Source of the DNA: Saprospiraceae bacterium
GTDB lineage: Bacteria > Bacteroidota > Bacteroidia > Chitinophagales > Saprospiraceae
Assembly (NCBI GenBank): GCA_016787345.1
Contig: JAEUUU010000057.1
Coordinates: 1-46,297 of the forward strand
Length of the DNA stretch: 46,297 bases
Direction of reading: 5' to 3'
Shown: positions 1 through 46,297 of the stretch, in pieces
How positions within the stretch are numbered: position 1 is the stretch's first letter
How the letters are laid out: every line of letters begins with the position of its first letter
Position numbers and translations under genes: made by a program
The notes under the pieces: model-generated
The model's input: the letters and a program-made list of their open reading frames with translations, nothing else
Told to the model about the DNA's origin: nothing
The model's database searches: none

Positions 1-1
1 C

Positions 2-3000
2 CTTCGCTTTTGCTTGTTTCTTTTATTGCCCCTGACAAATTCGCTGAGCGCTCAAACGCTCATCGACCCCTTCGGCGACGGCGGTTTTGACAACGGCCCC
101 GATTTTGCTTCCAACGGCTGGACGGTCGTCAATACACCCGGATCGCCCAACGAATGGAAAGTCATGTTCAACTTCTTTCTGGGCACGGTAGCGGGTATCA
201 CCAAGGATGGCGGCACAACCATTGTGTACGACACGACCAAGCCGACGATGGTGCATTTTTACCGCGACGTCACTTTCCCCCAAGGTGTTCCCAGTTTTAC
301 CCTGTCGTTCTCCGGCTTCGTCGGAGGTGGCGGCGCCAACTGGGACGAGGTGCTGGTCAGCCTTGCGCCGATCAGTTATACCCCGGTTGCCGGCACGACG
401 GAAACGCAAAGCACACTTCCGGCGCCGGCCATCCATCTGGGCCGTTTCCAGAATATCAGCACCACACAAACGATCAATATCCCGAGTGATCTGGTGGGCA
501 ACTGCCTGAACAACTCCAAAAGAAGGCTGATTTTTACCTGGAAAAACGGTTTCCGCCGTTCGACCCCGAGCTTTGTCGGCATCCGCGACATCGAACTGAA
601 AGGGAATCCGCTGGCGATCAGTCACCCCGCCGACCAGTGCGAGGCGGGCAATAACATCACCTACACGGTCAGCTATACGCCCGGCCCGGGCGAAAAAGCG
701 GTATATCGGAGCTCGCCGACCAATTACATGCTCAATTACACCGTATTCCCCTTGTTTGGGGTATTGCCGCCGCCTTTCCCGCAGACGCCCAATACGGGTA
801 CTTTTCTGGCTGCCAACGCCCCTCCCGGCGAGTATGAGGTGTTGTATTCCGTGACCACGCCGGGCTGCGTTTTTGAAGTGTTTGACACCATCGTGATCAA
901 GGATATACCGACCGCCGATCTCGAAGACCGCTTTCTCGATTGCCTCGATCCGGGTGAAGTGATCGACCTGGACATCATGCTCAACGAAGACGGCGAAACG
1001 ACGCCGGGTGGTACCTGGTCGGTTGCCGGCGCGACGCTCACCAACGGACAGGAACTAACGGTACCCGCTACGAGCAATTGCTATAGTGTGACGTACTCTG
1101 TCGACAATGAATGCGGCCCGCCGGCAACCGTAACCAAAAAACTGCTGGTCTTGCTGGGCTCCGATCCGCTTTTTACCATCAACGGCTCAACGGCGGATAT
1201 TCTGGATTGCCAGAATACATCGTCGAATCTGACCTACAATATTCAGCGCACCAGCAACGGCGACAACCCGCGCTGGACACTTCTGAAAGGAGAGCAGGTA
1301 ATCAGCAACAGCCTGACGGCCAGCGGCGGTACCGTGACGATACCCCCGCCGGGTGAAAACGAATCGGTGTGTTACACCATTTGCCTTGATGAAGACGGTG
1401 CTTCGTCCGATTGTTCGCCGGGTATTCTGCCCGACGACTACGATCCCTGCGTGACGAGATTTTGCCTGTCGATCATAGTGTACAACGACGGCAACTGCGA
1501 CAATGGGTCGATTACATCCAACATCTTCCCCAGCGAGTGCGGCCCCAATCTGTTCAACCCAACTTACGATATCTGCGTCTCCAAGCCCTCGCCGACCCTG
1601 GTGTTCTCCTGTATTTTTATCAAGAAAAAAATTCCGTTCAAAATACTCAATGCGCGGCTGGAAACGGATCAGTGCGCCTTGTTCTGCGACAGCACGGAGT
1701 TTACGATTCGTTACCGGGCCGACAACCTGTTTAACCAGATACCGGGTTTCAACGTCAAACTCCGCAGCCTGGATCCGTCGCTGAACGCGCTTTGCAAAAT
1801 CATCAACTTCTGCATCTGCGTACCCGATATCGTGTCCTACCGGCCACTGAAGTCGCTGGCCGGCTGGTGCGACGTATCGCTGGCAACCCTGGTGAGCGAG
1901 GCCGTCGAGCGTTACGCGGGTTCGCGGGCCGGCTCGGGCGGTCTGGTTGTGGCGGATACCGACGGCGATGGCAACTTTGACAACCTGATCGCCGATTACC
2001 GGCAGGTGCCCTGGCCGGTGTCGGGCAACAACTACATCACGGGCGTTGTGCCCAATAACATGGATAAAAAAGGCGGCATCATTACCGTCCGGCACGTAAC
2101 AGGCTGGCCTTTCCGCGCCGATTATACCTGCGGCGTGCCGACCAGCGGCTATTTCAGCCTGCTCGACGCCTTAAAGCCGTTTATTGAAAAAATCCCGATT
2201 GCCGGCCCGGTCATCAACAGCATTCTGACCACCCTGAAGTGCGATATTCCGCTCGTATTCAGCGACACCAAGGATTTGCGCATTCCGGTGATCAACTCCA
2301 GCTTGCCCGAGTTTAAAAACTGCCCGCCCACGGGTTATGTCTTTACCGAAAATTCGAGCTGCACAACGGCCGCCAACTGGTCGATACCGGTGGTCGAAGA
2401 CGGTTGTTACGGCGGCGTATTGCCATATGTCGGCCGCCTGGATACCACGATCGTCAGTTATTTCAACGGCACGCCACCGCCCACGTTTGTCGTGAAAGAT
2501 TCCGGCTCGGGTCTGTATCAAACCCAGGGCCCTATTGTCGGCTCGGTGCTTCCGCCCGGCGTGTACCCGGTGACCTATTCGGCGTATTCCTGCCGGGGCG
2601 TACGCTCGGATTGCTCTTTCAACATCACCGTCACCTCGGGCGAGCCTCAACTGGTTTGCCCGGAGGACGTCGTTATCCCCAACGACGTCGATCAGTGCTC
2701 GGCCGTCGTAATGGGCCTGACGCCCCGGGGCGGATTGGGATGCGCTACGGTGCTCAATTATCAGATCACGTTTCCGCTAAGCTCCGGCCTGGCGCCGGTG
2801 GGCACTTCGACGGATTACAACAGCAACACGCTCGGCACCATCAACGACGTAAGCGGCCGTACCTTCCCGGTAGGCACCTCGCAGGTCACCTATATCCTGA
2901 AGGTCGATCTGAACGGCGACGGCGATGCTGACGACCAGGATGAAACGCAGAGCTGCACATTTTCCGTAACAGTGCTCGACGTGCAAAGACCGCACGCCGT

Positions 3001-6000
3001 TTGTATCGACCGCGAAATCAAACTGGATCAAACCGGTAATGCCACGATCTATGCTACAGACCAGGGCGGCGGCTCCATCTTCATGGACGGCGGCAGTACC
3101 GACAACTGCGATGCCGATCCGCTGATTGAAATTCAGAAACCCGGTCAGCCGTACAGCGCCTCCCAGTCGTACAACTGCGTCGACGTAGGCGACAACCTGC
3201 TCAACCTGCGTATTTTCGACGATGCCGGCAATTACAGTACCTGCATTGCCCGGATCAAGGTGATCGACTACCTGGACGGCATCCAAATCAACCTGAACCT
3301 GCCCGAACTCTGCCTGGAGGCCAACAATCCCTCCCAGCTGGATTTCGCCAATTACCTGACCATTACGATGCCGAACGGCGAATCGGTCAACCACAACAAC
3401 ATTTCCACGCACCCCTACCTCAGCGGTTCGCAGGGCTATTTCTTTATCCAGTCCTTCCTGCCTGATTCCACTTCCACCACCGATCCGGGCTCGATCTCCT
3501 ACGACGGGGTGTATACGCCCGGTACCGGCCACGGCTTTATTACGTTCTCCTACCTGCTCTTCGCGCCCGGCTTCGTGCCTTCGCCCGACAGCCTGCCGCC
3601 GTACTTCGGCTGCCACAAAATCATCAATGTCAACTTCGAGTTGCGCCAGCCGCTTGAAATGGGCTCGCCCGAATGCGAGTGCCTCGACGGCGAAGAGCGC
3701 ATCGTCGACCTCGGCGTAGTGACCGGCGGCCTTGAGCCTTACCGTATCCAGTATACCGGGGTGCGCCTTGACGTCGACGGCGACGGTACGGCCGACGACT
3801 ACGACGGCGAATATACTTACGACGTCATTCACGGCCACGAGATCGGCGATGCGCAGGAAGACCTCGGCGAACTGCGCGTGGTATACACTATCCCGGTCTG
3901 GTCCTTTACCGTCGTCGACGCCCGCGGTTGCGAAATTTTCCGCTCCGGCTCCTGCGACAACGACGACTTGCTCGTCGGCCCGGGAATCACCTGTCCGCCT
4001 TCCAATTATACCCTGACCACGGAAGAATGGCTGTGCGAAAGCCAGTATAGCTGGACGCACCCGCTGCCCACCGACAATTGCGGCGTTACACTCTACGACT
4101 ACCGGGTTCAAAATCCGGACGGCACGGTGGAAGGGCCGTTCACCCTTGACGCGCTGCTGAATACAGCCCCCAATGCCCCGCTGCCGCAGTTCTTTACGGC
4201 GACGTACGAGTTTCAGCAAGGGCTTTCCACGATCACCTATTACGCCGAAGATGCGCAGGGCAATTTTATCAATTGTTCGTTTGAGGTGAATGTGACCGAC
4301 GACGACCCGCCGCATTTTCTCAACTGCAACGAACCACCCGTTATTCAAAATGCCGAATCGGGCCACTGCGACGCTTACGTCACTTTTGCCCAGCCGCTGG
4401 TGACCGACAACTGCGACGTACCGGTTCCAATCACCAAAATTGACAATACCGGCCTCAACTCGGGCAGCCGCTTCCCGGTAGGCACTACTATTTTGTACTG
4501 GGAAACCGTCGACGTCACGGGTAATAAAGACACCTGCCAGGTAAAGATTATTGTCAATGATTACTGGCAAGACCCGATTTTAAGCTGCCCGGCCAATGTG
4601 GTGAAAAACAACGATCCCTGGCTTTGCGGCGCGGTAGTCGACAATATCGCCCCCGCCGTCAGCGGCCCCTGTAAAGACAACTACGGCGTGACCTATACGA
4701 TCTACGCCGACGCGGCGCTCACGCAGGTGAAAGACTGCGGTGTGACCAATGCCAGCGGAGAATTTTTCGACACGGGCGACAGTTGGGTGAAATACACCGT
4801 TTCCAACCAACCCTTGCTGCTCATCACCGAAGTCGGGCAGTCGGGTGGGGTAGACCGCCTCGAAATCACCAACCTCGGTCCGGCCGACATCGACATTTCC
4901 TGTCTTGAAATCCGGCGTGTTTCCGGCAACGCCGCCGCCAACCAGACCATCGGTCCGGTGAGTTTGCTGCCCTCGCTGGCGCCCAGCATGCTGAATGTAG
5001 GGGCCACCCGCGTATTCGATTTCAGTTTCAATGCGCCTGCCAACCTGCCCGCCTGCTACACCATCTCCTACATGGGTACCGTGTTTGATCAGGTGTCGAC
5101 CAATGGTTATGCGGGTTGCGCCGGTTTCAGCGGCGTATTGAACGGCGGCGACGTCATCCGCAAATGCGAAGACGATACCAATACGGCCGCCGACTGGGTA
5201 TTGGCTGAAAACTGCTACCCGCTGACCTTCGGCGCCGTCAACCCCGATCTGGAAGTGATGCCGGACAATGGTACCCAAACTTCCCTGCAGTCGATCGAAC
5301 CCAATAAGGTCAGTTGTACCTTCAAGATAACGGTAAAAGATGCCGAGAATCCGTTCTGCGGCAAATTGTCGGCGCCAACGATTTACAATGGCGCGGGCAT
5401 CCCGAACATCAGCGCCGCTACCTGCAACCGGTCCACAATTACCATCCCGGCCGGCAACTGTATCATCGGCGACATCGTGTTCAATCGAACCGGCACCGCC
5501 ACGCCCGCCAATTCGATCATGACCCTGATCAGCCCGAAAGGCATCAAAGTGGTGTTGACGGAAATCCCGGATGACTCTTTGAGCACCTTGTTCGGGCAAA
5601 AAGCCGAAGGCAACTGGATTCTCGACGTGGTTCCCTTGCCCGGCCAAAACCCGACTGTGACCGGTTGGTCGCTGACGATCCGTTGCATTGCGCCCTTCGA
5701 TCTGCCCGATCAGGTGTTGAACAATGCCCCCGGACAATGCGGTCAGAACTTCACCTGGATACACCCGCTGCTGGTCGACAACTGCTTCCAGGGTACGATC
5801 ACGGTGACGTACACCAGCGCGGATGCCGATTGTGTACCTGCAAGCGGCCCAATACTGGGTATCGGCGGATACAGCACGACGCAATTCTTCTGCGTGGGTA
5901 CGACCAAGGTCATTTACACGCTTAAGGACGCCGCCGGCAATACCGCGCAATGCGATTTTGACGTGACGGTAAAAGACGTCGAACAACCGCAACTCAGCTG

Positions 6001-9000
6001 CCCGGCCAACCTGACCATCAACCTCAATGGCGGGGAGTGCGGCAAATACGTATCCTACGGCCCGGCCCTGTCGGTCGACAATTGCGCCGTAACCGATACC
6101 GTGATGACCCCTGTTTCGGGTTCCTGGTTCGATATCGGCACGCACGTGGTCACCATTTGGGTGACGGATGAAGCCGGCAATACCAAAACCTGCACATTCA
6201 GTGTCAATATCGTGGAATACGTGCCCGGCCCCGGCGGCCTGGTTTGCAACGACCTGAGCCATGTATCGATGCCCGCTGATTGTAATTTCGTACTCGATGC
6301 CGATGCAGCGCTGGAAGGCAGCAACTACCACTGTTACGGCGATTATGTGATTACGGTCAAAAACCAGCAAGGACAACCGGTCGACAACAATTTCGATGCC
6401 TCTGATATTGGTAAAACATTTACCGTAACAGTACTCGACCCGGAAACGGGCAATTCCTGCTGGTCGATCCTCAAGATCGAAGACAAACTTAAGCCGGCGC
6501 TTACCTGCCCGGCAAATATCACCATCGCCTGCAGCGAGCCGACAGCCGTGTCGTATACAGGAGATGTATTGATCGACGACTGTTCGGCGACCAACAAGGT
6601 TGTCGACAACGAAATACTCGACAACGGGGAGTGTGGCAACCCGCGCCAGATCATCACCCGCAGCTTCATCGTGACCGATGTCTGGGGCAACCAGTCGGTT
6701 TGCTCCCAGACCATCACGGTGGTGCCCTTCGATCTGGACGATGTGGTCATGCCTGCCGATGTAATTGTCAACTGCGAAGATGTATATCTCAATGCCGCGG
6801 CGACCGCGCCCGACAATACCGGCCGCCCGAGCATCAATGGCGCGCCGATTGGTGTAGGTGGCCTGTGCTCGGCCTCTATTGGTTATACCGACGAAGTGCT
6901 TGCGATTTGTGAGGGCAGTTATGAAATTCTGCGCACCTGGAAAGTGCGCAACACCTGCCTCCCGATCAGCGCCTCCAACCCCGTCGAGCACGTCCAGATC
7001 ATCCGTGTGAAAGACCTTGCCGGCCCGCAGTTTGCCTGCCCGCCAGCGGTGACGGTATCGACCGATCCGTTCAACTGCTGCGCGACGGCCGCCCTGCCCG
7101 ACATGATCGTGTCGGAAGGCTGCTCCGACATCGGCAACCTGGAAGCCAAGGTGACCGGGGTAAACCCGGCTAATGGCAACATCATCACCTTCACGGTGCC
7201 GGGCTACCTGGCCGATTTCCCCGGCAACAACTACTGGAACCCCGATACGCTGGCAGTGTTCGATTACACGCAATGCCTGCCTTTGGGCAACTACACGGTG
7301 CGCTACACGGCTTCCGACGAATGCGGCAACACCTCTTCCTGCCAGTTTGTCCTGACGGTCGCCGACCTGGTACCGCCGGTGGCGGTTTGCCAGCAGGCGA
7401 CCCAGGTGGATCTGGGCGGCAGCGGTGTTTCGCTGGTCGATGCCGCTTCGTTCGATTCGGGTAGTGAAGACAATTGCTCGCCGGTGGAATTCAAGGTCCG
7501 CCGCATGCTGCCGAACACTTGCCAGAGCGATTCTACTTTCCACGATCAGGTTCGCTTCTGTTGCGACGACGTCAACGATACCCTTACAGTCGTCTTCCGC
7601 GCATATGATATCGACGTTCCCACCGGCGAGGTAGCACTTGATGCCTACGCCGGGCACTACAACGATTGTATGGTGCAGGTACTTGTGGCCGACAAGATCA
7701 AACCGGTGTGTACGCCTCCGGCCAACGCGACGGTGGATTGCGAAAACTTCGATCCGAGCCTCTGGGCTTACGGTATGGCCACGGGCCAGGACAACTGTTG
7801 CCTGGATACCATTACGGTACAAAACAGTTACACGCAGTTCGACACAGTGTGCAACCGGGGTACGATTACGCGCACGTTCCGCGCTTTCGATTGCGGGGGG
7901 CAAAGCAGCCAGTGCACGCAGCGGGTGTTTGTCAACTACACGCAGGACTACTTCGTACGCTTCCCCAACGATGTGATCGTGACGGTCTGCGACGGCACGG
8001 GCAACTACGGCGAGCCCACGTTCTTCGGCGAAGACTGCGAGCTGCTGGGCGTGAGTTCAGAAGATGAAATTTTCACCGTAGTCCCTGACGCCTGCTTCAA
8101 GATCGAACGAAGCTGGACGGTGATCAACTGGTGTACGTTCAACCCGAACCTGCCGGTCACGCTGGTGCCGAATCCGAATCCGAACGCCAACAGCAACAGC
8201 AGTCAGAACCTTCCGGGCCCGATCGTCTCCGCACCGGGTACTCCCGCTCCCTGGGCGCCGACCAGTGTGGCGGTATTGCCCGGCCAGGCCGCCACGAACT
8301 ACTCGGTGTTCTACACGGGCAACGGTACGGATATTCCTGCGATCGGTCAGAACAACGGGTTCGTGTACAAGCAGATTATCAAAGTGATCGATACCCAGGC
8401 CCCGACGGCTGATTGCCCGGCCAGCCCGGTTGAATTCTGCGACCTGACGGTCAATAGTCAGGTGCTCTGGAATGAATCCTACTGGTGGGACGGCGTGATC
8501 GGCCAGCACGACCTGTGCGAAGGCCCGACCGACCTGAACATCACGGCCACCGACGCCTGCTCGGGCGCCAACATCAACATCGAATACCTGTTGTTCCTCG
8601 ATCTCGACGGCGATGGCGTGATGGAAACGGTCGTCTCTTCGACCAACCTGCCCGGCATCAATAACGTACAATACGGCAATGCCTCCAACCCGAACTTCTC
8701 GGGCGGGGCCTCGCGCGCGTTCGATGGAAGAAACGTACCGGCCAACCAGCAGTACCGCTTCGCAATCGACCGGGTGAAGGATGGTAATAATCTGAAAGCT
8801 TATGTCCGCTGGGATACACAATCGGCCCAGGCCAGCGCCGCCAACACGACCCTCGACGGGGTAGTGCCCGAACTGCCCTACGGCACGCACAAAATCAAAT
8901 GGATCATCTCCGATGGCTGTGGCAACCAGACGGTATGCGAGTACACCTTTGTGGTAAAAGACTGCAAAGCGCCGACGGTGGTATGTTTCAATGGCCTGAG

Positions 9001-10570
9001 TGTCAATATTATGCCGATTGACATGATTACGCTATGGGCCTCGGATTTCCTGCAATACGCCGAAGACAACTGTACCCCACCGACGCCGTTCAGCACCGGG
9101 GATCAGTTGAAATACGCGATCCGCAAATCGGGAACCGGAACCGGCTACCCGGCCGACGCTTTCGGCAACCCGGTTACCAGCGTAACTTTTACCTGCGACG
9201 AACTGGGCACGCAACCGGTAGAGCTGTGGGCGCAAGACGCTGCCGGCAATGCCGCTTACTGCGAGACCTACGTAATCATCCAGGATCCGTTCAGCAACTG
9301 TGCCGGCAACCAGCTGACCGTGGCCGGCGTGCTCAAAACCGATGCCGCTGCCGGAGCGCAAGCCATCGAAGATGCCACGGTGAATCTGGAAGGCACGCCC
9401 ACCAATGCCCTGCCACCCATCAGCATGTTTGGCCTCAGCGATCAAACCGGTTTGTATGCCTTCGGCAACGCGCTGCCTTTGCAGTCGAGCTATACGGTAA
9501 CGCCGGTGAAAGACGATAACCCGATGAATGGCGTGTCGACCTTCGACCTGGTATTGATGTCCAAGCATATCCTGGGCATCGAGCCGTTGAACTCGCCGTA
9601 CAAAATCATTGCGGCAGACATCAACAAATCGAACTCGGTGACAACGTTCGACATCGTTGAACTGCGCAAGTTGATCCTGGGTATTTACACCGAGCTACCG
9701 AACAATACTTCCTGGCGTTTCCTCGACAAGGAGTTCGGTTTCAATACCCCTTCCAATCCGTTCGCCTCGGTGCCATTTGCCGAAAACATCAGCTTGGCCG
9801 ATATGCAAAACAGCCAGATCGGGGAGGATTTCGTGGGGGTAAAAATCGGCGACGTAAACGGCTCGGTGATTGCCAACGCCACGCAGGTAGCCGAAGACCG
9901 CACGGCCGGCACGCTGCTCCTCGACGTCTTCACCCTCAGCCCCTCTCCAAACGGAGAGGGTAGCGCTGATCGCGAGGTGAAAGCAGGCGAAAGCTTCGAA
10001 GTGACGTTCCGCGCGGCCGAGCAAGTACAGGGCTTCCAGTTCACGATGAACCTCAACGGCCTGAAAGTCGAAGAGATCGTGAAGAGCGATAAGGTCGGCG
10101 CCGACAACTTCGGTGTGTTCCAGGATGCGTTCACCACGTCGATCGACGGCGCTGGTGAGTTCACGGTGAAATTCCGCGCTGACAAAGCCGGCAAGTTGAG
10201 CGAAATGCTGCAACTCAGCAGCCGCATCACGCGCGCCGAGGCTTACAACCAGGGCGGTCAGCCCCTCGACGTGGCCCTGCGCTTCAACGGCAACACGATT
10301 GCCGGCGTAGGCTTCGAACTGTACCAGAATCAGCCGAACCCGTGGGTAGGCCGCACGATGGTGGGCTTCCACCTGCCTGTTGCTGCCACGGCTACGCTGA
10401 CGGTGTACGACGAAACGGGTCGCGTGTTGTTCACGCAGAAAGGCGACTTCGCGAAAGGCTACAACGCCATCTCGCTGGATCGCGCGATGCTGAACACCTC
10501 GGGTCTGCTGTACTACAAGCTGGAAACGGCGACTGACAGTGCAACGAAGAAGATGATTCAGACGAAGTAA
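2..10570 (+). CDS. Giant multidomain HYR-repeat adhesin with dockerin/cohesin-like region and T9SS sorting domain (5' partial)
   Basis: Predicted cell-surface or secreted adhesin of about 3,520 residues, exported by Sec and then T9SS. The frame is open to the window edge and begins inside a hydrophobic signal peptide ending ...NSLSAQ; the first possible start inside is TTG at 14, so the true start probably lies upstream. Residue numbers are from that TTG. Many HYR-like modules recur from about 880 to 3080 (signature Cys-Pro-..., TDNC, PVGTT, D..GN...C.F.V.V.D). A lamin-tail-like segment lies near 1600-1685 and a P-domain-like segment (PKGIKVVL ... GNWILDV ... GWSLTIRC) near 1800-1890. Asp-rich loops of DxDGDG type suggest Ca2+ binding. 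A dockerin-like pair (STFDLVLMSKHILGI, TTFDIVELRKLILGI) is near 3180-3230, then a cohesin-like domain, then a T9SS type A domain (YQNQPNPW ... to the end). An in-frame hairpin insertion lies at 9941-9960. Binding partner unknown. Stop is TAA. Confidence 0.93.
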   Translation, partial: LRFCLFLLLPLTNSLSAQTLIDPFGDGGFDNGPDFASNGWTVVNTPGSPNEWKVMFNFFLGTVAGITKDGGTTIVYDTTKPTMVHFYRDVTFPQGVPSFTLSFSGFVGGGGANWDEVLVSLAPISYTPVAGTTETQSTLPAPAIHLGRFQNISTTQTINIPSDLVGNCLNNSKRRLIFTWKNGFRRSTPSFVGIRDIELKGNPLAISHPADQCEAGNNITYTVSYTPGPGEKAVYRSSPTNYMLNYTVFPLFGVLPPPFPQTPNTGTFLAANAPPGEYEVLYSVTTPGCVFEVFDTIVIKDIPTADLEDRFLDCLDPGEVIDLDIMLNEDGETTPGGTWSVAGATLTNGQELTVPATSNCYSVTYSVDNECGPPATVTKKLLVLLGSDPLFTINGSTADILDCQNTSSNLTYNIQRTSNGDNPRWTLLKGEQVISNSLTASGGTVTIPPPGENESVCYTICLDEDGASSDCSPGILPDDYDPCVTRFCLSIIVYNDGNCDNGSITSNIFPSECGPNLFNPTYDICVSKPSPTLVFSCIFIKKKIPFKILNARLETDQCALFCDSTEFTIRYRADNLFNQIPGFNVKLRSLDPSLNALCKIINFCICVPDIVSYRPLKSLAGWCDVSLATLVSEAVERYAGSRAGSGGLVVADTDGDGNFDNLIADYRQVPWPVSGNNYITGVVPNNMDKKGGIITVRHVTGWPFRADYTCGVPTSGYFSLLDALKPFIEKIPIAGPVINSILTTLKCDIPLVFSDTKDLRIPVINSSLPEFKNCPPTGYVFTENSSCTTAANWSIPVVEDGCYGGVLPYVGRLDTTIVSYFNGTPPPTFVVKDSGSGLYQTQGPIVGSVLPPGVYPVTYSAYSCRGVRSDCSFNITVTSGEPQLVCPEDVVIPNDVDQCSAVVMGLTPRGGLGCATVLNYQITFPLSSGLAPVGTSTDYNSNTLGTINDVSGRTFPVGTSQVTYILKVDLNGDGDADDQDETQSCTFSVTVLDVQRPHAVCIDREIKLDQTGNATIYATDQGGGSIFMDGGSTDNCDADPLIEIQKPGQPYSASQSYNCVDVGDNLLNLRIFDDAGNYSTCIARIKVIDYLDGIQINLNLPELCLEANNPSQLDFANYLTITMPNGESVNHNNISTHPYLSGSQGYFFIQSFLPDSTSTTDPGSISYDGVYTPGTGHGFITFSYLLFAPGFVPSPDSLPPYFGCHKIINVNFELRQPLEMGSPECECLDGEERIVDLGVVTGGLEPYRIQYTGVRLDVDGDGTADDYDGEYTYDVIHGHEIGDAQEDLGELRVVYTIPVWSFTVVDARGCEIFRSGSCDNDDLLVGPGITCPPSNYTLTTEEWLCESQYSWTHPLPTDNCGVTLYDYRVQNPDGTVEGPFTLDALLNTAPNAPLPQFFTATYEFQQGLSTITYYAEDAQGNFINCSFEVNVTDDDPPHFLNCNEPPVIQNAESGHCDAYVTFAQPLVTDNCDVPVPITKIDNTGLNSGSRFPVGTTILYWETVDVTGNKDTCQVKIIVNDYWQDPILSCPANVVKNNDPWLCGAVVDNIAPAVSGPCKDNYGVTYTIYADAALTQVKDCGVTNASGEFFDTGDSWVKYTVSNQPLLLITEVGQSGGVDRLEITNLGPADIDISCLEIRRVSGNAAANQTIGPVSLLPSLAPSMLNVGATRVFDFSFNAPANLPACYTISYMGTVFDQVSTNGYAGCAGFSGVLNGGDVIRKCEDDTNTAADWVLAENCYPLTFGAVNPDLEVMPDNGTQTSLQSIEPNKVSCTFKITVKDAENPFCGKLSAPTIYNGAGIPNISAATCNRSTITIPAGNCIIGDIVFNRTGTATPANSIMTLISPKGIKVVLTEIPDDSLSTLFGQKAEGNWILDVVPLPGQNPTVTGWSLTIRCIAPFDLPDQVLNNAPGQCGQNFTWIHPLLVDNCFQGTITVTYTSADADCVPASGPILGIGGYSTTQFFCVGTTKVIYTLKDAAGNTAQCDFDVTVKDVEQPQLSCPANLTINLNGGECGKYVSYGPALSVDNCAVTDTVMTPVSGSWFDIGTHVVTIWVTDEAGNTKTCTFSVNIVEYVPGPGGLVCNDLSHVSMPADCNFVLDADAALEGSNYHCYGDYVITVKNQQGQPVDNNFDASDIGKTFTVTVLDPETGNSCWSILKIEDKLKPALTCPANITIACSEPTAVSYTGDVLIDDCSATNKVVDNEILDNGECGNPRQIITRSFIVTDVWGNQSVCSQTITVVPFDLDDVVMPADVIVNCEDVYLNAAATAPDNTGRPSINGAPIGVGGLCSASIGYTDEVLAICEGSYEILRTWKVRNTCLPISASNPVEHVQIIRVKDLAGPQFACPPAVTVSTDPFNCCATAALPDMIVSEGCSDIGNLEAKVTGVNPANGNIITFTVPGYLADFPGNNYWNPDTLAVFDYTQCLPLGNYTVRYTASDECGNTSSCQFVLTVADLVPPVAVCQQATQVDLGGSGVSLVDAASFDSGSEDNCSPVEFKVRRMLPNTCQSDSTFHDQVRFCCDDVNDTLTVVFRAYDIDVPTGEVALDAYAGHYNDCMVQVLVADKIKPVCTPPANATVDCENFDPSLWAYGMATGQDNCCLDTITVQNSYTQFDTVCNRGTITRTFRAFDCGGQSSQCTQRVFVNYTQDYFVRFPNDVIVTVCDGTGNYGEPTFFGEDCELLGVSSEDEIFTVVPDACFKIERSWTVINWCTFNPNLPVTLVPNPNPNANSNSSQNLPGPIVSAPGTPAPWAPTSVAVLPGQAATNYSVFYTGNGTDIPAIGQNNGFVYKQIIKVIDTQAPTADCPASPVEFCDLTVNSQVLWNESYWWDGVIGQHDLCEGPTDLNITATDACSGANINIEYLLFLDLDGDGVMETVVSSTNLPGINNVQYGNASNPNFSGGASRAFDGRNVPANQQYRFAIDRVKDGNNLKAYVRWDTQSAQASAANTTLDGVVPELPYGTHKIKWIISDGCGNQTVCEYTFVVKDCKAPTVVCFNGLSVNIMPIDMITLWASDFLQYAEDNCTPPTPFSTGDQLKYAIRKSGTGTGYPADAFGNPVTSVTFTCDELGTQPVELWAQDAAGNAAYCETYVIIQDPFSNCAGNQLTVAGVLKTDAAAGAQAIEDATVNLEGTPTNALPPISMFGLSDQTGLYAFGNALPLQSSYTVTPVKDDNPMNGVSTFDLVLMSKHILGIEPLNSPYKIIAADINKSNSVTTFDIVELRKLILGIYTELPNNTSWRFLDKEFGFNTPSNPFASVPFAENISLADMQNSQIGEDFVGVKIGDVNGSVIANATQVAEDRTAGTLLLDVFTLSPSPNGEGSADREVKAGESFEVTFRAAEQVQGFQFTMNLNGLKVEEIVKSDKVGADNFGVFQDAFTTSIDGAGEFTVKFRADKAGKLSEMLQLSSRITRAEAYNQGGQPLDVALRFNGNTIAGVGFELYQNQPNPWVGRTMVGFHLPVAATATLTVYDETGRVLFTQKGDFAKGYNAISLDRAMLNTSGLLYYKLETATDSATKKMIQTK
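9941..9960. repeat. Palindromic GC-rich hairpin inserted in frame in the adhesin gene
   Basis: An 8-bp perfect stem (CCCTCTCC / GGAGAGGG) with an AAAC loop. It is read in frame as SPSPNGEG inside the start of the cohesin-like domain, between LLLDV and DREVKAGE, where related domains would be expected to run straight through. It resembles the CCCCTCC...GGAGGGG hairpins in the foldback element at 35888-36192. Confidence 0.6.
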
Positions 10571-10600
10571 TCGTCGGATTGTTGAATCGACCATAAACAG

Positions 10601-10639
10601 CAAGCGCCACTCCGGAAACGGGGTGGCGCTTGTGTTTTG
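10601..10639. terminator. Hairpin terminator downstream of the giant adhesin
   Basis: Stem CAAGCGCCAC (10601-10610) pairs with GTGGCGCTTG (10623-10632) and extends inward by three more pairs (one G-T). A short T run (TGTTTTGGG) follows on the + strand. It lies 30 bp after the adhesin stop, in a convergent junction. Confidence 0.7.
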
Positions 10640-10702
10640 GGAGGATGCAAGGAAGCGAGTGGATAGAAGTTGATTGTGAGATGTAAAACGAGGAATAGGC
10701 CT

Positions 10703-10728
10703 CTTTTATCGCGGTAAAGCGATAAAAG
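10703..10728. terminator. Inverted repeat between the convergent adhesin and CBS genes
   Basis: A perfect 10-bp stem CTTTTATCGC / GCGATAAAAG with loop GGTAAA, 20 bp beyond the CBS-gene stop on the minus strand. There is no long T run on either side, so terminator function is plausible rather than certain. Confidence 0.5.
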
Positions 10729-10748
10729 GAAAAAGAGGACCGGAGCCC

Positions 10749-11411
10749 TTATACATTCAGGTATGTCATCAGCGAATCATACCGTTCCTTCAAATTGTCG
10801 GGGAAAAGTGATTCCGGGTACGTTTCGCGCACTTCGTACTCATGTCGTTCGTAAGAGGCGATAACCCGGCCGATGTCCTGCCGGTTGAGTTTCAGGGTAA
10901 CGTGTACGGTTTCCGAGTCGGCCGTCGAGGTAACAAAAGCGCTCAGCACTTTAGTATCTTCTTCTTCTGCAAGACGCGACAGGGTAGCCAGGGAATAATC
11001 GCGGCGGCCCATTTCCAGCACTACGATGCCGCCGGGTTCGGCAAAGGAGGCCATTTCGGAAAAACTGCGCAGCACTTCATTTTGTGTAATCAGGCCGAGG
11101 TACTGGTTTTCGTCGTCGATAACAGGGATGACGGTCAGGCGGTGCTCGCCCATCATGCGGAGCACTTCGAATACGTGCTGGCCGGCATGCACGGCGATAC
11201 GGCGCAGGTGCGAAAAATCGTACTCGCGCAGGGGTTCGTACAATTTATGGTTAAAAATGTCTTCTTCTGAAAGTACACCAAGCAGTTCCCGGCCTTCTAC
11301 GACCGGCAAATGCTTCACATGATGATCACTCAACAGGTGAAAAGCATCCCTGCCCGTTTGGTCAACGTGCAGTGAGGGAACATCATGGGCGATTAGATCT
11401 CTGGCAGTCAT
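10749..11411 (-). CDS. CBS-domain pair protein
   Basis: A 220-aa cytosolic protein with two tandem CBS motifs at about residues 1-60 (TARDLIAHDVPSLHVD ... HLPVVEGRELLGVLSEEDI) and 70-125 (FEVLRMMGEHRLTVIPVIDD ... GLITQNEVL). The C-terminal ~90 residues resemble an ACT-like regulatory fold (PGGIVVLEMGRRDYSLATLS). CBS pairs commonly bind adenosyl ligands; the ligand here is unknown. The layout matches a CBS family widespread in Bacteroidota. It is divergent from the aminotransferase and convergent with the adhesin. Stop is TAA. No Shine-Dalgarno sequence is visible. Confidence 0.88.
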   Translation of the reverse strand: MTARDLIAHDVPSLHVDQTGRDAFHLLSDHHVKHLPVVEGRELLGVLSEEDIFNHKLYEPLREYDFSHLRRIAVHAGQHVFEVLRMMGEHRLTVIPVIDDENQYLGLITQNEVLRSFSEMASFAEPGGIVVLEMGRRDYSLATLSRLAEEEDTKVLSAFVTSTADSETVHVTLKLNRQDIGRVIASYERHEYEVRETYPESLFPDNLKERYDSLMTYLNV

Positions 11412-11601
11412 GGCAAGCAGTGGATTACTGGTGTGGGTGTAAACGCAGTCCCTTTGTTTTTAATTCCATGTATAAGACGCAATTTCCTGTACCAATGGCA
11501 CAAATATGTGTCCAAATTTTTTTCCCGGCAAAAAAATTAAGCCCGGCGGACAATCTTCTTCCTTTGCAGTATCTATCACCCAAGACAAATACTTTCGGTA
11601 A

Positions 11602-12783
11602 ATGTTGAGTCAACGCCAGCTTTTTCTGCGCCACCTTGCCCAAACCTCCCCGGCGCCCCTTGCCCTGGAGATTGAGCGGGCCGAAGCTTGTTTTCTCATT
11701 GATCGTGACGGCCGTCGTTACCTCGACCTGATTGCAGGGATCGGCGTGAGCGTGCTGGGGCACCGGCACCCGCGGGTACAGGCTGCTGTGGAACAACAAT
11801 TGAACTGCTATTGGCACACGCTGGTATACGGTGAATTCGTGCTTTCGCCGCAGGTGCAACTAGCCTCCTTACTTGCCGATCAATTGCCGGGACTCGATTC
11901 GGTCTATCTTGTCAATTCCGGAACCGAAGCCACCGAAGGCGCTATGAAACTGGCCAAACGCGCCACGGGCCGACCGGAGATCATCGCCTGTAGGCGTGCC
12001 TATCACGGCAGTACGCAGGGGGCGGCCAGTTTGATGGACCCGACTGATTTTACCCGTGCCTACCAGCCGCTTTTGCCCGGTATACGGCATATCAATTTTA
12101 ATGATGAGGCCGATCTGGCATTCATATCCGAACGCACCGCGGCCGTTATTGTGGAAACTGTGCAAGCAGAATCCGGCATTTATTCGCCTCGGCCCGGGTG
12201 GCTGCAGGCCTTGCGTCAACGTTGCACGGAAACAGGCACCCTGCTTGTTCTGGATGAAATACAGGCCGGATGCGGCCGCACGGGCTCACTGTTTGCATTT
12301 GAACCGTATGGTATTGTGCCCGATGTTTTGCTTTTGGCCAAAGGGTTCGGCGGCGGCATGCCGATCGGTGCGTTTATTGCCCGCCGGGAACTTATGCAGG
12401 TATTATCGCACGACCCGCCGTTGGGGCATATCACCACTTTCGGAGGGCACCCGGTGTGCGCTGCCGCGGCATTGGCAACCTTGCAAGAATTGCTCGAATC
12501 GGATCTGATCGCGCGGGTGCCGGAGAAGGAAGCGCTGTTTCGTTCGCTCCTGGTACATCCTGCCATCCGCGAAATACGCAGTGCGGGACTTTGGCTGGCC
12601 GTCGAATTCGACACGGCCGAACAAGTGCAACGGGTTATCCGGTATGCTTTGGCACACGGCGTTATTACCGATTGGTTTTTGTTCAATGACAGAAGTTTGC
12701 GGATCGCGCCGCCGCTGACGATTGCGGAAGAAGAGATCAGAATGGCTTGCCGCGTTTTGCTGGACGCCTGTAGCGCACTGTAG
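11602..12783 (+). CDS. Class III (acetylornithine/ornithine-type) PLP aminotransferase
   Basis: 393 aa, normal length for the acetylornithine/4-aminobutyrate aminotransferase family. NSGTEATEGAMKLAKR (PLP-phosphate region), LVLDEIQAGCGRTG (conserved Asp) and LLLAKGFGGGMPIG with Schiff-base Lys247 are all visible, so it should be an active PLP transaminase; the substrate cannot be assigned. No arginine-biosynthesis gene is adjacent. A weak promoter-like TACTTTCG lies at 11590-11597, just before the ATG, implying a very short leader. The C-terminus (...DACSAL) and the TAG stop are encoded by the edge of the REP cluster: TGTAGCGCACTGTAG reads Cys-Ser-Ala-Leu-stop. Confidence 0.9.
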   Translation: MLSQRQLFLRHLAQTSPAPLALEIERAEACFLIDRDGRRYLDLIAGIGVSVLGHRHPRVQAAVEQQLNCYWHTLVYGEFVLSPQVQLASLLADQLPGLDSVYLVNSGTEATEGAMKLAKRATGRPEIIACRRAYHGSTQGAASLMDPTDFTRAYQPLLPGIRHINFNDEADLAFISERTAAVIVETVQAESGIYSPRPGWLQALRQRCTETGTLLVLDEIQAGCGRTGSLFAFEPYGIVPDVLLLAKGFGGGMPIGAFIARRELMQVLSHDPPLGHITTFGGHPVCAAAALATLQELLESDLIARVPEKEALFRSLLVHPAIREIRSAGLWLAVEFDTAEQVQRVIRYALAHGVITDWFLFNDRSLRIAPPLTIAEEEIRMACRVLLDACSAL

Positions 12784-13107
12784 CGCCGACTGTAGCGCCG
12801 ACCTCCAGGTCGGCGAAGTTGAGGGAAGAAATGCACCGCGATTATCCTGAGTAACTTGGACGGTATACCGCGCAAGAACCTCTCGTGGCCTTGGCTTATA
12901 ATCGCGGGCTATTGCCGCTCTCAGACTCGCCGACCTGGAGGTCGGCGCTACAGTCGGCGAAGTTGAGGGAAGAAATGCACCGCGATTATCCTGAATGCTT
13001 GAGACGGGATACTGCGCAAGTATTTATCGTGGCCTTGGCTTATAATCGCGGGCTATTGCCGCTCTCAGACTCGCCGACCTGGAGGTCGGCGCTACAGTCG
13101 GCGCTAC
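12780..13107. repeat. REP/BIME-like cluster A (two units) carrying both flanking stop codons
   Basis: Forward REP: GTAG 12792-12795 plus palindrome CGCCGACCTCCAGGTCGGCG 12796-12815. Reverse REPs: palindromes 12928-12947 and 13072-13091, each followed by CTAC, exactly 144 bp apart. Extra half-REPs give outer GTAG/CTAC copies at 12780-12783 and 13104-13107; these contain the TAG stops of the aminotransferase and the DUF2851 gene. Each ~100-bp core folds back on itself (CCGCGATTAT ... ATAATCGCGG). The core runs opposite to those of clusters B and C. The second unit lacks a full forward REP. Nothing else fills this 320-bp gap. Confidence 0.9.
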
Positions 13108-14369
13108 AGCGCGCAACTGAACACCGCACATTCCAGACAACGTTTCTGCTCGCAATACTGCGTTTTTAACTGCAACAACGCCTGACTTTGAAAAGCATCC
13201 CTGGCTGCGACGCCCAGTTGTTGCCACCCGCGCAGTACGGCATTGTCTTCAGGAGGTAATTGCTCAAGCAGTTGCACGGCTTTTTCCTGATACGCCGGTT
13301 GGAAGCGGATTTTGCCATAATGAAATAAAAATGGCGCCACCGTATTGATGAGCAGCGAATGGATAAAACCGGCCCCGGGGTGATGCGTCTGTGTGGCGGA
13401 AGGTTTGTCGAACAAATAATGGGTATGCCAGTATTCACTCACCGGAACGGCAAACAACTGCTCCCAGTCGCGCAATTGCTGCCCATCCAGAATTTGCCCG
13501 AACAAAGCGCCCGACTGCTGCCACAAAGCGGCAAACTGCGCCAGCCGGAGCGTGGGGAAATTGCCCGGGCGCATCCGGAGAAATTTCCACATACTGACCT
13601 GCAGAGGGGTCAGACAGTATTTGCGGCGCAAATGTGCATACTCCCTGGCCAGGGCGCGCGGGTATTCGTCCTCAAATGAAGCCTCCAGAAACCCGGCCTG
13701 CCCGAATATCAAAGCCTCCAGTTGAAAAAGGCTGCCGCGCTGTCGCACCAGCACTGGCAAAGGCAGCGAACGCGCCAGGGCTTCGAAGGGGTCGGTATTG
13801 ACTATTAATCCGTAGTTGCGCGCCAGTGCATGGTAAAAAGCCGATTCCCAATGATGGCCGGTTTCTGCCAGCCAGGCGGCAACCTGCGCCGTTTTTTGTT
13901 CCAGACGCTCAACCAGCAAACGATCAAGCCAGTTGTTCAAAACGATAGAAGGAACCTGGGAAACAAACCAGGCGCAGGGAATCCAGGCGCGTTCGTGTTC
14001 GAGGCGGAGGTAGTGTTCGAGCAATTTGGGAGGGATACGACCATGCAGACTAAGACAGGGGAGCGATTCGCCGCTGGAACGGCGGATGACCTGGTCCGGC
14101 TCAAAAACGACATGCAACACCACATTGTCGTACGCCCGGTCGGTGTCGTGGCGGTGCGCCAGCCATTCGGAGGCGCGTACGTGGATTTCCACGGCGCCGG
14201 CCCACAGTGTTTCATTCAGCCGGATACGCGCATTCAGAAAATCGGGGCCAGCATGCTCGTTGGGCTCGCCGGGATGTAGAATTTCAAGGTATTGGCCGTC
14301 GGTCGTGCGCAGATTTTGGCCGTCGAAACGCCGCCAGCGCCACAGGTAATGGAGAAATTTTTCGTGCAT
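13104..14369 (-). CDS. DUF2851 family protein
   Basis: A 421-aa soluble protein of the DUF2851 family, common in Bacteroidota and of unknown function. Recognisable stretches are the N-terminus MHEKFLHYLWRWRRFD, then LHPGEPNEHAGPDFLNARI and WAGAVEIHVRASEW. The ATG at 14369 was chosen because the family begins with this Leu-Trp/Phe motif; the frame runs back to a TTG at 14420, but that extension is not family-like. No signal peptide or membrane segment. The last codons (TGC GCG CTG TAG; Cys-Ala-Leu-stop) overlap the edge of REP cluster A. Convergent with the aminotransferase and divergent from the Asp-box T9SS gene. Confidence 0.85.
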   Translation of the reverse strand: MHEKFLHYLWRWRRFDGQNLRTTDGQYLEILHPGEPNEHAGPDFLNARIRLNETLWAGAVEIHVRASEWLAHRHDTDRAYDNVVLHVVFEPDQVIRRSSGESLPCLSLHGRIPPKLLEHYLRLEHERAWIPCAWFVSQVPSIVLNNWLDRLLVERLEQKTAQVAAWLAETGHHWESAFYHALARNYGLIVNTDPFEALARSLPLPVLVRQRGSLFQLEALIFGQAGFLEASFEDEYPRALAREYAHLRRKYCLTPLQVSMWKFLRMRPGNFPTLRLAQFAALWQQSGALFGQILDGQQLRDWEQLFAVPVSEYWHTHYLFDKPSATQTHHPGAGFIHSLLINTVAPFLFHYGKIRFQPAYQEKAVQLLEQLPPEDNAVLRGWQQLGVAARDAFQSQALLQLKTQYCEQKRCLECAVFSCAL

Positions 14370-14536
14370 AGCGGGAGCATTTTTTTCAAAGTTCGCCGCT
14401 GCCGGGCCGCCTGCTCCCAAGGCTTGAAAATTTATTTCAAAAAATGCACTGCTTGAAGATGGTTTTGCTTAATTTTTATTTCTAAAATTAATTCAATATT
14501 AATTGTTGATTTTTTAAAAAGGCAATTTGTCAAAAT

Positions 14537-14544
14537 TAGTTTTG
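14537..14544 (+). promoter_or_regulatory. Candidate -7 box (TAGTTTTG) upstream of the Asp-box T9SS gene
   Basis: Matches TAnnTTTG inside the AT-rich 250-bp divergent intergenic region. No clear -33 TTTG sits at the usual distance, so this is tentative. Confidence 0.35.
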
Positions 14545-14620
14545 TTTTTTATGCAACTGGCGCAAGCGGAAAAATCAAGAAAATTTTCACCCATTTTATT
14601 CATATTCAACTCAGATTGCA

Positions 14621-16021
14621 ATGAAGAAAATTGCCTTTACCCTCAGTCTCGTGTTCTTGTTAAACTCCGCTTTTTCCCAACAATGGGTTCCCGTTTCAAT
14701 CAACACCGCGCCCCCCAATTTCGACATGCTGGACATATCGGTCGTCAGCGAAAATGTCGTGTGGGTGGTGGCCGATTCCATTCATCAAAACTCATTTACC
14801 GGGCCAAACAATATTCCAATGGTGCTGCGCACGGTCGACGGCGGCAACAACTGGGACGTTTTCCGTGTGGAGGAAGCCATCGGCCGGTTTGTCTGGTCAA
14901 TTCAGGGATTTGATGAAAATACGGCGATTTTTACCACCAACCAGTTTCTGGCCTCCGATACGCGGCCCATTTTCAAAACAACCGATGGCGGGCAAAGTTG
15001 GATGCAGATCACACCGCCTGCCGCCTCCGGGGGCTTGCTCATCCATTTTTTCGACGCCATGAACGGCGTGGTAAACAACCGCCAGGGTACGTCGACCACT
15101 ACCGACGGCGGTAATACCTGGACGCAGGTGACCTCTCCCGCGGCCCCGGTATTTGCTGCCAACGAATTCAATATCCTCAATTATACGTGCAACTTTTCCG
15201 CCCAGGCGGGCGACCGGGTATGGATAGGTACCAGCAAGGGTCGCATTTATCGCACGCTCGACAGGGGCTACAACTGGACCATGAAACAGGTGGGTACTGC
15301 GAACGATTGTATCATGAGTATCGCCTTTACGGACACGCTCCACGGCGTAGCCAGTTCTATTGGTACCTATTCGCCGAGCACGGGCCTGCTAAACTATTAC
15401 TTTGAATCCAAACTTTTTTACACCAGCGACGGCGGCGATACCTGGACGCCCGTCGCCGACGTCCCGATCGGCAGGGTGACAACCCTGGAAGCCGTACCGG
15501 GCGCGCCGGGGCATTTTTTCGGCGGTTCTTTTATCGAGCAGTTCAGCGGAAATGCCAGTACCAGTATCTCGCTCAACTCCAATTACCTGGCGCCCGATGC
15601 CTGGGAAAGCACCTCGGCCGATTCCTTCCGTTTGCAAGGCGCCGAATTCCTCAGCCCAACCCTGGGGTACGCAATTGGCTGGTCGGCTCGTGCATCCGAA
15701 GAGGTGATTATCAACGGCAATACGTTCGCCAACAACTACATCCTGAAATGGACGGGCAACGTGGTGCCAGCCCAGGATTTGAAAGACCCTGTTCAGGAAG
15801 TTCGGGTGTTCCCCAATCCGGTATCCGATTGGCTGACGATTCAACTGCCCGATCCGGCTTCGGCGGCGTTCGTCCGCTTGTCCGACTGGAGCGGCAAAGT
15901 CATTTTTGAAGATGAAATGGCCGAGCCTCGATTGTTGATGAAGAGCCTCCCAGCCGGGGCTTACTGGCTACAGGTGCAATCCGGAGAAAATGTGACGCTG
16001 CATAAAGTCATCCGACAATAA
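14621..16021 (+). CDS. Secreted Asp-box (BNR/YCF48-like) propeller protein with T9SS sorting domain
   Basis: 466 aa. Signal peptide MKKIAFTLSLVFLLNSAFSQ is followed by five Asp-box repeats (TVDGGNNWDVF, TTDGGQSWMQI, TTDGGNTWTQV, TLDRGYNWTMK, TSDGGDTWTPV) spread over residues ~65-285, typical of a sialidase/YCF48-type beta-propeller. The last ~75 residues form a T9SS type A sorting domain (VRVFPNPVSDWLTIQL ... GAYWLQVQSGENVTLHKVI). It is predicted to be exported and anchored or released at the cell surface. No catalytic residues could be assigned, so enzymatic sialidase activity should not be assumed. Stop TAA, followed by a hairpin terminator at 16087. Confidence 0.9.
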   Translation: MKKIAFTLSLVFLLNSAFSQQWVPVSINTAPPNFDMLDISVVSENVVWVVADSIHQNSFTGPNNIPMVLRTVDGGNNWDVFRVEEAIGRFVWSIQGFDENTAIFTTNQFLASDTRPIFKTTDGGQSWMQITPPAASGGLLIHFFDAMNGVVNNRQGTSTTTDGGNTWTQVTSPAAPVFAANEFNILNYTCNFSAQAGDRVWIGTSKGRIYRTLDRGYNWTMKQVGTANDCIMSIAFTDTLHGVASSIGTYSPSTGLLNYYFESKLFYTSDGGDTWTPVADVPIGRVTTLEAVPGAPGHFFGGSFIEQFSGNASTSISLNSNYLAPDAWESTSADSFRLQGAEFLSPTLGYAIGWSARASEEVIINGNTFANNYILKWTGNVVPAQDLKDPVQEVRVFPNPVSDWLTIQLPDPASAAFVRLSDWSGKVIFEDEMAEPRLLMKSLPAGAYWLQVQSGENVTLHKVIRQ

Positions 16022-16086
16022 GCCCCGACGCCCACAAGGGCGCGGGAGGCTGATTAACAAGTCGGCCCAATAAATTTTACATCATG

Positions 16087-16135
16087 TGGCAAGACGCGCC
16101 GCGGACTTCCAGCCCGGTGCGTTTTGCCATTTTTA
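16087..16135 (+). terminator. Intrinsic terminator after the Asp-box T9SS gene
   Basis: Stem TGGCAAGACGC (16087-16097) / GCGTTTTGCCA (16119-16129), 11 bp with one G-T pair, followed by a T run (16130-16134). It lies 65 bp after the upstream stop and before the IMPACT promoter, separating the two transcripts. Confidence 0.65.
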
Positions 16136-16192
16136 TATCAACCAACTCGTTTACTTGTGCGCTCCGCGACGTACGAGACCCGAATGACGCTG

Positions 16193-16200
16193 TACCTTTG
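16193..16200 (+). promoter_or_regulatory. -7 box TACCTTTG of the IMPACT/pabB operon
   Basis: Exact TAnnTTTG match ending 7 bp before the ATG at 16208. This implies a leaderless or nearly leaderless mRNA and rules out the upstream in-frame start at 16124. No good -33 box is visible. Confidence 0.55.
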
Positions 16201-16207
16201 CGGGGTA

Positions 16208-16861
16208 ATGGCAGAAATGACCGATGTTTTTCGCACCCTTTCGGGGTCTTCGACCGGTGAGTTTAAAGACCGGGGCAGCAAATTCATTGCCTACGCCTGG
16301 CCGGTCCGCGACGAAGCCGAAGCGCTCGAACATCTCGAGCAGCTGCGCAAGGAGCATTTTAAAGCGCGTCACCACTGTTTTGCCTGGCGCATCGGGTTGT
16401 CCGGCGACCGGTTCCGCGCCAACGACGATGGCGAACCTTCCGGTACAGCCGGTCGGCCTATTCTCGGACAGATCGATTCGTTCGGCCTTACCGACATTGT
16501 CGTCATTGTCGTCCGGTATTTCGGCGGCACCCTTCTCGGGGCCTCCGGGCTGATCCACGCCTACCGGGAGGCCGCCGCCGAGGCGCTGCGCGCCGCGTTG
16601 ATCGAAGAAAAACTGGTGCTGGATCATTTCCGGCTGCAATTCGACTATGCACTGATGCCGGATGTGATGAATGCCGTCAAAAAATTCGACCTCTCCGTAC
16701 TTCATCAGGAGTTTGGCGACGACGGCGTGCTCGAAATCGGTATCCGGCAAAGCGAAACGGCCGATAAATTGCTCAAAATGAAGGCGTCTGTATGGAAAGT
16801 CAGCACCGACGAGGCGGCTGGTCTCGACTGGCCGCCGGGAATGAAAGTTTCCGCTTTGTGA
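16208..16861 (+). CDS. IMPACT/YigZ family protein
   Basis: 217 aa, the usual length for the YigZ/IMPACT family. UPF0029 core motifs are present: GEFKDRGSKFIAYAWPV, KARHHCFAWRIG, DGEPSGTAGRPILG, DIVVIVVRYFGGTLLGASG and LIHAYREAAAEAL. The C-terminal ~70 residues correspond to the DUF1949 domain. Bacterial members are poorly characterised; eukaryotic IMPACT regulates GCN2 signalling. The start at 16208 (MAEMTDVFRTL) was chosen from the promoter at 16193-16200 and the family N-terminus; ATG 16217 is an alternative. Its stop overlaps the pabB start by one base (TGATG), so the two genes are translationally coupled. Confidence 0.88.
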   Translation: MAEMTDVFRTLSGSSTGEFKDRGSKFIAYAWPVRDEAEALEHLEQLRKEHFKARHHCFAWRIGLSGDRFRANDDGEPSGTAGRPILGQIDSFGLTDIVVIVVRYFGGTLLGASGLIHAYREAAAEALRAALIEEKLVLDHFRLQFDYALMPDVMNAVKKFDLSVLHQEFGDDGVLEIGIRQSETADKLLKMKASVWKVSTDEAAGLDWPPGMKVSAL

Positions 16862-18144
16862 TGCGCCAGACTGCCGTTTTCCCCGTCGATGATGTCATTG
16901 CCCTGAAGCGCCGCCTGCTGGCCTGGGCCGATACGCACCCGGTTGCGCTCTACCTCGACAGCAATGGCCACCACGAGGCCAATTCTTCCTGGGAGTGTCT
17001 GGTGGCGACCGGCGCCGCCGCGTCGATCGAATGTGCCGCCGGAGGGGCTTTTGCTGCGCTGCGCGAATTTTGGACCGCACGGCGCGACTGGTGTTTCGGT
17101 TTTTTGGGTTACGACCTGAAAAACGAGTTGGAAAATCTCGGCTCGCGGCATCCCGACCCCCTGGGCTTTCCGGATTTGTATTTTTTCCAGCCCGACTGTG
17201 TCGTCGGTATTCGCCGGGGGCAACTGGAAATTTACAGTTTGACGCTGCCGCCGACTGCCGTGATGGAAGTGCTGGAGAGTCTTGTGCCGGATTCAGTTTC
17301 CAACAGGCAACAAGCGCCGCGGTTTGATGCCAGAATGCCGCGAGAACACTATCTGGATACCGTCGGGCATATCCGCCGGCACATTGTCGACGGCGATATT
17401 TACGAGATGAACCTCTGTCAGGAGTTTTTTGCGCGTCATGCCGAAATTGATCCGCAGACGGTTTTTGAACGGCTGAATGCATTGGCAAGGGCGCCGTTTT
17501 CTGCCTATTTGCGCTGTCTCGACCGCTATTTGCTGTGCGCAAGCCCGGAGCGTTTTTTGAAAAAAACGGGCGACAAACTGATTTCTCAACCCATCAAAGG
17601 CACCCGCCGGCGCGGCCAAACGCCCGAAGAGGATGCTCAAATCCGTGCCGACCTTTTTAACAGCGAAAAGGACCGCGCAGAGAACGTCATGATCGTCGAT
17701 CTGGTGCGCAACGATCTGGCGCGTCATTGTCGGCCCGGGTCGGTGCGTGTGGAAGAACTGTTCGGCATTTACACGTTCGAGACCGTACATCAAATGATTT
17801 CCACCGTCAGCGGAATACTCCGGCCCGAAGCCAGCGCTTTCGATGCCCTGCGCGACGCCTTTCCGATGGGCAGCATGACAGGCGCGCCGAAAGTGATGGC
17901 CATGGAACTCATCGAGCGCTACGAACACAGTCGGCGCGGCTTGTATTCCGGCGCTGTCGGCTACATCACGCCGGAGGGCGATTTTGATTTTAATGTGGTG
18001 ATTCGCAGTCTGTTGTACAATGCCGCTGACCGGTATTTGTCGGTGCAGGTCGGCGGTGCGATCGTATACGATTCCGTTCCGGAAGAGGAATACGAGGAGT
18101 GCCTGGTAAAAGCGGCCGCGATGCTGCGCTGTAGCACGCTGTAG
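16861..18144 (+). CDS. pabB: Aminodeoxychorismate synthase component I (chorismate-binding)
   Basis: 427 aa. Catalyses amination of chorismate to 4-amino-4-deoxychorismate for p-aminobenzoate and folate synthesis, normally with a PabA glutaminase, which is not in this window. The chorismate-binding domain fills the C-terminal half: ISQPIKGTRRRG with Lys246, DLFNSEKDRAENVMIVDLVRNDL, ELFGIYTFETVHQMISTV, MGSMTGAPKVMAME and SGAVGYITPEGDFDFNVVIR. The Lys in PIKGT is the PabB nucleophile; anthranilate synthase (TrpE) has Ala there, which supports PabB over TrpE. The start at 16861 overlaps the IMPACT stop (TGATG). The last codons CGC TGT AGC ACG CTG TAG come from the edge of REP cluster B. Confidence 0.9.
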   Translation: MRQTAVFPVDDVIALKRRLLAWADTHPVALYLDSNGHHEANSSWECLVATGAAASIECAAGGAFAALREFWTARRDWCFGFLGYDLKNELENLGSRHPDPLGFPDLYFFQPDCVVGIRRGQLEIYSLTLPPTAVMEVLESLVPDSVSNRQQAPRFDARMPREHYLDTVGHIRRHIVDGDIYEMNLCQEFFARHAEIDPQTVFERLNALARAPFSAYLRCLDRYLLCASPERFLKKTGDKLISQPIKGTRRRGQTPEEDAQIRADLFNSEKDRAENVMIVDLVRNDLARHCRPGSVRVEELFGIYTFETVHQMISTVSGILRPEASAFDALRDAFPMGSMTGAPKVMAMELIERYEHSRRGLYSGAVGYITPEGDFDFNVVIRSLLYNAADRYLSVQVGGAIVYDSVPEEEYEECLVKAAAMLRCSTL

Positions 18145-18600
18145 CGCCGACCTCCAGGTCGGCGAGTCTGAGAGCGGCAATAACCCGCGATATAAGCCAA
18201 TGCCACGATAGGCACTTGCGCAGAATACCGCCCCAAACACTCAGGATAATTGCGGAGCATTTCTGCTCTCAGACTCGCCGACCTGGAGGTCGGCGCTACA
18301 GGCGGCGCCGCTGAGAGCGGCAATAACCCGCGATCATAAGCCAATGCTACAATAGGCACCTGTGTAGAATACCGTCCCAAACACTCAGGATAATCGCGGA
18401 GCATTTCTTCTCTCAAAATCGCCGACCTGGAGGTCGGCGCTACAGACGGCGATGTTGAGAGCAGTAACACCCCGCGATCATAAGCCAATGCTACAATAGG
18501 CACTTGCGCAGAATACCGCCCCAAACACTCAGGATAATCGCGGAGCATTTCTGCTCTCAGACTCGCCGACCTGGAGGTCGGCGCTACGGGTCGGCGCTAC
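18131..18600. repeat. REP/BIME-like cluster B (three units) carrying both flanking stop codons
   Basis: Forward REP: GTAG 18141-18144 (its TAG is the pabB stop) plus palindrome 18145-18164. Reverse REPs: palindromes 18276-18295, 18420-18439 and 18564-18583, each followed by CTAC, with a period of exactly 144 bp. An additional half-REP gives CTAC 18597-18600, which holds the stop of the minus-strand T9SS gene. Cores fold back: in the third unit TGAGAGCAG 18456-18464 pairs with CTGCTCTCA 18551-18559, and CCGCGAT 18472-18478 pairs with ATCGCGG 18537-18543. An outer GTAG at 18131-18134 is read through as TGT-AGC. This fills the 450-bp convergent gap. Confidence 0.92.
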
Positions 18601-21368
18601 AGCGCCAGTTTGCCGCGCCCTACCAGACCACCCGGCGTTTCGACCACGAACGTATAAATCCCCGAAGCCAGATCGCCCCGTTGCAAAACAAAACCGAGCG
18701 AATCGCCCGGTATCGTGCGCACCAGTTGCCCTTGCGGGTTGAACAACCGCAGCGTCAGATCGGAGCCGCCCGTCCAGCCGCTGAGATCAATCCAGGCCAT
18801 ATCGCTTACCGGGTTGGGGAATACACGAAGTAAAACGCCGGGCCGGGCCGGCTCCCAGGTATCCAGGCCTGGCACAAATTGCGTACCGATGCGGTGCCAT
18901 ACGGTATTGGTAATCACCGGCGCATTGAAGTCGAAATAAATGGCCGCCGAGTTTTCTATCAGGGTTTCGAGGGGCAGGTCGGGTTGCTGGTCGATGGTGA
19001 ACTTGACAAACCCCTGCGAACCTTCGAGGTTGGTCGTACTGTCGGGAAGCAGGATGCCGTCAAAGCGGAATTCCAGCACGCCATTGCCTGTAAGTTGCCA
19101 GGTAAAGGCATGGCTGGCCGAGATGGAGCGAATACCGGGCGCATGCAGAAATGAAGAAAGCGTATCCCGCACGACAACGTTGAACGCCGTATCCGTACCG
19201 GTATTCTGGAAACGAATGGTGTACGTCAGTGGGATGTTTCGTTCGATCAAATGCTGATCTGCGTAACCAATGGGCACGGCTTGTTTGTCGTTGGGGTCGA
19301 AAGCCCCGATGTTGGCCTGGCAGTCGCGGTCGGCGCCGTCGGTGTCGACGAATTCGGGAAACATGTTCCAGAATCCCGGCTGCACCATTCCGTTGCAACC
19401 CTCGATTGCAGCCGTGGGCGAGAAAAACGGCGATTCGCCCGGCGCCTGACCCGCGTACATCCGGTAGGTGCTGCCATCGGCCGGACAGGTAATTACCGTT
19501 TGTTGCTGGTTGGGCAACTGGAACTGCCCTTCCCGCATAACGATCAGGTCTTCAATCACCACGAATTCTGCCGGACTGACCATCGGCGCGTCACCGATGT
19601 TTTTTATGGTAAAAGCAACGGAGTCGGTCTGGCATTCGGCTTCCACCGTGATAACAGGAAATGCAATCGGCGTGGAGGGGCATGGGTTGGCAAATTCGAT
19701 CGAAGCGGAAGAGCAATGGGTTTGGCCCAGTTCCGCATCGCAATTGACCAAAACAGTCACACTGAACGTGTAGGTTTCCAGTGGCCCTACATCGCCCGCG
19801 CCAAACGAATAGGAATTGTCGCCCAGATCGGTAAACGGAATGGATGCCCCCTGAAATTCGAGCCAAGGATCAAGAATCAGGGTGACCAAGGCGCCCTCGG
19901 CAGTGGCGCTGCCGTCGTTGGTGTAGGAAATCAAATAGGTGCTTTCGAAACAACGGCGCAAAAAAGCGGCGCTCAGATCAATACTCAGCGAGGGGCAACC
20001 CAGGGCTGAAACGGCCGAATTGAAACCCACGGTGTCAAAAGTTCCGTTCAGGCTGACCGTCACGGAATCGTCGCATATTTCCCAAAATGCCGACGGCGGC
20101 TTGACGCGCATCAGATACTCGCCGCTGCCGACATTGATGGAATAATTGCCCTCGGCGTCGGTCGTGGCGTAATAGGTATCCTCGTCTTGTTGCGCCGTCA
20201 GAATAAAGCCGGCATGAGTGGTGTCGAGTCCAGGCGAGAAGACACAGTCGTGGTCCAGGTCGGTAAATACATTACCCTGAATCAGGTTGGTAAACGTGTT
20301 GCCGCTGCCGTCGATCCGAAACACCAGCGGTGTATAGCCCGAGCCGGTGAACCCGCGACCGATTCCCGCGGCGCCCCCGTCGGGCATCGGCCAGAAGGCA
20401 TAGGCGCCTTCGAGGTTTTCCGGGCGGTCGATGACTTTTTGCCAGATTATCGTGCCGTTCCATTCCCGCTTGCTGATGTAAAAATTGCCGTCGCCGCTGC
20501 TGCTGACGAATACCAGCAGTTTGCCGTCGGCCGAACGCCGCAAACCTGCCGCGCTGCCGAGGGCGATGGTGCCGGTTACGGCGCCGTTTTGCGGATTGAT
20601 CAGCGCAATGTTGTTGGTCGCGGCAGCCGCCATCAGGTTGTCGTTTTGCAGTGCCAGCGAACCAAAACCATAGATCAGACCCGGCTGGGTGTACACATTG
20701 GCATACACGAAACTGCCGTCGGCCGTGAACTTTCCCAGCACCGGCGCATAGGGGAAGTCCTGCACCCCTGTAAGGTAAAAGTTACCCTGGCTGTCGGAAG
20801 CGATATCGAGAAAGCTGCGTATGGAAGCGCCGTAGGTGTCGAAATTGTAACTTTTTTGCCAAAGGACAACGCCGTTCAGGTTGGTTTTGGTCACGTGTAT
20901 CAACCCGTATTCGCCGGCCTGGTAGGCTGTAAGGTAGCCGCCCTCCGTGGCGATAAGCAGGGGCGGGCGGTATAAACCGGTATAAATGCCCGGATAGCTG
21001 ACTGTCCATACCGTCTGCAAATTGGCATCGGTCTCCGTGAGTACGGTACTGCTGGTCGCCGAAGAAAACGTGCAGAACAACAGGTGCCCATTGTCGAGCG
21101 GCAGCATCGACGGCTGGAAAGCGCTGAGCGCCGCGCTTTGGTCGAACAGGGTATCAGGTGAGCCGCCAGGGTGAATTTTCAGAAATAAATGTGGCGAAAC
21201 GCCCCAGTATTCCTTATCGGCGCTCATCAGGAAGCCGCCGTCGGGAGTGGGTACCAGGTCGTAGACCAGATCCAGCGAAGTAAGTTCGGGGTAAGAGCGC
21301 TCCCAGCCTTGGCTCTGAGCCGCGGCCGCGGTAAGGCAGAAAAACAATAGGTTGAATAATTTTTTCAT
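18597..21368 (-). CDS. Secreted T9SS protein with DUF7619-type conserved-repeat region
   Basis: 923 aa. Signal peptide MKKLFNLLFFCLTAAAAQSQ, then ~330 residues with propeller-like repeats (PTPDGGFLMSADK, IATEGGYLTAYQAG), a carboxypeptidase-regulatory-like segment (GNVFTDLDHDCVFSPGLDTT) near residue 370, a DUF11-like segment (LISYTNDGSATAEGALVTL), and a region that I assign to DUF7619 (TYTIRFQNTGTDTAFNVVVR, AAIYFDFNAPVITNTVWH) at ~700-830. It ends in a T9SS sorting domain (LRVFPNPVSDMAWIDLSG ... IYTFVVETPGGLVGRGKLAL). The ATG at 21368 precedes a clean signal peptide; the longer frame to 21407 does not. Divergent from the helical protein at 21490, an arrangement repeated at 42135/45247. The stop TAG lies inside REP cluster B. 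Confidence 0.9.
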   Translation of the reverse strand: MKKLFNLLFFCLTAAAAQSQGWERSYPELTSLDLVYDLVPTPDGGFLMSADKEYWGVSPHLFLKIHPGGSPDTLFDQSAALSAFQPSMLPLDNGHLLFCTFSSATSSTVLTETDANLQTVWTVSYPGIYTGLYRPPLLIATEGGYLTAYQAGEYGLIHVTKTNLNGVVLWQKSYNFDTYGASIRSFLDIASDSQGNFYLTGVQDFPYAPVLGKFTADGSFVYANVYTQPGLIYGFGSLALQNDNLMAAAATNNIALINPQNGAVTGTIALGSAAGLRRSADGKLLVFVSSSGDGNFYISKREWNGTIIWQKVIDRPENLEGAYAFWPMPDGGAAGIGRGFTGSGYTPLVFRIDGSGNTFTNLIQGNVFTDLDHDCVFSPGLDTTHAGFILTAQQDEDTYYATTDAEGNYSINVGSGEYLMRVKPPSAFWEICDDSVTVSLNGTFDTVGFNSAVSALGCPSLSIDLSAAFLRRCFESTYLISYTNDGSATAEGALVTLILDPWLEFQGASIPFTDLGDNSYSFGAGDVGPLETYTFSVTVLVNCDAELGQTHCSSASIEFANPCPSTPIAFPVITVEAECQTDSVAFTIKNIGDAPMVSPAEFVVIEDLIVMREGQFQLPNQQQTVITCPADGSTYRMYAGQAPGESPFFSPTAAIEGCNGMVQPGFWNMFPEFVDTDGADRDCQANIGAFDPNDKQAVPIGYADQHLIERNIPLTYTIRFQNTGTDTAFNVVVRDTLSSFLHAPGIRSISASHAFTWQLTGNGVLEFRFDGILLPDSTTNLEGSQGFVKFTIDQQPDLPLETLIENSAAIYFDFNAPVITNTVWHRIGTQFVPGLDTWEPARPGVLLRVFPNPVSDMAWIDLSGWTGGSDLTLRLFNPQGQLVRTIPGDSLGFVLQRGDLASGIYTFVVETPGGLVGRGKLAL

Positions 21369-21386
21369 GTCATGTGGATTTACGCA

Positions 21387-21418
21387 CAAAAATGCCCTTC
21401 CGCACAAGAGCGATCAAA
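21387..21418 (-). promoter_or_regulatory. Candidate promoter of the 18597-21368 T9SS gene
   Basis: On the minus strand TTTG (21415-21418), a 20-nt spacer and CATTTTTG (21387-21394), one mismatch from TAnnTTTG, lie just upstream of the ATG at 21368. Confidence 0.45.
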
Positions 21419-21428
21419 CCCAAATTTT

Positions 21429-21436
21429 TACTTTTG
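21429..21436 (+). promoter_or_regulatory. Candidate -7 box TACTTTTG for the helical protein gene
   Basis: Exact TAnnTTTG match 54 bp before the GTG start at 21490, in the divergent intergenic region. No clear -33 box. Confidence 0.4.
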
Positions 21437-21489
21437 TGTAAAGGTATTTATTGTAAATAATTGATTTTCAATTTTTAATTGACCGTTTT

Positions 21490-22872
21490 GTGCAAAACAG
21501 CCAGGTAGTTCAACTGCTCAAAACCCTCTCGTCGGCTGAAAAAAAATCCTTTCTACGTTTCCTGCAATCCAGCTGGCGCGGCGGCAAACCCGAACATCAG
21601 CGTTTGGCGGAATACCTGCTCCTGTCCGGGACCGGTTCGCTCCGCGAAAAAAAGATGGCCTTCTCCCATGTTTTTGGCGCCGATACGGCTTACGACGACG
21701 CCCGTCTGCGCAAGGTGATGGAGCAGCTCCTGCGCATGCTCGAACATTTTCTTGTCCTCGAACAACGGGAAACGGAAGCATTCGACTTTCGCCTTCGCCT
21801 GGCAAGCCTGCTCGCCGAACGCAAACAGGACCGGCTCTGGCGCCGCGTGACGGACGCCCCCTTGCCCTTCCCGGAGCATGAGGCTGACTGGACGGCCGAG
21901 GTGTTCGAACAAGCCGCCCGTTGGTTTCGGCATCGGTACGATCGCCATAGCGCCGCGCGCCGCGAACACGATGCCGCCCTGTATGCACGCGTGACGCGTT
22001 ATGAAACCATCGGCCTCGTGGCCCGGAGACTGCGCAACGCCTGTATTTTTTTGTCTAACAGCAAGGAAAAAGGCAGTTTGCCGACCGACCCTTTGCTCGA
22101 ATGGGCCGAAACCAAAGCCTCGGAATACGCCGATTTACCTTTACTCAACACCTTGTTTGCCGGTCTGCGCGCCTTGCAAAACCCCGACGACCCGGCTCAT
22201 TTTATCTCCTTTCGCGACGGCCTGCTGACGCAACACAATTGCTTCACGACTTCCGAACGCCGCGATCTGTTGCTGGTGGCCATCAACTTTTGCAGTAAAC
22301 GCTATAACGACGGCGATCCGGCCTGGCTCGATTCGCAGCTCGACCTTTATGAATACGGGCTCAGAGAAGGTCTTTTATTGGAAAACAATTGGGTGACCGG
22401 TTACACTTTTACCAACATCGCCACACTGGCACTGATCGGGCGACGCTACGAGCGCCTGGCGCAACTCCTGCGGGATTACCGCGATAAAATCACGCCCCGC
22501 GACCGGGCGGGGGCGGCCGCATTCAATGAAGCCCGGCTTTACCATGCCCTGCGGCAATACCGCCCGGCTTTGGCCCTGCTCCAGCAAAATGTATTTGACG
22601 ATCTGCTGCTCAACCTTTCTGCCAAAACCGTACAGGCCAAGTGCTTTTACGAACTGGAAGAATACGATCTGCTCGATACGCATCTGGAAGCGCTTCGGAA
22701 GTTCATTCGCCGCCACAAGGAAGTCGGTTACTACGGCGAGCGCTACCTCAATTTTGTTGCCATACTCCGCCGACTGGCGCGTATGGCGCCGGCCGCGCGG
22801 GAAAATTTGCGGCAGGAAATTGCGGATATGCAGGTGCTGGCGGAGAAAGCCTGGCTGCTCGAGCGACTGTAG
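21490..22872 (+). CDS. Uncharacterised helical cytosolic protein, copy 1
   Basis: 460 aa, GTG start, no signal peptide or membrane segment. Function not recognised. It is Leu/Arg-rich and predicted largely alpha-helical, TPR-like in feel. The N-terminus (LLKTLSSAEKKSFLRFLQSS) fits a pattern often seen in hypothetical proteins of Bacteroidota. The middle section RRDLLLVAINFCSKRYNDGD matches VRDLYLSAINFCLRRHNRGE in the protein starting at 45247, and LREGLLLENN matches LEKGLLFENG, so the two are paralogues. Both sit divergently beside a DUF7619-type T9SS protein. The C-terminus (LLERL) and TAG stop lie at the edge of REP cluster C. Confidence 0.8.
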   Translation: MQNSQVVQLLKTLSSAEKKSFLRFLQSSWRGGKPEHQRLAEYLLLSGTGSLREKKMAFSHVFGADTAYDDARLRKVMEQLLRMLEHFLVLEQRETEAFDFRLRLASLLAERKQDRLWRRVTDAPLPFPEHEADWTAEVFEQAARWFRHRYDRHSAARREHDAALYARVTRYETIGLVARRLRNACIFLSNSKEKGSLPTDPLLEWAETKASEYADLPLLNTLFAGLRALQNPDDPAHFISFRDGLLTQHNCFTTSERRDLLLVAINFCSKRYNDGDPAWLDSQLDLYEYGLREGLLLENNWVTGYTFTNIATLALIGRRYERLAQLLRDYRDKITPRDRAGAAAFNEARLYHALRQYRPALALLQQNVFDDLLLNLSAKTVQAKCFYELEEYDLLDTHLEALRKFIRRHKEVGYYGERYLNFVAILRRLARMAPAARENLRQEIADMQVLAEKAWLLERL

Positions 22873-23189
22873 CGCTGTAGCGCCGACCTCCAGGTCGGCG
22901 ATGTTGAGAGCAGTAATACACCGCGATTAACAGCCAATGCCACGATAGGTAACAGAGCAGGATACTGTCCCAATCATTCAGGATGATCGCGGTGCGTTTC
23001 TTCTCTCAGACTCGCCGACCTGTAGCGCCGACCTCCAGGTCGGCGACGTTGAGAGCAGCAACAACCCGCGATTATAAGCCAATGCCACAATAGGTACTTG
23101 CGCGGTATATCGTCCCAATCATTCAGGATGATCGTGGTACTCCTCTTCCCTCAGACTCGCCGACCTGGAGGTCGGCGCTACAGCGCTAC
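22869..23189. repeat. REP/BIME-like cluster C (two units) carrying both flanking stop codons
   Basis: Forward REPs: GTAG 22877-22880 plus palindrome 22881-22900, and GTAG 23022-23025 plus palindrome 23026-23045, 145 bp apart. A half reverse REP (CGCCGACC) lies at 23013-23020, abutting the second forward REP. Reverse REP: palindrome 23158-23177 plus CTAC 23178-23181. Outer GTAG 22869-22872 and CTAC 23186-23189 hold the stops of the helical protein and nadA. Both outer ends have the same 8-nt duplication (GTAGCGCT). Core orientation is as in cluster B. No other feature fills this 313-bp gap. Confidence 0.9.
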
Positions 23190-24184
23190 AGACCGGCCGC
23201 GGCCGAAATCTCCAGCATCCGGTCGATCGACTTACGGCCTTCGCGGATGACCCATTCCGGCAAAATGATCTCCGGAAGCTCGTGCTCCATACACAGATAG
23301 AGTTTCTCCAGGGTGTTGCGCTTCATGTGCGGGCAGTCGTTGCAGGCGCAGTTGTTGTTGGGCGGCGCGGGGATGAAAGTTTTGTGCGGACTGGCCTTTT
23401 GCATCTGGTGCAGGATGCCCGTTTCCGTAGCGACGATAAATTCGGTGGCCGGGTCGCGTTTGGTAAAATTCAGCAACCCCGTGGTGGAGCCGATAAAATC
23501 GGCCATTTCGAGGATGTGCGCCTCACATTCGGGGTGTGCAATAAACTTGGCCTGGGGGTGGCGTTGCTTGAGTTTGACAATGCGCTCGTGGCTGAAAATC
23601 TCGTGTACCATGCAGGCGCCGTTCCAGATTACCATGTCGCGGCCGGTTTTTTTGACCAGATAAGCGCCCAGATTTTTGTCGGGGGCAAAGATGATGGGTT
23701 GCTCCGGCGGAATACTTTCGATCACCTGTACGGCATTGGTCGACGTGCAACAAATATCGGTCAGGGTTTTCAGTTCCGCCGAGCAGTTGATGTAGGAAAC
23801 AACCAGGTGATCGGGGTATTTTTCCTTGAATTTGCGGAACAAATGCGGCGGACAACTGTCGGCCAGCGAGCAACCGGCTTTGAGGTCGGGCAGCAGCACT
23901 TTCTTGTCGGGCGAGAGCATTTTGGCCGTTTCAGCCATAAAATGCACGCCTGCAAACACAATAATGTCGGCATCCGTTTTGGCCGCCTGCTGCGACAGGC
24001 CGAGCGAGTCGCCGATATAATCAGCCAGGTCCTGGATTTCTGATTCCTGATAATAGTGCGCCAGAATGACGGCGTTTTTTTCGCGTTTGAGGCGCTGAAT
24101 TTCGGCGGCCAGGTCGAGGGTGGGGTCTACGTCGATATCGAGGTAGCCGAGGCGGTCAAGTTGTTGAGCGGCGTTAGCGATCAT
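23186..24184 (-). CDS. nadA: Quinolinate synthase
   Basis: 332 aa, the normal length for NadA, which condenses iminoaspartate (from NadB) with dihydroxyacetone phosphate to quinolinate in NAD synthesis. Motifs: [20 protein letters not shown] near the N-terminus; Cys residues for the [4Fe-4S] cluster in [24 protein letters not shown] and [16 protein letters not shown]; and TTGLLNFTK. The ATG at 24184 ([10 protein letters not shown]) was chosen because the longer frame adds ~60 non-family residues that run into the intergenic region. No nadB or nadC nearby. The end (GCC GGT CTG TAG) lies at the edge of REP cluster C. Confidence 0.95.
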
Positions 24185-24269
24185 GTCTTTGCGGTATTTG
24201 AAAAGGGAGGACAAAATTAGGCGCTTTCGGGTTGTCGCTGCGCGTGTTTTTTTCAACGTAAAAAATGGG

Positions 24270-25292
24270 TCAGCCGGGTGTGCCGTAGTTTTTGGGCGAA
24301 GCCCCCGTCCATTTTTTAAATGCCCGCCGGAATACGCTGGGCTCTGCATAGCCGAGTTTGTAGGCAATTTCGTTGACGGTCAGCGAACGGTTTTTGAGCA
24401 AGCCCAGCGCCAGTTCGGATTTGACCGATTCGGCGATCGACTGGAAAGAGGCGCCTTCCTCCTTCAATTTGCGCTGCAACGTGCGGGGAGTGGTGTGGAG
24501 CAGTTCCACCACGTCGTACAGTTGGGGCAGGGTAGTGCTGAAATTTTGCAAAATAACGCGGCGCACTTCGCCGGAGAAGGACTCTTCGCGGGCGGTTTTG
24601 ACGAGTTCCTGTTCCAGTAGTTCGCGAAACAGGCGGTTCAGCGCCGGGTTGTGCCCGAGCACCGGGTGCTGCATGTCGCTCAGGCGGTACACAATGCAGT
24701 TGCAATCCTGTTCGAACGACGGCTCCGTTTTCAATACCTGCACGTAAGGCCGGGTATCGCCCGGACGGGCATGGCGCACCATGACGCGAAGCGGATAAAA
24801 CGTTTTCCCCGACAACATTTTGATCATGTGGGTAAAAGCCGACAGCGAATGATCCACGATTTGCCGGGCGGCTTCGGGCGACAAACTGTACCAAAGCGGT
24901 ACGGGTTCGATAAAATAGCGGAATTCGCCGCCGCCCAGTTGAATGTCGTACCGCGTGGCATTGGTCAGGGCCCGGTGAAACTGCTGCCCGTTCTGAAAAG
25001 CCGTGAGCAGGTCGGGACTGGATTCGGCCAGGTATCCTACCATGCCGGCCACGCCGGGCGTGGTCGTTTCGCCCAGATGCAGGCCCAGCAGCGGGTCGCC
25101 GGTATGGCGAATCGCGACTTCCCAGACGGCAATGCACTGCTCAATCGTGGCGCGCCCTTCCCCTTTTTGCAGCGTTTCGGGCGGTACGCCAATGTCGGCA
25201 GCCAGTACGGGCCAGTCGATGCCTTTGCGGACCGCCGACAGGGCCACATTTCGAACAAAAGCCATGCTCGACCAAAGACTTGCAGATTCCAT
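24270..25292 (-). CDS. AraC-family transcriptional regulator
   Basis: 340 aa. The N-terminal ~190 residues look like the arabinose-binding-type domain of OruR/ArgR-like AraC regulators ([38 protein letters not shown]). The C-terminal ~90 residues are an AraC double HTH ([54 protein letters not shown]). It probably senses a small ligand; identity unknown. It is divergent from the membrane protein at 25423, with a 130-bp gap, and likely controls that gene and the downstream monooxygenase (inference). ATG 25265 is an alternative start. Confidence 0.9.
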
Positions 25293-25422
25293 AGCCTTTT
25301 CGTTTGGCGTGAAATGTCACATTAATGGCGCAAAATACGACAAGGAGGTTTTTTCGGCGCCCGGACCTTTGTCCTGTAAATCAGTTCAAATCCATTTGAT
25401 CAACTTTAAAAACAATGCCGTT

Positions 25423-26085
25423 ATGACTACCTTCATTGTTACTCAAAATCAGCAAAAACTGCTTCGAATTGCTTTCGTGCTCGGCCCCTTTTTGCTCGTT
25501 CTTTCCGCCCTGAGTTTCGTCTTGGGAATCGGGCTGATTCCGCCCGGTATTACCAGCTATGTGGAAGGGATATTCAGTTCGTTCGCGCTGATCCTGTTTG
25601 TTCCCGTTTATCTGCAACTCTCGGCCATGTTGAGCCGTACGCACAAGATTCTGGGCTCCGTCACGAGTGTGACCGGATTGGCCGGGGCGGTCGTGGGATT
25701 CAGCATGGAGTTTATGCGGGTGATAGAGTATTCCTTGCGTCAGCATGGCGCCGGAGATGGCGTTTGGGCCTCCTTCTATGGTCAGCCCAATGCTGAATTT
25801 TTGCTGATCGCCTTGATGGGGCCCTTGTTTCCCATTACATCCGTCTTGCTGGGAATCGGTTTCTGGCAGGCAAAATCACTGCCCCGCTGGATTGCGGCTT
25901 GTCTGCTGGCGGCCGGCATCGGATTTCCCCTTGCCCAGGTACTCGAACTCGAATGGGCGCTGAAAGTCACTTATCCGATGGCTTGTATATTGTGGCTCCT
26001 GTCGCTGTCGGTCGTTGGGTTGCGTTTCCTCTCCGACAAGCAACCGGCGGCTGCATCAGTTCCGGCAACGATATCGCCAGCCTGA
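25423..26085 (+). CDS. Six-TM membrane protein, probably DUF4386-like
   Basis: 220 aa with about six hydrophobic segments (LRIAFVLGPFLLVLSALSFV, SSFALILFVPVYLQLSAML, VTGLAGAVVGFSMEFM, FLLIALMGPLFPITSVLLGI, WIAACLLAAGIGFPLAQVL, MACILWLLSLSVVGLRFL). The layout resembles small DUF4386-type integral membrane proteins; assignment is tentative and the function unknown. The start at 25423 (MTTFIVTQNQ) was chosen because the longer frame overlaps the divergent AraC gene. It lies 55 bp upstream of the FAD monooxygenase on the same strand, so probably one transcript. Confidence 0.75.
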   Translation: MTTFIVTQNQQKLLRIAFVLGPFLLVLSALSFVLGIGLIPPGITSYVEGIFSSFALILFVPVYLQLSAMLSRTHKILGSVTSVTGLAGAVVGFSMEFMRVIEYSLRQHGAGDGVWASFYGQPNAEFLLIALMGPLFPITSVLLGIGFWQAKSLPRWIAACLLAAGIGFPLAQVLELEWALKVTYPMACILWLLSLSVVGLRFLSDKQPAAASVPATISPA

Positions 26086-26140
26086 ATCCGCAACCCCCAA
26101 AAACCATTTTACGTCACTGTTTTCCCATCAATTCAACACC

Positions 26141-27280
26141 ATGCAATTCACCATACTCGGCGGCGGAATAGCCGGACTTACCGCTGCCATCGCTTTGAAA
26201 AAAATCGGTATCCGGGCTACGGTCCTCGAATCTGCCCCCGACATCCGGCCAGTTGGCGCAGGCCTTCTGCTGGCGGCCAATGCCGTGAAAGCTTACGAGC
26301 AGCTCGGTATTGCCGAAAAGATTGCCGCCAGGGGCCGCGCTTTGCCGGTTTTCCAGATACTCGATCACAAAGGCCGTGTACTGACCAGCGCCGACGCCCG
26401 CACCATTTCCGAACGGTACGGACTGCACAATTTCGCCATTCACCGTGCCGACCTGCACGAAGCCCTGCTGGCCGAGCTCGATGCCGATCAGGTGCAGACT
26501 GCTCAGCGGGCCGACGGGTTTTCACGGGACACCGACGGCGGAATCGCCCTGCATTTGACCGACGGCAGCACCCGCCGTACCGATTATTTGATTGCCGCCG
26601 ACGGCATTCATTCGGCGATTCGCCGGCAGTTGCTGCCCGGCAGTACGCCCCGATACGCGGGTTATACCTGTTGGCGCGCCGTGGTCGACGGCGACGGCCT
26701 CGGGCTCGATGCGGCCACGGAAACCTGGGGCGCACAGGGGCGGTTCGGCATTGTGCCGCTGCCCGAAGGAAAAGTGTATTGTTTCGCCTGCGTAAATGCC
26801 CCGGAAAACGACCCGGTTCTGCGTACCGCTACCGCCGCCGATCTGCGCCGCATATTCGAGGGCTATCACGCGCCCATCCCGGCCATCCTCGACCGTTTCA
26901 ACGAAAACAATATGATCTGGAACGATATCGCCGATCTGGCGCCTGTCGACCGGTTTGCCTACGACCGGATCGTGCTGATCGGCGATGCCGCCCACGCCAC
27001 CACGCCCAACCTGGGCCAGGGCGCCTGCCAGGCCATTGAAGACGCTGTGATCCTGGCCGGGATGTTGAAAATACACCCCGATCCGGAACAGGCTTTCCGC
27101 GCTTTCGAGCAAAAGCGCTTGCCGCGCACGCGCTTTGTCGTCGAGACCTCGCGGCGGATGGGCGCCATTGCCCAATCGCAAAATCCGTTGTGGATTCCCC
27201 TGCGAAACGCCTTGTTGAGACTCATTCCGCAGTCATGGAATGAACGGCAAATGAACCGGCTGCTGACATTCGAGCAGTGA
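26141..27280 (+). CDS. FAD-dependent monooxygenase (class A flavoprotein type)
   Basis: 379 aa cytosolic enzyme expected to hydroxylate or epoxidise an unknown substrate using NAD(P)H and O2. The Rossmann GGGIAG (residues 7-12) begins MQFTILGGGIAGLTAAIALK. The DG motif is seen in LIAADGIHSAIRRQLL and the GD motif in RIVLIGDAAHATTPNLGQGA. The layout is that of salicylate hydroxylase/zeaxanthin-epoxidase-like group A enzymes. The start at 26141 sits directly before the FAD motif; the frame runs further upstream but overlaps the previous gene. Next to the AraC regulator and six-TM protein, suggesting a small inducible module. Confidence 0.9.
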   Translation: MQFTILGGGIAGLTAAIALKKIGIRATVLESAPDIRPVGAGLLLAANAVKAYEQLGIAEKIAARGRALPVFQILDHKGRVLTSADARTISERYGLHNFAIHRADLHEALLAELDADQVQTAQRADGFSRDTDGGIALHLTDGSTRRTDYLIAADGIHSAIRRQLLPGSTPRYAGYTCWRAVVDGDGLGLDAATETWGAQGRFGIVPLPEGKVYCFACVNAPENDPVLRTATAADLRRIFEGYHAPIPAILDRFNENNMIWNDIADLAPVDRFAYDRIVLIGDAAHATTPNLGQGACQAIEDAVILAGMLKIHPDPEQAFRAFEQKRLPRTRFVVETSRRMGAIAQSQNPLWIPLRNALLRLIPQSWNERQMNRLLTFEQ

Positions 27281-27315
27281 AGATAAACCTCAAAAAACCC
27301 TTATCAGCCATTTTA

Positions 27316-29253
27316 TCAAAACACCACAAACTCTGTCCGCCGGTTTTGCGCGCGGCCTTCGTCGGTATCGTTGGGCGCAACGGGCTGGCTTTCTCCAAAA
27401 CCTTTGAACCGCAGGCGTTGAGCGTCGATACCCTTGGCAATGAGGTAGTTGTATACGGATTTGGCACGGTTCTCGGAAAGGGTCAGGTTGCTGCGGTCGT
27501 CGCCCACGTGGTCGGTATGGCCGCTGATCTGGATGCGCAGGCCGGGGGTTTCGGCGAGCAGAGTGGCCAGGCGGTCGAGCTCTGCGGCCGATTCGGGGCG
27601 GAGTTCGGCGGAACCGGTTTCGAAAAAGACGTTGCGGAGCACCACGGGTTTGCCGGCCGGGGCGGTCAGGGTGCCGTCTTCCGCCAGCGTGGGGATGGGT
27701 TGCAGGGCGATGTTGAGCAGGAAGGGCTTTTCAAACGTCGCCGTTTCGAGCAGGTTGAAATTTTCGGAGTGGAAGAGGTACTTTTCCTTGCTGACGGCCA
27801 GGGCGTAGTCTTTGCCAGCTGGCAGACAGGCGAGGAAGGAGCCGTCCGTTTTGGTCGTGACGCTTTGGTACAATTGCCCCGTGGCCAGGTCGGTAATCTC
27901 CACTTTGGCCTGAATAGGGTAGGCCGTGGCCGCGTCGGTGACTTTGGCCTTGACGTAGGTCACGGCCTGCGGGCGCGCCTGTTCAGGCATGTCAAACTGG
28001 TAAATATCGTAGCCGCCTGCGCCGCCGGGCCGGTTGGCCGCAAAATAGGCTGTGCGCCCGTCGAGGCTCACGGTAAGGCCGCCTTCGCTGGATTTTGTAT
28101 TGATGGGGTAGCCCAGGTTTTCGGGTTTGCCCCACACGCCGTTGGGCTGGCGGCGTACGTAGTAAATGTCGCTTTCCCCCATGCCGGGCAGGCCGTTGGA
28201 CACGAAATAGAGCGTCTGGCCGTCGGGGTGAAAAAACGGCATTTCTTCGTCGTTGGGCGTATTGATACCAGCGCCGAAATTCTGCGGGGCGCTCCATTTG
28301 CCGCCCGACTGCCGCACGGTGAACCAAAGGTCTTTTCCACCCTGTCCACCGGGGCGATTACTGCTGAAAATCAGGGTTTTGCCATCCGACGATATGGTCG
28401 GCTGCGCCTCCCAGTCGGGCGAGTTGATCACGGCGCTGAACGGCACCGGCTTGGTCCAGCCCGTGCTTTTGAGTTGCGACCAGTAGAGGTCGCAACTACC
28501 CTGGGAGCCGTCGTTGCGGCGGTTGCAGCCGGTAAAAACGAGCCAGCTGCCGTCGGCGCTGAGCGCTTCGGCGCCTTCGTTGAGGTAGGTATTCACTTCG
28601 GTCATGGCTTCTGCGGTTTGCCATTGACCGTTGACGCGCCGGCTGAGGTAAAAATCTTCGTTGTCGCCGGCATTGCGGGTAAAAATCATGGTTTCGCCGT
28701 CGGCTGTGAGTACGGGCGGGAATTCGTGGGCGGGGGTATTGACGCCGTTGCCGACCGAAACCGGCTTGAAGGGGACGGGGTGTTTGACGGCCTCCGCGGC
28801 AAAGCGGGCATTGTCGCGCAGGCGGGTGGCGCGACTGACCAGGTCAGCGTTTTTGACGCCCGAGGCGAGGAAGTTGTCGAGGTGGGCCGAAGTTTCGGCG
28901 TATTTTTCCTGTTGCCATTCGGCCAGGGCCAGGTAGAACGGCACGATGGGGTCGTAGTCGGCCGCCAGGCGCTGGGCGCGTTCGTAGCCGCGTTCGGCTT
29001 CGGCCCAGTGGCGGGCGTCGTAGTGGGCATTGGCCCAGCCGATCTGGGCGTCGATGAACATCGAATCGATTTCCAGGGCGCGTTCAAATTCGCGGATTGC
29101 GCGGGCTTGTTCACCCATTTGCAGGGCTTCTTCACCGGCTTTCCAGAAAGATATGGCGCGCGGTGCGGCTGTTTTTCTGGTCGTGAGGTTTTGGGAAAAA
29201 AGGGTGGCAGGCAGGGCAAATGCCAACACGAGGAGGATTCGGAATAAAGACAT
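27316..29253 (-). CDS. PorE-like TPR / PD40 propeller / carboxypeptidase-regulatory / OmpA protein
   Basis: 645 aa. Order: signal peptide (MSLFRILLVLAFALPATLFS); TPR-like helices ~25-135 (ALQMGEQARAIREFERALEI, AERGYERAQRL); PD40/WD40-like propeller ~150-430 (FPPVLTADGETMIFTRN, WEAQPTISSDGKTLIFSSNR, FFHPDGQTLYFVSNG, LTVSLDGRTAYFAANRPGG); regulatory domain ~435-520; OmpA peptidoglycan-binding domain ~535-645 (VFFETGSAELRP, ISGHTDHVGDD, NLTLSENRAKSV, GRAQNRRTEFV). This is the architecture of PorE, the T9SS component that binds peptidoglycan, but the family has many paralogues. PorE is a lipoprotein, and no lipobox Cys is seen here, so it should not be assumed to be the orthologue. Stop TGA, 35 bp from the convergent monooxygenase. 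Confidence 0.9.
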   Translation of the reverse strand: MSLFRILLVLAFALPATLFSQNLTTRKTAAPRAISFWKAGEEALQMGEQARAIREFERALEIDSMFIDAQIGWANAHYDARHWAEAERGYERAQRLAADYDPIVPFYLALAEWQQEKYAETSAHLDNFLASGVKNADLVSRATRLRDNARFAAEAVKHPVPFKPVSVGNGVNTPAHEFPPVLTADGETMIFTRNAGDNEDFYLSRRVNGQWQTAEAMTEVNTYLNEGAEALSADGSWLVFTGCNRRNDGSQGSCDLYWSQLKSTGWTKPVPFSAVINSPDWEAQPTISSDGKTLIFSSNRPGGQGGKDLWFTVRQSGGKWSAPQNFGAGINTPNDEEMPFFHPDGQTLYFVSNGLPGMGESDIYYVRRQPNGVWGKPENLGYPINTKSSEGGLTVSLDGRTAYFAANRPGGAGGYDIYQFDMPEQARPQAVTYVKAKVTDAATAYPIQAKVEITDLATGQLYQSVTTKTDGSFLACLPAGKDYALAVSKEKYLFHSENFNLLETATFEKPFLLNIALQPIPTLAEDGTLTAPAGKPVVLRNVFFETGSAELRPESAAELDRLATLLAETPGLRIQISGHTDHVGDDRSNLTLSENRAKSVYNYLIAKGIDAQRLRFKGFGESQPVAPNDTDEGRAQNRRTEFVVF

Positions 29254-29353
29254 TGGGAAGGACTTTTTTGGGCAAAACGATGTTTTCAGGGCAAAGATTG
29301 CCCCGCGAGAGCCCTCGGAAGGATTTAACGGAAAGGCTTAACAGATTTTAACC

Positions 29354-30766
29354 TTAGAACGCCCCCGGCAGGTTTTTCAACAGCCAGTTGTCGGCGCCCG
29401 GCGCAGCCATCCATTGCAGTCCCACGGCCATCCCGTTCTCCGGGTGCCGACCGATGGGCTGGGCGATGGCCGGCACGCCGGCCAGGTTGGCCAGTACCGT
29501 ATAAATATCGGACAGGTAAGCCGCCACAGGGTCGGCTGATTTTTCGCCGAAACGCCAGGCCACACCGGGCGCAACGGGCATTGCGATGAGCTCGTAGTCG
29601 TTGAAAAGGACGAGCAGGCGGTCGCGAATAAGCCGGCGGGCCTGCTGGGCTTTGCCGTAGTATGCGTCGTAATAACCGCTGCTGAGCACGTAGGTACCGA
29701 GCAGGATGCGGCGTTTGACCTCCGCCCCGAAACCCTCGCTCCGGCTTTTCAGATAAGTTTCCTCCAGATTGGCGGCATTCGGACCGCGGTAGCCGTATCG
29801 GATGCCGTCGTAGCGGGCCAGGTTGCTCGATGCCTCGGCCGTCGTGAGTACGTAATAGGTCGGGATCAGGTAATCGAGCAGATCGAAATGCACGGGCTCA
29901 ACCTGGTGGCCCTGTGCGCGCAGCTGGTCGAGATAGTCGAGGGTCAATGCCCGGACACCGGCGTCGATGCCTTCGTGTTCGATGGCCTCGGGGAAATAAG
30001 CGATTTTTTGGGGTCCGGGCTGAGCCTCCGCCGGCGCCGCCGCGGGCAGCGCCGTTGCATCGAAGGCGTCGGGGCCGCTCATCACGTCAAGGCAAACGGC
30101 GAGGTCGGCCGGGTGGCGCCCCAGGATGCCGATCTGGTCGAAAGAGGAGCCGTAGGCGATCAGGCCGTGCCGTGAAATACGGCCGTATGTGGGCTTAAAA
30201 CCCCAAACGCCGCAAAAGCCGGCCGGTTGTCGCACCGAGCCGCCGGTATCGCTACCCAGGGCCATGAGGCAGCAGTCGGTTTGCACCGACACGGCCGCAC
30301 CGCCCGAAGAGCCGCCGGAAACCCGCTCCGGGTCGTCGGCATTGCGCACGGGGCCGTAGGCCGAGTTTTCGTTGGATGAGCCCATGCCGAATTCGTCGCA
30401 GTTGGTGCGGCCGATCAGGATGGCGTCTTCGGCCAGCAGGCGTTCGACGGCCGTGGCGGAATACAGCGACCGGAACCCCGAAAGGATGCGCGAGCCGGCC
30501 GTGACGCCGTGTCCGGCGTAACAAATATTGTCTTTCAAACTCAGCACCGCGCCGAAGAGCCGGCCCATGTGCCCGTTTCCGGCAGCCAGGCGGGCATCCA
30601 GCTCATCGGCGCGGGCGAGCGCCTCGTCGGCCCAGATTTCGATAAAGGCGTTGAGTGCGCGGGATTGTTCTATGCGCGACAAATGGTATTCCACCACGGC
30701 GCGGCAGCTGGTTTGGCCGGCGCGCAACTGTAGGTGCAATTCGTCAAGGGAGCGTATCGGAAACAT
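29354..30766 (-). CDS. gatA: Asp-tRNA(Asn)/Glu-tRNA(Gln) amidotransferase subunit A
   Basis: 470 aa amidase-signature enzyme. With GatB and GatC (not in this window) it supplies ammonia from glutamine to convert misacylated tRNA. The Ser-cisSer-Lys triad is visible: Lys78 in VLSLKDN, Ser153 in SGGSSGG and Ser177 in DTGGSVRQPA, matching the spacing in known GatA. GRTNCDEFGMGSSNENSAYG is a GatA-type stretch. The start at 30766 (MFPIRSLDEL) was chosen because a -7 box TACCTTTG lies at 30773-30780, immediately upstream; the longer frame would start inside the promoter. A generic amidase is less likely. Confidence 0.9.
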   Translation of the reverse strand: MFPIRSLDELHLQLRAGQTSCRAVVEYHLSRIEQSRALNAFIEIWADEALARADELDARLAAGNGHMGRLFGAVLSLKDNICYAGHGVTAGSRILSGFRSLYSATAVERLLAEDAILIGRTNCDEFGMGSSNENSAYGPVRNADDPERVSGGSSGGAAVSVQTDCCLMALGSDTGGSVRQPAGFCGVWGFKPTYGRISRHGLIAYGSSFDQIGILGRHPADLAVCLDVMSGPDAFDATALPAAAPAEAQPGPQKIAYFPEAIEHEGIDAGVRALTLDYLDQLRAQGHQVEPVHFDLLDYLIPTYYVLTTAEASSNLARYDGIRYGYRGPNAANLEETYLKSRSEGFGAEVKRRILLGTYVLSSGYYDAYYGKAQQARRLIRDRLLVLFNDYELIAMPVAPGVAWRFGEKSADPVAAYLSDIYTVLANLAGVPAIAQPIGRHPENGMAVGLQWMAAPGADNWLLKNLPGAF

Positions 30767-30772
30767 ACGCGG

Positions 30773-30780
30773 CAAAGGTA
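30773..30780 (-). promoter_or_regulatory. -7 box TACCTTTG of gatA
   Basis: Exact TAnnTTTG match on the minus strand, ending 6 bp before the ATG at 30766, with TTG about 18 nt further upstream. It implies a nearly leaderless transcript and decides the start codon. Confidence 0.6.
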
Positions 30781-30797
30781 GCAATCGCGCAGGAAGC

Positions 30798-30923
30798 TCA
30801 ATGGTGTCTGTTTGCTTCCCCTATCAAGGCTTGAATTCGACGAAAACTGCGTACTGCCGCGACGATACCGGCTGCCGATACGGCGATGCCGGAGGAAAGG
30901 ATCAGCATTTCAAAGATGTTCAT
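30798..30923 (-). CDS. Small membrane peptide (41 aa)
   Basis: An ATG at 30923 opens a 41-codon frame with one hydrophobic segment (MLILSSGIAVSAAGIVAAV) followed by a positively charged stretch (RSFRR) and an ordinary TGA stop. It lies 26 bp after the cytochrome c stop on the same strand and before the gatA promoter, so it could be the last gene of the cytochrome transcript. No family recognised; the call rests on topology and position only. Confidence 0.4.
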   Translation of the reverse strand: MNIFEMLILSSGIAVSAAGIVAAVRSFRRIQALIGEANRHH

Positions 30924-30949
30924 CACTGGAAAGGTTGGGAGTGAAAGAT

Positions 30950-31933
30950 TTATTGGTTTAGGCCGGCCGACTTGTAGCGATCGACGGGGTGGTGGATAGG
31001 CGGAACGGTTTTCAGGTAGGTAAAAATGGCACGGGCTTCCTCATCGCTCAGCGACGGATAGGGCAGCATGGGGTAGGTCAGTGTGCCGCCGCGCGGATTT
31101 TTGCCAAAGCGCACGGCATCAATGAATTGTTGCTCCGTCATGCGCCCGATGCCGGTTTCGGGGTCGGGTGTCAGGTTGGCCGTGCGGACTACCTCGCCGG
31201 CCTCGTTTTTCATTTCGGCGCCACCGCCGTAGAACAAAAAGGATTTTTCCGGAACATTGTCGACTTTCAGCAGGTCGCCGCTGTGGCAGTGGTAGCAGCC
31301 CAGCATATCGTTGGCCAGGTACCGGCCCAGGGCGATGGGGTCCTGCGGATCGGGCGGCAGAATGGCTTTTTCGGGCATGGGTGGCGGACTGAACAGCGTA
31401 TTGGACAAAATGGTGCAGAACAGGTTGTAATCGTTCGGCGGGTACTCTTTGGGATCGGGGGCCAGGGCCGGGTCGTCGGAGCGCAGCCAGGCGATGATGG
31501 CATGCACGTCTTCGTCGGCCAGGCGTTCGAATTTGGGCATAAAGGGCGGCGACCAGCTGCCGTCGCGGTGTTTGCCGGTGCGGAGCAGGTAGTACAATTC
31601 GCCGTCGGTCCAGGCGCCGATACCGTGTACGGAGTCCTGGGTAATGTTGTAGGTGACCACCTGTCCGAACATGGGCGGCAAATCACCCATGATCGTGCCG
31701 GTCAGTTTGCCGGTGGAGGGGTCGGTATGGCATTTTTTGCACAACATCGCGGCAATTCGGGCGCCTTCGGCCACCTGGGCACTGTCGCGCGAGACGTGCA
31801 GATCGGCCAAATCAGCCGGCAAGCCGGGTTCGAAAGAGGGGATGCCTTTAATCTGGAAATAAAGGGCCGCGGCGGCCACGCATAGTACGATCACCCCGAG
31901 CGAATAGCCCAGGAATTTCAGGACGCGTTTCAT
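30950..31933 (-). CDS. Membrane-anchored di-haem cytochrome c, paralogue 1
   Basis: 327 aa. N-terminal anchor (LKFLGYSLGVIVLCVAAAAL), then two c-type haem sites, CKKCH (residues 65-69) and CYHCH (near 215), each in its own domain. FMPKF and YPMLPYPSLSDEEARAIFTY probably hold the axial Met ligands. Predicted to act in periplasmic electron transfer or as part of a dehydrogenase system. Clearly paralogous to the gene at 33936: GIGAWTDGELYYLLRTG and AWLRSDDPALAPDPKE recur there with few changes. A PQQ-propeller lipoprotein lies upstream on the same strand, 73 bp away, so co-transcription is plausible. Confidence 0.9.
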   Translation of the reverse strand: MKRVLKFLGYSLGVIVLCVAAAALYFQIKGIPSFEPGLPADLADLHVSRDSAQVAEGARIAAMLCKKCHTDPSTGKLTGTIMGDLPPMFGQVVTYNITQDSVHGIGAWTDGELYYLLRTGKHRDGSWSPPFMPKFERLADEDVHAIIAWLRSDDPALAPDPKEYPPNDYNLFCTILSNTLFSPPPMPEKAILPPDPQDPIALGRYLANDMLGCYHCHSGDLLKVDNVPEKSFLFYGGGAEMKNEAGEVVRTANLTPDPETGIGRMTEQQFIDAVRFGKNPRGGTLTYPMLPYPSLSDEEARAIFTYLKTVPPIHHPVDRYKSAGLNQ

Positions 31934-32006
31934 AAGGACAAGCAGTAGATTTAGTAAAGAAGTCCTGACCAGACACGGTCTTGGGCGGCAACGTTACACA
32001 GGGCGT

Positions 32007-33275
32007 TTACTTTGGCGGCAGTTCAAAACAATACAGATAATACCCGTCGGCCACAAAAAGCAGCCGGCGTTGTTCGTCGATGGCGAGGCCATTGAATTTA
32101 TAGGTATCTACGGGTGAGCCGGAAGTTTTTTTGTACGGGCTTTGTTCTTTCCAAAGCGTTTTTCCGGTTTCGGCGTCGACTGCATGAATAATGCCCATAG
32201 AGTTCGTGAAGTACACTACGCCCTCGGAAAGCGTCAGTTTATATATAAATCCATTGGTATCCGGATTTTGCCATTTGATGGCTCCGGTCTCCTTGTCGAG
32301 GGCCGATATACCGAAGGCGGGGAACGTGTAATGAACAATGATGGCGTTGCCATAGTCTACGATATTGCAATCGGCCAGGTCGCTGTTAATGTCGCGTTGC
32401 CAAAGTATCCGGCCATCTAACATATCGATGCAGATCACCGTTTGGCCTCCAAGTACATACGCGCGGTTGCCAAAAATGTAGCTTTTTTGAGGCATGGAAA
32501 AATTGTCCGGGTTAACATCGATGCTCTCCCAGATCATCTGCCGGGTACGCAGATTGAACGCATACAGGTTGGTACGTTCGTATTTGGCTGTTGGGGTGAG
32601 GGGGAATCGGGACTGTCGGTCGTTAAAAAGCAGTACGGAGTCGCCTACCGGGTTGATCCACAAGGCGGGAGAGGTCAGGTCGACATAAAACGAGTCGTTT
32701 TTGCTGGCGAGCGTGAACAGAGTGTCAATTTGACCCGACATTAGACGGATGCGTATCGGTGAAACAGAAGTACAATACGGTGACGGGCATTCAAAATGCG
32801 AATTATAAATGTAGTCGCCGATCATGCCGACGTATGGATTTCCTTCTCGCTGTCCCATATCGGATGACCAGAGCAATTGACCGTTAGTATTGTCCACATT
32901 ATATAATTTGCCATTTATCCCGATTATGGTGTTGTCCTGGTATTTGAAAATCTGACCCTCCCACCAGGTGGAAAACCCCCATACCGGGTACGCGAAATCG
33001 TCAAACATCCAGTTCAATTCACCGGTCTCGATATTGCGGGACTCTATGGTAGACGAGGGATTCTTGTGATTGACACAATAAATGATTTGATTGCCCGCGA
33101 CAAACAACGCGTCGGCAAATGAACCAGACGAGGTGTCCGGCAGCAAGGGGGTTTGCCAGCGGATGTTCAAATTGGAAGTCACCGGTACAATCGGTTCTTC
33201 GGGCTGGATTTCGGGCCGGCAGGCGCTGAGCAGGGCGAAACCGGCGAGGAGGAAGGGGCAAATTCTGAATCTCAT
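32007..33275 (-). CDS. PQQ-like beta-propeller lipoprotein
   Basis: 422 aa. Lipoprotein signal peptide ending LLSAC (Cys19), then PQQ_2-type propeller blades over most of the length (DMLDGRILWQRDI, DKETGAIKWQNPD, DAETGKTLWKEQS, NVDNTNGQLLWSSDM). Such proteins may be structural (BamB-like) or bind PQQ; no PQQ-dehydrogenase catalytic residues could be identified. Its place between two cytochrome c genes suggests an extracytoplasmic redox role, but this is inference. Stop TAA. Confidence 0.85.
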   Translation of the reverse strand: MRFRICPFLLAGFALLSACRPEIQPEEPIVPVTSNLNIRWQTPLLPDTSSGSFADALFVAGNQIIYCVNHKNPSSTIESRNIETGELNWMFDDFAYPVWGFSTWWEGQIFKYQDNTIIGINGKLYNVDNTNGQLLWSSDMGQREGNPYVGMIGDYIYNSHFECPSPYCTSVSPIRIRLMSGQIDTLFTLASKNDSFYVDLTSPALWINPVGDSVLLFNDRQSRFPLTPTAKYERTNLYAFNLRTRQMIWESIDVNPDNFSMPQKSYIFGNRAYVLGGQTVICIDMLDGRILWQRDINSDLADCNIVDYGNAIIVHYTFPAFGISALDKETGAIKWQNPDTNGFIYKLTLSEGVVYFTNSMGIIHAVDAETGKTLWKEQSPYKKTSGSPVDTYKFNGLAIDEQRRLLFVADGYYLYCFELPPK

Positions 33276-33407
33276 GGTTGGTTTGTGGTTATCCGGCGGG
33301 CATTTTTAAAAAAAAACGATACCCCCGGTGGGTTTGTACACAGCTGCGATAAAGGCGTAGTTTTTCTCCCTGCGGCAGTTGACCAGGCTTATCGGGAGGC
33401 ACACTCA

Positions 33408-33438
33408 CAAAATTACCCCATCTCCCCCCCTCACACAA
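33408..33438 (-). promoter_or_regulatory. Candidate promoter of the PQQ-propeller gene
   Basis: On the minus strand TTG (33436-33438), a 20-nt spacer and TAATTTTG (33408-33415), an exact TAnnTTTG match, about 130 bp upstream of the start codon. Confidence 0.45.
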
Positions 33439-33480
33439 CCCACTTTTGCTTCCCTACTTCGGAACCCTGGATTCTTAATA

Positions 33481-33510
33481 TTGGAATTGTCAATAAACAG
33501 GCTATATTTG
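33481..33510 (+). promoter_or_regulatory. Promoter of the XRE regulator gene
   Basis: TTG (33481-33483), a 19-nt spacer and TATATTTG (33503-33510), a full match to the Bacteroidota promoter pattern, 35 bp before the ATG at 33545. Confidence 0.6.
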
Positions 33511-33544
33511 CTTAAGCATTTAATCACAAAACACGCAGCACTCA

Positions 33545-33928
33545 ATGACCATTCATGAAAAGATCAGAAGCATCCGAATGCTTCGGCAATTTACCCAGGA
33601 GTACATGGCGGACCAACTGGGCATCTCGACAAAAAGTTATGGAAAGATCGAAAACGGGATAACCCGGCTGACGATGCATCGCTTGGGGCAAATTGCGGCG
33701 GTTCTTCAACTCGAACCAGAAGCGATCCTGGCTTTTAACGAAGAACAATCGCTGAACAACCCACCTCAAAACAAAATGTCGTTGCCGAAGGGCGATACCC
33801 CCGTTTCGGCAACGACAATAGAATTATACGAGCGTTTGCTGGCCGGAAAAGACTCCCTTATTGAAAAGCTAAAAGCAGAAGTTGAATTTCTCCGCTCGGA
33901 AGTCCGGCATCTTCGTGAAAAAAACTAA
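33545..33928 (+). CDS. XRE-family HTH regulator with C-terminal coiled coil
   Basis: 127 aa. Residues 1-65 are a Cro/CI-type HTH (IRSIRMLRQFTQEYMADQLG, ISTKSYGKIENGITRLTMHR). Residues ~85-127 form a charged coiled coil (LYERLLAGKDSLIEKLKAEV, FLRSEVRHLREK) suited to dimerisation. It sits on the opposite strand between the PQQ-propeller gene (divergent) and the second cytochrome c (convergent, 7 bp apart). It may regulate them, but no operator was identified. Stop TAA. Confidence 0.88.
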   Translation: MTIHEKIRSIRMLRQFTQEYMADQLGISTKSYGKIENGITRLTMHRLGQIAAVLQLEPEAILAFNEEQSLNNPPQNKMSLPKGDTPVSATTIELYERLLAGKDSLIEKLKAEVEFLRSEVRHLREKN

Positions 33929-33935
33929 GCGTAAA

Positions 33936-34913
33936 TCACTCCACCTTCCCTGTATACCGTTTCACTTCATTCACCACCGGCGGCACCGTTTGCAAATAAG
34001 CCCACATAGCGCTCACTTCCGCATCGCTGAGGGTGCTGTGCGGAAACATGGGGTAGTACAGGGGCCCCCCTTTGGGGTTTTTACCGTTTTTGACCGCTTC
34101 ATAGAACTGTTCGTAGTTCCAGTTGCCGATACCGGTGGATTTGTCCATGGTGATATTGGCCGAGGGCACCAGTTCGCCTTCGTAGTTGAGCATGGGGTTG
34201 CCGCCGCCATAAAAACCCAGGCTTTTTTCGGGGTGCACGGGGTCTTGTTTGGTAAAATCGGCGGAGTGGCAGGCGTAGCAGGCGCAAAGGCCGTCGGCTA
34301 CGTAGCGGCCGAAAGCCACCTTGTCGGTGGTATCGGGGACGGTGATGGGTTGTGCCGGCAGGGCAGGGGGGAAGATGGCGACGTTGCTCAGAAATTTGAC
34401 CAGAAAATTCCATTGGTTGGGCGGCAGTTCGCGCGGGTCGGGGGCCAGGGCCGGGTCGTCGGAGCGCAGCCAGGCGATTACCGAAAGCAGGTCGTCGTCG
34501 GCCATGAGCGGGAACTTGGGCATAAACGGCGGGGCCCAGCTACCGTCTTTGCGGATGCCGGTGCGCAAAAAGTAGTACAGTTCGCCGTCGGTCCATTCGC
34601 CGATGCCGTGCTCCTTGTCCTGTGTAATGTTGAGTGAATGCCCCGGTTTGAGGTCGGCGGGCAGGTCGAGCATTTCCTTGCCGATGAGCTTGCCGTCGGC
34701 GCCGCGGTGGCATTCGTTGCAGAGGAGGGTGGCGATTTTGGCGCCCCGGGCCACATGCGCGCTGTCGAGGGGCGCCTGCAAGGCCGCCATGGCCGGCGGG
34801 ATGTCGAATTGGTATTGGGGTACGCCTTTGAAGCCAATGTAGGCGGCGAATGCGCCGATCAGAATGGCAATGATGCCAAGAGTAATGCCGAAAATTTTGA
34901 ACAATCGTTTCAT
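33936..34913 (-). CDS. Membrane-anchored di-haem cytochrome c, paralogue 2
   Basis: 325 aa. N-terminal anchor (IFGITLGIIAILIGAFAAYI), haem motifs CNECH and CYACH, and the same conserved stretches as the gene at 30950 (GIGEWTDGELYYFLRTG, AWLRSDDPALAPDPRE, FYGGGNPMLNYEGELV). Length and layout match, so the two arose by duplication. The start MKRLFKIFG is equivalent in both. It lies 7 bp from the convergent XRE gene. Likely a periplasmic electron carrier; partner unknown. Confidence 0.9.
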   Translation of the reverse strand: MKRLFKIFGITLGIIAILIGAFAAYIGFKGVPQYQFDIPPAMAALQAPLDSAHVARGAKIATLLCNECHRGADGKLIGKEMLDLPADLKPGHSLNITQDKEHGIGEWTDGELYYFLRTGIRKDGSWAPPFMPKFPLMADDDLLSVIAWLRSDDPALAPDPRELPPNQWNFLVKFLSNVAIFPPALPAQPITVPDTTDKVAFGRYVADGLCACYACHSADFTKQDPVHPEKSLGFYGGGNPMLNYEGELVPSANITMDKSTGIGNWNYEQFYEAVKNGKNPKGGPLYYPMFPHSTLSDAEVSAMWAYLQTVPPVVNEVKRYTGKVE

Positions 34914-35245
34914 TGGACCAGGTAACAGAGTTTGGTTGAATAATAAGGCTTACCGGTTTGGGGCTATACAAAGATTCAACACTTTTGTCATTACCCGCCT
35001 GTTCCGCTTTTGCTCAAAATTTGCTCAAATCTTTTCCGGAGCGTACGAACAACCGTTATAACCCGCCGAACAACCGCTTTTACCCACTTTGCCGCTTCAC
35101 AACTTTCAAATATTTTTGAAAAATTTTAATTTCAAAGAATCGTTCCAAACAGTGTAAGTAATTGATTGTAAACGAATTGGTTGTAATTTGCTCAAATTGG
35201 CAAACCTTGTCACCAAAGATTGACAAATTTTTGTTTAACCAAAAC
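34914..35245. other. AT-rich divergent intergenic region
   Basis: About 330 bp between the second cytochrome c gene and the sigma-factor promoter. It is AT-rich with repeated TTG-rich stretches near 35160-35260. A TTTG-like element toward the cytochrome gene is not convincing. No gene or RNA was recognised. Confidence 0.4.
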
Positions 35246-35276
35246 TTGGTTGTTGTTCAACAAGGCTATACCTTTG
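35246..35276 (+). promoter_or_regulatory. Promoter of the ECF sigma factor gene
   Basis: TTG (35246-35248), a 20-nt spacer and TACCTTTG (35269-35276). The best promoter match in the window; it lies inside a possible longer reading frame and so rules out the upstream start at 35162. Confidence 0.65.
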
Positions 35277-35308
35277 AATCATCAAAAACAACTACAAGGG
35301 AGGTTGCC

Positions 35309-35827
35309 ATGACCATGAATGAATTCAATATCAAATTAGGCACATTAACCAGCCTGCTGCACTCGTTTGCGTATAACCTGACCAAAAACGTAGAGGATGC
35401 AAAAGACCTTTATCAGGAGACGACTTTTCGCGCACTGTCCAACCGCGACAAGTTCCAGCCTGATACCAACTTCAAAGCGTGGATGTTTACGATCATGAAG
35501 AACATCTTCATCAACAACTACCGCAAAAAAGTAAAGGCCAATACCATCCTCGACACGACCGACAACCAGTTCTACCTCAACTCCGGAAGCCATGCCACCG
35601 GCAACGCGGCCGAAGGCGGCATCCTGATGAAAGAACTGAACACCATGATCGCTGATCTCGACGACAGTATCCGTATCCCCTTCCTCATGCACTACGAAGG
35701 GTTCAAATACCAGGAAATTGCCGACGAACTCGCCCTGCCGCTCGGTACCGTCAAAAGCCGTATCTTCTTTGCCCGCAAAGAATTGAAAGACAAAATCATG
35801 TCTAACTACGGCTTTCACCCGAACTAA
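35309..35827 (+). CDS. RNA polymerase sigma factor, ECF type
   Basis: 172 aa. Region 2 is at ~15-75 (SFAYNLTKNVEDAKDLYQET, KAWMFTIMKNIFINNYRKK) and region 4 at ~110-165 (IRIPFLMHYEGFKYQEIADE, LPLGTVKSRIFFARKELK). It directs RNA polymerase to its own promoter set; no anti-sigma gene is adjacent. The start at 35309 follows the promoter at 35246-35276 and a rare Shine-Dalgarno-like GGGAGG at 35298-35303, just upstream of the ATG; ATG 35315 is also possible. Followed by a strong terminator. Confidence 0.92.
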   Translation: MTMNEFNIKLGTLTSLLHSFAYNLTKNVEDAKDLYQETTFRALSNRDKFQPDTNFKAWMFTIMKNIFINNYRKKVKANTILDTTDNQFYLNSGSHATGNAAEGGILMKELNTMIADLDDSIRIPFLMHYEGFKYQEIADELALPLGTVKSRIFFARKELKDKIMSNYGFHPN

Positions 35828-35851
35828 GATACCTGACGATCATTTTTGAAT

Positions 35852-35887
35852 AAAAAAGCCTCCGGCCATGTGTCGGAGGCTTTTTTT
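35852..35887. terminator. Strong bidirectional intrinsic terminator
   Basis: GCCTCCG (35858-35864) pairs with CGGAGGC (35874-35880), flanked by an A6 tract on the left and a T7 tract on the right, 25 bp after the sigma-factor stop. Confidence 0.85.
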
Positions 35888-36192
35888 ATTGATTCGATTG
35901 ATACGATTGTGACGATTGATTCGATTGGCCTCCCCCAGCCCCTCCACAGGAGGGGAGCGGCGTAGTAAGTTTTTGTTGGTTGATTTTCAATGATTTACGA
36001 ATTGTCTGCAAAGGAGTTTCTGGTTTTATAGTGAAATATTGAAAGGCAAAACCGAACGAACCATACGAATCAATTACAAAGCACTGAAATTCAATCAAAA
36101 ACTCCTTCAGATCCGCTCCCCTCCTTTGGAGGGGCTGGGGGAGGCCAATCGAATCAATCGTCACAATCGAACCAATCGTATCAATCGAATCA
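35888..36192. repeat. Foldback (long inverted repeat) element, MITE-like
   Basis: Left arm 35888-35960 and right arm 36113-36192 are near-perfect reverse complements; the right arm has a ~9-bp extra unit and one loop substitution. Each arm holds a CCCCTCC...GGAGGGG mini-hairpin and tandem ~9-10-bp AATCGnnnC-type repeats. A ~150-bp AT-rich spacer (35961-36112) carries no recognisable gene. The element fills the convergent gap between the sigma factor and the SDR gene, and its right end touches the SDR stop codon (TGA, 36190-36192). Confidence 0.8.
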
Positions 36193-36975
36193 CAAACTCC
36201 TCGTCCTCCCCCCGTCCACCGGCAGATTGATGCCGTGGATATAAGCCGCGGCCGGACTGGCCAGGAAGGCGACGGCTGCCGCGACCTCGGCAGGGGCGGC
36301 AAAACGCCGGAGGGGTACATGTGTTTTGAATTGCTCGGCAACCGCCTCGGGGCTTTGTCCGCTGTTGGCCGCCCGTTTTTGAATGATCTCGTCGAGCCGC
36401 CCGGTGGCGGTGTAACCCGGCAGCACGTTGTTGACCGTGATGCCGAAACGGCCTACTTCATTGGCCCATGTTTTGGCCCAGGAAGCCACCGCCCAGCGGG
36501 TGGTATTAGACACGCCGAGGTTGTCGAGCGGCTCTTTCACCGAGGTGCTGATGATGTTGATGATACGGCCATACCCGGCGGCTTTCATGCCAGGCAGTAC
36601 GGCCTGCGCCAACAACTGATTGCAAATCAGGTGATTGTGATAGGCTTCCAGGAAGTTTTTGGGCAAAGCCTCGGTGATCGGCCCTGCCGGCGGCCCGCCG
36701 GTGTTGTTGACCAGAATATGTATCGGGCGTTCCGAAACCAGGGCGCTGACCCGGCTCGCGAGCGTCTGGCTGTCGGAAAAATCGGCGACCACATAGTCGT
36801 GCTGCTGCCCCTGCGAGGTGTCGAGCATGTGCAGGGTTTCGATCAGCTTGCTGTCGGTGCGGGCCATGACGAACACGTTGGCGCCAAGGGCCGCCAGTTC
36901 GATGGCCACGGCCTGACCGATGCCGGCCGACGCGCCGCCGACCAGGGCGTTTTTGTGGAGGAGAGAAAGGTTCAT
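36190..36975 (-). CDS. SDR-family oxidoreductase with non-canonical active site
   Basis: 261 aa, classical SDR length. The cofactor motif GGASAGIG (13-20) and the NNTGG motif are present, as is the C-terminal GxxLPVDGG. Where the family has YxxxK, this protein reads SNTTR (NLGVSNTTRWAVASWAKTW), so the catalytic Tyr and Lys appear replaced. This matches a 3-oxoacyl-ACP-reductase-like subgroup rather than a sequencing error, but activity is uncertain. The start lies 1 bp after the stop of the GSCFA gene, so the two are operonic. The last codon and stop lie at the foldback element. Confidence 0.88.
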   Translation of the reverse strand: MNLSLLHKNALVGGASAGIGQAVAIELAALGANVFVMARTDSKLIETLHMLDTSQGQQHDYVVADFSDSQTLASRVSALVSERPIHILVNNTGGPPAGPITEALPKNFLEAYHNHLICNQLLAQAVLPGMKAAGYGRIINIISTSVKEPLDNLGVSNTTRWAVASWAKTWANEVGRFGITVNNVLPGYTATGRLDEIIQKRAANSGQSPEAVAEQFKTHVPLRRFAAPAEVAAAVAFLASPAAAYIHGINLPVDGGRTRSL

Positions 36976-36976
36976 G

Positions 36977-37966
36977 TTACTGGATGATGTGCTGAAAATG
37001 AGCCAGTTCGGCGGTAAAATCGAGTTGGGGAAATTCGTTTTGCAGACCTTCGATCAAATCGATCTGCTTGCGGGCAAATTGCCGGTGTTCGGCCGAATCG
37101 GGCCGGAACGGCCGGTGTTGCACCGCCGATTGCAATTGCCGCAGCCGCTGTAACAGCTGCAAGGTAGCGGGTGAAAAATAGGTTTCTGAAAATTTTTGCC
37201 AGATATAATCCTGCGCCTGCCCGCTGGGGTGGCTCAGGTCGGGCTGGTAAAAACGATAGTCGCGCAGGTCGTCGAGCAGGAGCTCGTAAGCCGGGAAATA
37301 GGATACGAAAGGCAGTCGTTCGCACAATTCGGCACAGGCCAGCACCAGCACGGCCTTGCTGCGCTGGTTGGCCACTGGACCCTTGCGCAGATGCCGGATG
37401 GGGCTCACCGTCAGGATTACCCGCAGCCCGGGTTCCCGCTGGTGCAGGCCTTGCAAAATATCAATTAATTGCGCAACCGTTTCGTCTACGTCCAGCCGTC
37501 GTTCGTGAAAAAGCGCTGCCGGCGCTTTGTGGCAATTGGCTACGATCATGCCGTTTCCTTGAAGACTGAACACGTCGGCGGTACCCAGGGTGAGCAACAA
37601 GCGGTTGGTTTGGCGCAAAAAAGCGGCGGCTTGCCGGTACGCCTCGTTCAGGCGGCTGAGCGCGATGTCGCGGTCGGGGTCCGACAAACTGCCGTGGTGC
37701 TCCCAGCCATGCCAGAGGCCGGCGTGCTCCGCCAGTTCATCGGTCGTAAACGGTCGGTTGCCCACCAGCAGGCGTTCGAGGCTTCGGGCGATCGATACCG
37801 GATTGTACACGATACCGAATGGATTGACCAGGGCGTCGAACTTTGCAGCGGCCAGCCGGGCGCCAATATTATCCGTAAAACAGGAGCCCAGGAGCAGCAG
37901 CTTGTCGGTATGTGAAAGCCCGAAAAATGCTTTTTCTACGGGGAATGTACTTCGAAAGGTTTCCAT
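36977..37966 (-). CDS. GSCFA-domain protein
   Basis: 329 aa. The defining motif is visible as KLLLLGSCFTDNIGARL near residue 20, with FDALVNPFGIVYNPVSIARS after it. The GSCFA family is related to SGNH-type hydrolases and its function is unknown. RVILTVSPIRHLRKG and FPAYELLLDDLRDYRFYQPD continue the family. The ATG at 37966 (METFRSTFPV) was chosen because the longer frame overlaps the divergent gene at 38003 and adds no family sequence. Cytosolic. One base separates it from the SDR start. Confidence 0.9.
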   Translation of the reverse strand: METFRSTFPVEKAFFGLSHTDKLLLLGSCFTDNIGARLAAAKFDALVNPFGIVYNPVSIARSLERLLVGNRPFTTDELAEHAGLWHGWEHHGSLSDPDRDIALSRLNEAYRQAAAFLRQTNRLLLTLGTADVFSLQGNGMIVANCHKAPAALFHERRLDVDETVAQLIDILQGLHQREPGLRVILTVSPIRHLRKGPVANQRSKAVLVLACAELCERLPFVSYFPAYELLLDDLRDYRFYQPDLSHPSGQAQDYIWQKFSETYFSPATLQLLQRLRQLQSAVQHRPFRPDSAEHRQFARKQIDLIEGLQNEFPQLDFTAELAHFQHIIQ

Positions 37967-38002
37967 GCCCGCAAACTTGCTACTTTTACGGCTCTTTTCA
38001 CT

Positions 38003-39340
38003 ATGCGCCGCCCTGGCATGAGTTTTTTCGAGCGACTTTTCGGCAATTTTTCCGGACAAAAACAACCTCAGCCCGACATCGTCTTCGGGCGGTATACCGA
38101 TGCCTATAAAAAGCCGGAGCAACTGGAAGCGTGGAATCGCGCCTGCCAATTGTTTGAAGAGGGGCAGGTGCTCGACGCATACAGGTCGTTTTTTCAATAC
38201 CTCCGCGACGACGCCGTCGACAACGTGCGCTGGAGCGACAATCAGGATACCTTGCACTTCGAATTCCGGCAGGGCTCCCGTAAAATCACCGGTTTGGCCA
38301 ATGCGGAAAAACTGCAGGCTGAAAGCCTAATCGCCCGGGCCGACGACCTCAATGTGGGCTTTCTGCGACGCCTCATGGAAGCCAATTTCGCCCTGAAATT
38401 TTGCCGCTATGCCCTGAGCCCCGACAATGCCCTGGCCATCGTGTTTGATACCTCCACACAAGACGGCTCCCCGCTGAAAATACAGCAGGCCCTGCGCGAA
38501 CTGGCTATTCACGCCGACAAACAGGACGACCTGCTGCTCGACGAGTTCAAAACCCTGCAAGCCCTCGAATCGGAGGTAACCGAACTGCCGGAAGCGGAGA
38601 AAGAAGCCAAATACAACTACCTGCGCCAGCAAATCGAAGGGGCTTTTGCCGTGTTCGAACGCGCCAAACCCGACCCCAACCAATACCCGGGCGGTTATGC
38701 CTACCTCTTCCTGTCCCTGGCCTTTCGCCTCGATTACCTCGTGCGGCCCGAGGGATTTATGATGGATGCCCTTGAAAAAATGCACGGCGTATATTTTGTC
38801 AAAGACGACCGAACGCCACAACGCAAAGTGCTCCAGCTGCGCCAGAATTTCCAGCAATTGTACGAGCGTCCCCGCGACGATTTTTTCAAGGAATTCTACC
38901 GCACCCGCGCTACTTTTGGTATCAATCAGGCCGTCAACCACGACCGCATCACAGCCCTGATCGATGGCGAATTGCCCAATATGGACTGGCAATTGCAGCA
39001 AAACCACACCGAACTGGCACTCGCAATTCCACAATACATCGCAGGCTATGCCTTGTTTCATTACGTGCCGCCGCCGCCCGATCGCGACTTTTTTCACCTG
39101 TTTTTCCAAATTACAGAGCAGGCCTACTTCACCGCCCTCGGCTTCCGGATCGATTTCCTCGACACCAACGGCCTGCCCGAACGCCGGGCCGTGCAGGCTG
39201 CCGTGAAACAAATACTCGATACCCACAAGGCAAAATATCCCAAACTGAAAGTCGATTTTAATCAATTGAATTTCAGTTCAATGCCTTTGTTTGCCAAGAC
39301 CTGGCTCGAAATGGTCCGCAATCTCGACCTCAGCCCCTGA
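38003..39340 (+). CDS. Uncharacterised cytosolic protein with YbjN/CesT-like segment
   Basis: 445 aa, no signal peptide. Function not recognised. The N-terminus (MSFFERLFGNF, Met at 38018 is an alternative start) is amphipathic. Residues ~110-182 (LMEANFALKFCRYALSPDNA ... ELAIHADKQDDLLLDEF) align by eye with the C-terminal region of the adjacent protease (LLRENYAHEGITFSVHEQDI ... FEKADHYDNILVEQF), and both resemble YbjN/type III chaperone-like folds; this is a tentative reading. It lies 16 bp upstream of the protease gene, so the two form an operon. A promoter-like TACTTTTA lies at 37981-37988. Confidence 0.75.
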   Translation: MRRPGMSFFERLFGNFSGQKQPQPDIVFGRYTDAYKKPEQLEAWNRACQLFEEGQVLDAYRSFFQYLRDDAVDNVRWSDNQDTLHFEFRQGSRKITGLANAEKLQAESLIARADDLNVGFLRRLMEANFALKFCRYALSPDNALAIVFDTSTQDGSPLKIQQALRELAIHADKQDDLLLDEFKTLQALESEVTELPEAEKEAKYNYLRQQIEGAFAVFERAKPDPNQYPGGYAYLFLSLAFRLDYLVRPEGFMMDALEKMHGVYFVKDDRTPQRKVLQLRQNFQQLYERPRDDFFKEFYRTRATFGINQAVNHDRITALIDGELPNMDWQLQQNHTELALAIPQYIAGYALFHYVPPPPDRDFFHLFFQITEQAYFTALGFRIDFLDTNGLPERRAVQAAVKQILDTHKAKYPKLKVDFNQLNFSSMPLFAKTWLEMVRNLDLSP

Positions 39341-39356
39341 AACCTGATACACCGGT

Positions 39357-40448
39357 ATGAACAATGACTTTGTAGACATTTACCGCGACGTGATCGTCCA
39401 GATCGCCACCCCCAACAGCACGGGGACGGGCTTTTATTTGAAAAATCCCGGACTGATCGTAACCAACCATCACGTGGTGGAGGGCAACCGGAAAGCAATC
39501 GTGGAAGGCGCCCGTTTCAAAAAACAACTGGCCCGGGTATTGTATGCCGACCGCAAATACGATCTGGCGTTTCTCGAAGGCCCTGGCGATCATATCGCCG
39601 ACCTGCCCGAAGTGCGGCTCGGCATCGGCAAAGCCCTGCGCGAACGCGACCCGGTCACGGCGCTCGGCCACCCCTTCGGTCTGAAATTCTCGGTCAAAAC
39701 CGGCATCGTTTCCAATACCCGCGAGATGCTCAACAGCATCCCCTACCTGCATATCGATGCGGCCCTCAATCCCGGCAACTCCGGCGGCCCGCTGGTCGAC
39801 AACGAAGGCGAAATCGTGGGCGTGAATACCTTCGTAATCCGCGACGGCGACAACATCGGATTTTCCCTTCCGGTCCAGTTTCTGAGCGAAACCCTCGGCG
39901 AGTTCAAGGCCGCCAACACGGACAATGCCAGCCGATGCACCGGCTGCGGCAATGTGGTGACCACCCAAACCGTCGACAACCAGCATTGTACGTTCTGCGG
40001 CCATCGCATCCAGTTGCCCGGGAATGTCGAAGAATACGTGCCCTCGGGCGTCTCCCGCACCATCGAGGCCATCATTGCACAAACCGGCCACGACGTCGCG
40101 CTCAGCCGGGGCGGCCCCAATGCCTGGGAAATTCGGCAAGGCAGCGCCCGCATCAATATCGCTTACCACGACCGCACCGGCCTGATGACGGCCGACGCCA
40201 TCCTCTGCGAATTGCCGAAAACAAACATCAAACCGCTGTACGAATACCTGTTGCGCGAAAACTATGCGCATGAGGGCATCACGTTCAGCGTGCACGAACA
40301 GGATATTGTGCTGTCGTTGCTCATCTACGACCGCTATCTCAACGAAGAAAGCGGCCTGCGGCTCCTGCAAACCATTTTTGAAAAAGCCGATCACTACGAC
40401 AATATTCTGGTGGAACAATTCGGCGCTACCTGGAAATCGGAAGACTGA
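39357..40448 (+). CDS. Cytosolic HtrA/DegP-like serine protease with zinc ribbon and C-terminal YbjN-like domain
   Basis: 363 aa. Chymotrypsin-fold protease domain at 1-185 with triad His39 (VTNHHVV), Asp69 (KYDLAFLE) and Ser142 (NPGNSGGPLV). There is no signal peptide or membrane anchor and no PDZ domain, unlike typical HtrA proteins, so it should act in the cytosol. A four-Cys zinc ribbon follows (Cys194, 197, 211, 214; CTGCGNVVTTQT ... HCTFCGHRI), then a ~130-residue domain resembling YbjN/CesT chaperone folds and the partner encoded 16 bp upstream. Likely a regulatory or quality-control protease whose client is recognised through that domain (inference). Confidence 0.88.
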   Translation: MNNDFVDIYRDVIVQIATPNSTGTGFYLKNPGLIVTNHHVVEGNRKAIVEGARFKKQLARVLYADRKYDLAFLEGPGDHIADLPEVRLGIGKALRERDPVTALGHPFGLKFSVKTGIVSNTREMLNSIPYLHIDAALNPGNSGGPLVDNEGEIVGVNTFVIRDGDNIGFSLPVQFLSETLGEFKAANTDNASRCTGCGNVVTTQTVDNQHCTFCGHRIQLPGNVEEYVPSGVSRTIEAIIAQTGHDVALSRGGPNAWEIRQGSARINIAYHDRTGLMTADAILCELPKTNIKPLYEYLLRENYAHEGITFSVHEQDIVLSLLIYDRYLNEESGLRLLQTIFEKADHYDNILVEQFGATWKSED

Positions 40449-40482
40449 TCCAGACCTTTTTTACCCTAAACCATTACCTGCC

Positions 40483-41247
40483 ATGAGAATTCAACTGTTT
40501 TTTTTGAGCGCTCTTGTGGCGCTGGCAGCCTGCACGGAAAGCGGCCAGCCCAACACGTCTCAAACCGCGATCGCCCAAAAAATTGCCGGCCAATACCAGG
40601 GCGTGACGCCCTGCGCCGATTGCGAAGGCATAGAATATTTGCTTACGCTCAATGCCGACTTTACCTATCTGGGCGCCATGATGTACCGCGGCAAAGCCGC
40701 CCCACCCGTGCCGCTGACCGGCAAATGGTCGTTTGTCGCCAACAACAAAATCAAACTCGACTTTACCCCGCCGGAAGGGATGAACCAGTTCGAAATCGGC
40801 GAAAACCACCTGATGATGCTCGATCAGCAGGGCCAGCGCATCAGCGGCGAAGAGGCCGACCGCTACGTGCTCTGGAAAGAGGGTTTTGCCCCGAAAACGA
40901 CCGGAAACGACCCCTTTGCCGAACGGCGCGCGGCTGGCATCGATTTCGTCGGTATGGGCACCGAGCCGTTCTGGAGCCTGGAACTGGATTTTGAAAAAAA
41001 CTTCCGCTTCGTGCCCATGTCGGGCGACAGCCTCGAATTGCCGGCCTCGGCCGTGCAGGAAAAAGGCGGTGTTTGGCGCTACGAATCCAAAGCCGGTACC
41101 GCGCGGCTCGACGTAGAGATCAAAAAAGAAACCTGCTCCGACGGTATGAGCGATAATGTGTACGAATACGCCGTCACGCTGCGGGTCAATGGAGAAGAGT
41201 ACAAAGGCTGTGGCGTGTTGTTGCAAGGGGCCCTGGGCCAGCAGTGA
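40483..41247 (+). CDS. NlpE-like lipoprotein with COG3650-type C-terminal domain
   Basis: 254 aa. Lipoprotein signal ends LVALAAC (Cys17). The N-terminal domain carries the NlpE motif YQGVTPCADCEGIEYLLTL (copper-resistance/envelope-stress NlpE N-domain, CxxC). The C-terminal half has GMGTEPFWSLEL and CSDGMSDNVYEYAVTL, seen in COG3650-type proteins. It is outer-membrane or periplasmic; copper binding is possible but not shown. The ATG at 40483 was chosen for the clean lipobox; the longer frame overlaps the protease gene. It lies 34 bp after the protease, on the same strand. Confidence 0.88.
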   Translation: MRIQLFFLSALVALAACTESGQPNTSQTAIAQKIAGQYQGVTPCADCEGIEYLLTLNADFTYLGAMMYRGKAAPPVPLTGKWSFVANNKIKLDFTPPEGMNQFEIGENHLMMLDQQGQRISGEEADRYVLWKEGFAPKTTGNDPFAERRAAGIDFVGMGTEPFWSLELDFEKNFRFVPMSGDSLELPASAVQEKGGVWRYESKAGTARLDVEIKKETCSDGMSDNVYEYAVTLRVNGEEYKGCGVLLQGALGQQ

Positions 41248-41250
41248 TAC

Positions 41251-41272
41251 CTAGTGCCGGATGCGGCACTAG
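41251..41272. terminator. Short hairpin shared by two convergent genes
   Basis: A perfect 9-bp stem CTAGTGCCG / CGGCACTAG with loop GATG, 3 bp after the NlpE-like stop. The stop codon of the convergent DCC gene (TAG, 41271-41269) is inside the stem. Bidirectional terminator role is likely. Confidence 0.6.
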
Positions 41273-41952
41273 CCGAACAACAACTTCCTTCTATTTATCC
41301 ACATGCCAAGCGATACGGCCAGTGCAAATACCTGCGCCACAGGGTGCGTCGGCAACAGGCTGATCAGCAGCGCATTGGCCAGCATCAGGGTCGCCCAATG
41401 GCCCAGAAAGTCCATTTTCCGTTTCGCAAACAATATTCCCGCGAGCAGCGCCGAATGTATCCCGGTAGTTGCCAGGACCAGGCCCGAACCGCTTAGCGCC
41501 TGAGGCAGCAGGATGGCCGAACTCCCGGCAAAAGCCAGCCCGATGTACAACCAGCGGTAAAACAGATTGAAATCGGGCGCACAGTCGAAACCCTGCGCTG
41601 GCGGACGGCTGCCGGCAATGATCCGACGGTTGTAGGTAATGATTTGGTACAATTGACGCACAACCGCCCGAAACGGCCCAAATCGGAACAGCGGCCTGAA
41701 CACCGGAAACCGGTTGCCGAGAATCAGGAACAGCGCATCCAGTCCATACAAGGTCGTACCCGTACGGGTATCGTGCAACGGAATCTCGTGCCGCGCCCGA
41801 TCGAGGTCGATCCGGCTCAATATCTCCGGCGAAACCTCGGAAAAGCCGCCGCGGTGTTGCAGCCAGCCGAACCGGACAAACCCGGCTGTGTACGCTTTGC
41901 AAAGCGGGCATACATCGTCGTATACCATCACTTGGTCTTCCATTTCAGCCAT
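41269..41952 (-). CDS. DCC-family (DUF393) thiol-disulfide-type membrane protein
   Basis: 227 aa. The N-terminus carries the DCC signature YDDVCPLCKAYT, a thioredoxin-like CxxC motif. The C-terminal ~90 residues contain about three hydrophobic segments (WLYIGLAFAGSSAILLPQAL, GLVLATTGIHSALLAGILFA, HPVAQVFALAVSLGMWI). Function unknown beyond a likely redox or DUF393 role. The stop TAG lies in the 41251-41272 hairpin. Minus strand, convergent with the NlpE-like gene. Confidence 0.85.
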   Translation of the reverse strand: MAEMEDQVMVYDDVCPLCKAYTAGFVRFGWLQHRGGFSEVSPEILSRIDLDRARHEIPLHDTRTGTTLYGLDALFLILGNRFPVFRPLFRFGPFRAVVRQLYQIITYNRRIIAGSRPPAQGFDCAPDFNLFYRWLYIGLAFAGSSAILLPQALSGSGLVLATTGIHSALLAGILFAKRKMDFLGHWATLMLANALLISLLPTHPVAQVFALAVSLGMWINRRKLLFG

Positions 41953-42071
41953 AACAGGTGTTTTTTTATTCCAAACGGCTGGAGGATACTTATGTTTTCA
42001 ATTTTTTTTGAAAATTTAAAAAATAAAAAACATTTGATTGCGACCGGGCATTTTCCGCTCATTTTACCCAC

Positions 42072-42105
42072 AAAAAAAACCGGGGCAACACTTGCGTCGC
42101 CCCGG
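42072..42105 (-). terminator. Intrinsic terminator after the 42135-45032 T9SS gene
   Basis: On the minus strand CCGGGGC (42105-42099) pairs with GCCCCGG (42086-42080), followed by a T8 run (42079-42072). It lies 30 bp after the gene's stop. Confidence 0.85.
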
Positions 42106-42134
42106 CTTCCGGATGGTTTTTTGAGAGGAAAAAA

Positions 42135-45032
42135 TCAATGCAGCATCAGTTTGCCATAGCGTAGTTCGCCGTTGGCCATACGCGCTTCGATCAGGTAAAT
42201 GCCGCCGGGCAAACCGCTGCGTTCGATTTGCAGGCCGGGGGCCTGGGCGGTATAATTCCGGATCGGGTGGCCGTAGGCATCCAGCAGCCGGACGCGCGCA
42301 GCCTGATCGAGCGAAATGAAGGCGCGGTCGGTGCTCGGGTTGGGCCAGATGTTCAGGCGGAGATAGTCGGAATGGGGTTCAGATGTGCCGACTGTTTCGA
42401 GGAAATCCACATCCACGGTATGCCAAACGGTATTGGTCAGCACAACGGGGTTGATATCGAAATAGATGCCGGCGCGGTTTTCAATCACGGAGCCCAGCGG
42501 AATGTCGGCTTTGTGGTTGATTTCGAATTGTACAAAACCGTGCGAAGCCGGTTCATTTGTCGTAGAGTCGGGCAACAGGATATTTTCAAACCGCACGGTC
42601 AGGAGTCCTTCGCCTTCCAGCGACCAGGTGTACGGGTGGCTGCCGGGGCCCATACGCAGTGTGGCGGGATCGAGCAGGTGCGAGAGCGTGTCGCGCAGCA
42701 CGACCAGGAAAGCCGTGTCGTTGCCGGTGTTCTGGAAATTGATCTGGTAGCTGAGCAGCGTGCCGGGTTCGATGTAATGTTCGTCGGAGAAACCGCGCGG
42801 GAAAGCCAGTTTTTCGTTGGGATCAAAGGAGCCTACGATCTCGCGGCATTCGTAATCGGAGAATGGATCGCCGTCTTCATTCTGAAACTCGAGCAGCAGG
42901 CTGGTCGCGATGGCGCCGTTGCAGTTTTCTACGCTGACCGAGGGCGCCAGGGCAAGCGGGTGGCCGGGTTCCTGCTGGGCGTTGAGGCGAAAAGCTTCGC
43001 CGTCGGAGGCGAGGGTTTCCGTCAGTTCGGCATCCGGCTGCAAACCCGCCGGTATCTGGCCTGTTCGCATGATGACCATATCGTCGATGATCACGTAGTC
43101 GAGCGCAGAAGCCGTGGGCGCCGTGCCAGTGTTTCGGATGGTAAAGCGGATCGAATCGCCGGTGCACTCGCCGCGGGCAACGATCTGGGCGCCCGACCAG
43201 TTGGCCGAGGGCGGCAGGCAGTTGACGCCCGGATAAATCAGGGCTTCCACGCAGGCGCGCCGGCCGATCACGTCGGGGCTGCAGCCCGGTTGCATTTGAA
43301 GGGTGAACGTTCCGCATTCGCCGATAGCCAGTTCACCGACCTGGACGGTGATGGTGTCGCCGTTGATTGTAAAGGGCTTGGTGGCGCCAAGCGGCAGCAA
43401 ATCGGGGGTGGAAATCACTTTGACGTAGGCATTCGGCGCGCTGGCGCCGCCCAGGTTGCAGTACGATACGAGCCAGTTGCTGGTCGTGCAGGGGCGCACC
43501 AGGTTGGTCGCCAGTTTGACGTTGAGGATCGGGCAGTTTTCGGTGGCTTGCGCGGTGAAGTTTTGTACGATGGTGCCAGCGGGATCGGGTACGTTGACGG
43601 TTGTGGGGTTGTTACAGATGGTCCAAAGCGGCGAAGGCGGCACGACTGTTAGGGAGCTGAGACCGGCAGCCGGATCGAGGAAGGAGTAAACGCCCTGTGC
43701 CGAGCCTGCGGAATATAGCGTATCGTTGTTGCTGTCGATGGCTACGACGACCGTGCCCGGCAATCCCGTCGGCGCGGCATCCGGGATGCAGTCGTCGTTG
43801 GCGTCGATCGAAACCTGACCGGTGAGCACTTCGGCGCCGTCATTGCAGGGCGATATTTTGACCTCGACCAGAACAAGGCAATCGTTGAAAACAGGAACCC
43901 CGTTGACAATCAGGAGCTCGCCCTCGTCGGTCAATTGGTAGGCACGCAGGGCGACCACCTGTTCGGAACCGGCTTCGCAGCAGTAGAATTTGATCGAGTC
44001 CTGTTCGGTGATCGCTTTTTCAAATTCGCTGGGGAAATCCGGGAAAACATCGTTGCAGTTGGGCTGCCCGTTCACGATATTCAGGCTGTTGATACAGTCG
44101 GAATACGGGCCAATCCGGCGAACGGTTAGTTTGATCGCCCCGCAATTGTCGAAGGAGCCCTGGTCGAAAGCGCTGACCGGCACCCATTTAACGCCGCCTT
44201 CGTAACAGTCGTTAGGGCTGTCGGGCCCCAGGTTGACCACCACGTTTTCGGCACATACGACCGTGGGCGCGACGGCATCCACCACGGTTACCGTAAAGGA
44301 ACAGGTGTACGCGTTGCTGTTGGCATCCGTTACCTGAAAGGAATTGACGGTTGTTCCAATCGGGAAATCCGCCCCTGAAGGCAAGCCGCCGGTTTGGGTC
44401 AGTTCCCAGCCTGGCAGGTCTTCATTCACAACGACGTTGTACGTGAAGTCTTCGGCAGTACAGATAAACGGCGGCAGGGTCACTACCGTGTCTTTCGGAC
44501 AAATGACATCGCCTTTCAGCCAGATGATCTGCAAATATTCATAGCAATTGGGGTTGGGTACCCAAAAAGTGCTGTAATCGGTCGGCGCAGGGTCGTCGGG
44601 ATTGATTTTGACGATCGTGGAGGTCCAGGGCGACGGCGTACCCGGGGCCGATACGATGGGGCCCGGCAGGTTGGCGACATGGAAGAGCAGCGGATTGGGG
44701 CGCGGGTTCGGCACCTCGATACAGGGATTGCTGGAGTTGTACGTATTCCAGTCGATGATCGTCCAGCGCCGCTCGACTCTGACACAGGCATCCGGGTAGC
44801 CGTTGTATATCTCGTCGGAAAACGACTGGCTGATCAGCGCCGTGCCGGACGGATCATAAACGACCGGCTCGGGCATGCCGCCGGGAAAGTCATCAGGATC
44901 ACAGATGTTCAGGACGACATCGGGCGGGAACTGGACGAAATAGCCCGTCTGCGACCAAGCGGAAGGCAAGGCTGACAGGCAGGCCAGGATAAGAGCCAGT
45001 AACTGGAGCCGGGTTTGGGTAAGAATGTTCAT
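42135..45032 (-). CDS. Secreted T9SS protein with HYR and DUF7619-type regions
   Basis: 965 aa. Signal peptide (RLQLLALILACLSALPSAWS). Residues ~30-175 are the same module as in the giant adhesin (YFVQFPPDVVLNICD, NLPGPIVSAPGTPSPW). A HYR domain follows (~180-260; PIGTTVNSFQVTDANSNAYT), then a carboxypeptidase-regulatory-like segment (GQVSIDANDDCIPDAAPTGL), DUF11-like repeats, the DUF7619-like region (LSYQINFQNTGNDTAFLVVL, AGIYFDINPVVLTNTVWH) and a T9SS sorting domain (LRLNIWPNPSTDRAFISLD). The ATG at 45032 precedes a clean signal peptide. Divergent from the helical protein at 45247. Stop TGA. Confidence 0.92.
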   Translation of the reverse strand: MNILTQTRLQLLALILACLSALPSAWSQTGYFVQFPPDVVLNICDPDDFPGGMPEPVVYDPSGTALISQSFSDEIYNGYPDACVRVERRWTIIDWNTYNSSNPCIEVPNPRPNPLLFHVANLPGPIVSAPGTPSPWTSTIVKINPDDPAPTDYSTFWVPNPNCYEYLQIIWLKGDVICPKDTVVTLPPFICTAEDFTYNVVVNEDLPGWELTQTGGLPSGADFPIGTTVNSFQVTDANSNAYTCSFTVTVVDAVAPTVVCAENVVVNLGPDSPNDCYEGGVKWVPVSAFDQGSFDNCGAIKLTVRRIGPYSDCINSLNIVNGQPNCNDVFPDFPSEFEKAITEQDSIKFYCCEAGSEQVVALRAYQLTDEGELLIVNGVPVFNDCLVLVEVKISPCNDGAEVLTGQVSIDANDDCIPDAAPTGLPGTVVVAIDSNNDTLYSAGSAQGVYSFLDPAAGLSSLTVVPPSPLWTICNNPTTVNVPDPAGTIVQNFTAQATENCPILNVKLATNLVRPCTTSNWLVSYCNLGGASAPNAYVKVISTPDLLPLGATKPFTINGDTITVQVGELAIGECGTFTLQMQPGCSPDVIGRRACVEALIYPGVNCLPPSANWSGAQIVARGECTGDSIRFTIRNTGTAPTASALDYVIIDDMVIMRTGQIPAGLQPDAELTETLASDGEAFRLNAQQEPGHPLALAPSVSVENCNGAIATSLLLEFQNEDGDPFSDYECREIVGSFDPNEKLAFPRGFSDEHYIEPGTLLSYQINFQNTGNDTAFLVVLRDTLSHLLDPATLRMGPGSHPYTWSLEGEGLLTVRFENILLPDSTTNEPASHGFVQFEINHKADIPLGSVIENRAGIYFDINPVVLTNTVWHTVDVDFLETVGTSEPHSDYLRLNIWPNPSTDRAFISLDQAARVRLLDAYGHPIRNYTAQAPGLQIERSGLPGGIYLIEARMANGELRYGKLMLH

Positions 45033-45246
45033 GTGGCAACGATTTAAGATGAAACAAAAACCGGATTGGCAGGGGATCTCGTTTGCACGGACGCAATTCC
45101 GGATTACGAACACAAAGGTGCAGGCAGGCGCTTGTTTGTTTTTGTACACTTAAAGTAGATTATCAAACGTGTTTTTGAGGGGTTTAAAAATTAATTATCA
45201 CTTTTTTACATTTTTTAGGGTTAAAAAATTGGTTTTTAAATCAAAT

Positions 45247-46297
45247 TTGTGTCCACAAAAAATAAATTATCAATTGGAGAACTCTTTCCTTTTGGAATTA
45301 TGGGCCGGGTTAGTGCCACAGGAACGGCGTATTTTTTTGCAATTTCTGGATAATCCGAACATCAACCAGCGCGCCGACGTCAGGGCACTGGCGCAAACCC
45401 TTGCACAAACCCCGGATGATGCCCTCGCAGGGCTGGATAAACAGGCCGTATTCGAAGCGATTTTTCCGGGCGAGCCCTACGACAATCTGCGTTTCAACTA
45501 CACCTGTTCGTTTTTGGTCAAGTGTCTCGAAGCATTCTTTTTTCAACAGGAATTGGCGCAGGAGCCCGTGTGGCGCGCGTATTTTTTGTGCAAAGCATTG
45601 CGGCGGCGGGGTGTCAACCGTCATTTTTTGCGCAAAGCCGGCCAATTATCACAAACACTCGACGATCAGCCGCTGCGCAATGCCGGCTATCATCTTTCCC
45701 GCTATTTGCTCGAAAGCGAGCGGTATCAGCACCGCGTGCTGCATGCCCGCGAAACGCCGACCAGCCTGAGTGCTGTGGCCGATCCGTTGCATCATTTTTT
45801 TACCCTCGAAAACCTGCGATGGGCGGGCACGGCGCTTTCGCTGCAAGCGCGGTACGGTGTACGCAACCCGATGCCTTTGGCCGATGAAGTATTGTCTTTT
45901 GCAGCTTCGGCTGCCGCCGGCCAGTCGCCGGAGATCGCCATGTTGCACCTGGGCTATCAGGTGATGAGCGATGCGGAAAACGAAGAAAATTTCCGGCAAC
46001 TGAAAATCCTCATTGCTGAAAAGGGGCAGTTGTTTAGTCCGGCCGAAGTGCGCGACCTCTACCTCTCCGCCATCAATTTTTGCCTGCGCCGCCACAACCG
46101 CGGCGAACGCCCGCTGTACACCCGCGAGGCGCTCGAACTATACCGGGCGGCTCTTGAAAAAGGACTTTTGTTTGAAAATGGCGTGTTGCAAAAATTCACC
46201 TACAACAACATTCTTCGACTGGCCAGCGGCGCCGGCGAACGCGACTGGGCGCGGCAGTTTCTCGATGATTACCAGCGCTATCTGCCCGCCGAAGACC
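45247..46297 (+). CDS. Uncharacterised helical cytosolic protein, copy 2 (3' partial)
   Basis: At least 350 codons, open to the window end. Paralogue of the 460-aa protein at 21490: shared stretches are QERRIFLQFLDNP near the start, VRDLYLSAINFCLRRHNRGE and LEKGLLFENGVLQKFTYNN. The start is uncertain: no ATG or GTG fits in frame; TTG at 45247 or TTG at 45274 are the candidates. Predicted helical and cytosolic. It is divergent from the DUF7619-type T9SS gene, exactly as in the first copy, with a 214-bp intergenic region. Function unknown. Confidence 0.8.
   Translation, partial: MCPQKINYQLENSFLLELWAGLVPQERRIFLQFLDNPNINQRADVRALAQTLAQTPDDALAGLDKQAVFEAIFPGEPYDNLRFNYTCSFLVKCLEAFFFQQELAQEPVWRAYFLCKALRRRGVNRHFLRKAGQLSQTLDDQPLRNAGYHLSRYLLESERYQHRVLHARETPTSLSAVADPLHHFFTLENLRWAGTALSLQARYGVRNPMPLADEVLSFAASAAAGQSPEIAMLHLGYQVMSDAENEENFRQLKILIAEKGQLFSPAEVRDLYLSAINFCLRRHNRGERPLYTREALELYRAALEKGLLFENGVLQKFTYNNILRLASGAGERDWARQFLDDYQRYLPAED

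Follow-up and report, generated by a model that had tools for sequence, protein, structure and literature searches.

A GTAG-tagged REP family accompanied by a RAYT transposase gene supplies the stop codons of many genes in a Saprospiraceae genome

The analyzed stretch of Saprospiraceae DNA (contig JAEUUU010000057.1 of assembly GCA_016787345.1; 46,297 nucleotides, hereafter the window) contains three convergent gene gaps filled by inverted repeats of GTAG plus a hairpin, and both the sequence and the coordinates given for these clusters in an earlier note were reproduced. In cluster 1, the left ladder of REP 5' stubs (12770..12795, plus strand) consists of the stubs GTAGCGCACT and GTAGCGCCGACT followed by GTAG and provides the stop of a class-III aminotransferase gene (TAG 12781-12783, plus strand). 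The cluster itself (12796..13091) holds three REP hairpins (12796-12815, 12928-12947, and 13072-13091) with a 144-nt direct repeat, and its right ladder (13092..13107, minus strand), GTAG plus the stub GTAGCGCCGACT, provides the stop of a DUF2851 gene (TAG 13106-13104, minus strand). Cluster 2 (18145..18583) has four hairpins (18145-18164, 18276-18295, 18420-18439, and 18564-18583). On its left, the stub GTAGCACGCT and a GTAG (18131..18144, plus strand) end a chorismate-binding, PabB-like gene (TAG 18142-18144, plus strand), and on its right, GTAG plus the stub GTAGCGCCGACCC (18584..18600, minus strand) end the gene for a large DUF7619-containing protein (TAG 18599-18597, minus strand). Cluster 3 (22881..23177), again with three hairpins (22881-22900, 23026-23045, and 23158-23177), is bordered on both sides by the stub GTAGCGCT and a GTAG; the left ladder (22869..22880, plus strand) supplies the stop of a 460-aa protein without a Pfam match (TAG 22870-22872, plus strand), and the right ladder (23178..23189, minus strand) that of nadA (TAG 23188-23186, minus strand).

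All six of these stops read CTG-TAG, as the earlier note had described, six being a small sample. The window contains 10 copies of the 20-bp hairpin, CGCCGACCTCCAGGTCGGCG (20 matches when both strands are counted, with up to three mismatches allowed), vs. a mean of 0.01 in shuffled sequences, and the repeats are arranged as inverted pairs and arrays with a direct period of 144-145 nt. By our calls, the window has 26 complete genes, of which 20 are not among the six flanking ones; the previous count of such others was 22. One of the 20 (the gene at 41269, a weak call) uses TAG.

The repeat is abundant in the rest of the genome (G000; 5.28 Mb in 191 contigs, 94% complete), with 112 exact hairpins (48 forward and 64 reverse), all covered by the window together with 31 stretches fetched around hairpins. 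GTAG directly precedes 110 of the 112, in line with the REP definition of a GT(A/G)G tag next to a short palindrome (PMC3686654). Exact and near copies (up to three mismatches) group into 45 clusters, and none of these lies inside a called gene, so that the family has the high copy number, extragenic location, and two orientations of REPs. These numbers depend on an ad hoc hexamer model for gene calling, in which some of the weaker calls may be erroneous and the RAYT gene described below was missed, and on counts that are not fully independent, as the locus pairs C10/C65 and C11/C177 look duplicated. By these calls, 16 clusters lie between convergent genes, 22 between tandem genes, and two between divergent genes, and five have a missing side. 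The earlier claim that all junctions are convergent thus holds for the window but not for the genome (16 of 40 classified clusters), where tandem gaps are commoner. Convergent gaps are nevertheless enriched at clusters relative to the other gene pairs of the same stretches (p = 4e-4) and divergent gaps depleted (p = 0.005), both tests being approximate as some clusters share one gene gap.

Outside this genome, a 26-mer of the repeat has a narrow distribution. Two of 100 genomes in the set of relatives searched contain it, namely G000 and the sister species G025 (97-98% protein identity), and in the public genome set it occurred in a single MAG, Saprospiraceae bacterium SJ871 (30 stretches). 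At 31 of the 32 clusters in G025, a long flank matches the fetched regions of our genome (the remaining one has only an 86-nt match), and the cluster sites therefore look common to the two species. No clean polymorphic (empty) site was found between them among the 32 G025 clusters, and hence no recent insertion was caught.

Of the called 3' ends, 56 point toward a cluster, 12 of them from beyond 60 nt and 44 from within 60 nt; at least one such adjacent end is present at 35 of the 45 clusters, and facing 5' ends lie within 60 nt in nine of 29 cases. For all 44 adjacent 3' ends, the distance to the outermost hairpin is 0-29 nt, and no gene extends into the hairpin. Their stops comprise 32 TAG, eight TAA, and four TGA, a TAG frequency far above that of the other complete genes (24 of 187; Fisher p = 1e-14), and TAG ends 33 of 45 when the RAYT gene is added. 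Every one of the 32 TAGs falls in a GTAG of the ladder as we defined it, in 28 cases the outermost one, in support of the earlier note's claim of element-supplied stops. At seven of the 16 convergent clusters, both genes receive their TAG from the cluster. Among the 12 ends without TAG, several TAA and TGA stops are plainly native, and some TAA stops seem to have arisen from ladder TAGs by a change to TAA (e.g., CTG-TAA-CGCCGCC). One of the 24 TAG-ending genes outside the adjacent set (L086, 6017-6466) has its CTG-TAG on a variant hairpin.

As a control, we examined Escherichia coli K-12, in which 44 REP matches lie near 21 annotated 3' ends, in a sample of five 49-kb stretches (the REP pattern and the stretches were chosen by us, and the CDS list omitted a small number of entries that were very short, had alternative starts, or were cut). 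Only one of these 21 ends has TAG, that of yafL next to rayT, while the remaining ends carry TAA or TGA ahead of the REP (32/44 vs. 1/21, p = 1e-7).

Whether the native genes already ended in this way was examined by protein searches with four window genes in 42 genomes of the genus, yielding 30 loci for each gene. With our own genome, two element-carrying G025 loci (PabB and NadA), and two ends truncated at a stretch or contig boundary set aside, 112 homologue ends were read (28 for the 460-aa protein, 29 for the aminotransferase, 27 for PabB, and 28 for NadA). The relatives compared are more distant than G025; for the 460-aa protein, three homologues are close (61-66% identity) and the rest share roughly 28-34%, one of these being from G025, and two of the aminotransferase ends (G007 and G009) carry a GTAA repeat. 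None of the 112 ends, all without the GTAG element, has CTG-TAG, whereas G025 has both the element and CTG-TAG in common with our genome at PabB and NadA. The idea that the native genes already ended in CTG-TAG, and that the repeat targets this hexamer, is therefore most improbable in general and is ruled out by the homologue ends for these four genes. In its favor, the Leu before the stop of our NadA is conserved and is encoded by CTN codons in 14 of 28 orthologues. All 28 NadA orthologues without the element, however, run 2-6 codons past a common Ala-Gly-Leu, so that our NadA has lost 2-6 residues. The aminotransferase and PabB, in turn, end in ladder-coded Cys-Ser-x-Leu tails (CSAL and CSTL), so that the remodeled coding ends proposed earlier for these two genes are borne out and NadA is added to them. 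In two relatives (G008 and G024), the orthologous aminotransferase and DUF2851 genes are convergent and overlap by 9 bp, and insertion of an element into an overlap of this kind would need to provide the ends of both; in two further loci, the pair lies about 1 kb apart. At the remaining two junctions, the flanks fetched from the relatives, many of them short, did not contain the partner gene.

The sequence between hairpin and gene is itself structured. GTAG stands before the hairpin at 84 of 88 cluster edges, and 64 of these 84 carry one to three further GTAG stubs on the outside, mostly 8-13 nt long (76 of 85; seven stubs of 17-23 nt may be chance). The inner GTAG follows the dinucleotide CT at 79 of 84 edges and the outermost one does so at 61 of 84, as do the stub GTAGs in 59 of 85 cases; of the GTAGs outside the clusters, only 30 of 1475 come after CT. 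CT has been reported as the dinucleotide cut by the TnpA_REP enzymes of E. coli and Stenotrophomonas maltophilia (PMC8266576), and by analogy we infer that CTG-TAG would have formed where the guide tag GTAG was joined to CT, in the one frame that gives Leu and a stop. As CTGTAG precedes 104 of the 112 hairpins, CT may instead be a fixed part of the element and not target sequence. We also considered that the ladders were selected as multi-frame stops and rejected this. They are equally common at edges with and without an adjacent 3' end (mean of 2.0 ladder GTAGs at 44 edges vs. 1.84 at the 44 others, p = 0.52), and selection as stops is thus not needed to explain them.

A transposase gene of the expected type is present. 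Among four Y1_Tnp matches in the genome, the one at C151:51343-51588 belongs to a RAYT gene that lies between two REP clusters (50778-51266 and 52000-52330), in agreement with the earlier proposal of a REP family with a RAYT; adding this gene by hand changes the context of the two clusters from tandem to one convergent and one divergent. Its protein (P0001) contains the HUH motif NHVH, a WQ, and the tyrosine motif YILNNP, scores 99.9 bits against the NCBIfam model REP_Tyr_transpos (NF047646; cut-off 80) and 32.9 against Y1_Tnp (cut-off 23), and has TnpA_REP (4er8) as its only PDB match at E ≤ 0.01. The gene itself ends in CAG-TAG within a REP ladder. The three motifs fit those listed for RAYT subclasses 2.4 and 2.7, the former described as abundant in Cyanobacteria and Bacteroidetes (PMC6006769), although an assignment to subclass would be a motif-level guess.

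Related families in the genus use other tags. A genome of the same genus (G009) contains 44 copies of the hairpin CGCCAACTTTCAGTTGGCG within one mismatch, tagged by GTAA at 41 of 48 copies when two mismatches are allowed, and, like the family at C151, this one has a RAYT between its arrays (59% identical to P0001). G009 clusters have 11 called 3' ends within 60 nt, and eight of these genes, including the RAYT gene, stop directly on the tag (seven with TAA and one with TAG); further copies occur in divergent gaps or at a distance from 3' ends, and one is located inside a called gene. In two arrays, the last codons of a gene were copied along with the repeat. A near relative (G007) lacks one of the copies and reads GAG-GCG-GGG-TAG where G009 reads GAG-GTG-TAA-hairpin, but the downstream G009 DNA has no match in G007, and the pair is thus not a simple insertion. 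The TT expected before GTAA from the guide rule was not seen, AA and CA being commonest, and the family has no fixed dinucleotide before its tag. Across 15 RAYT loci, chosen from 40 fetched plus those of G000 and G009 and therefore to be taken as a lead, tags vary further (GTAA in G037, GTAT in G017 and G021, and GTAC in G030). The stop of the RAYT gene is the tag in G000, G009, G037, and one mixed-tag G010 locus; it is not the tag in six GTAT/GTAC loci, where the stop precedes the tag, and in five loci with other or unclear tags. GTAA, GTAT, and GTAC all lie outside the GT(A/G)G definition (PMC3686654), so that the GTAA family would not qualify under its strict wording, and no paper containing both “REP-associated tyrosine transposase” and “GTAA” was found in the open-licence library searched.

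We consider it probable that the repeats are REP/BIME elements spread by a RAYT (TnpA_REP) encoded at another place in the same genome, and that their GTAG tag became a stop codon and displaced the native gene ends. Direct observations are a RAYT gene flanked by REPs, stops that the element supplies, C-termini displaced in the tested genes, and CT before most tags; the GTAA family of G009 behaves in a similar manner. Each outer cluster end, read away from the flanking gene, is CT-GTAG-hairpin; a unit would come to lie within the final codons of a gene or in the touching or overlapping ends of a convergent pair, and the tag would become a stop in the frame reading CTG-TAG (Leu-stop), so that the native stop and, in the tested genes, the last residues would be displaced. 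This scheme presumes that P0001 moves this GTAG REP, that CT marks RAYT cutting and joining as in characterized TnpA_REP enzymes, and that selection would keep only insertions giving a clean stop.

A compatible account, which we rate at somewhat under even odds, differs in the origin of the specificity: REPs would have no preference for stop codons and land anywhere near gene ends, and TAG would be used since a tolerated element must bring a stop. The equal frequency of ladders at both kinds of edge, the six GTAT/GTAC loci with the RAYT stop before the tag, and the G009 copies inside a gene or in divergent gaps all agree with it, whereas the confinement of all 44 adjacent ends to within 29 nt of a hairpin, never into it, looks tighter than free placement in gaps would give. 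We think it rather unlikely that the arrays are putative functional cassettes, combining a stop with a bidirectional terminator or with translation control and kept by selection. The RNA fold of one unit has an energy of -109 kcal/mol (z = -13); the convergent enrichment, divergent depletion, and apparently shared sites in G025 would fit such a role; and in 29 of 44 cases the hairpin begins no more than 15 nt from the stop, a spacing reported to reduce translation for REPs of E. coli (PMC12306157). Against this, an intrinsic terminator (a G+C-rich stem followed by a T run) lacks consensus support, as the scan gave no site in the three clusters and 17 in the whole region vs. 16.1 in shuffles, and the repeat matches no known RNA family at Rfam gathering scores. 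More tentatively, the guide tag may decide, in this genus, whether a repeat can end genes at all. GTAG and GTAA (GTAR) families would settle inside coding ends, even overlapping convergent ones, giving Leu-amber or xxG-ochre stops, while GTAT and GTAC families would stay behind native stops; as part of the same doubtful reading, the CT-ended stub ladders would form a multi-frame stop trap, placing stops in other frames so that the element survives in gene-dense genomes.

The central idea, that GTAG REPs give TAG stops, is already published, GTAG REP termini having been reported to supply TAG stops often (Di Nocera 2013, PMC3733652). The present family resembles the GTAG REPs and REPtrons described there and by Nunvar 2010 (PMC2817692) in its tag and palindrome, its inverted pairs and arrays, its location between tandem and convergent genes near 3' ends, and its REP-flanked RAYT. 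It differs in its host, a member of the Saprospiraceae (Bacteroidota), Bacteroidetes being named once in PMC3733652, for CGTC repeats, and in that stop supply is here counted (32/44) and tied to displaced native ends, at edges with stub ladders. With the REP/TnpA_REP system of E. coli it shares the GTAG guide, the HUH tyrosine transposase family, the location near 3' ends, and a CT resembling the cleavage dinucleotide, but not the frequent TAG stops. Per-family stop counts, stub ladders, and GTAA tags were not among the reports found in the open-licence library searched. The mostly CT-ended stub ladders, the GTAA sister family giving ochre stops, and one empty-site comparison are what is added here.

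Overall, the repeats form a genuine REP/RAYT family with a high stop supply, on which many genes end. A tiny mobile repeat can thus remodel numerous gene ends, that of the conserved enzyme NadA among them, apparently because the recognition tag of the transposase doubles as a stop codon, and the sister RAYT families with different tags in the genus make the idea that the tag sets where a family settles testable.

At its right end, the window matches over its final 627 bases the flank of a REP copy in the sister species that shares this family (G025, locus L039), and this match suggests that the assembly break at the right end of the window probably lies at such a repeat. Within the window, a small hairpin at 41251-41272 (CTAGTGCCGGATGCGGCACTAG) differs from the REP, and the TAG stop of the gene at 41269-41952, a weakly supported call, falls within it.

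In G009, another genome of the genus, the sister GTAA REP occurs together with copied gene ends in tandem arrays at L222 3352-3858 and L226 2977-3082, with repeat units of 61 bp and 87 bp, and the final codons of the host gene have been copied along with the repeat. A DNA search also found a dispersed repeat, roughly 105 bp long and unrelated to the REP, at L216 (~2958-3062) and in about 40 places in G007.

In addition to the REP-flanked RAYT transposase gene on contig C151, the window's genome encodes three Y1_Tnp genes (C113:65568-65738, C137:74007, and C72:7597), the first of which ends in TGA with no copy of the window's REP immediately downstream. In G010 and G041 (L280 and L272), the RAYT reading frame continues across a REP-like hairpin (CCCGGAACTC...). 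This hairpin codes for Pro-Glu-Leu, which several related RAYTs also carry as a motif close to their C-terminus. It is possible, given this coding hairpin, that the origin of the REP is linked to the RAYT 3′ end.
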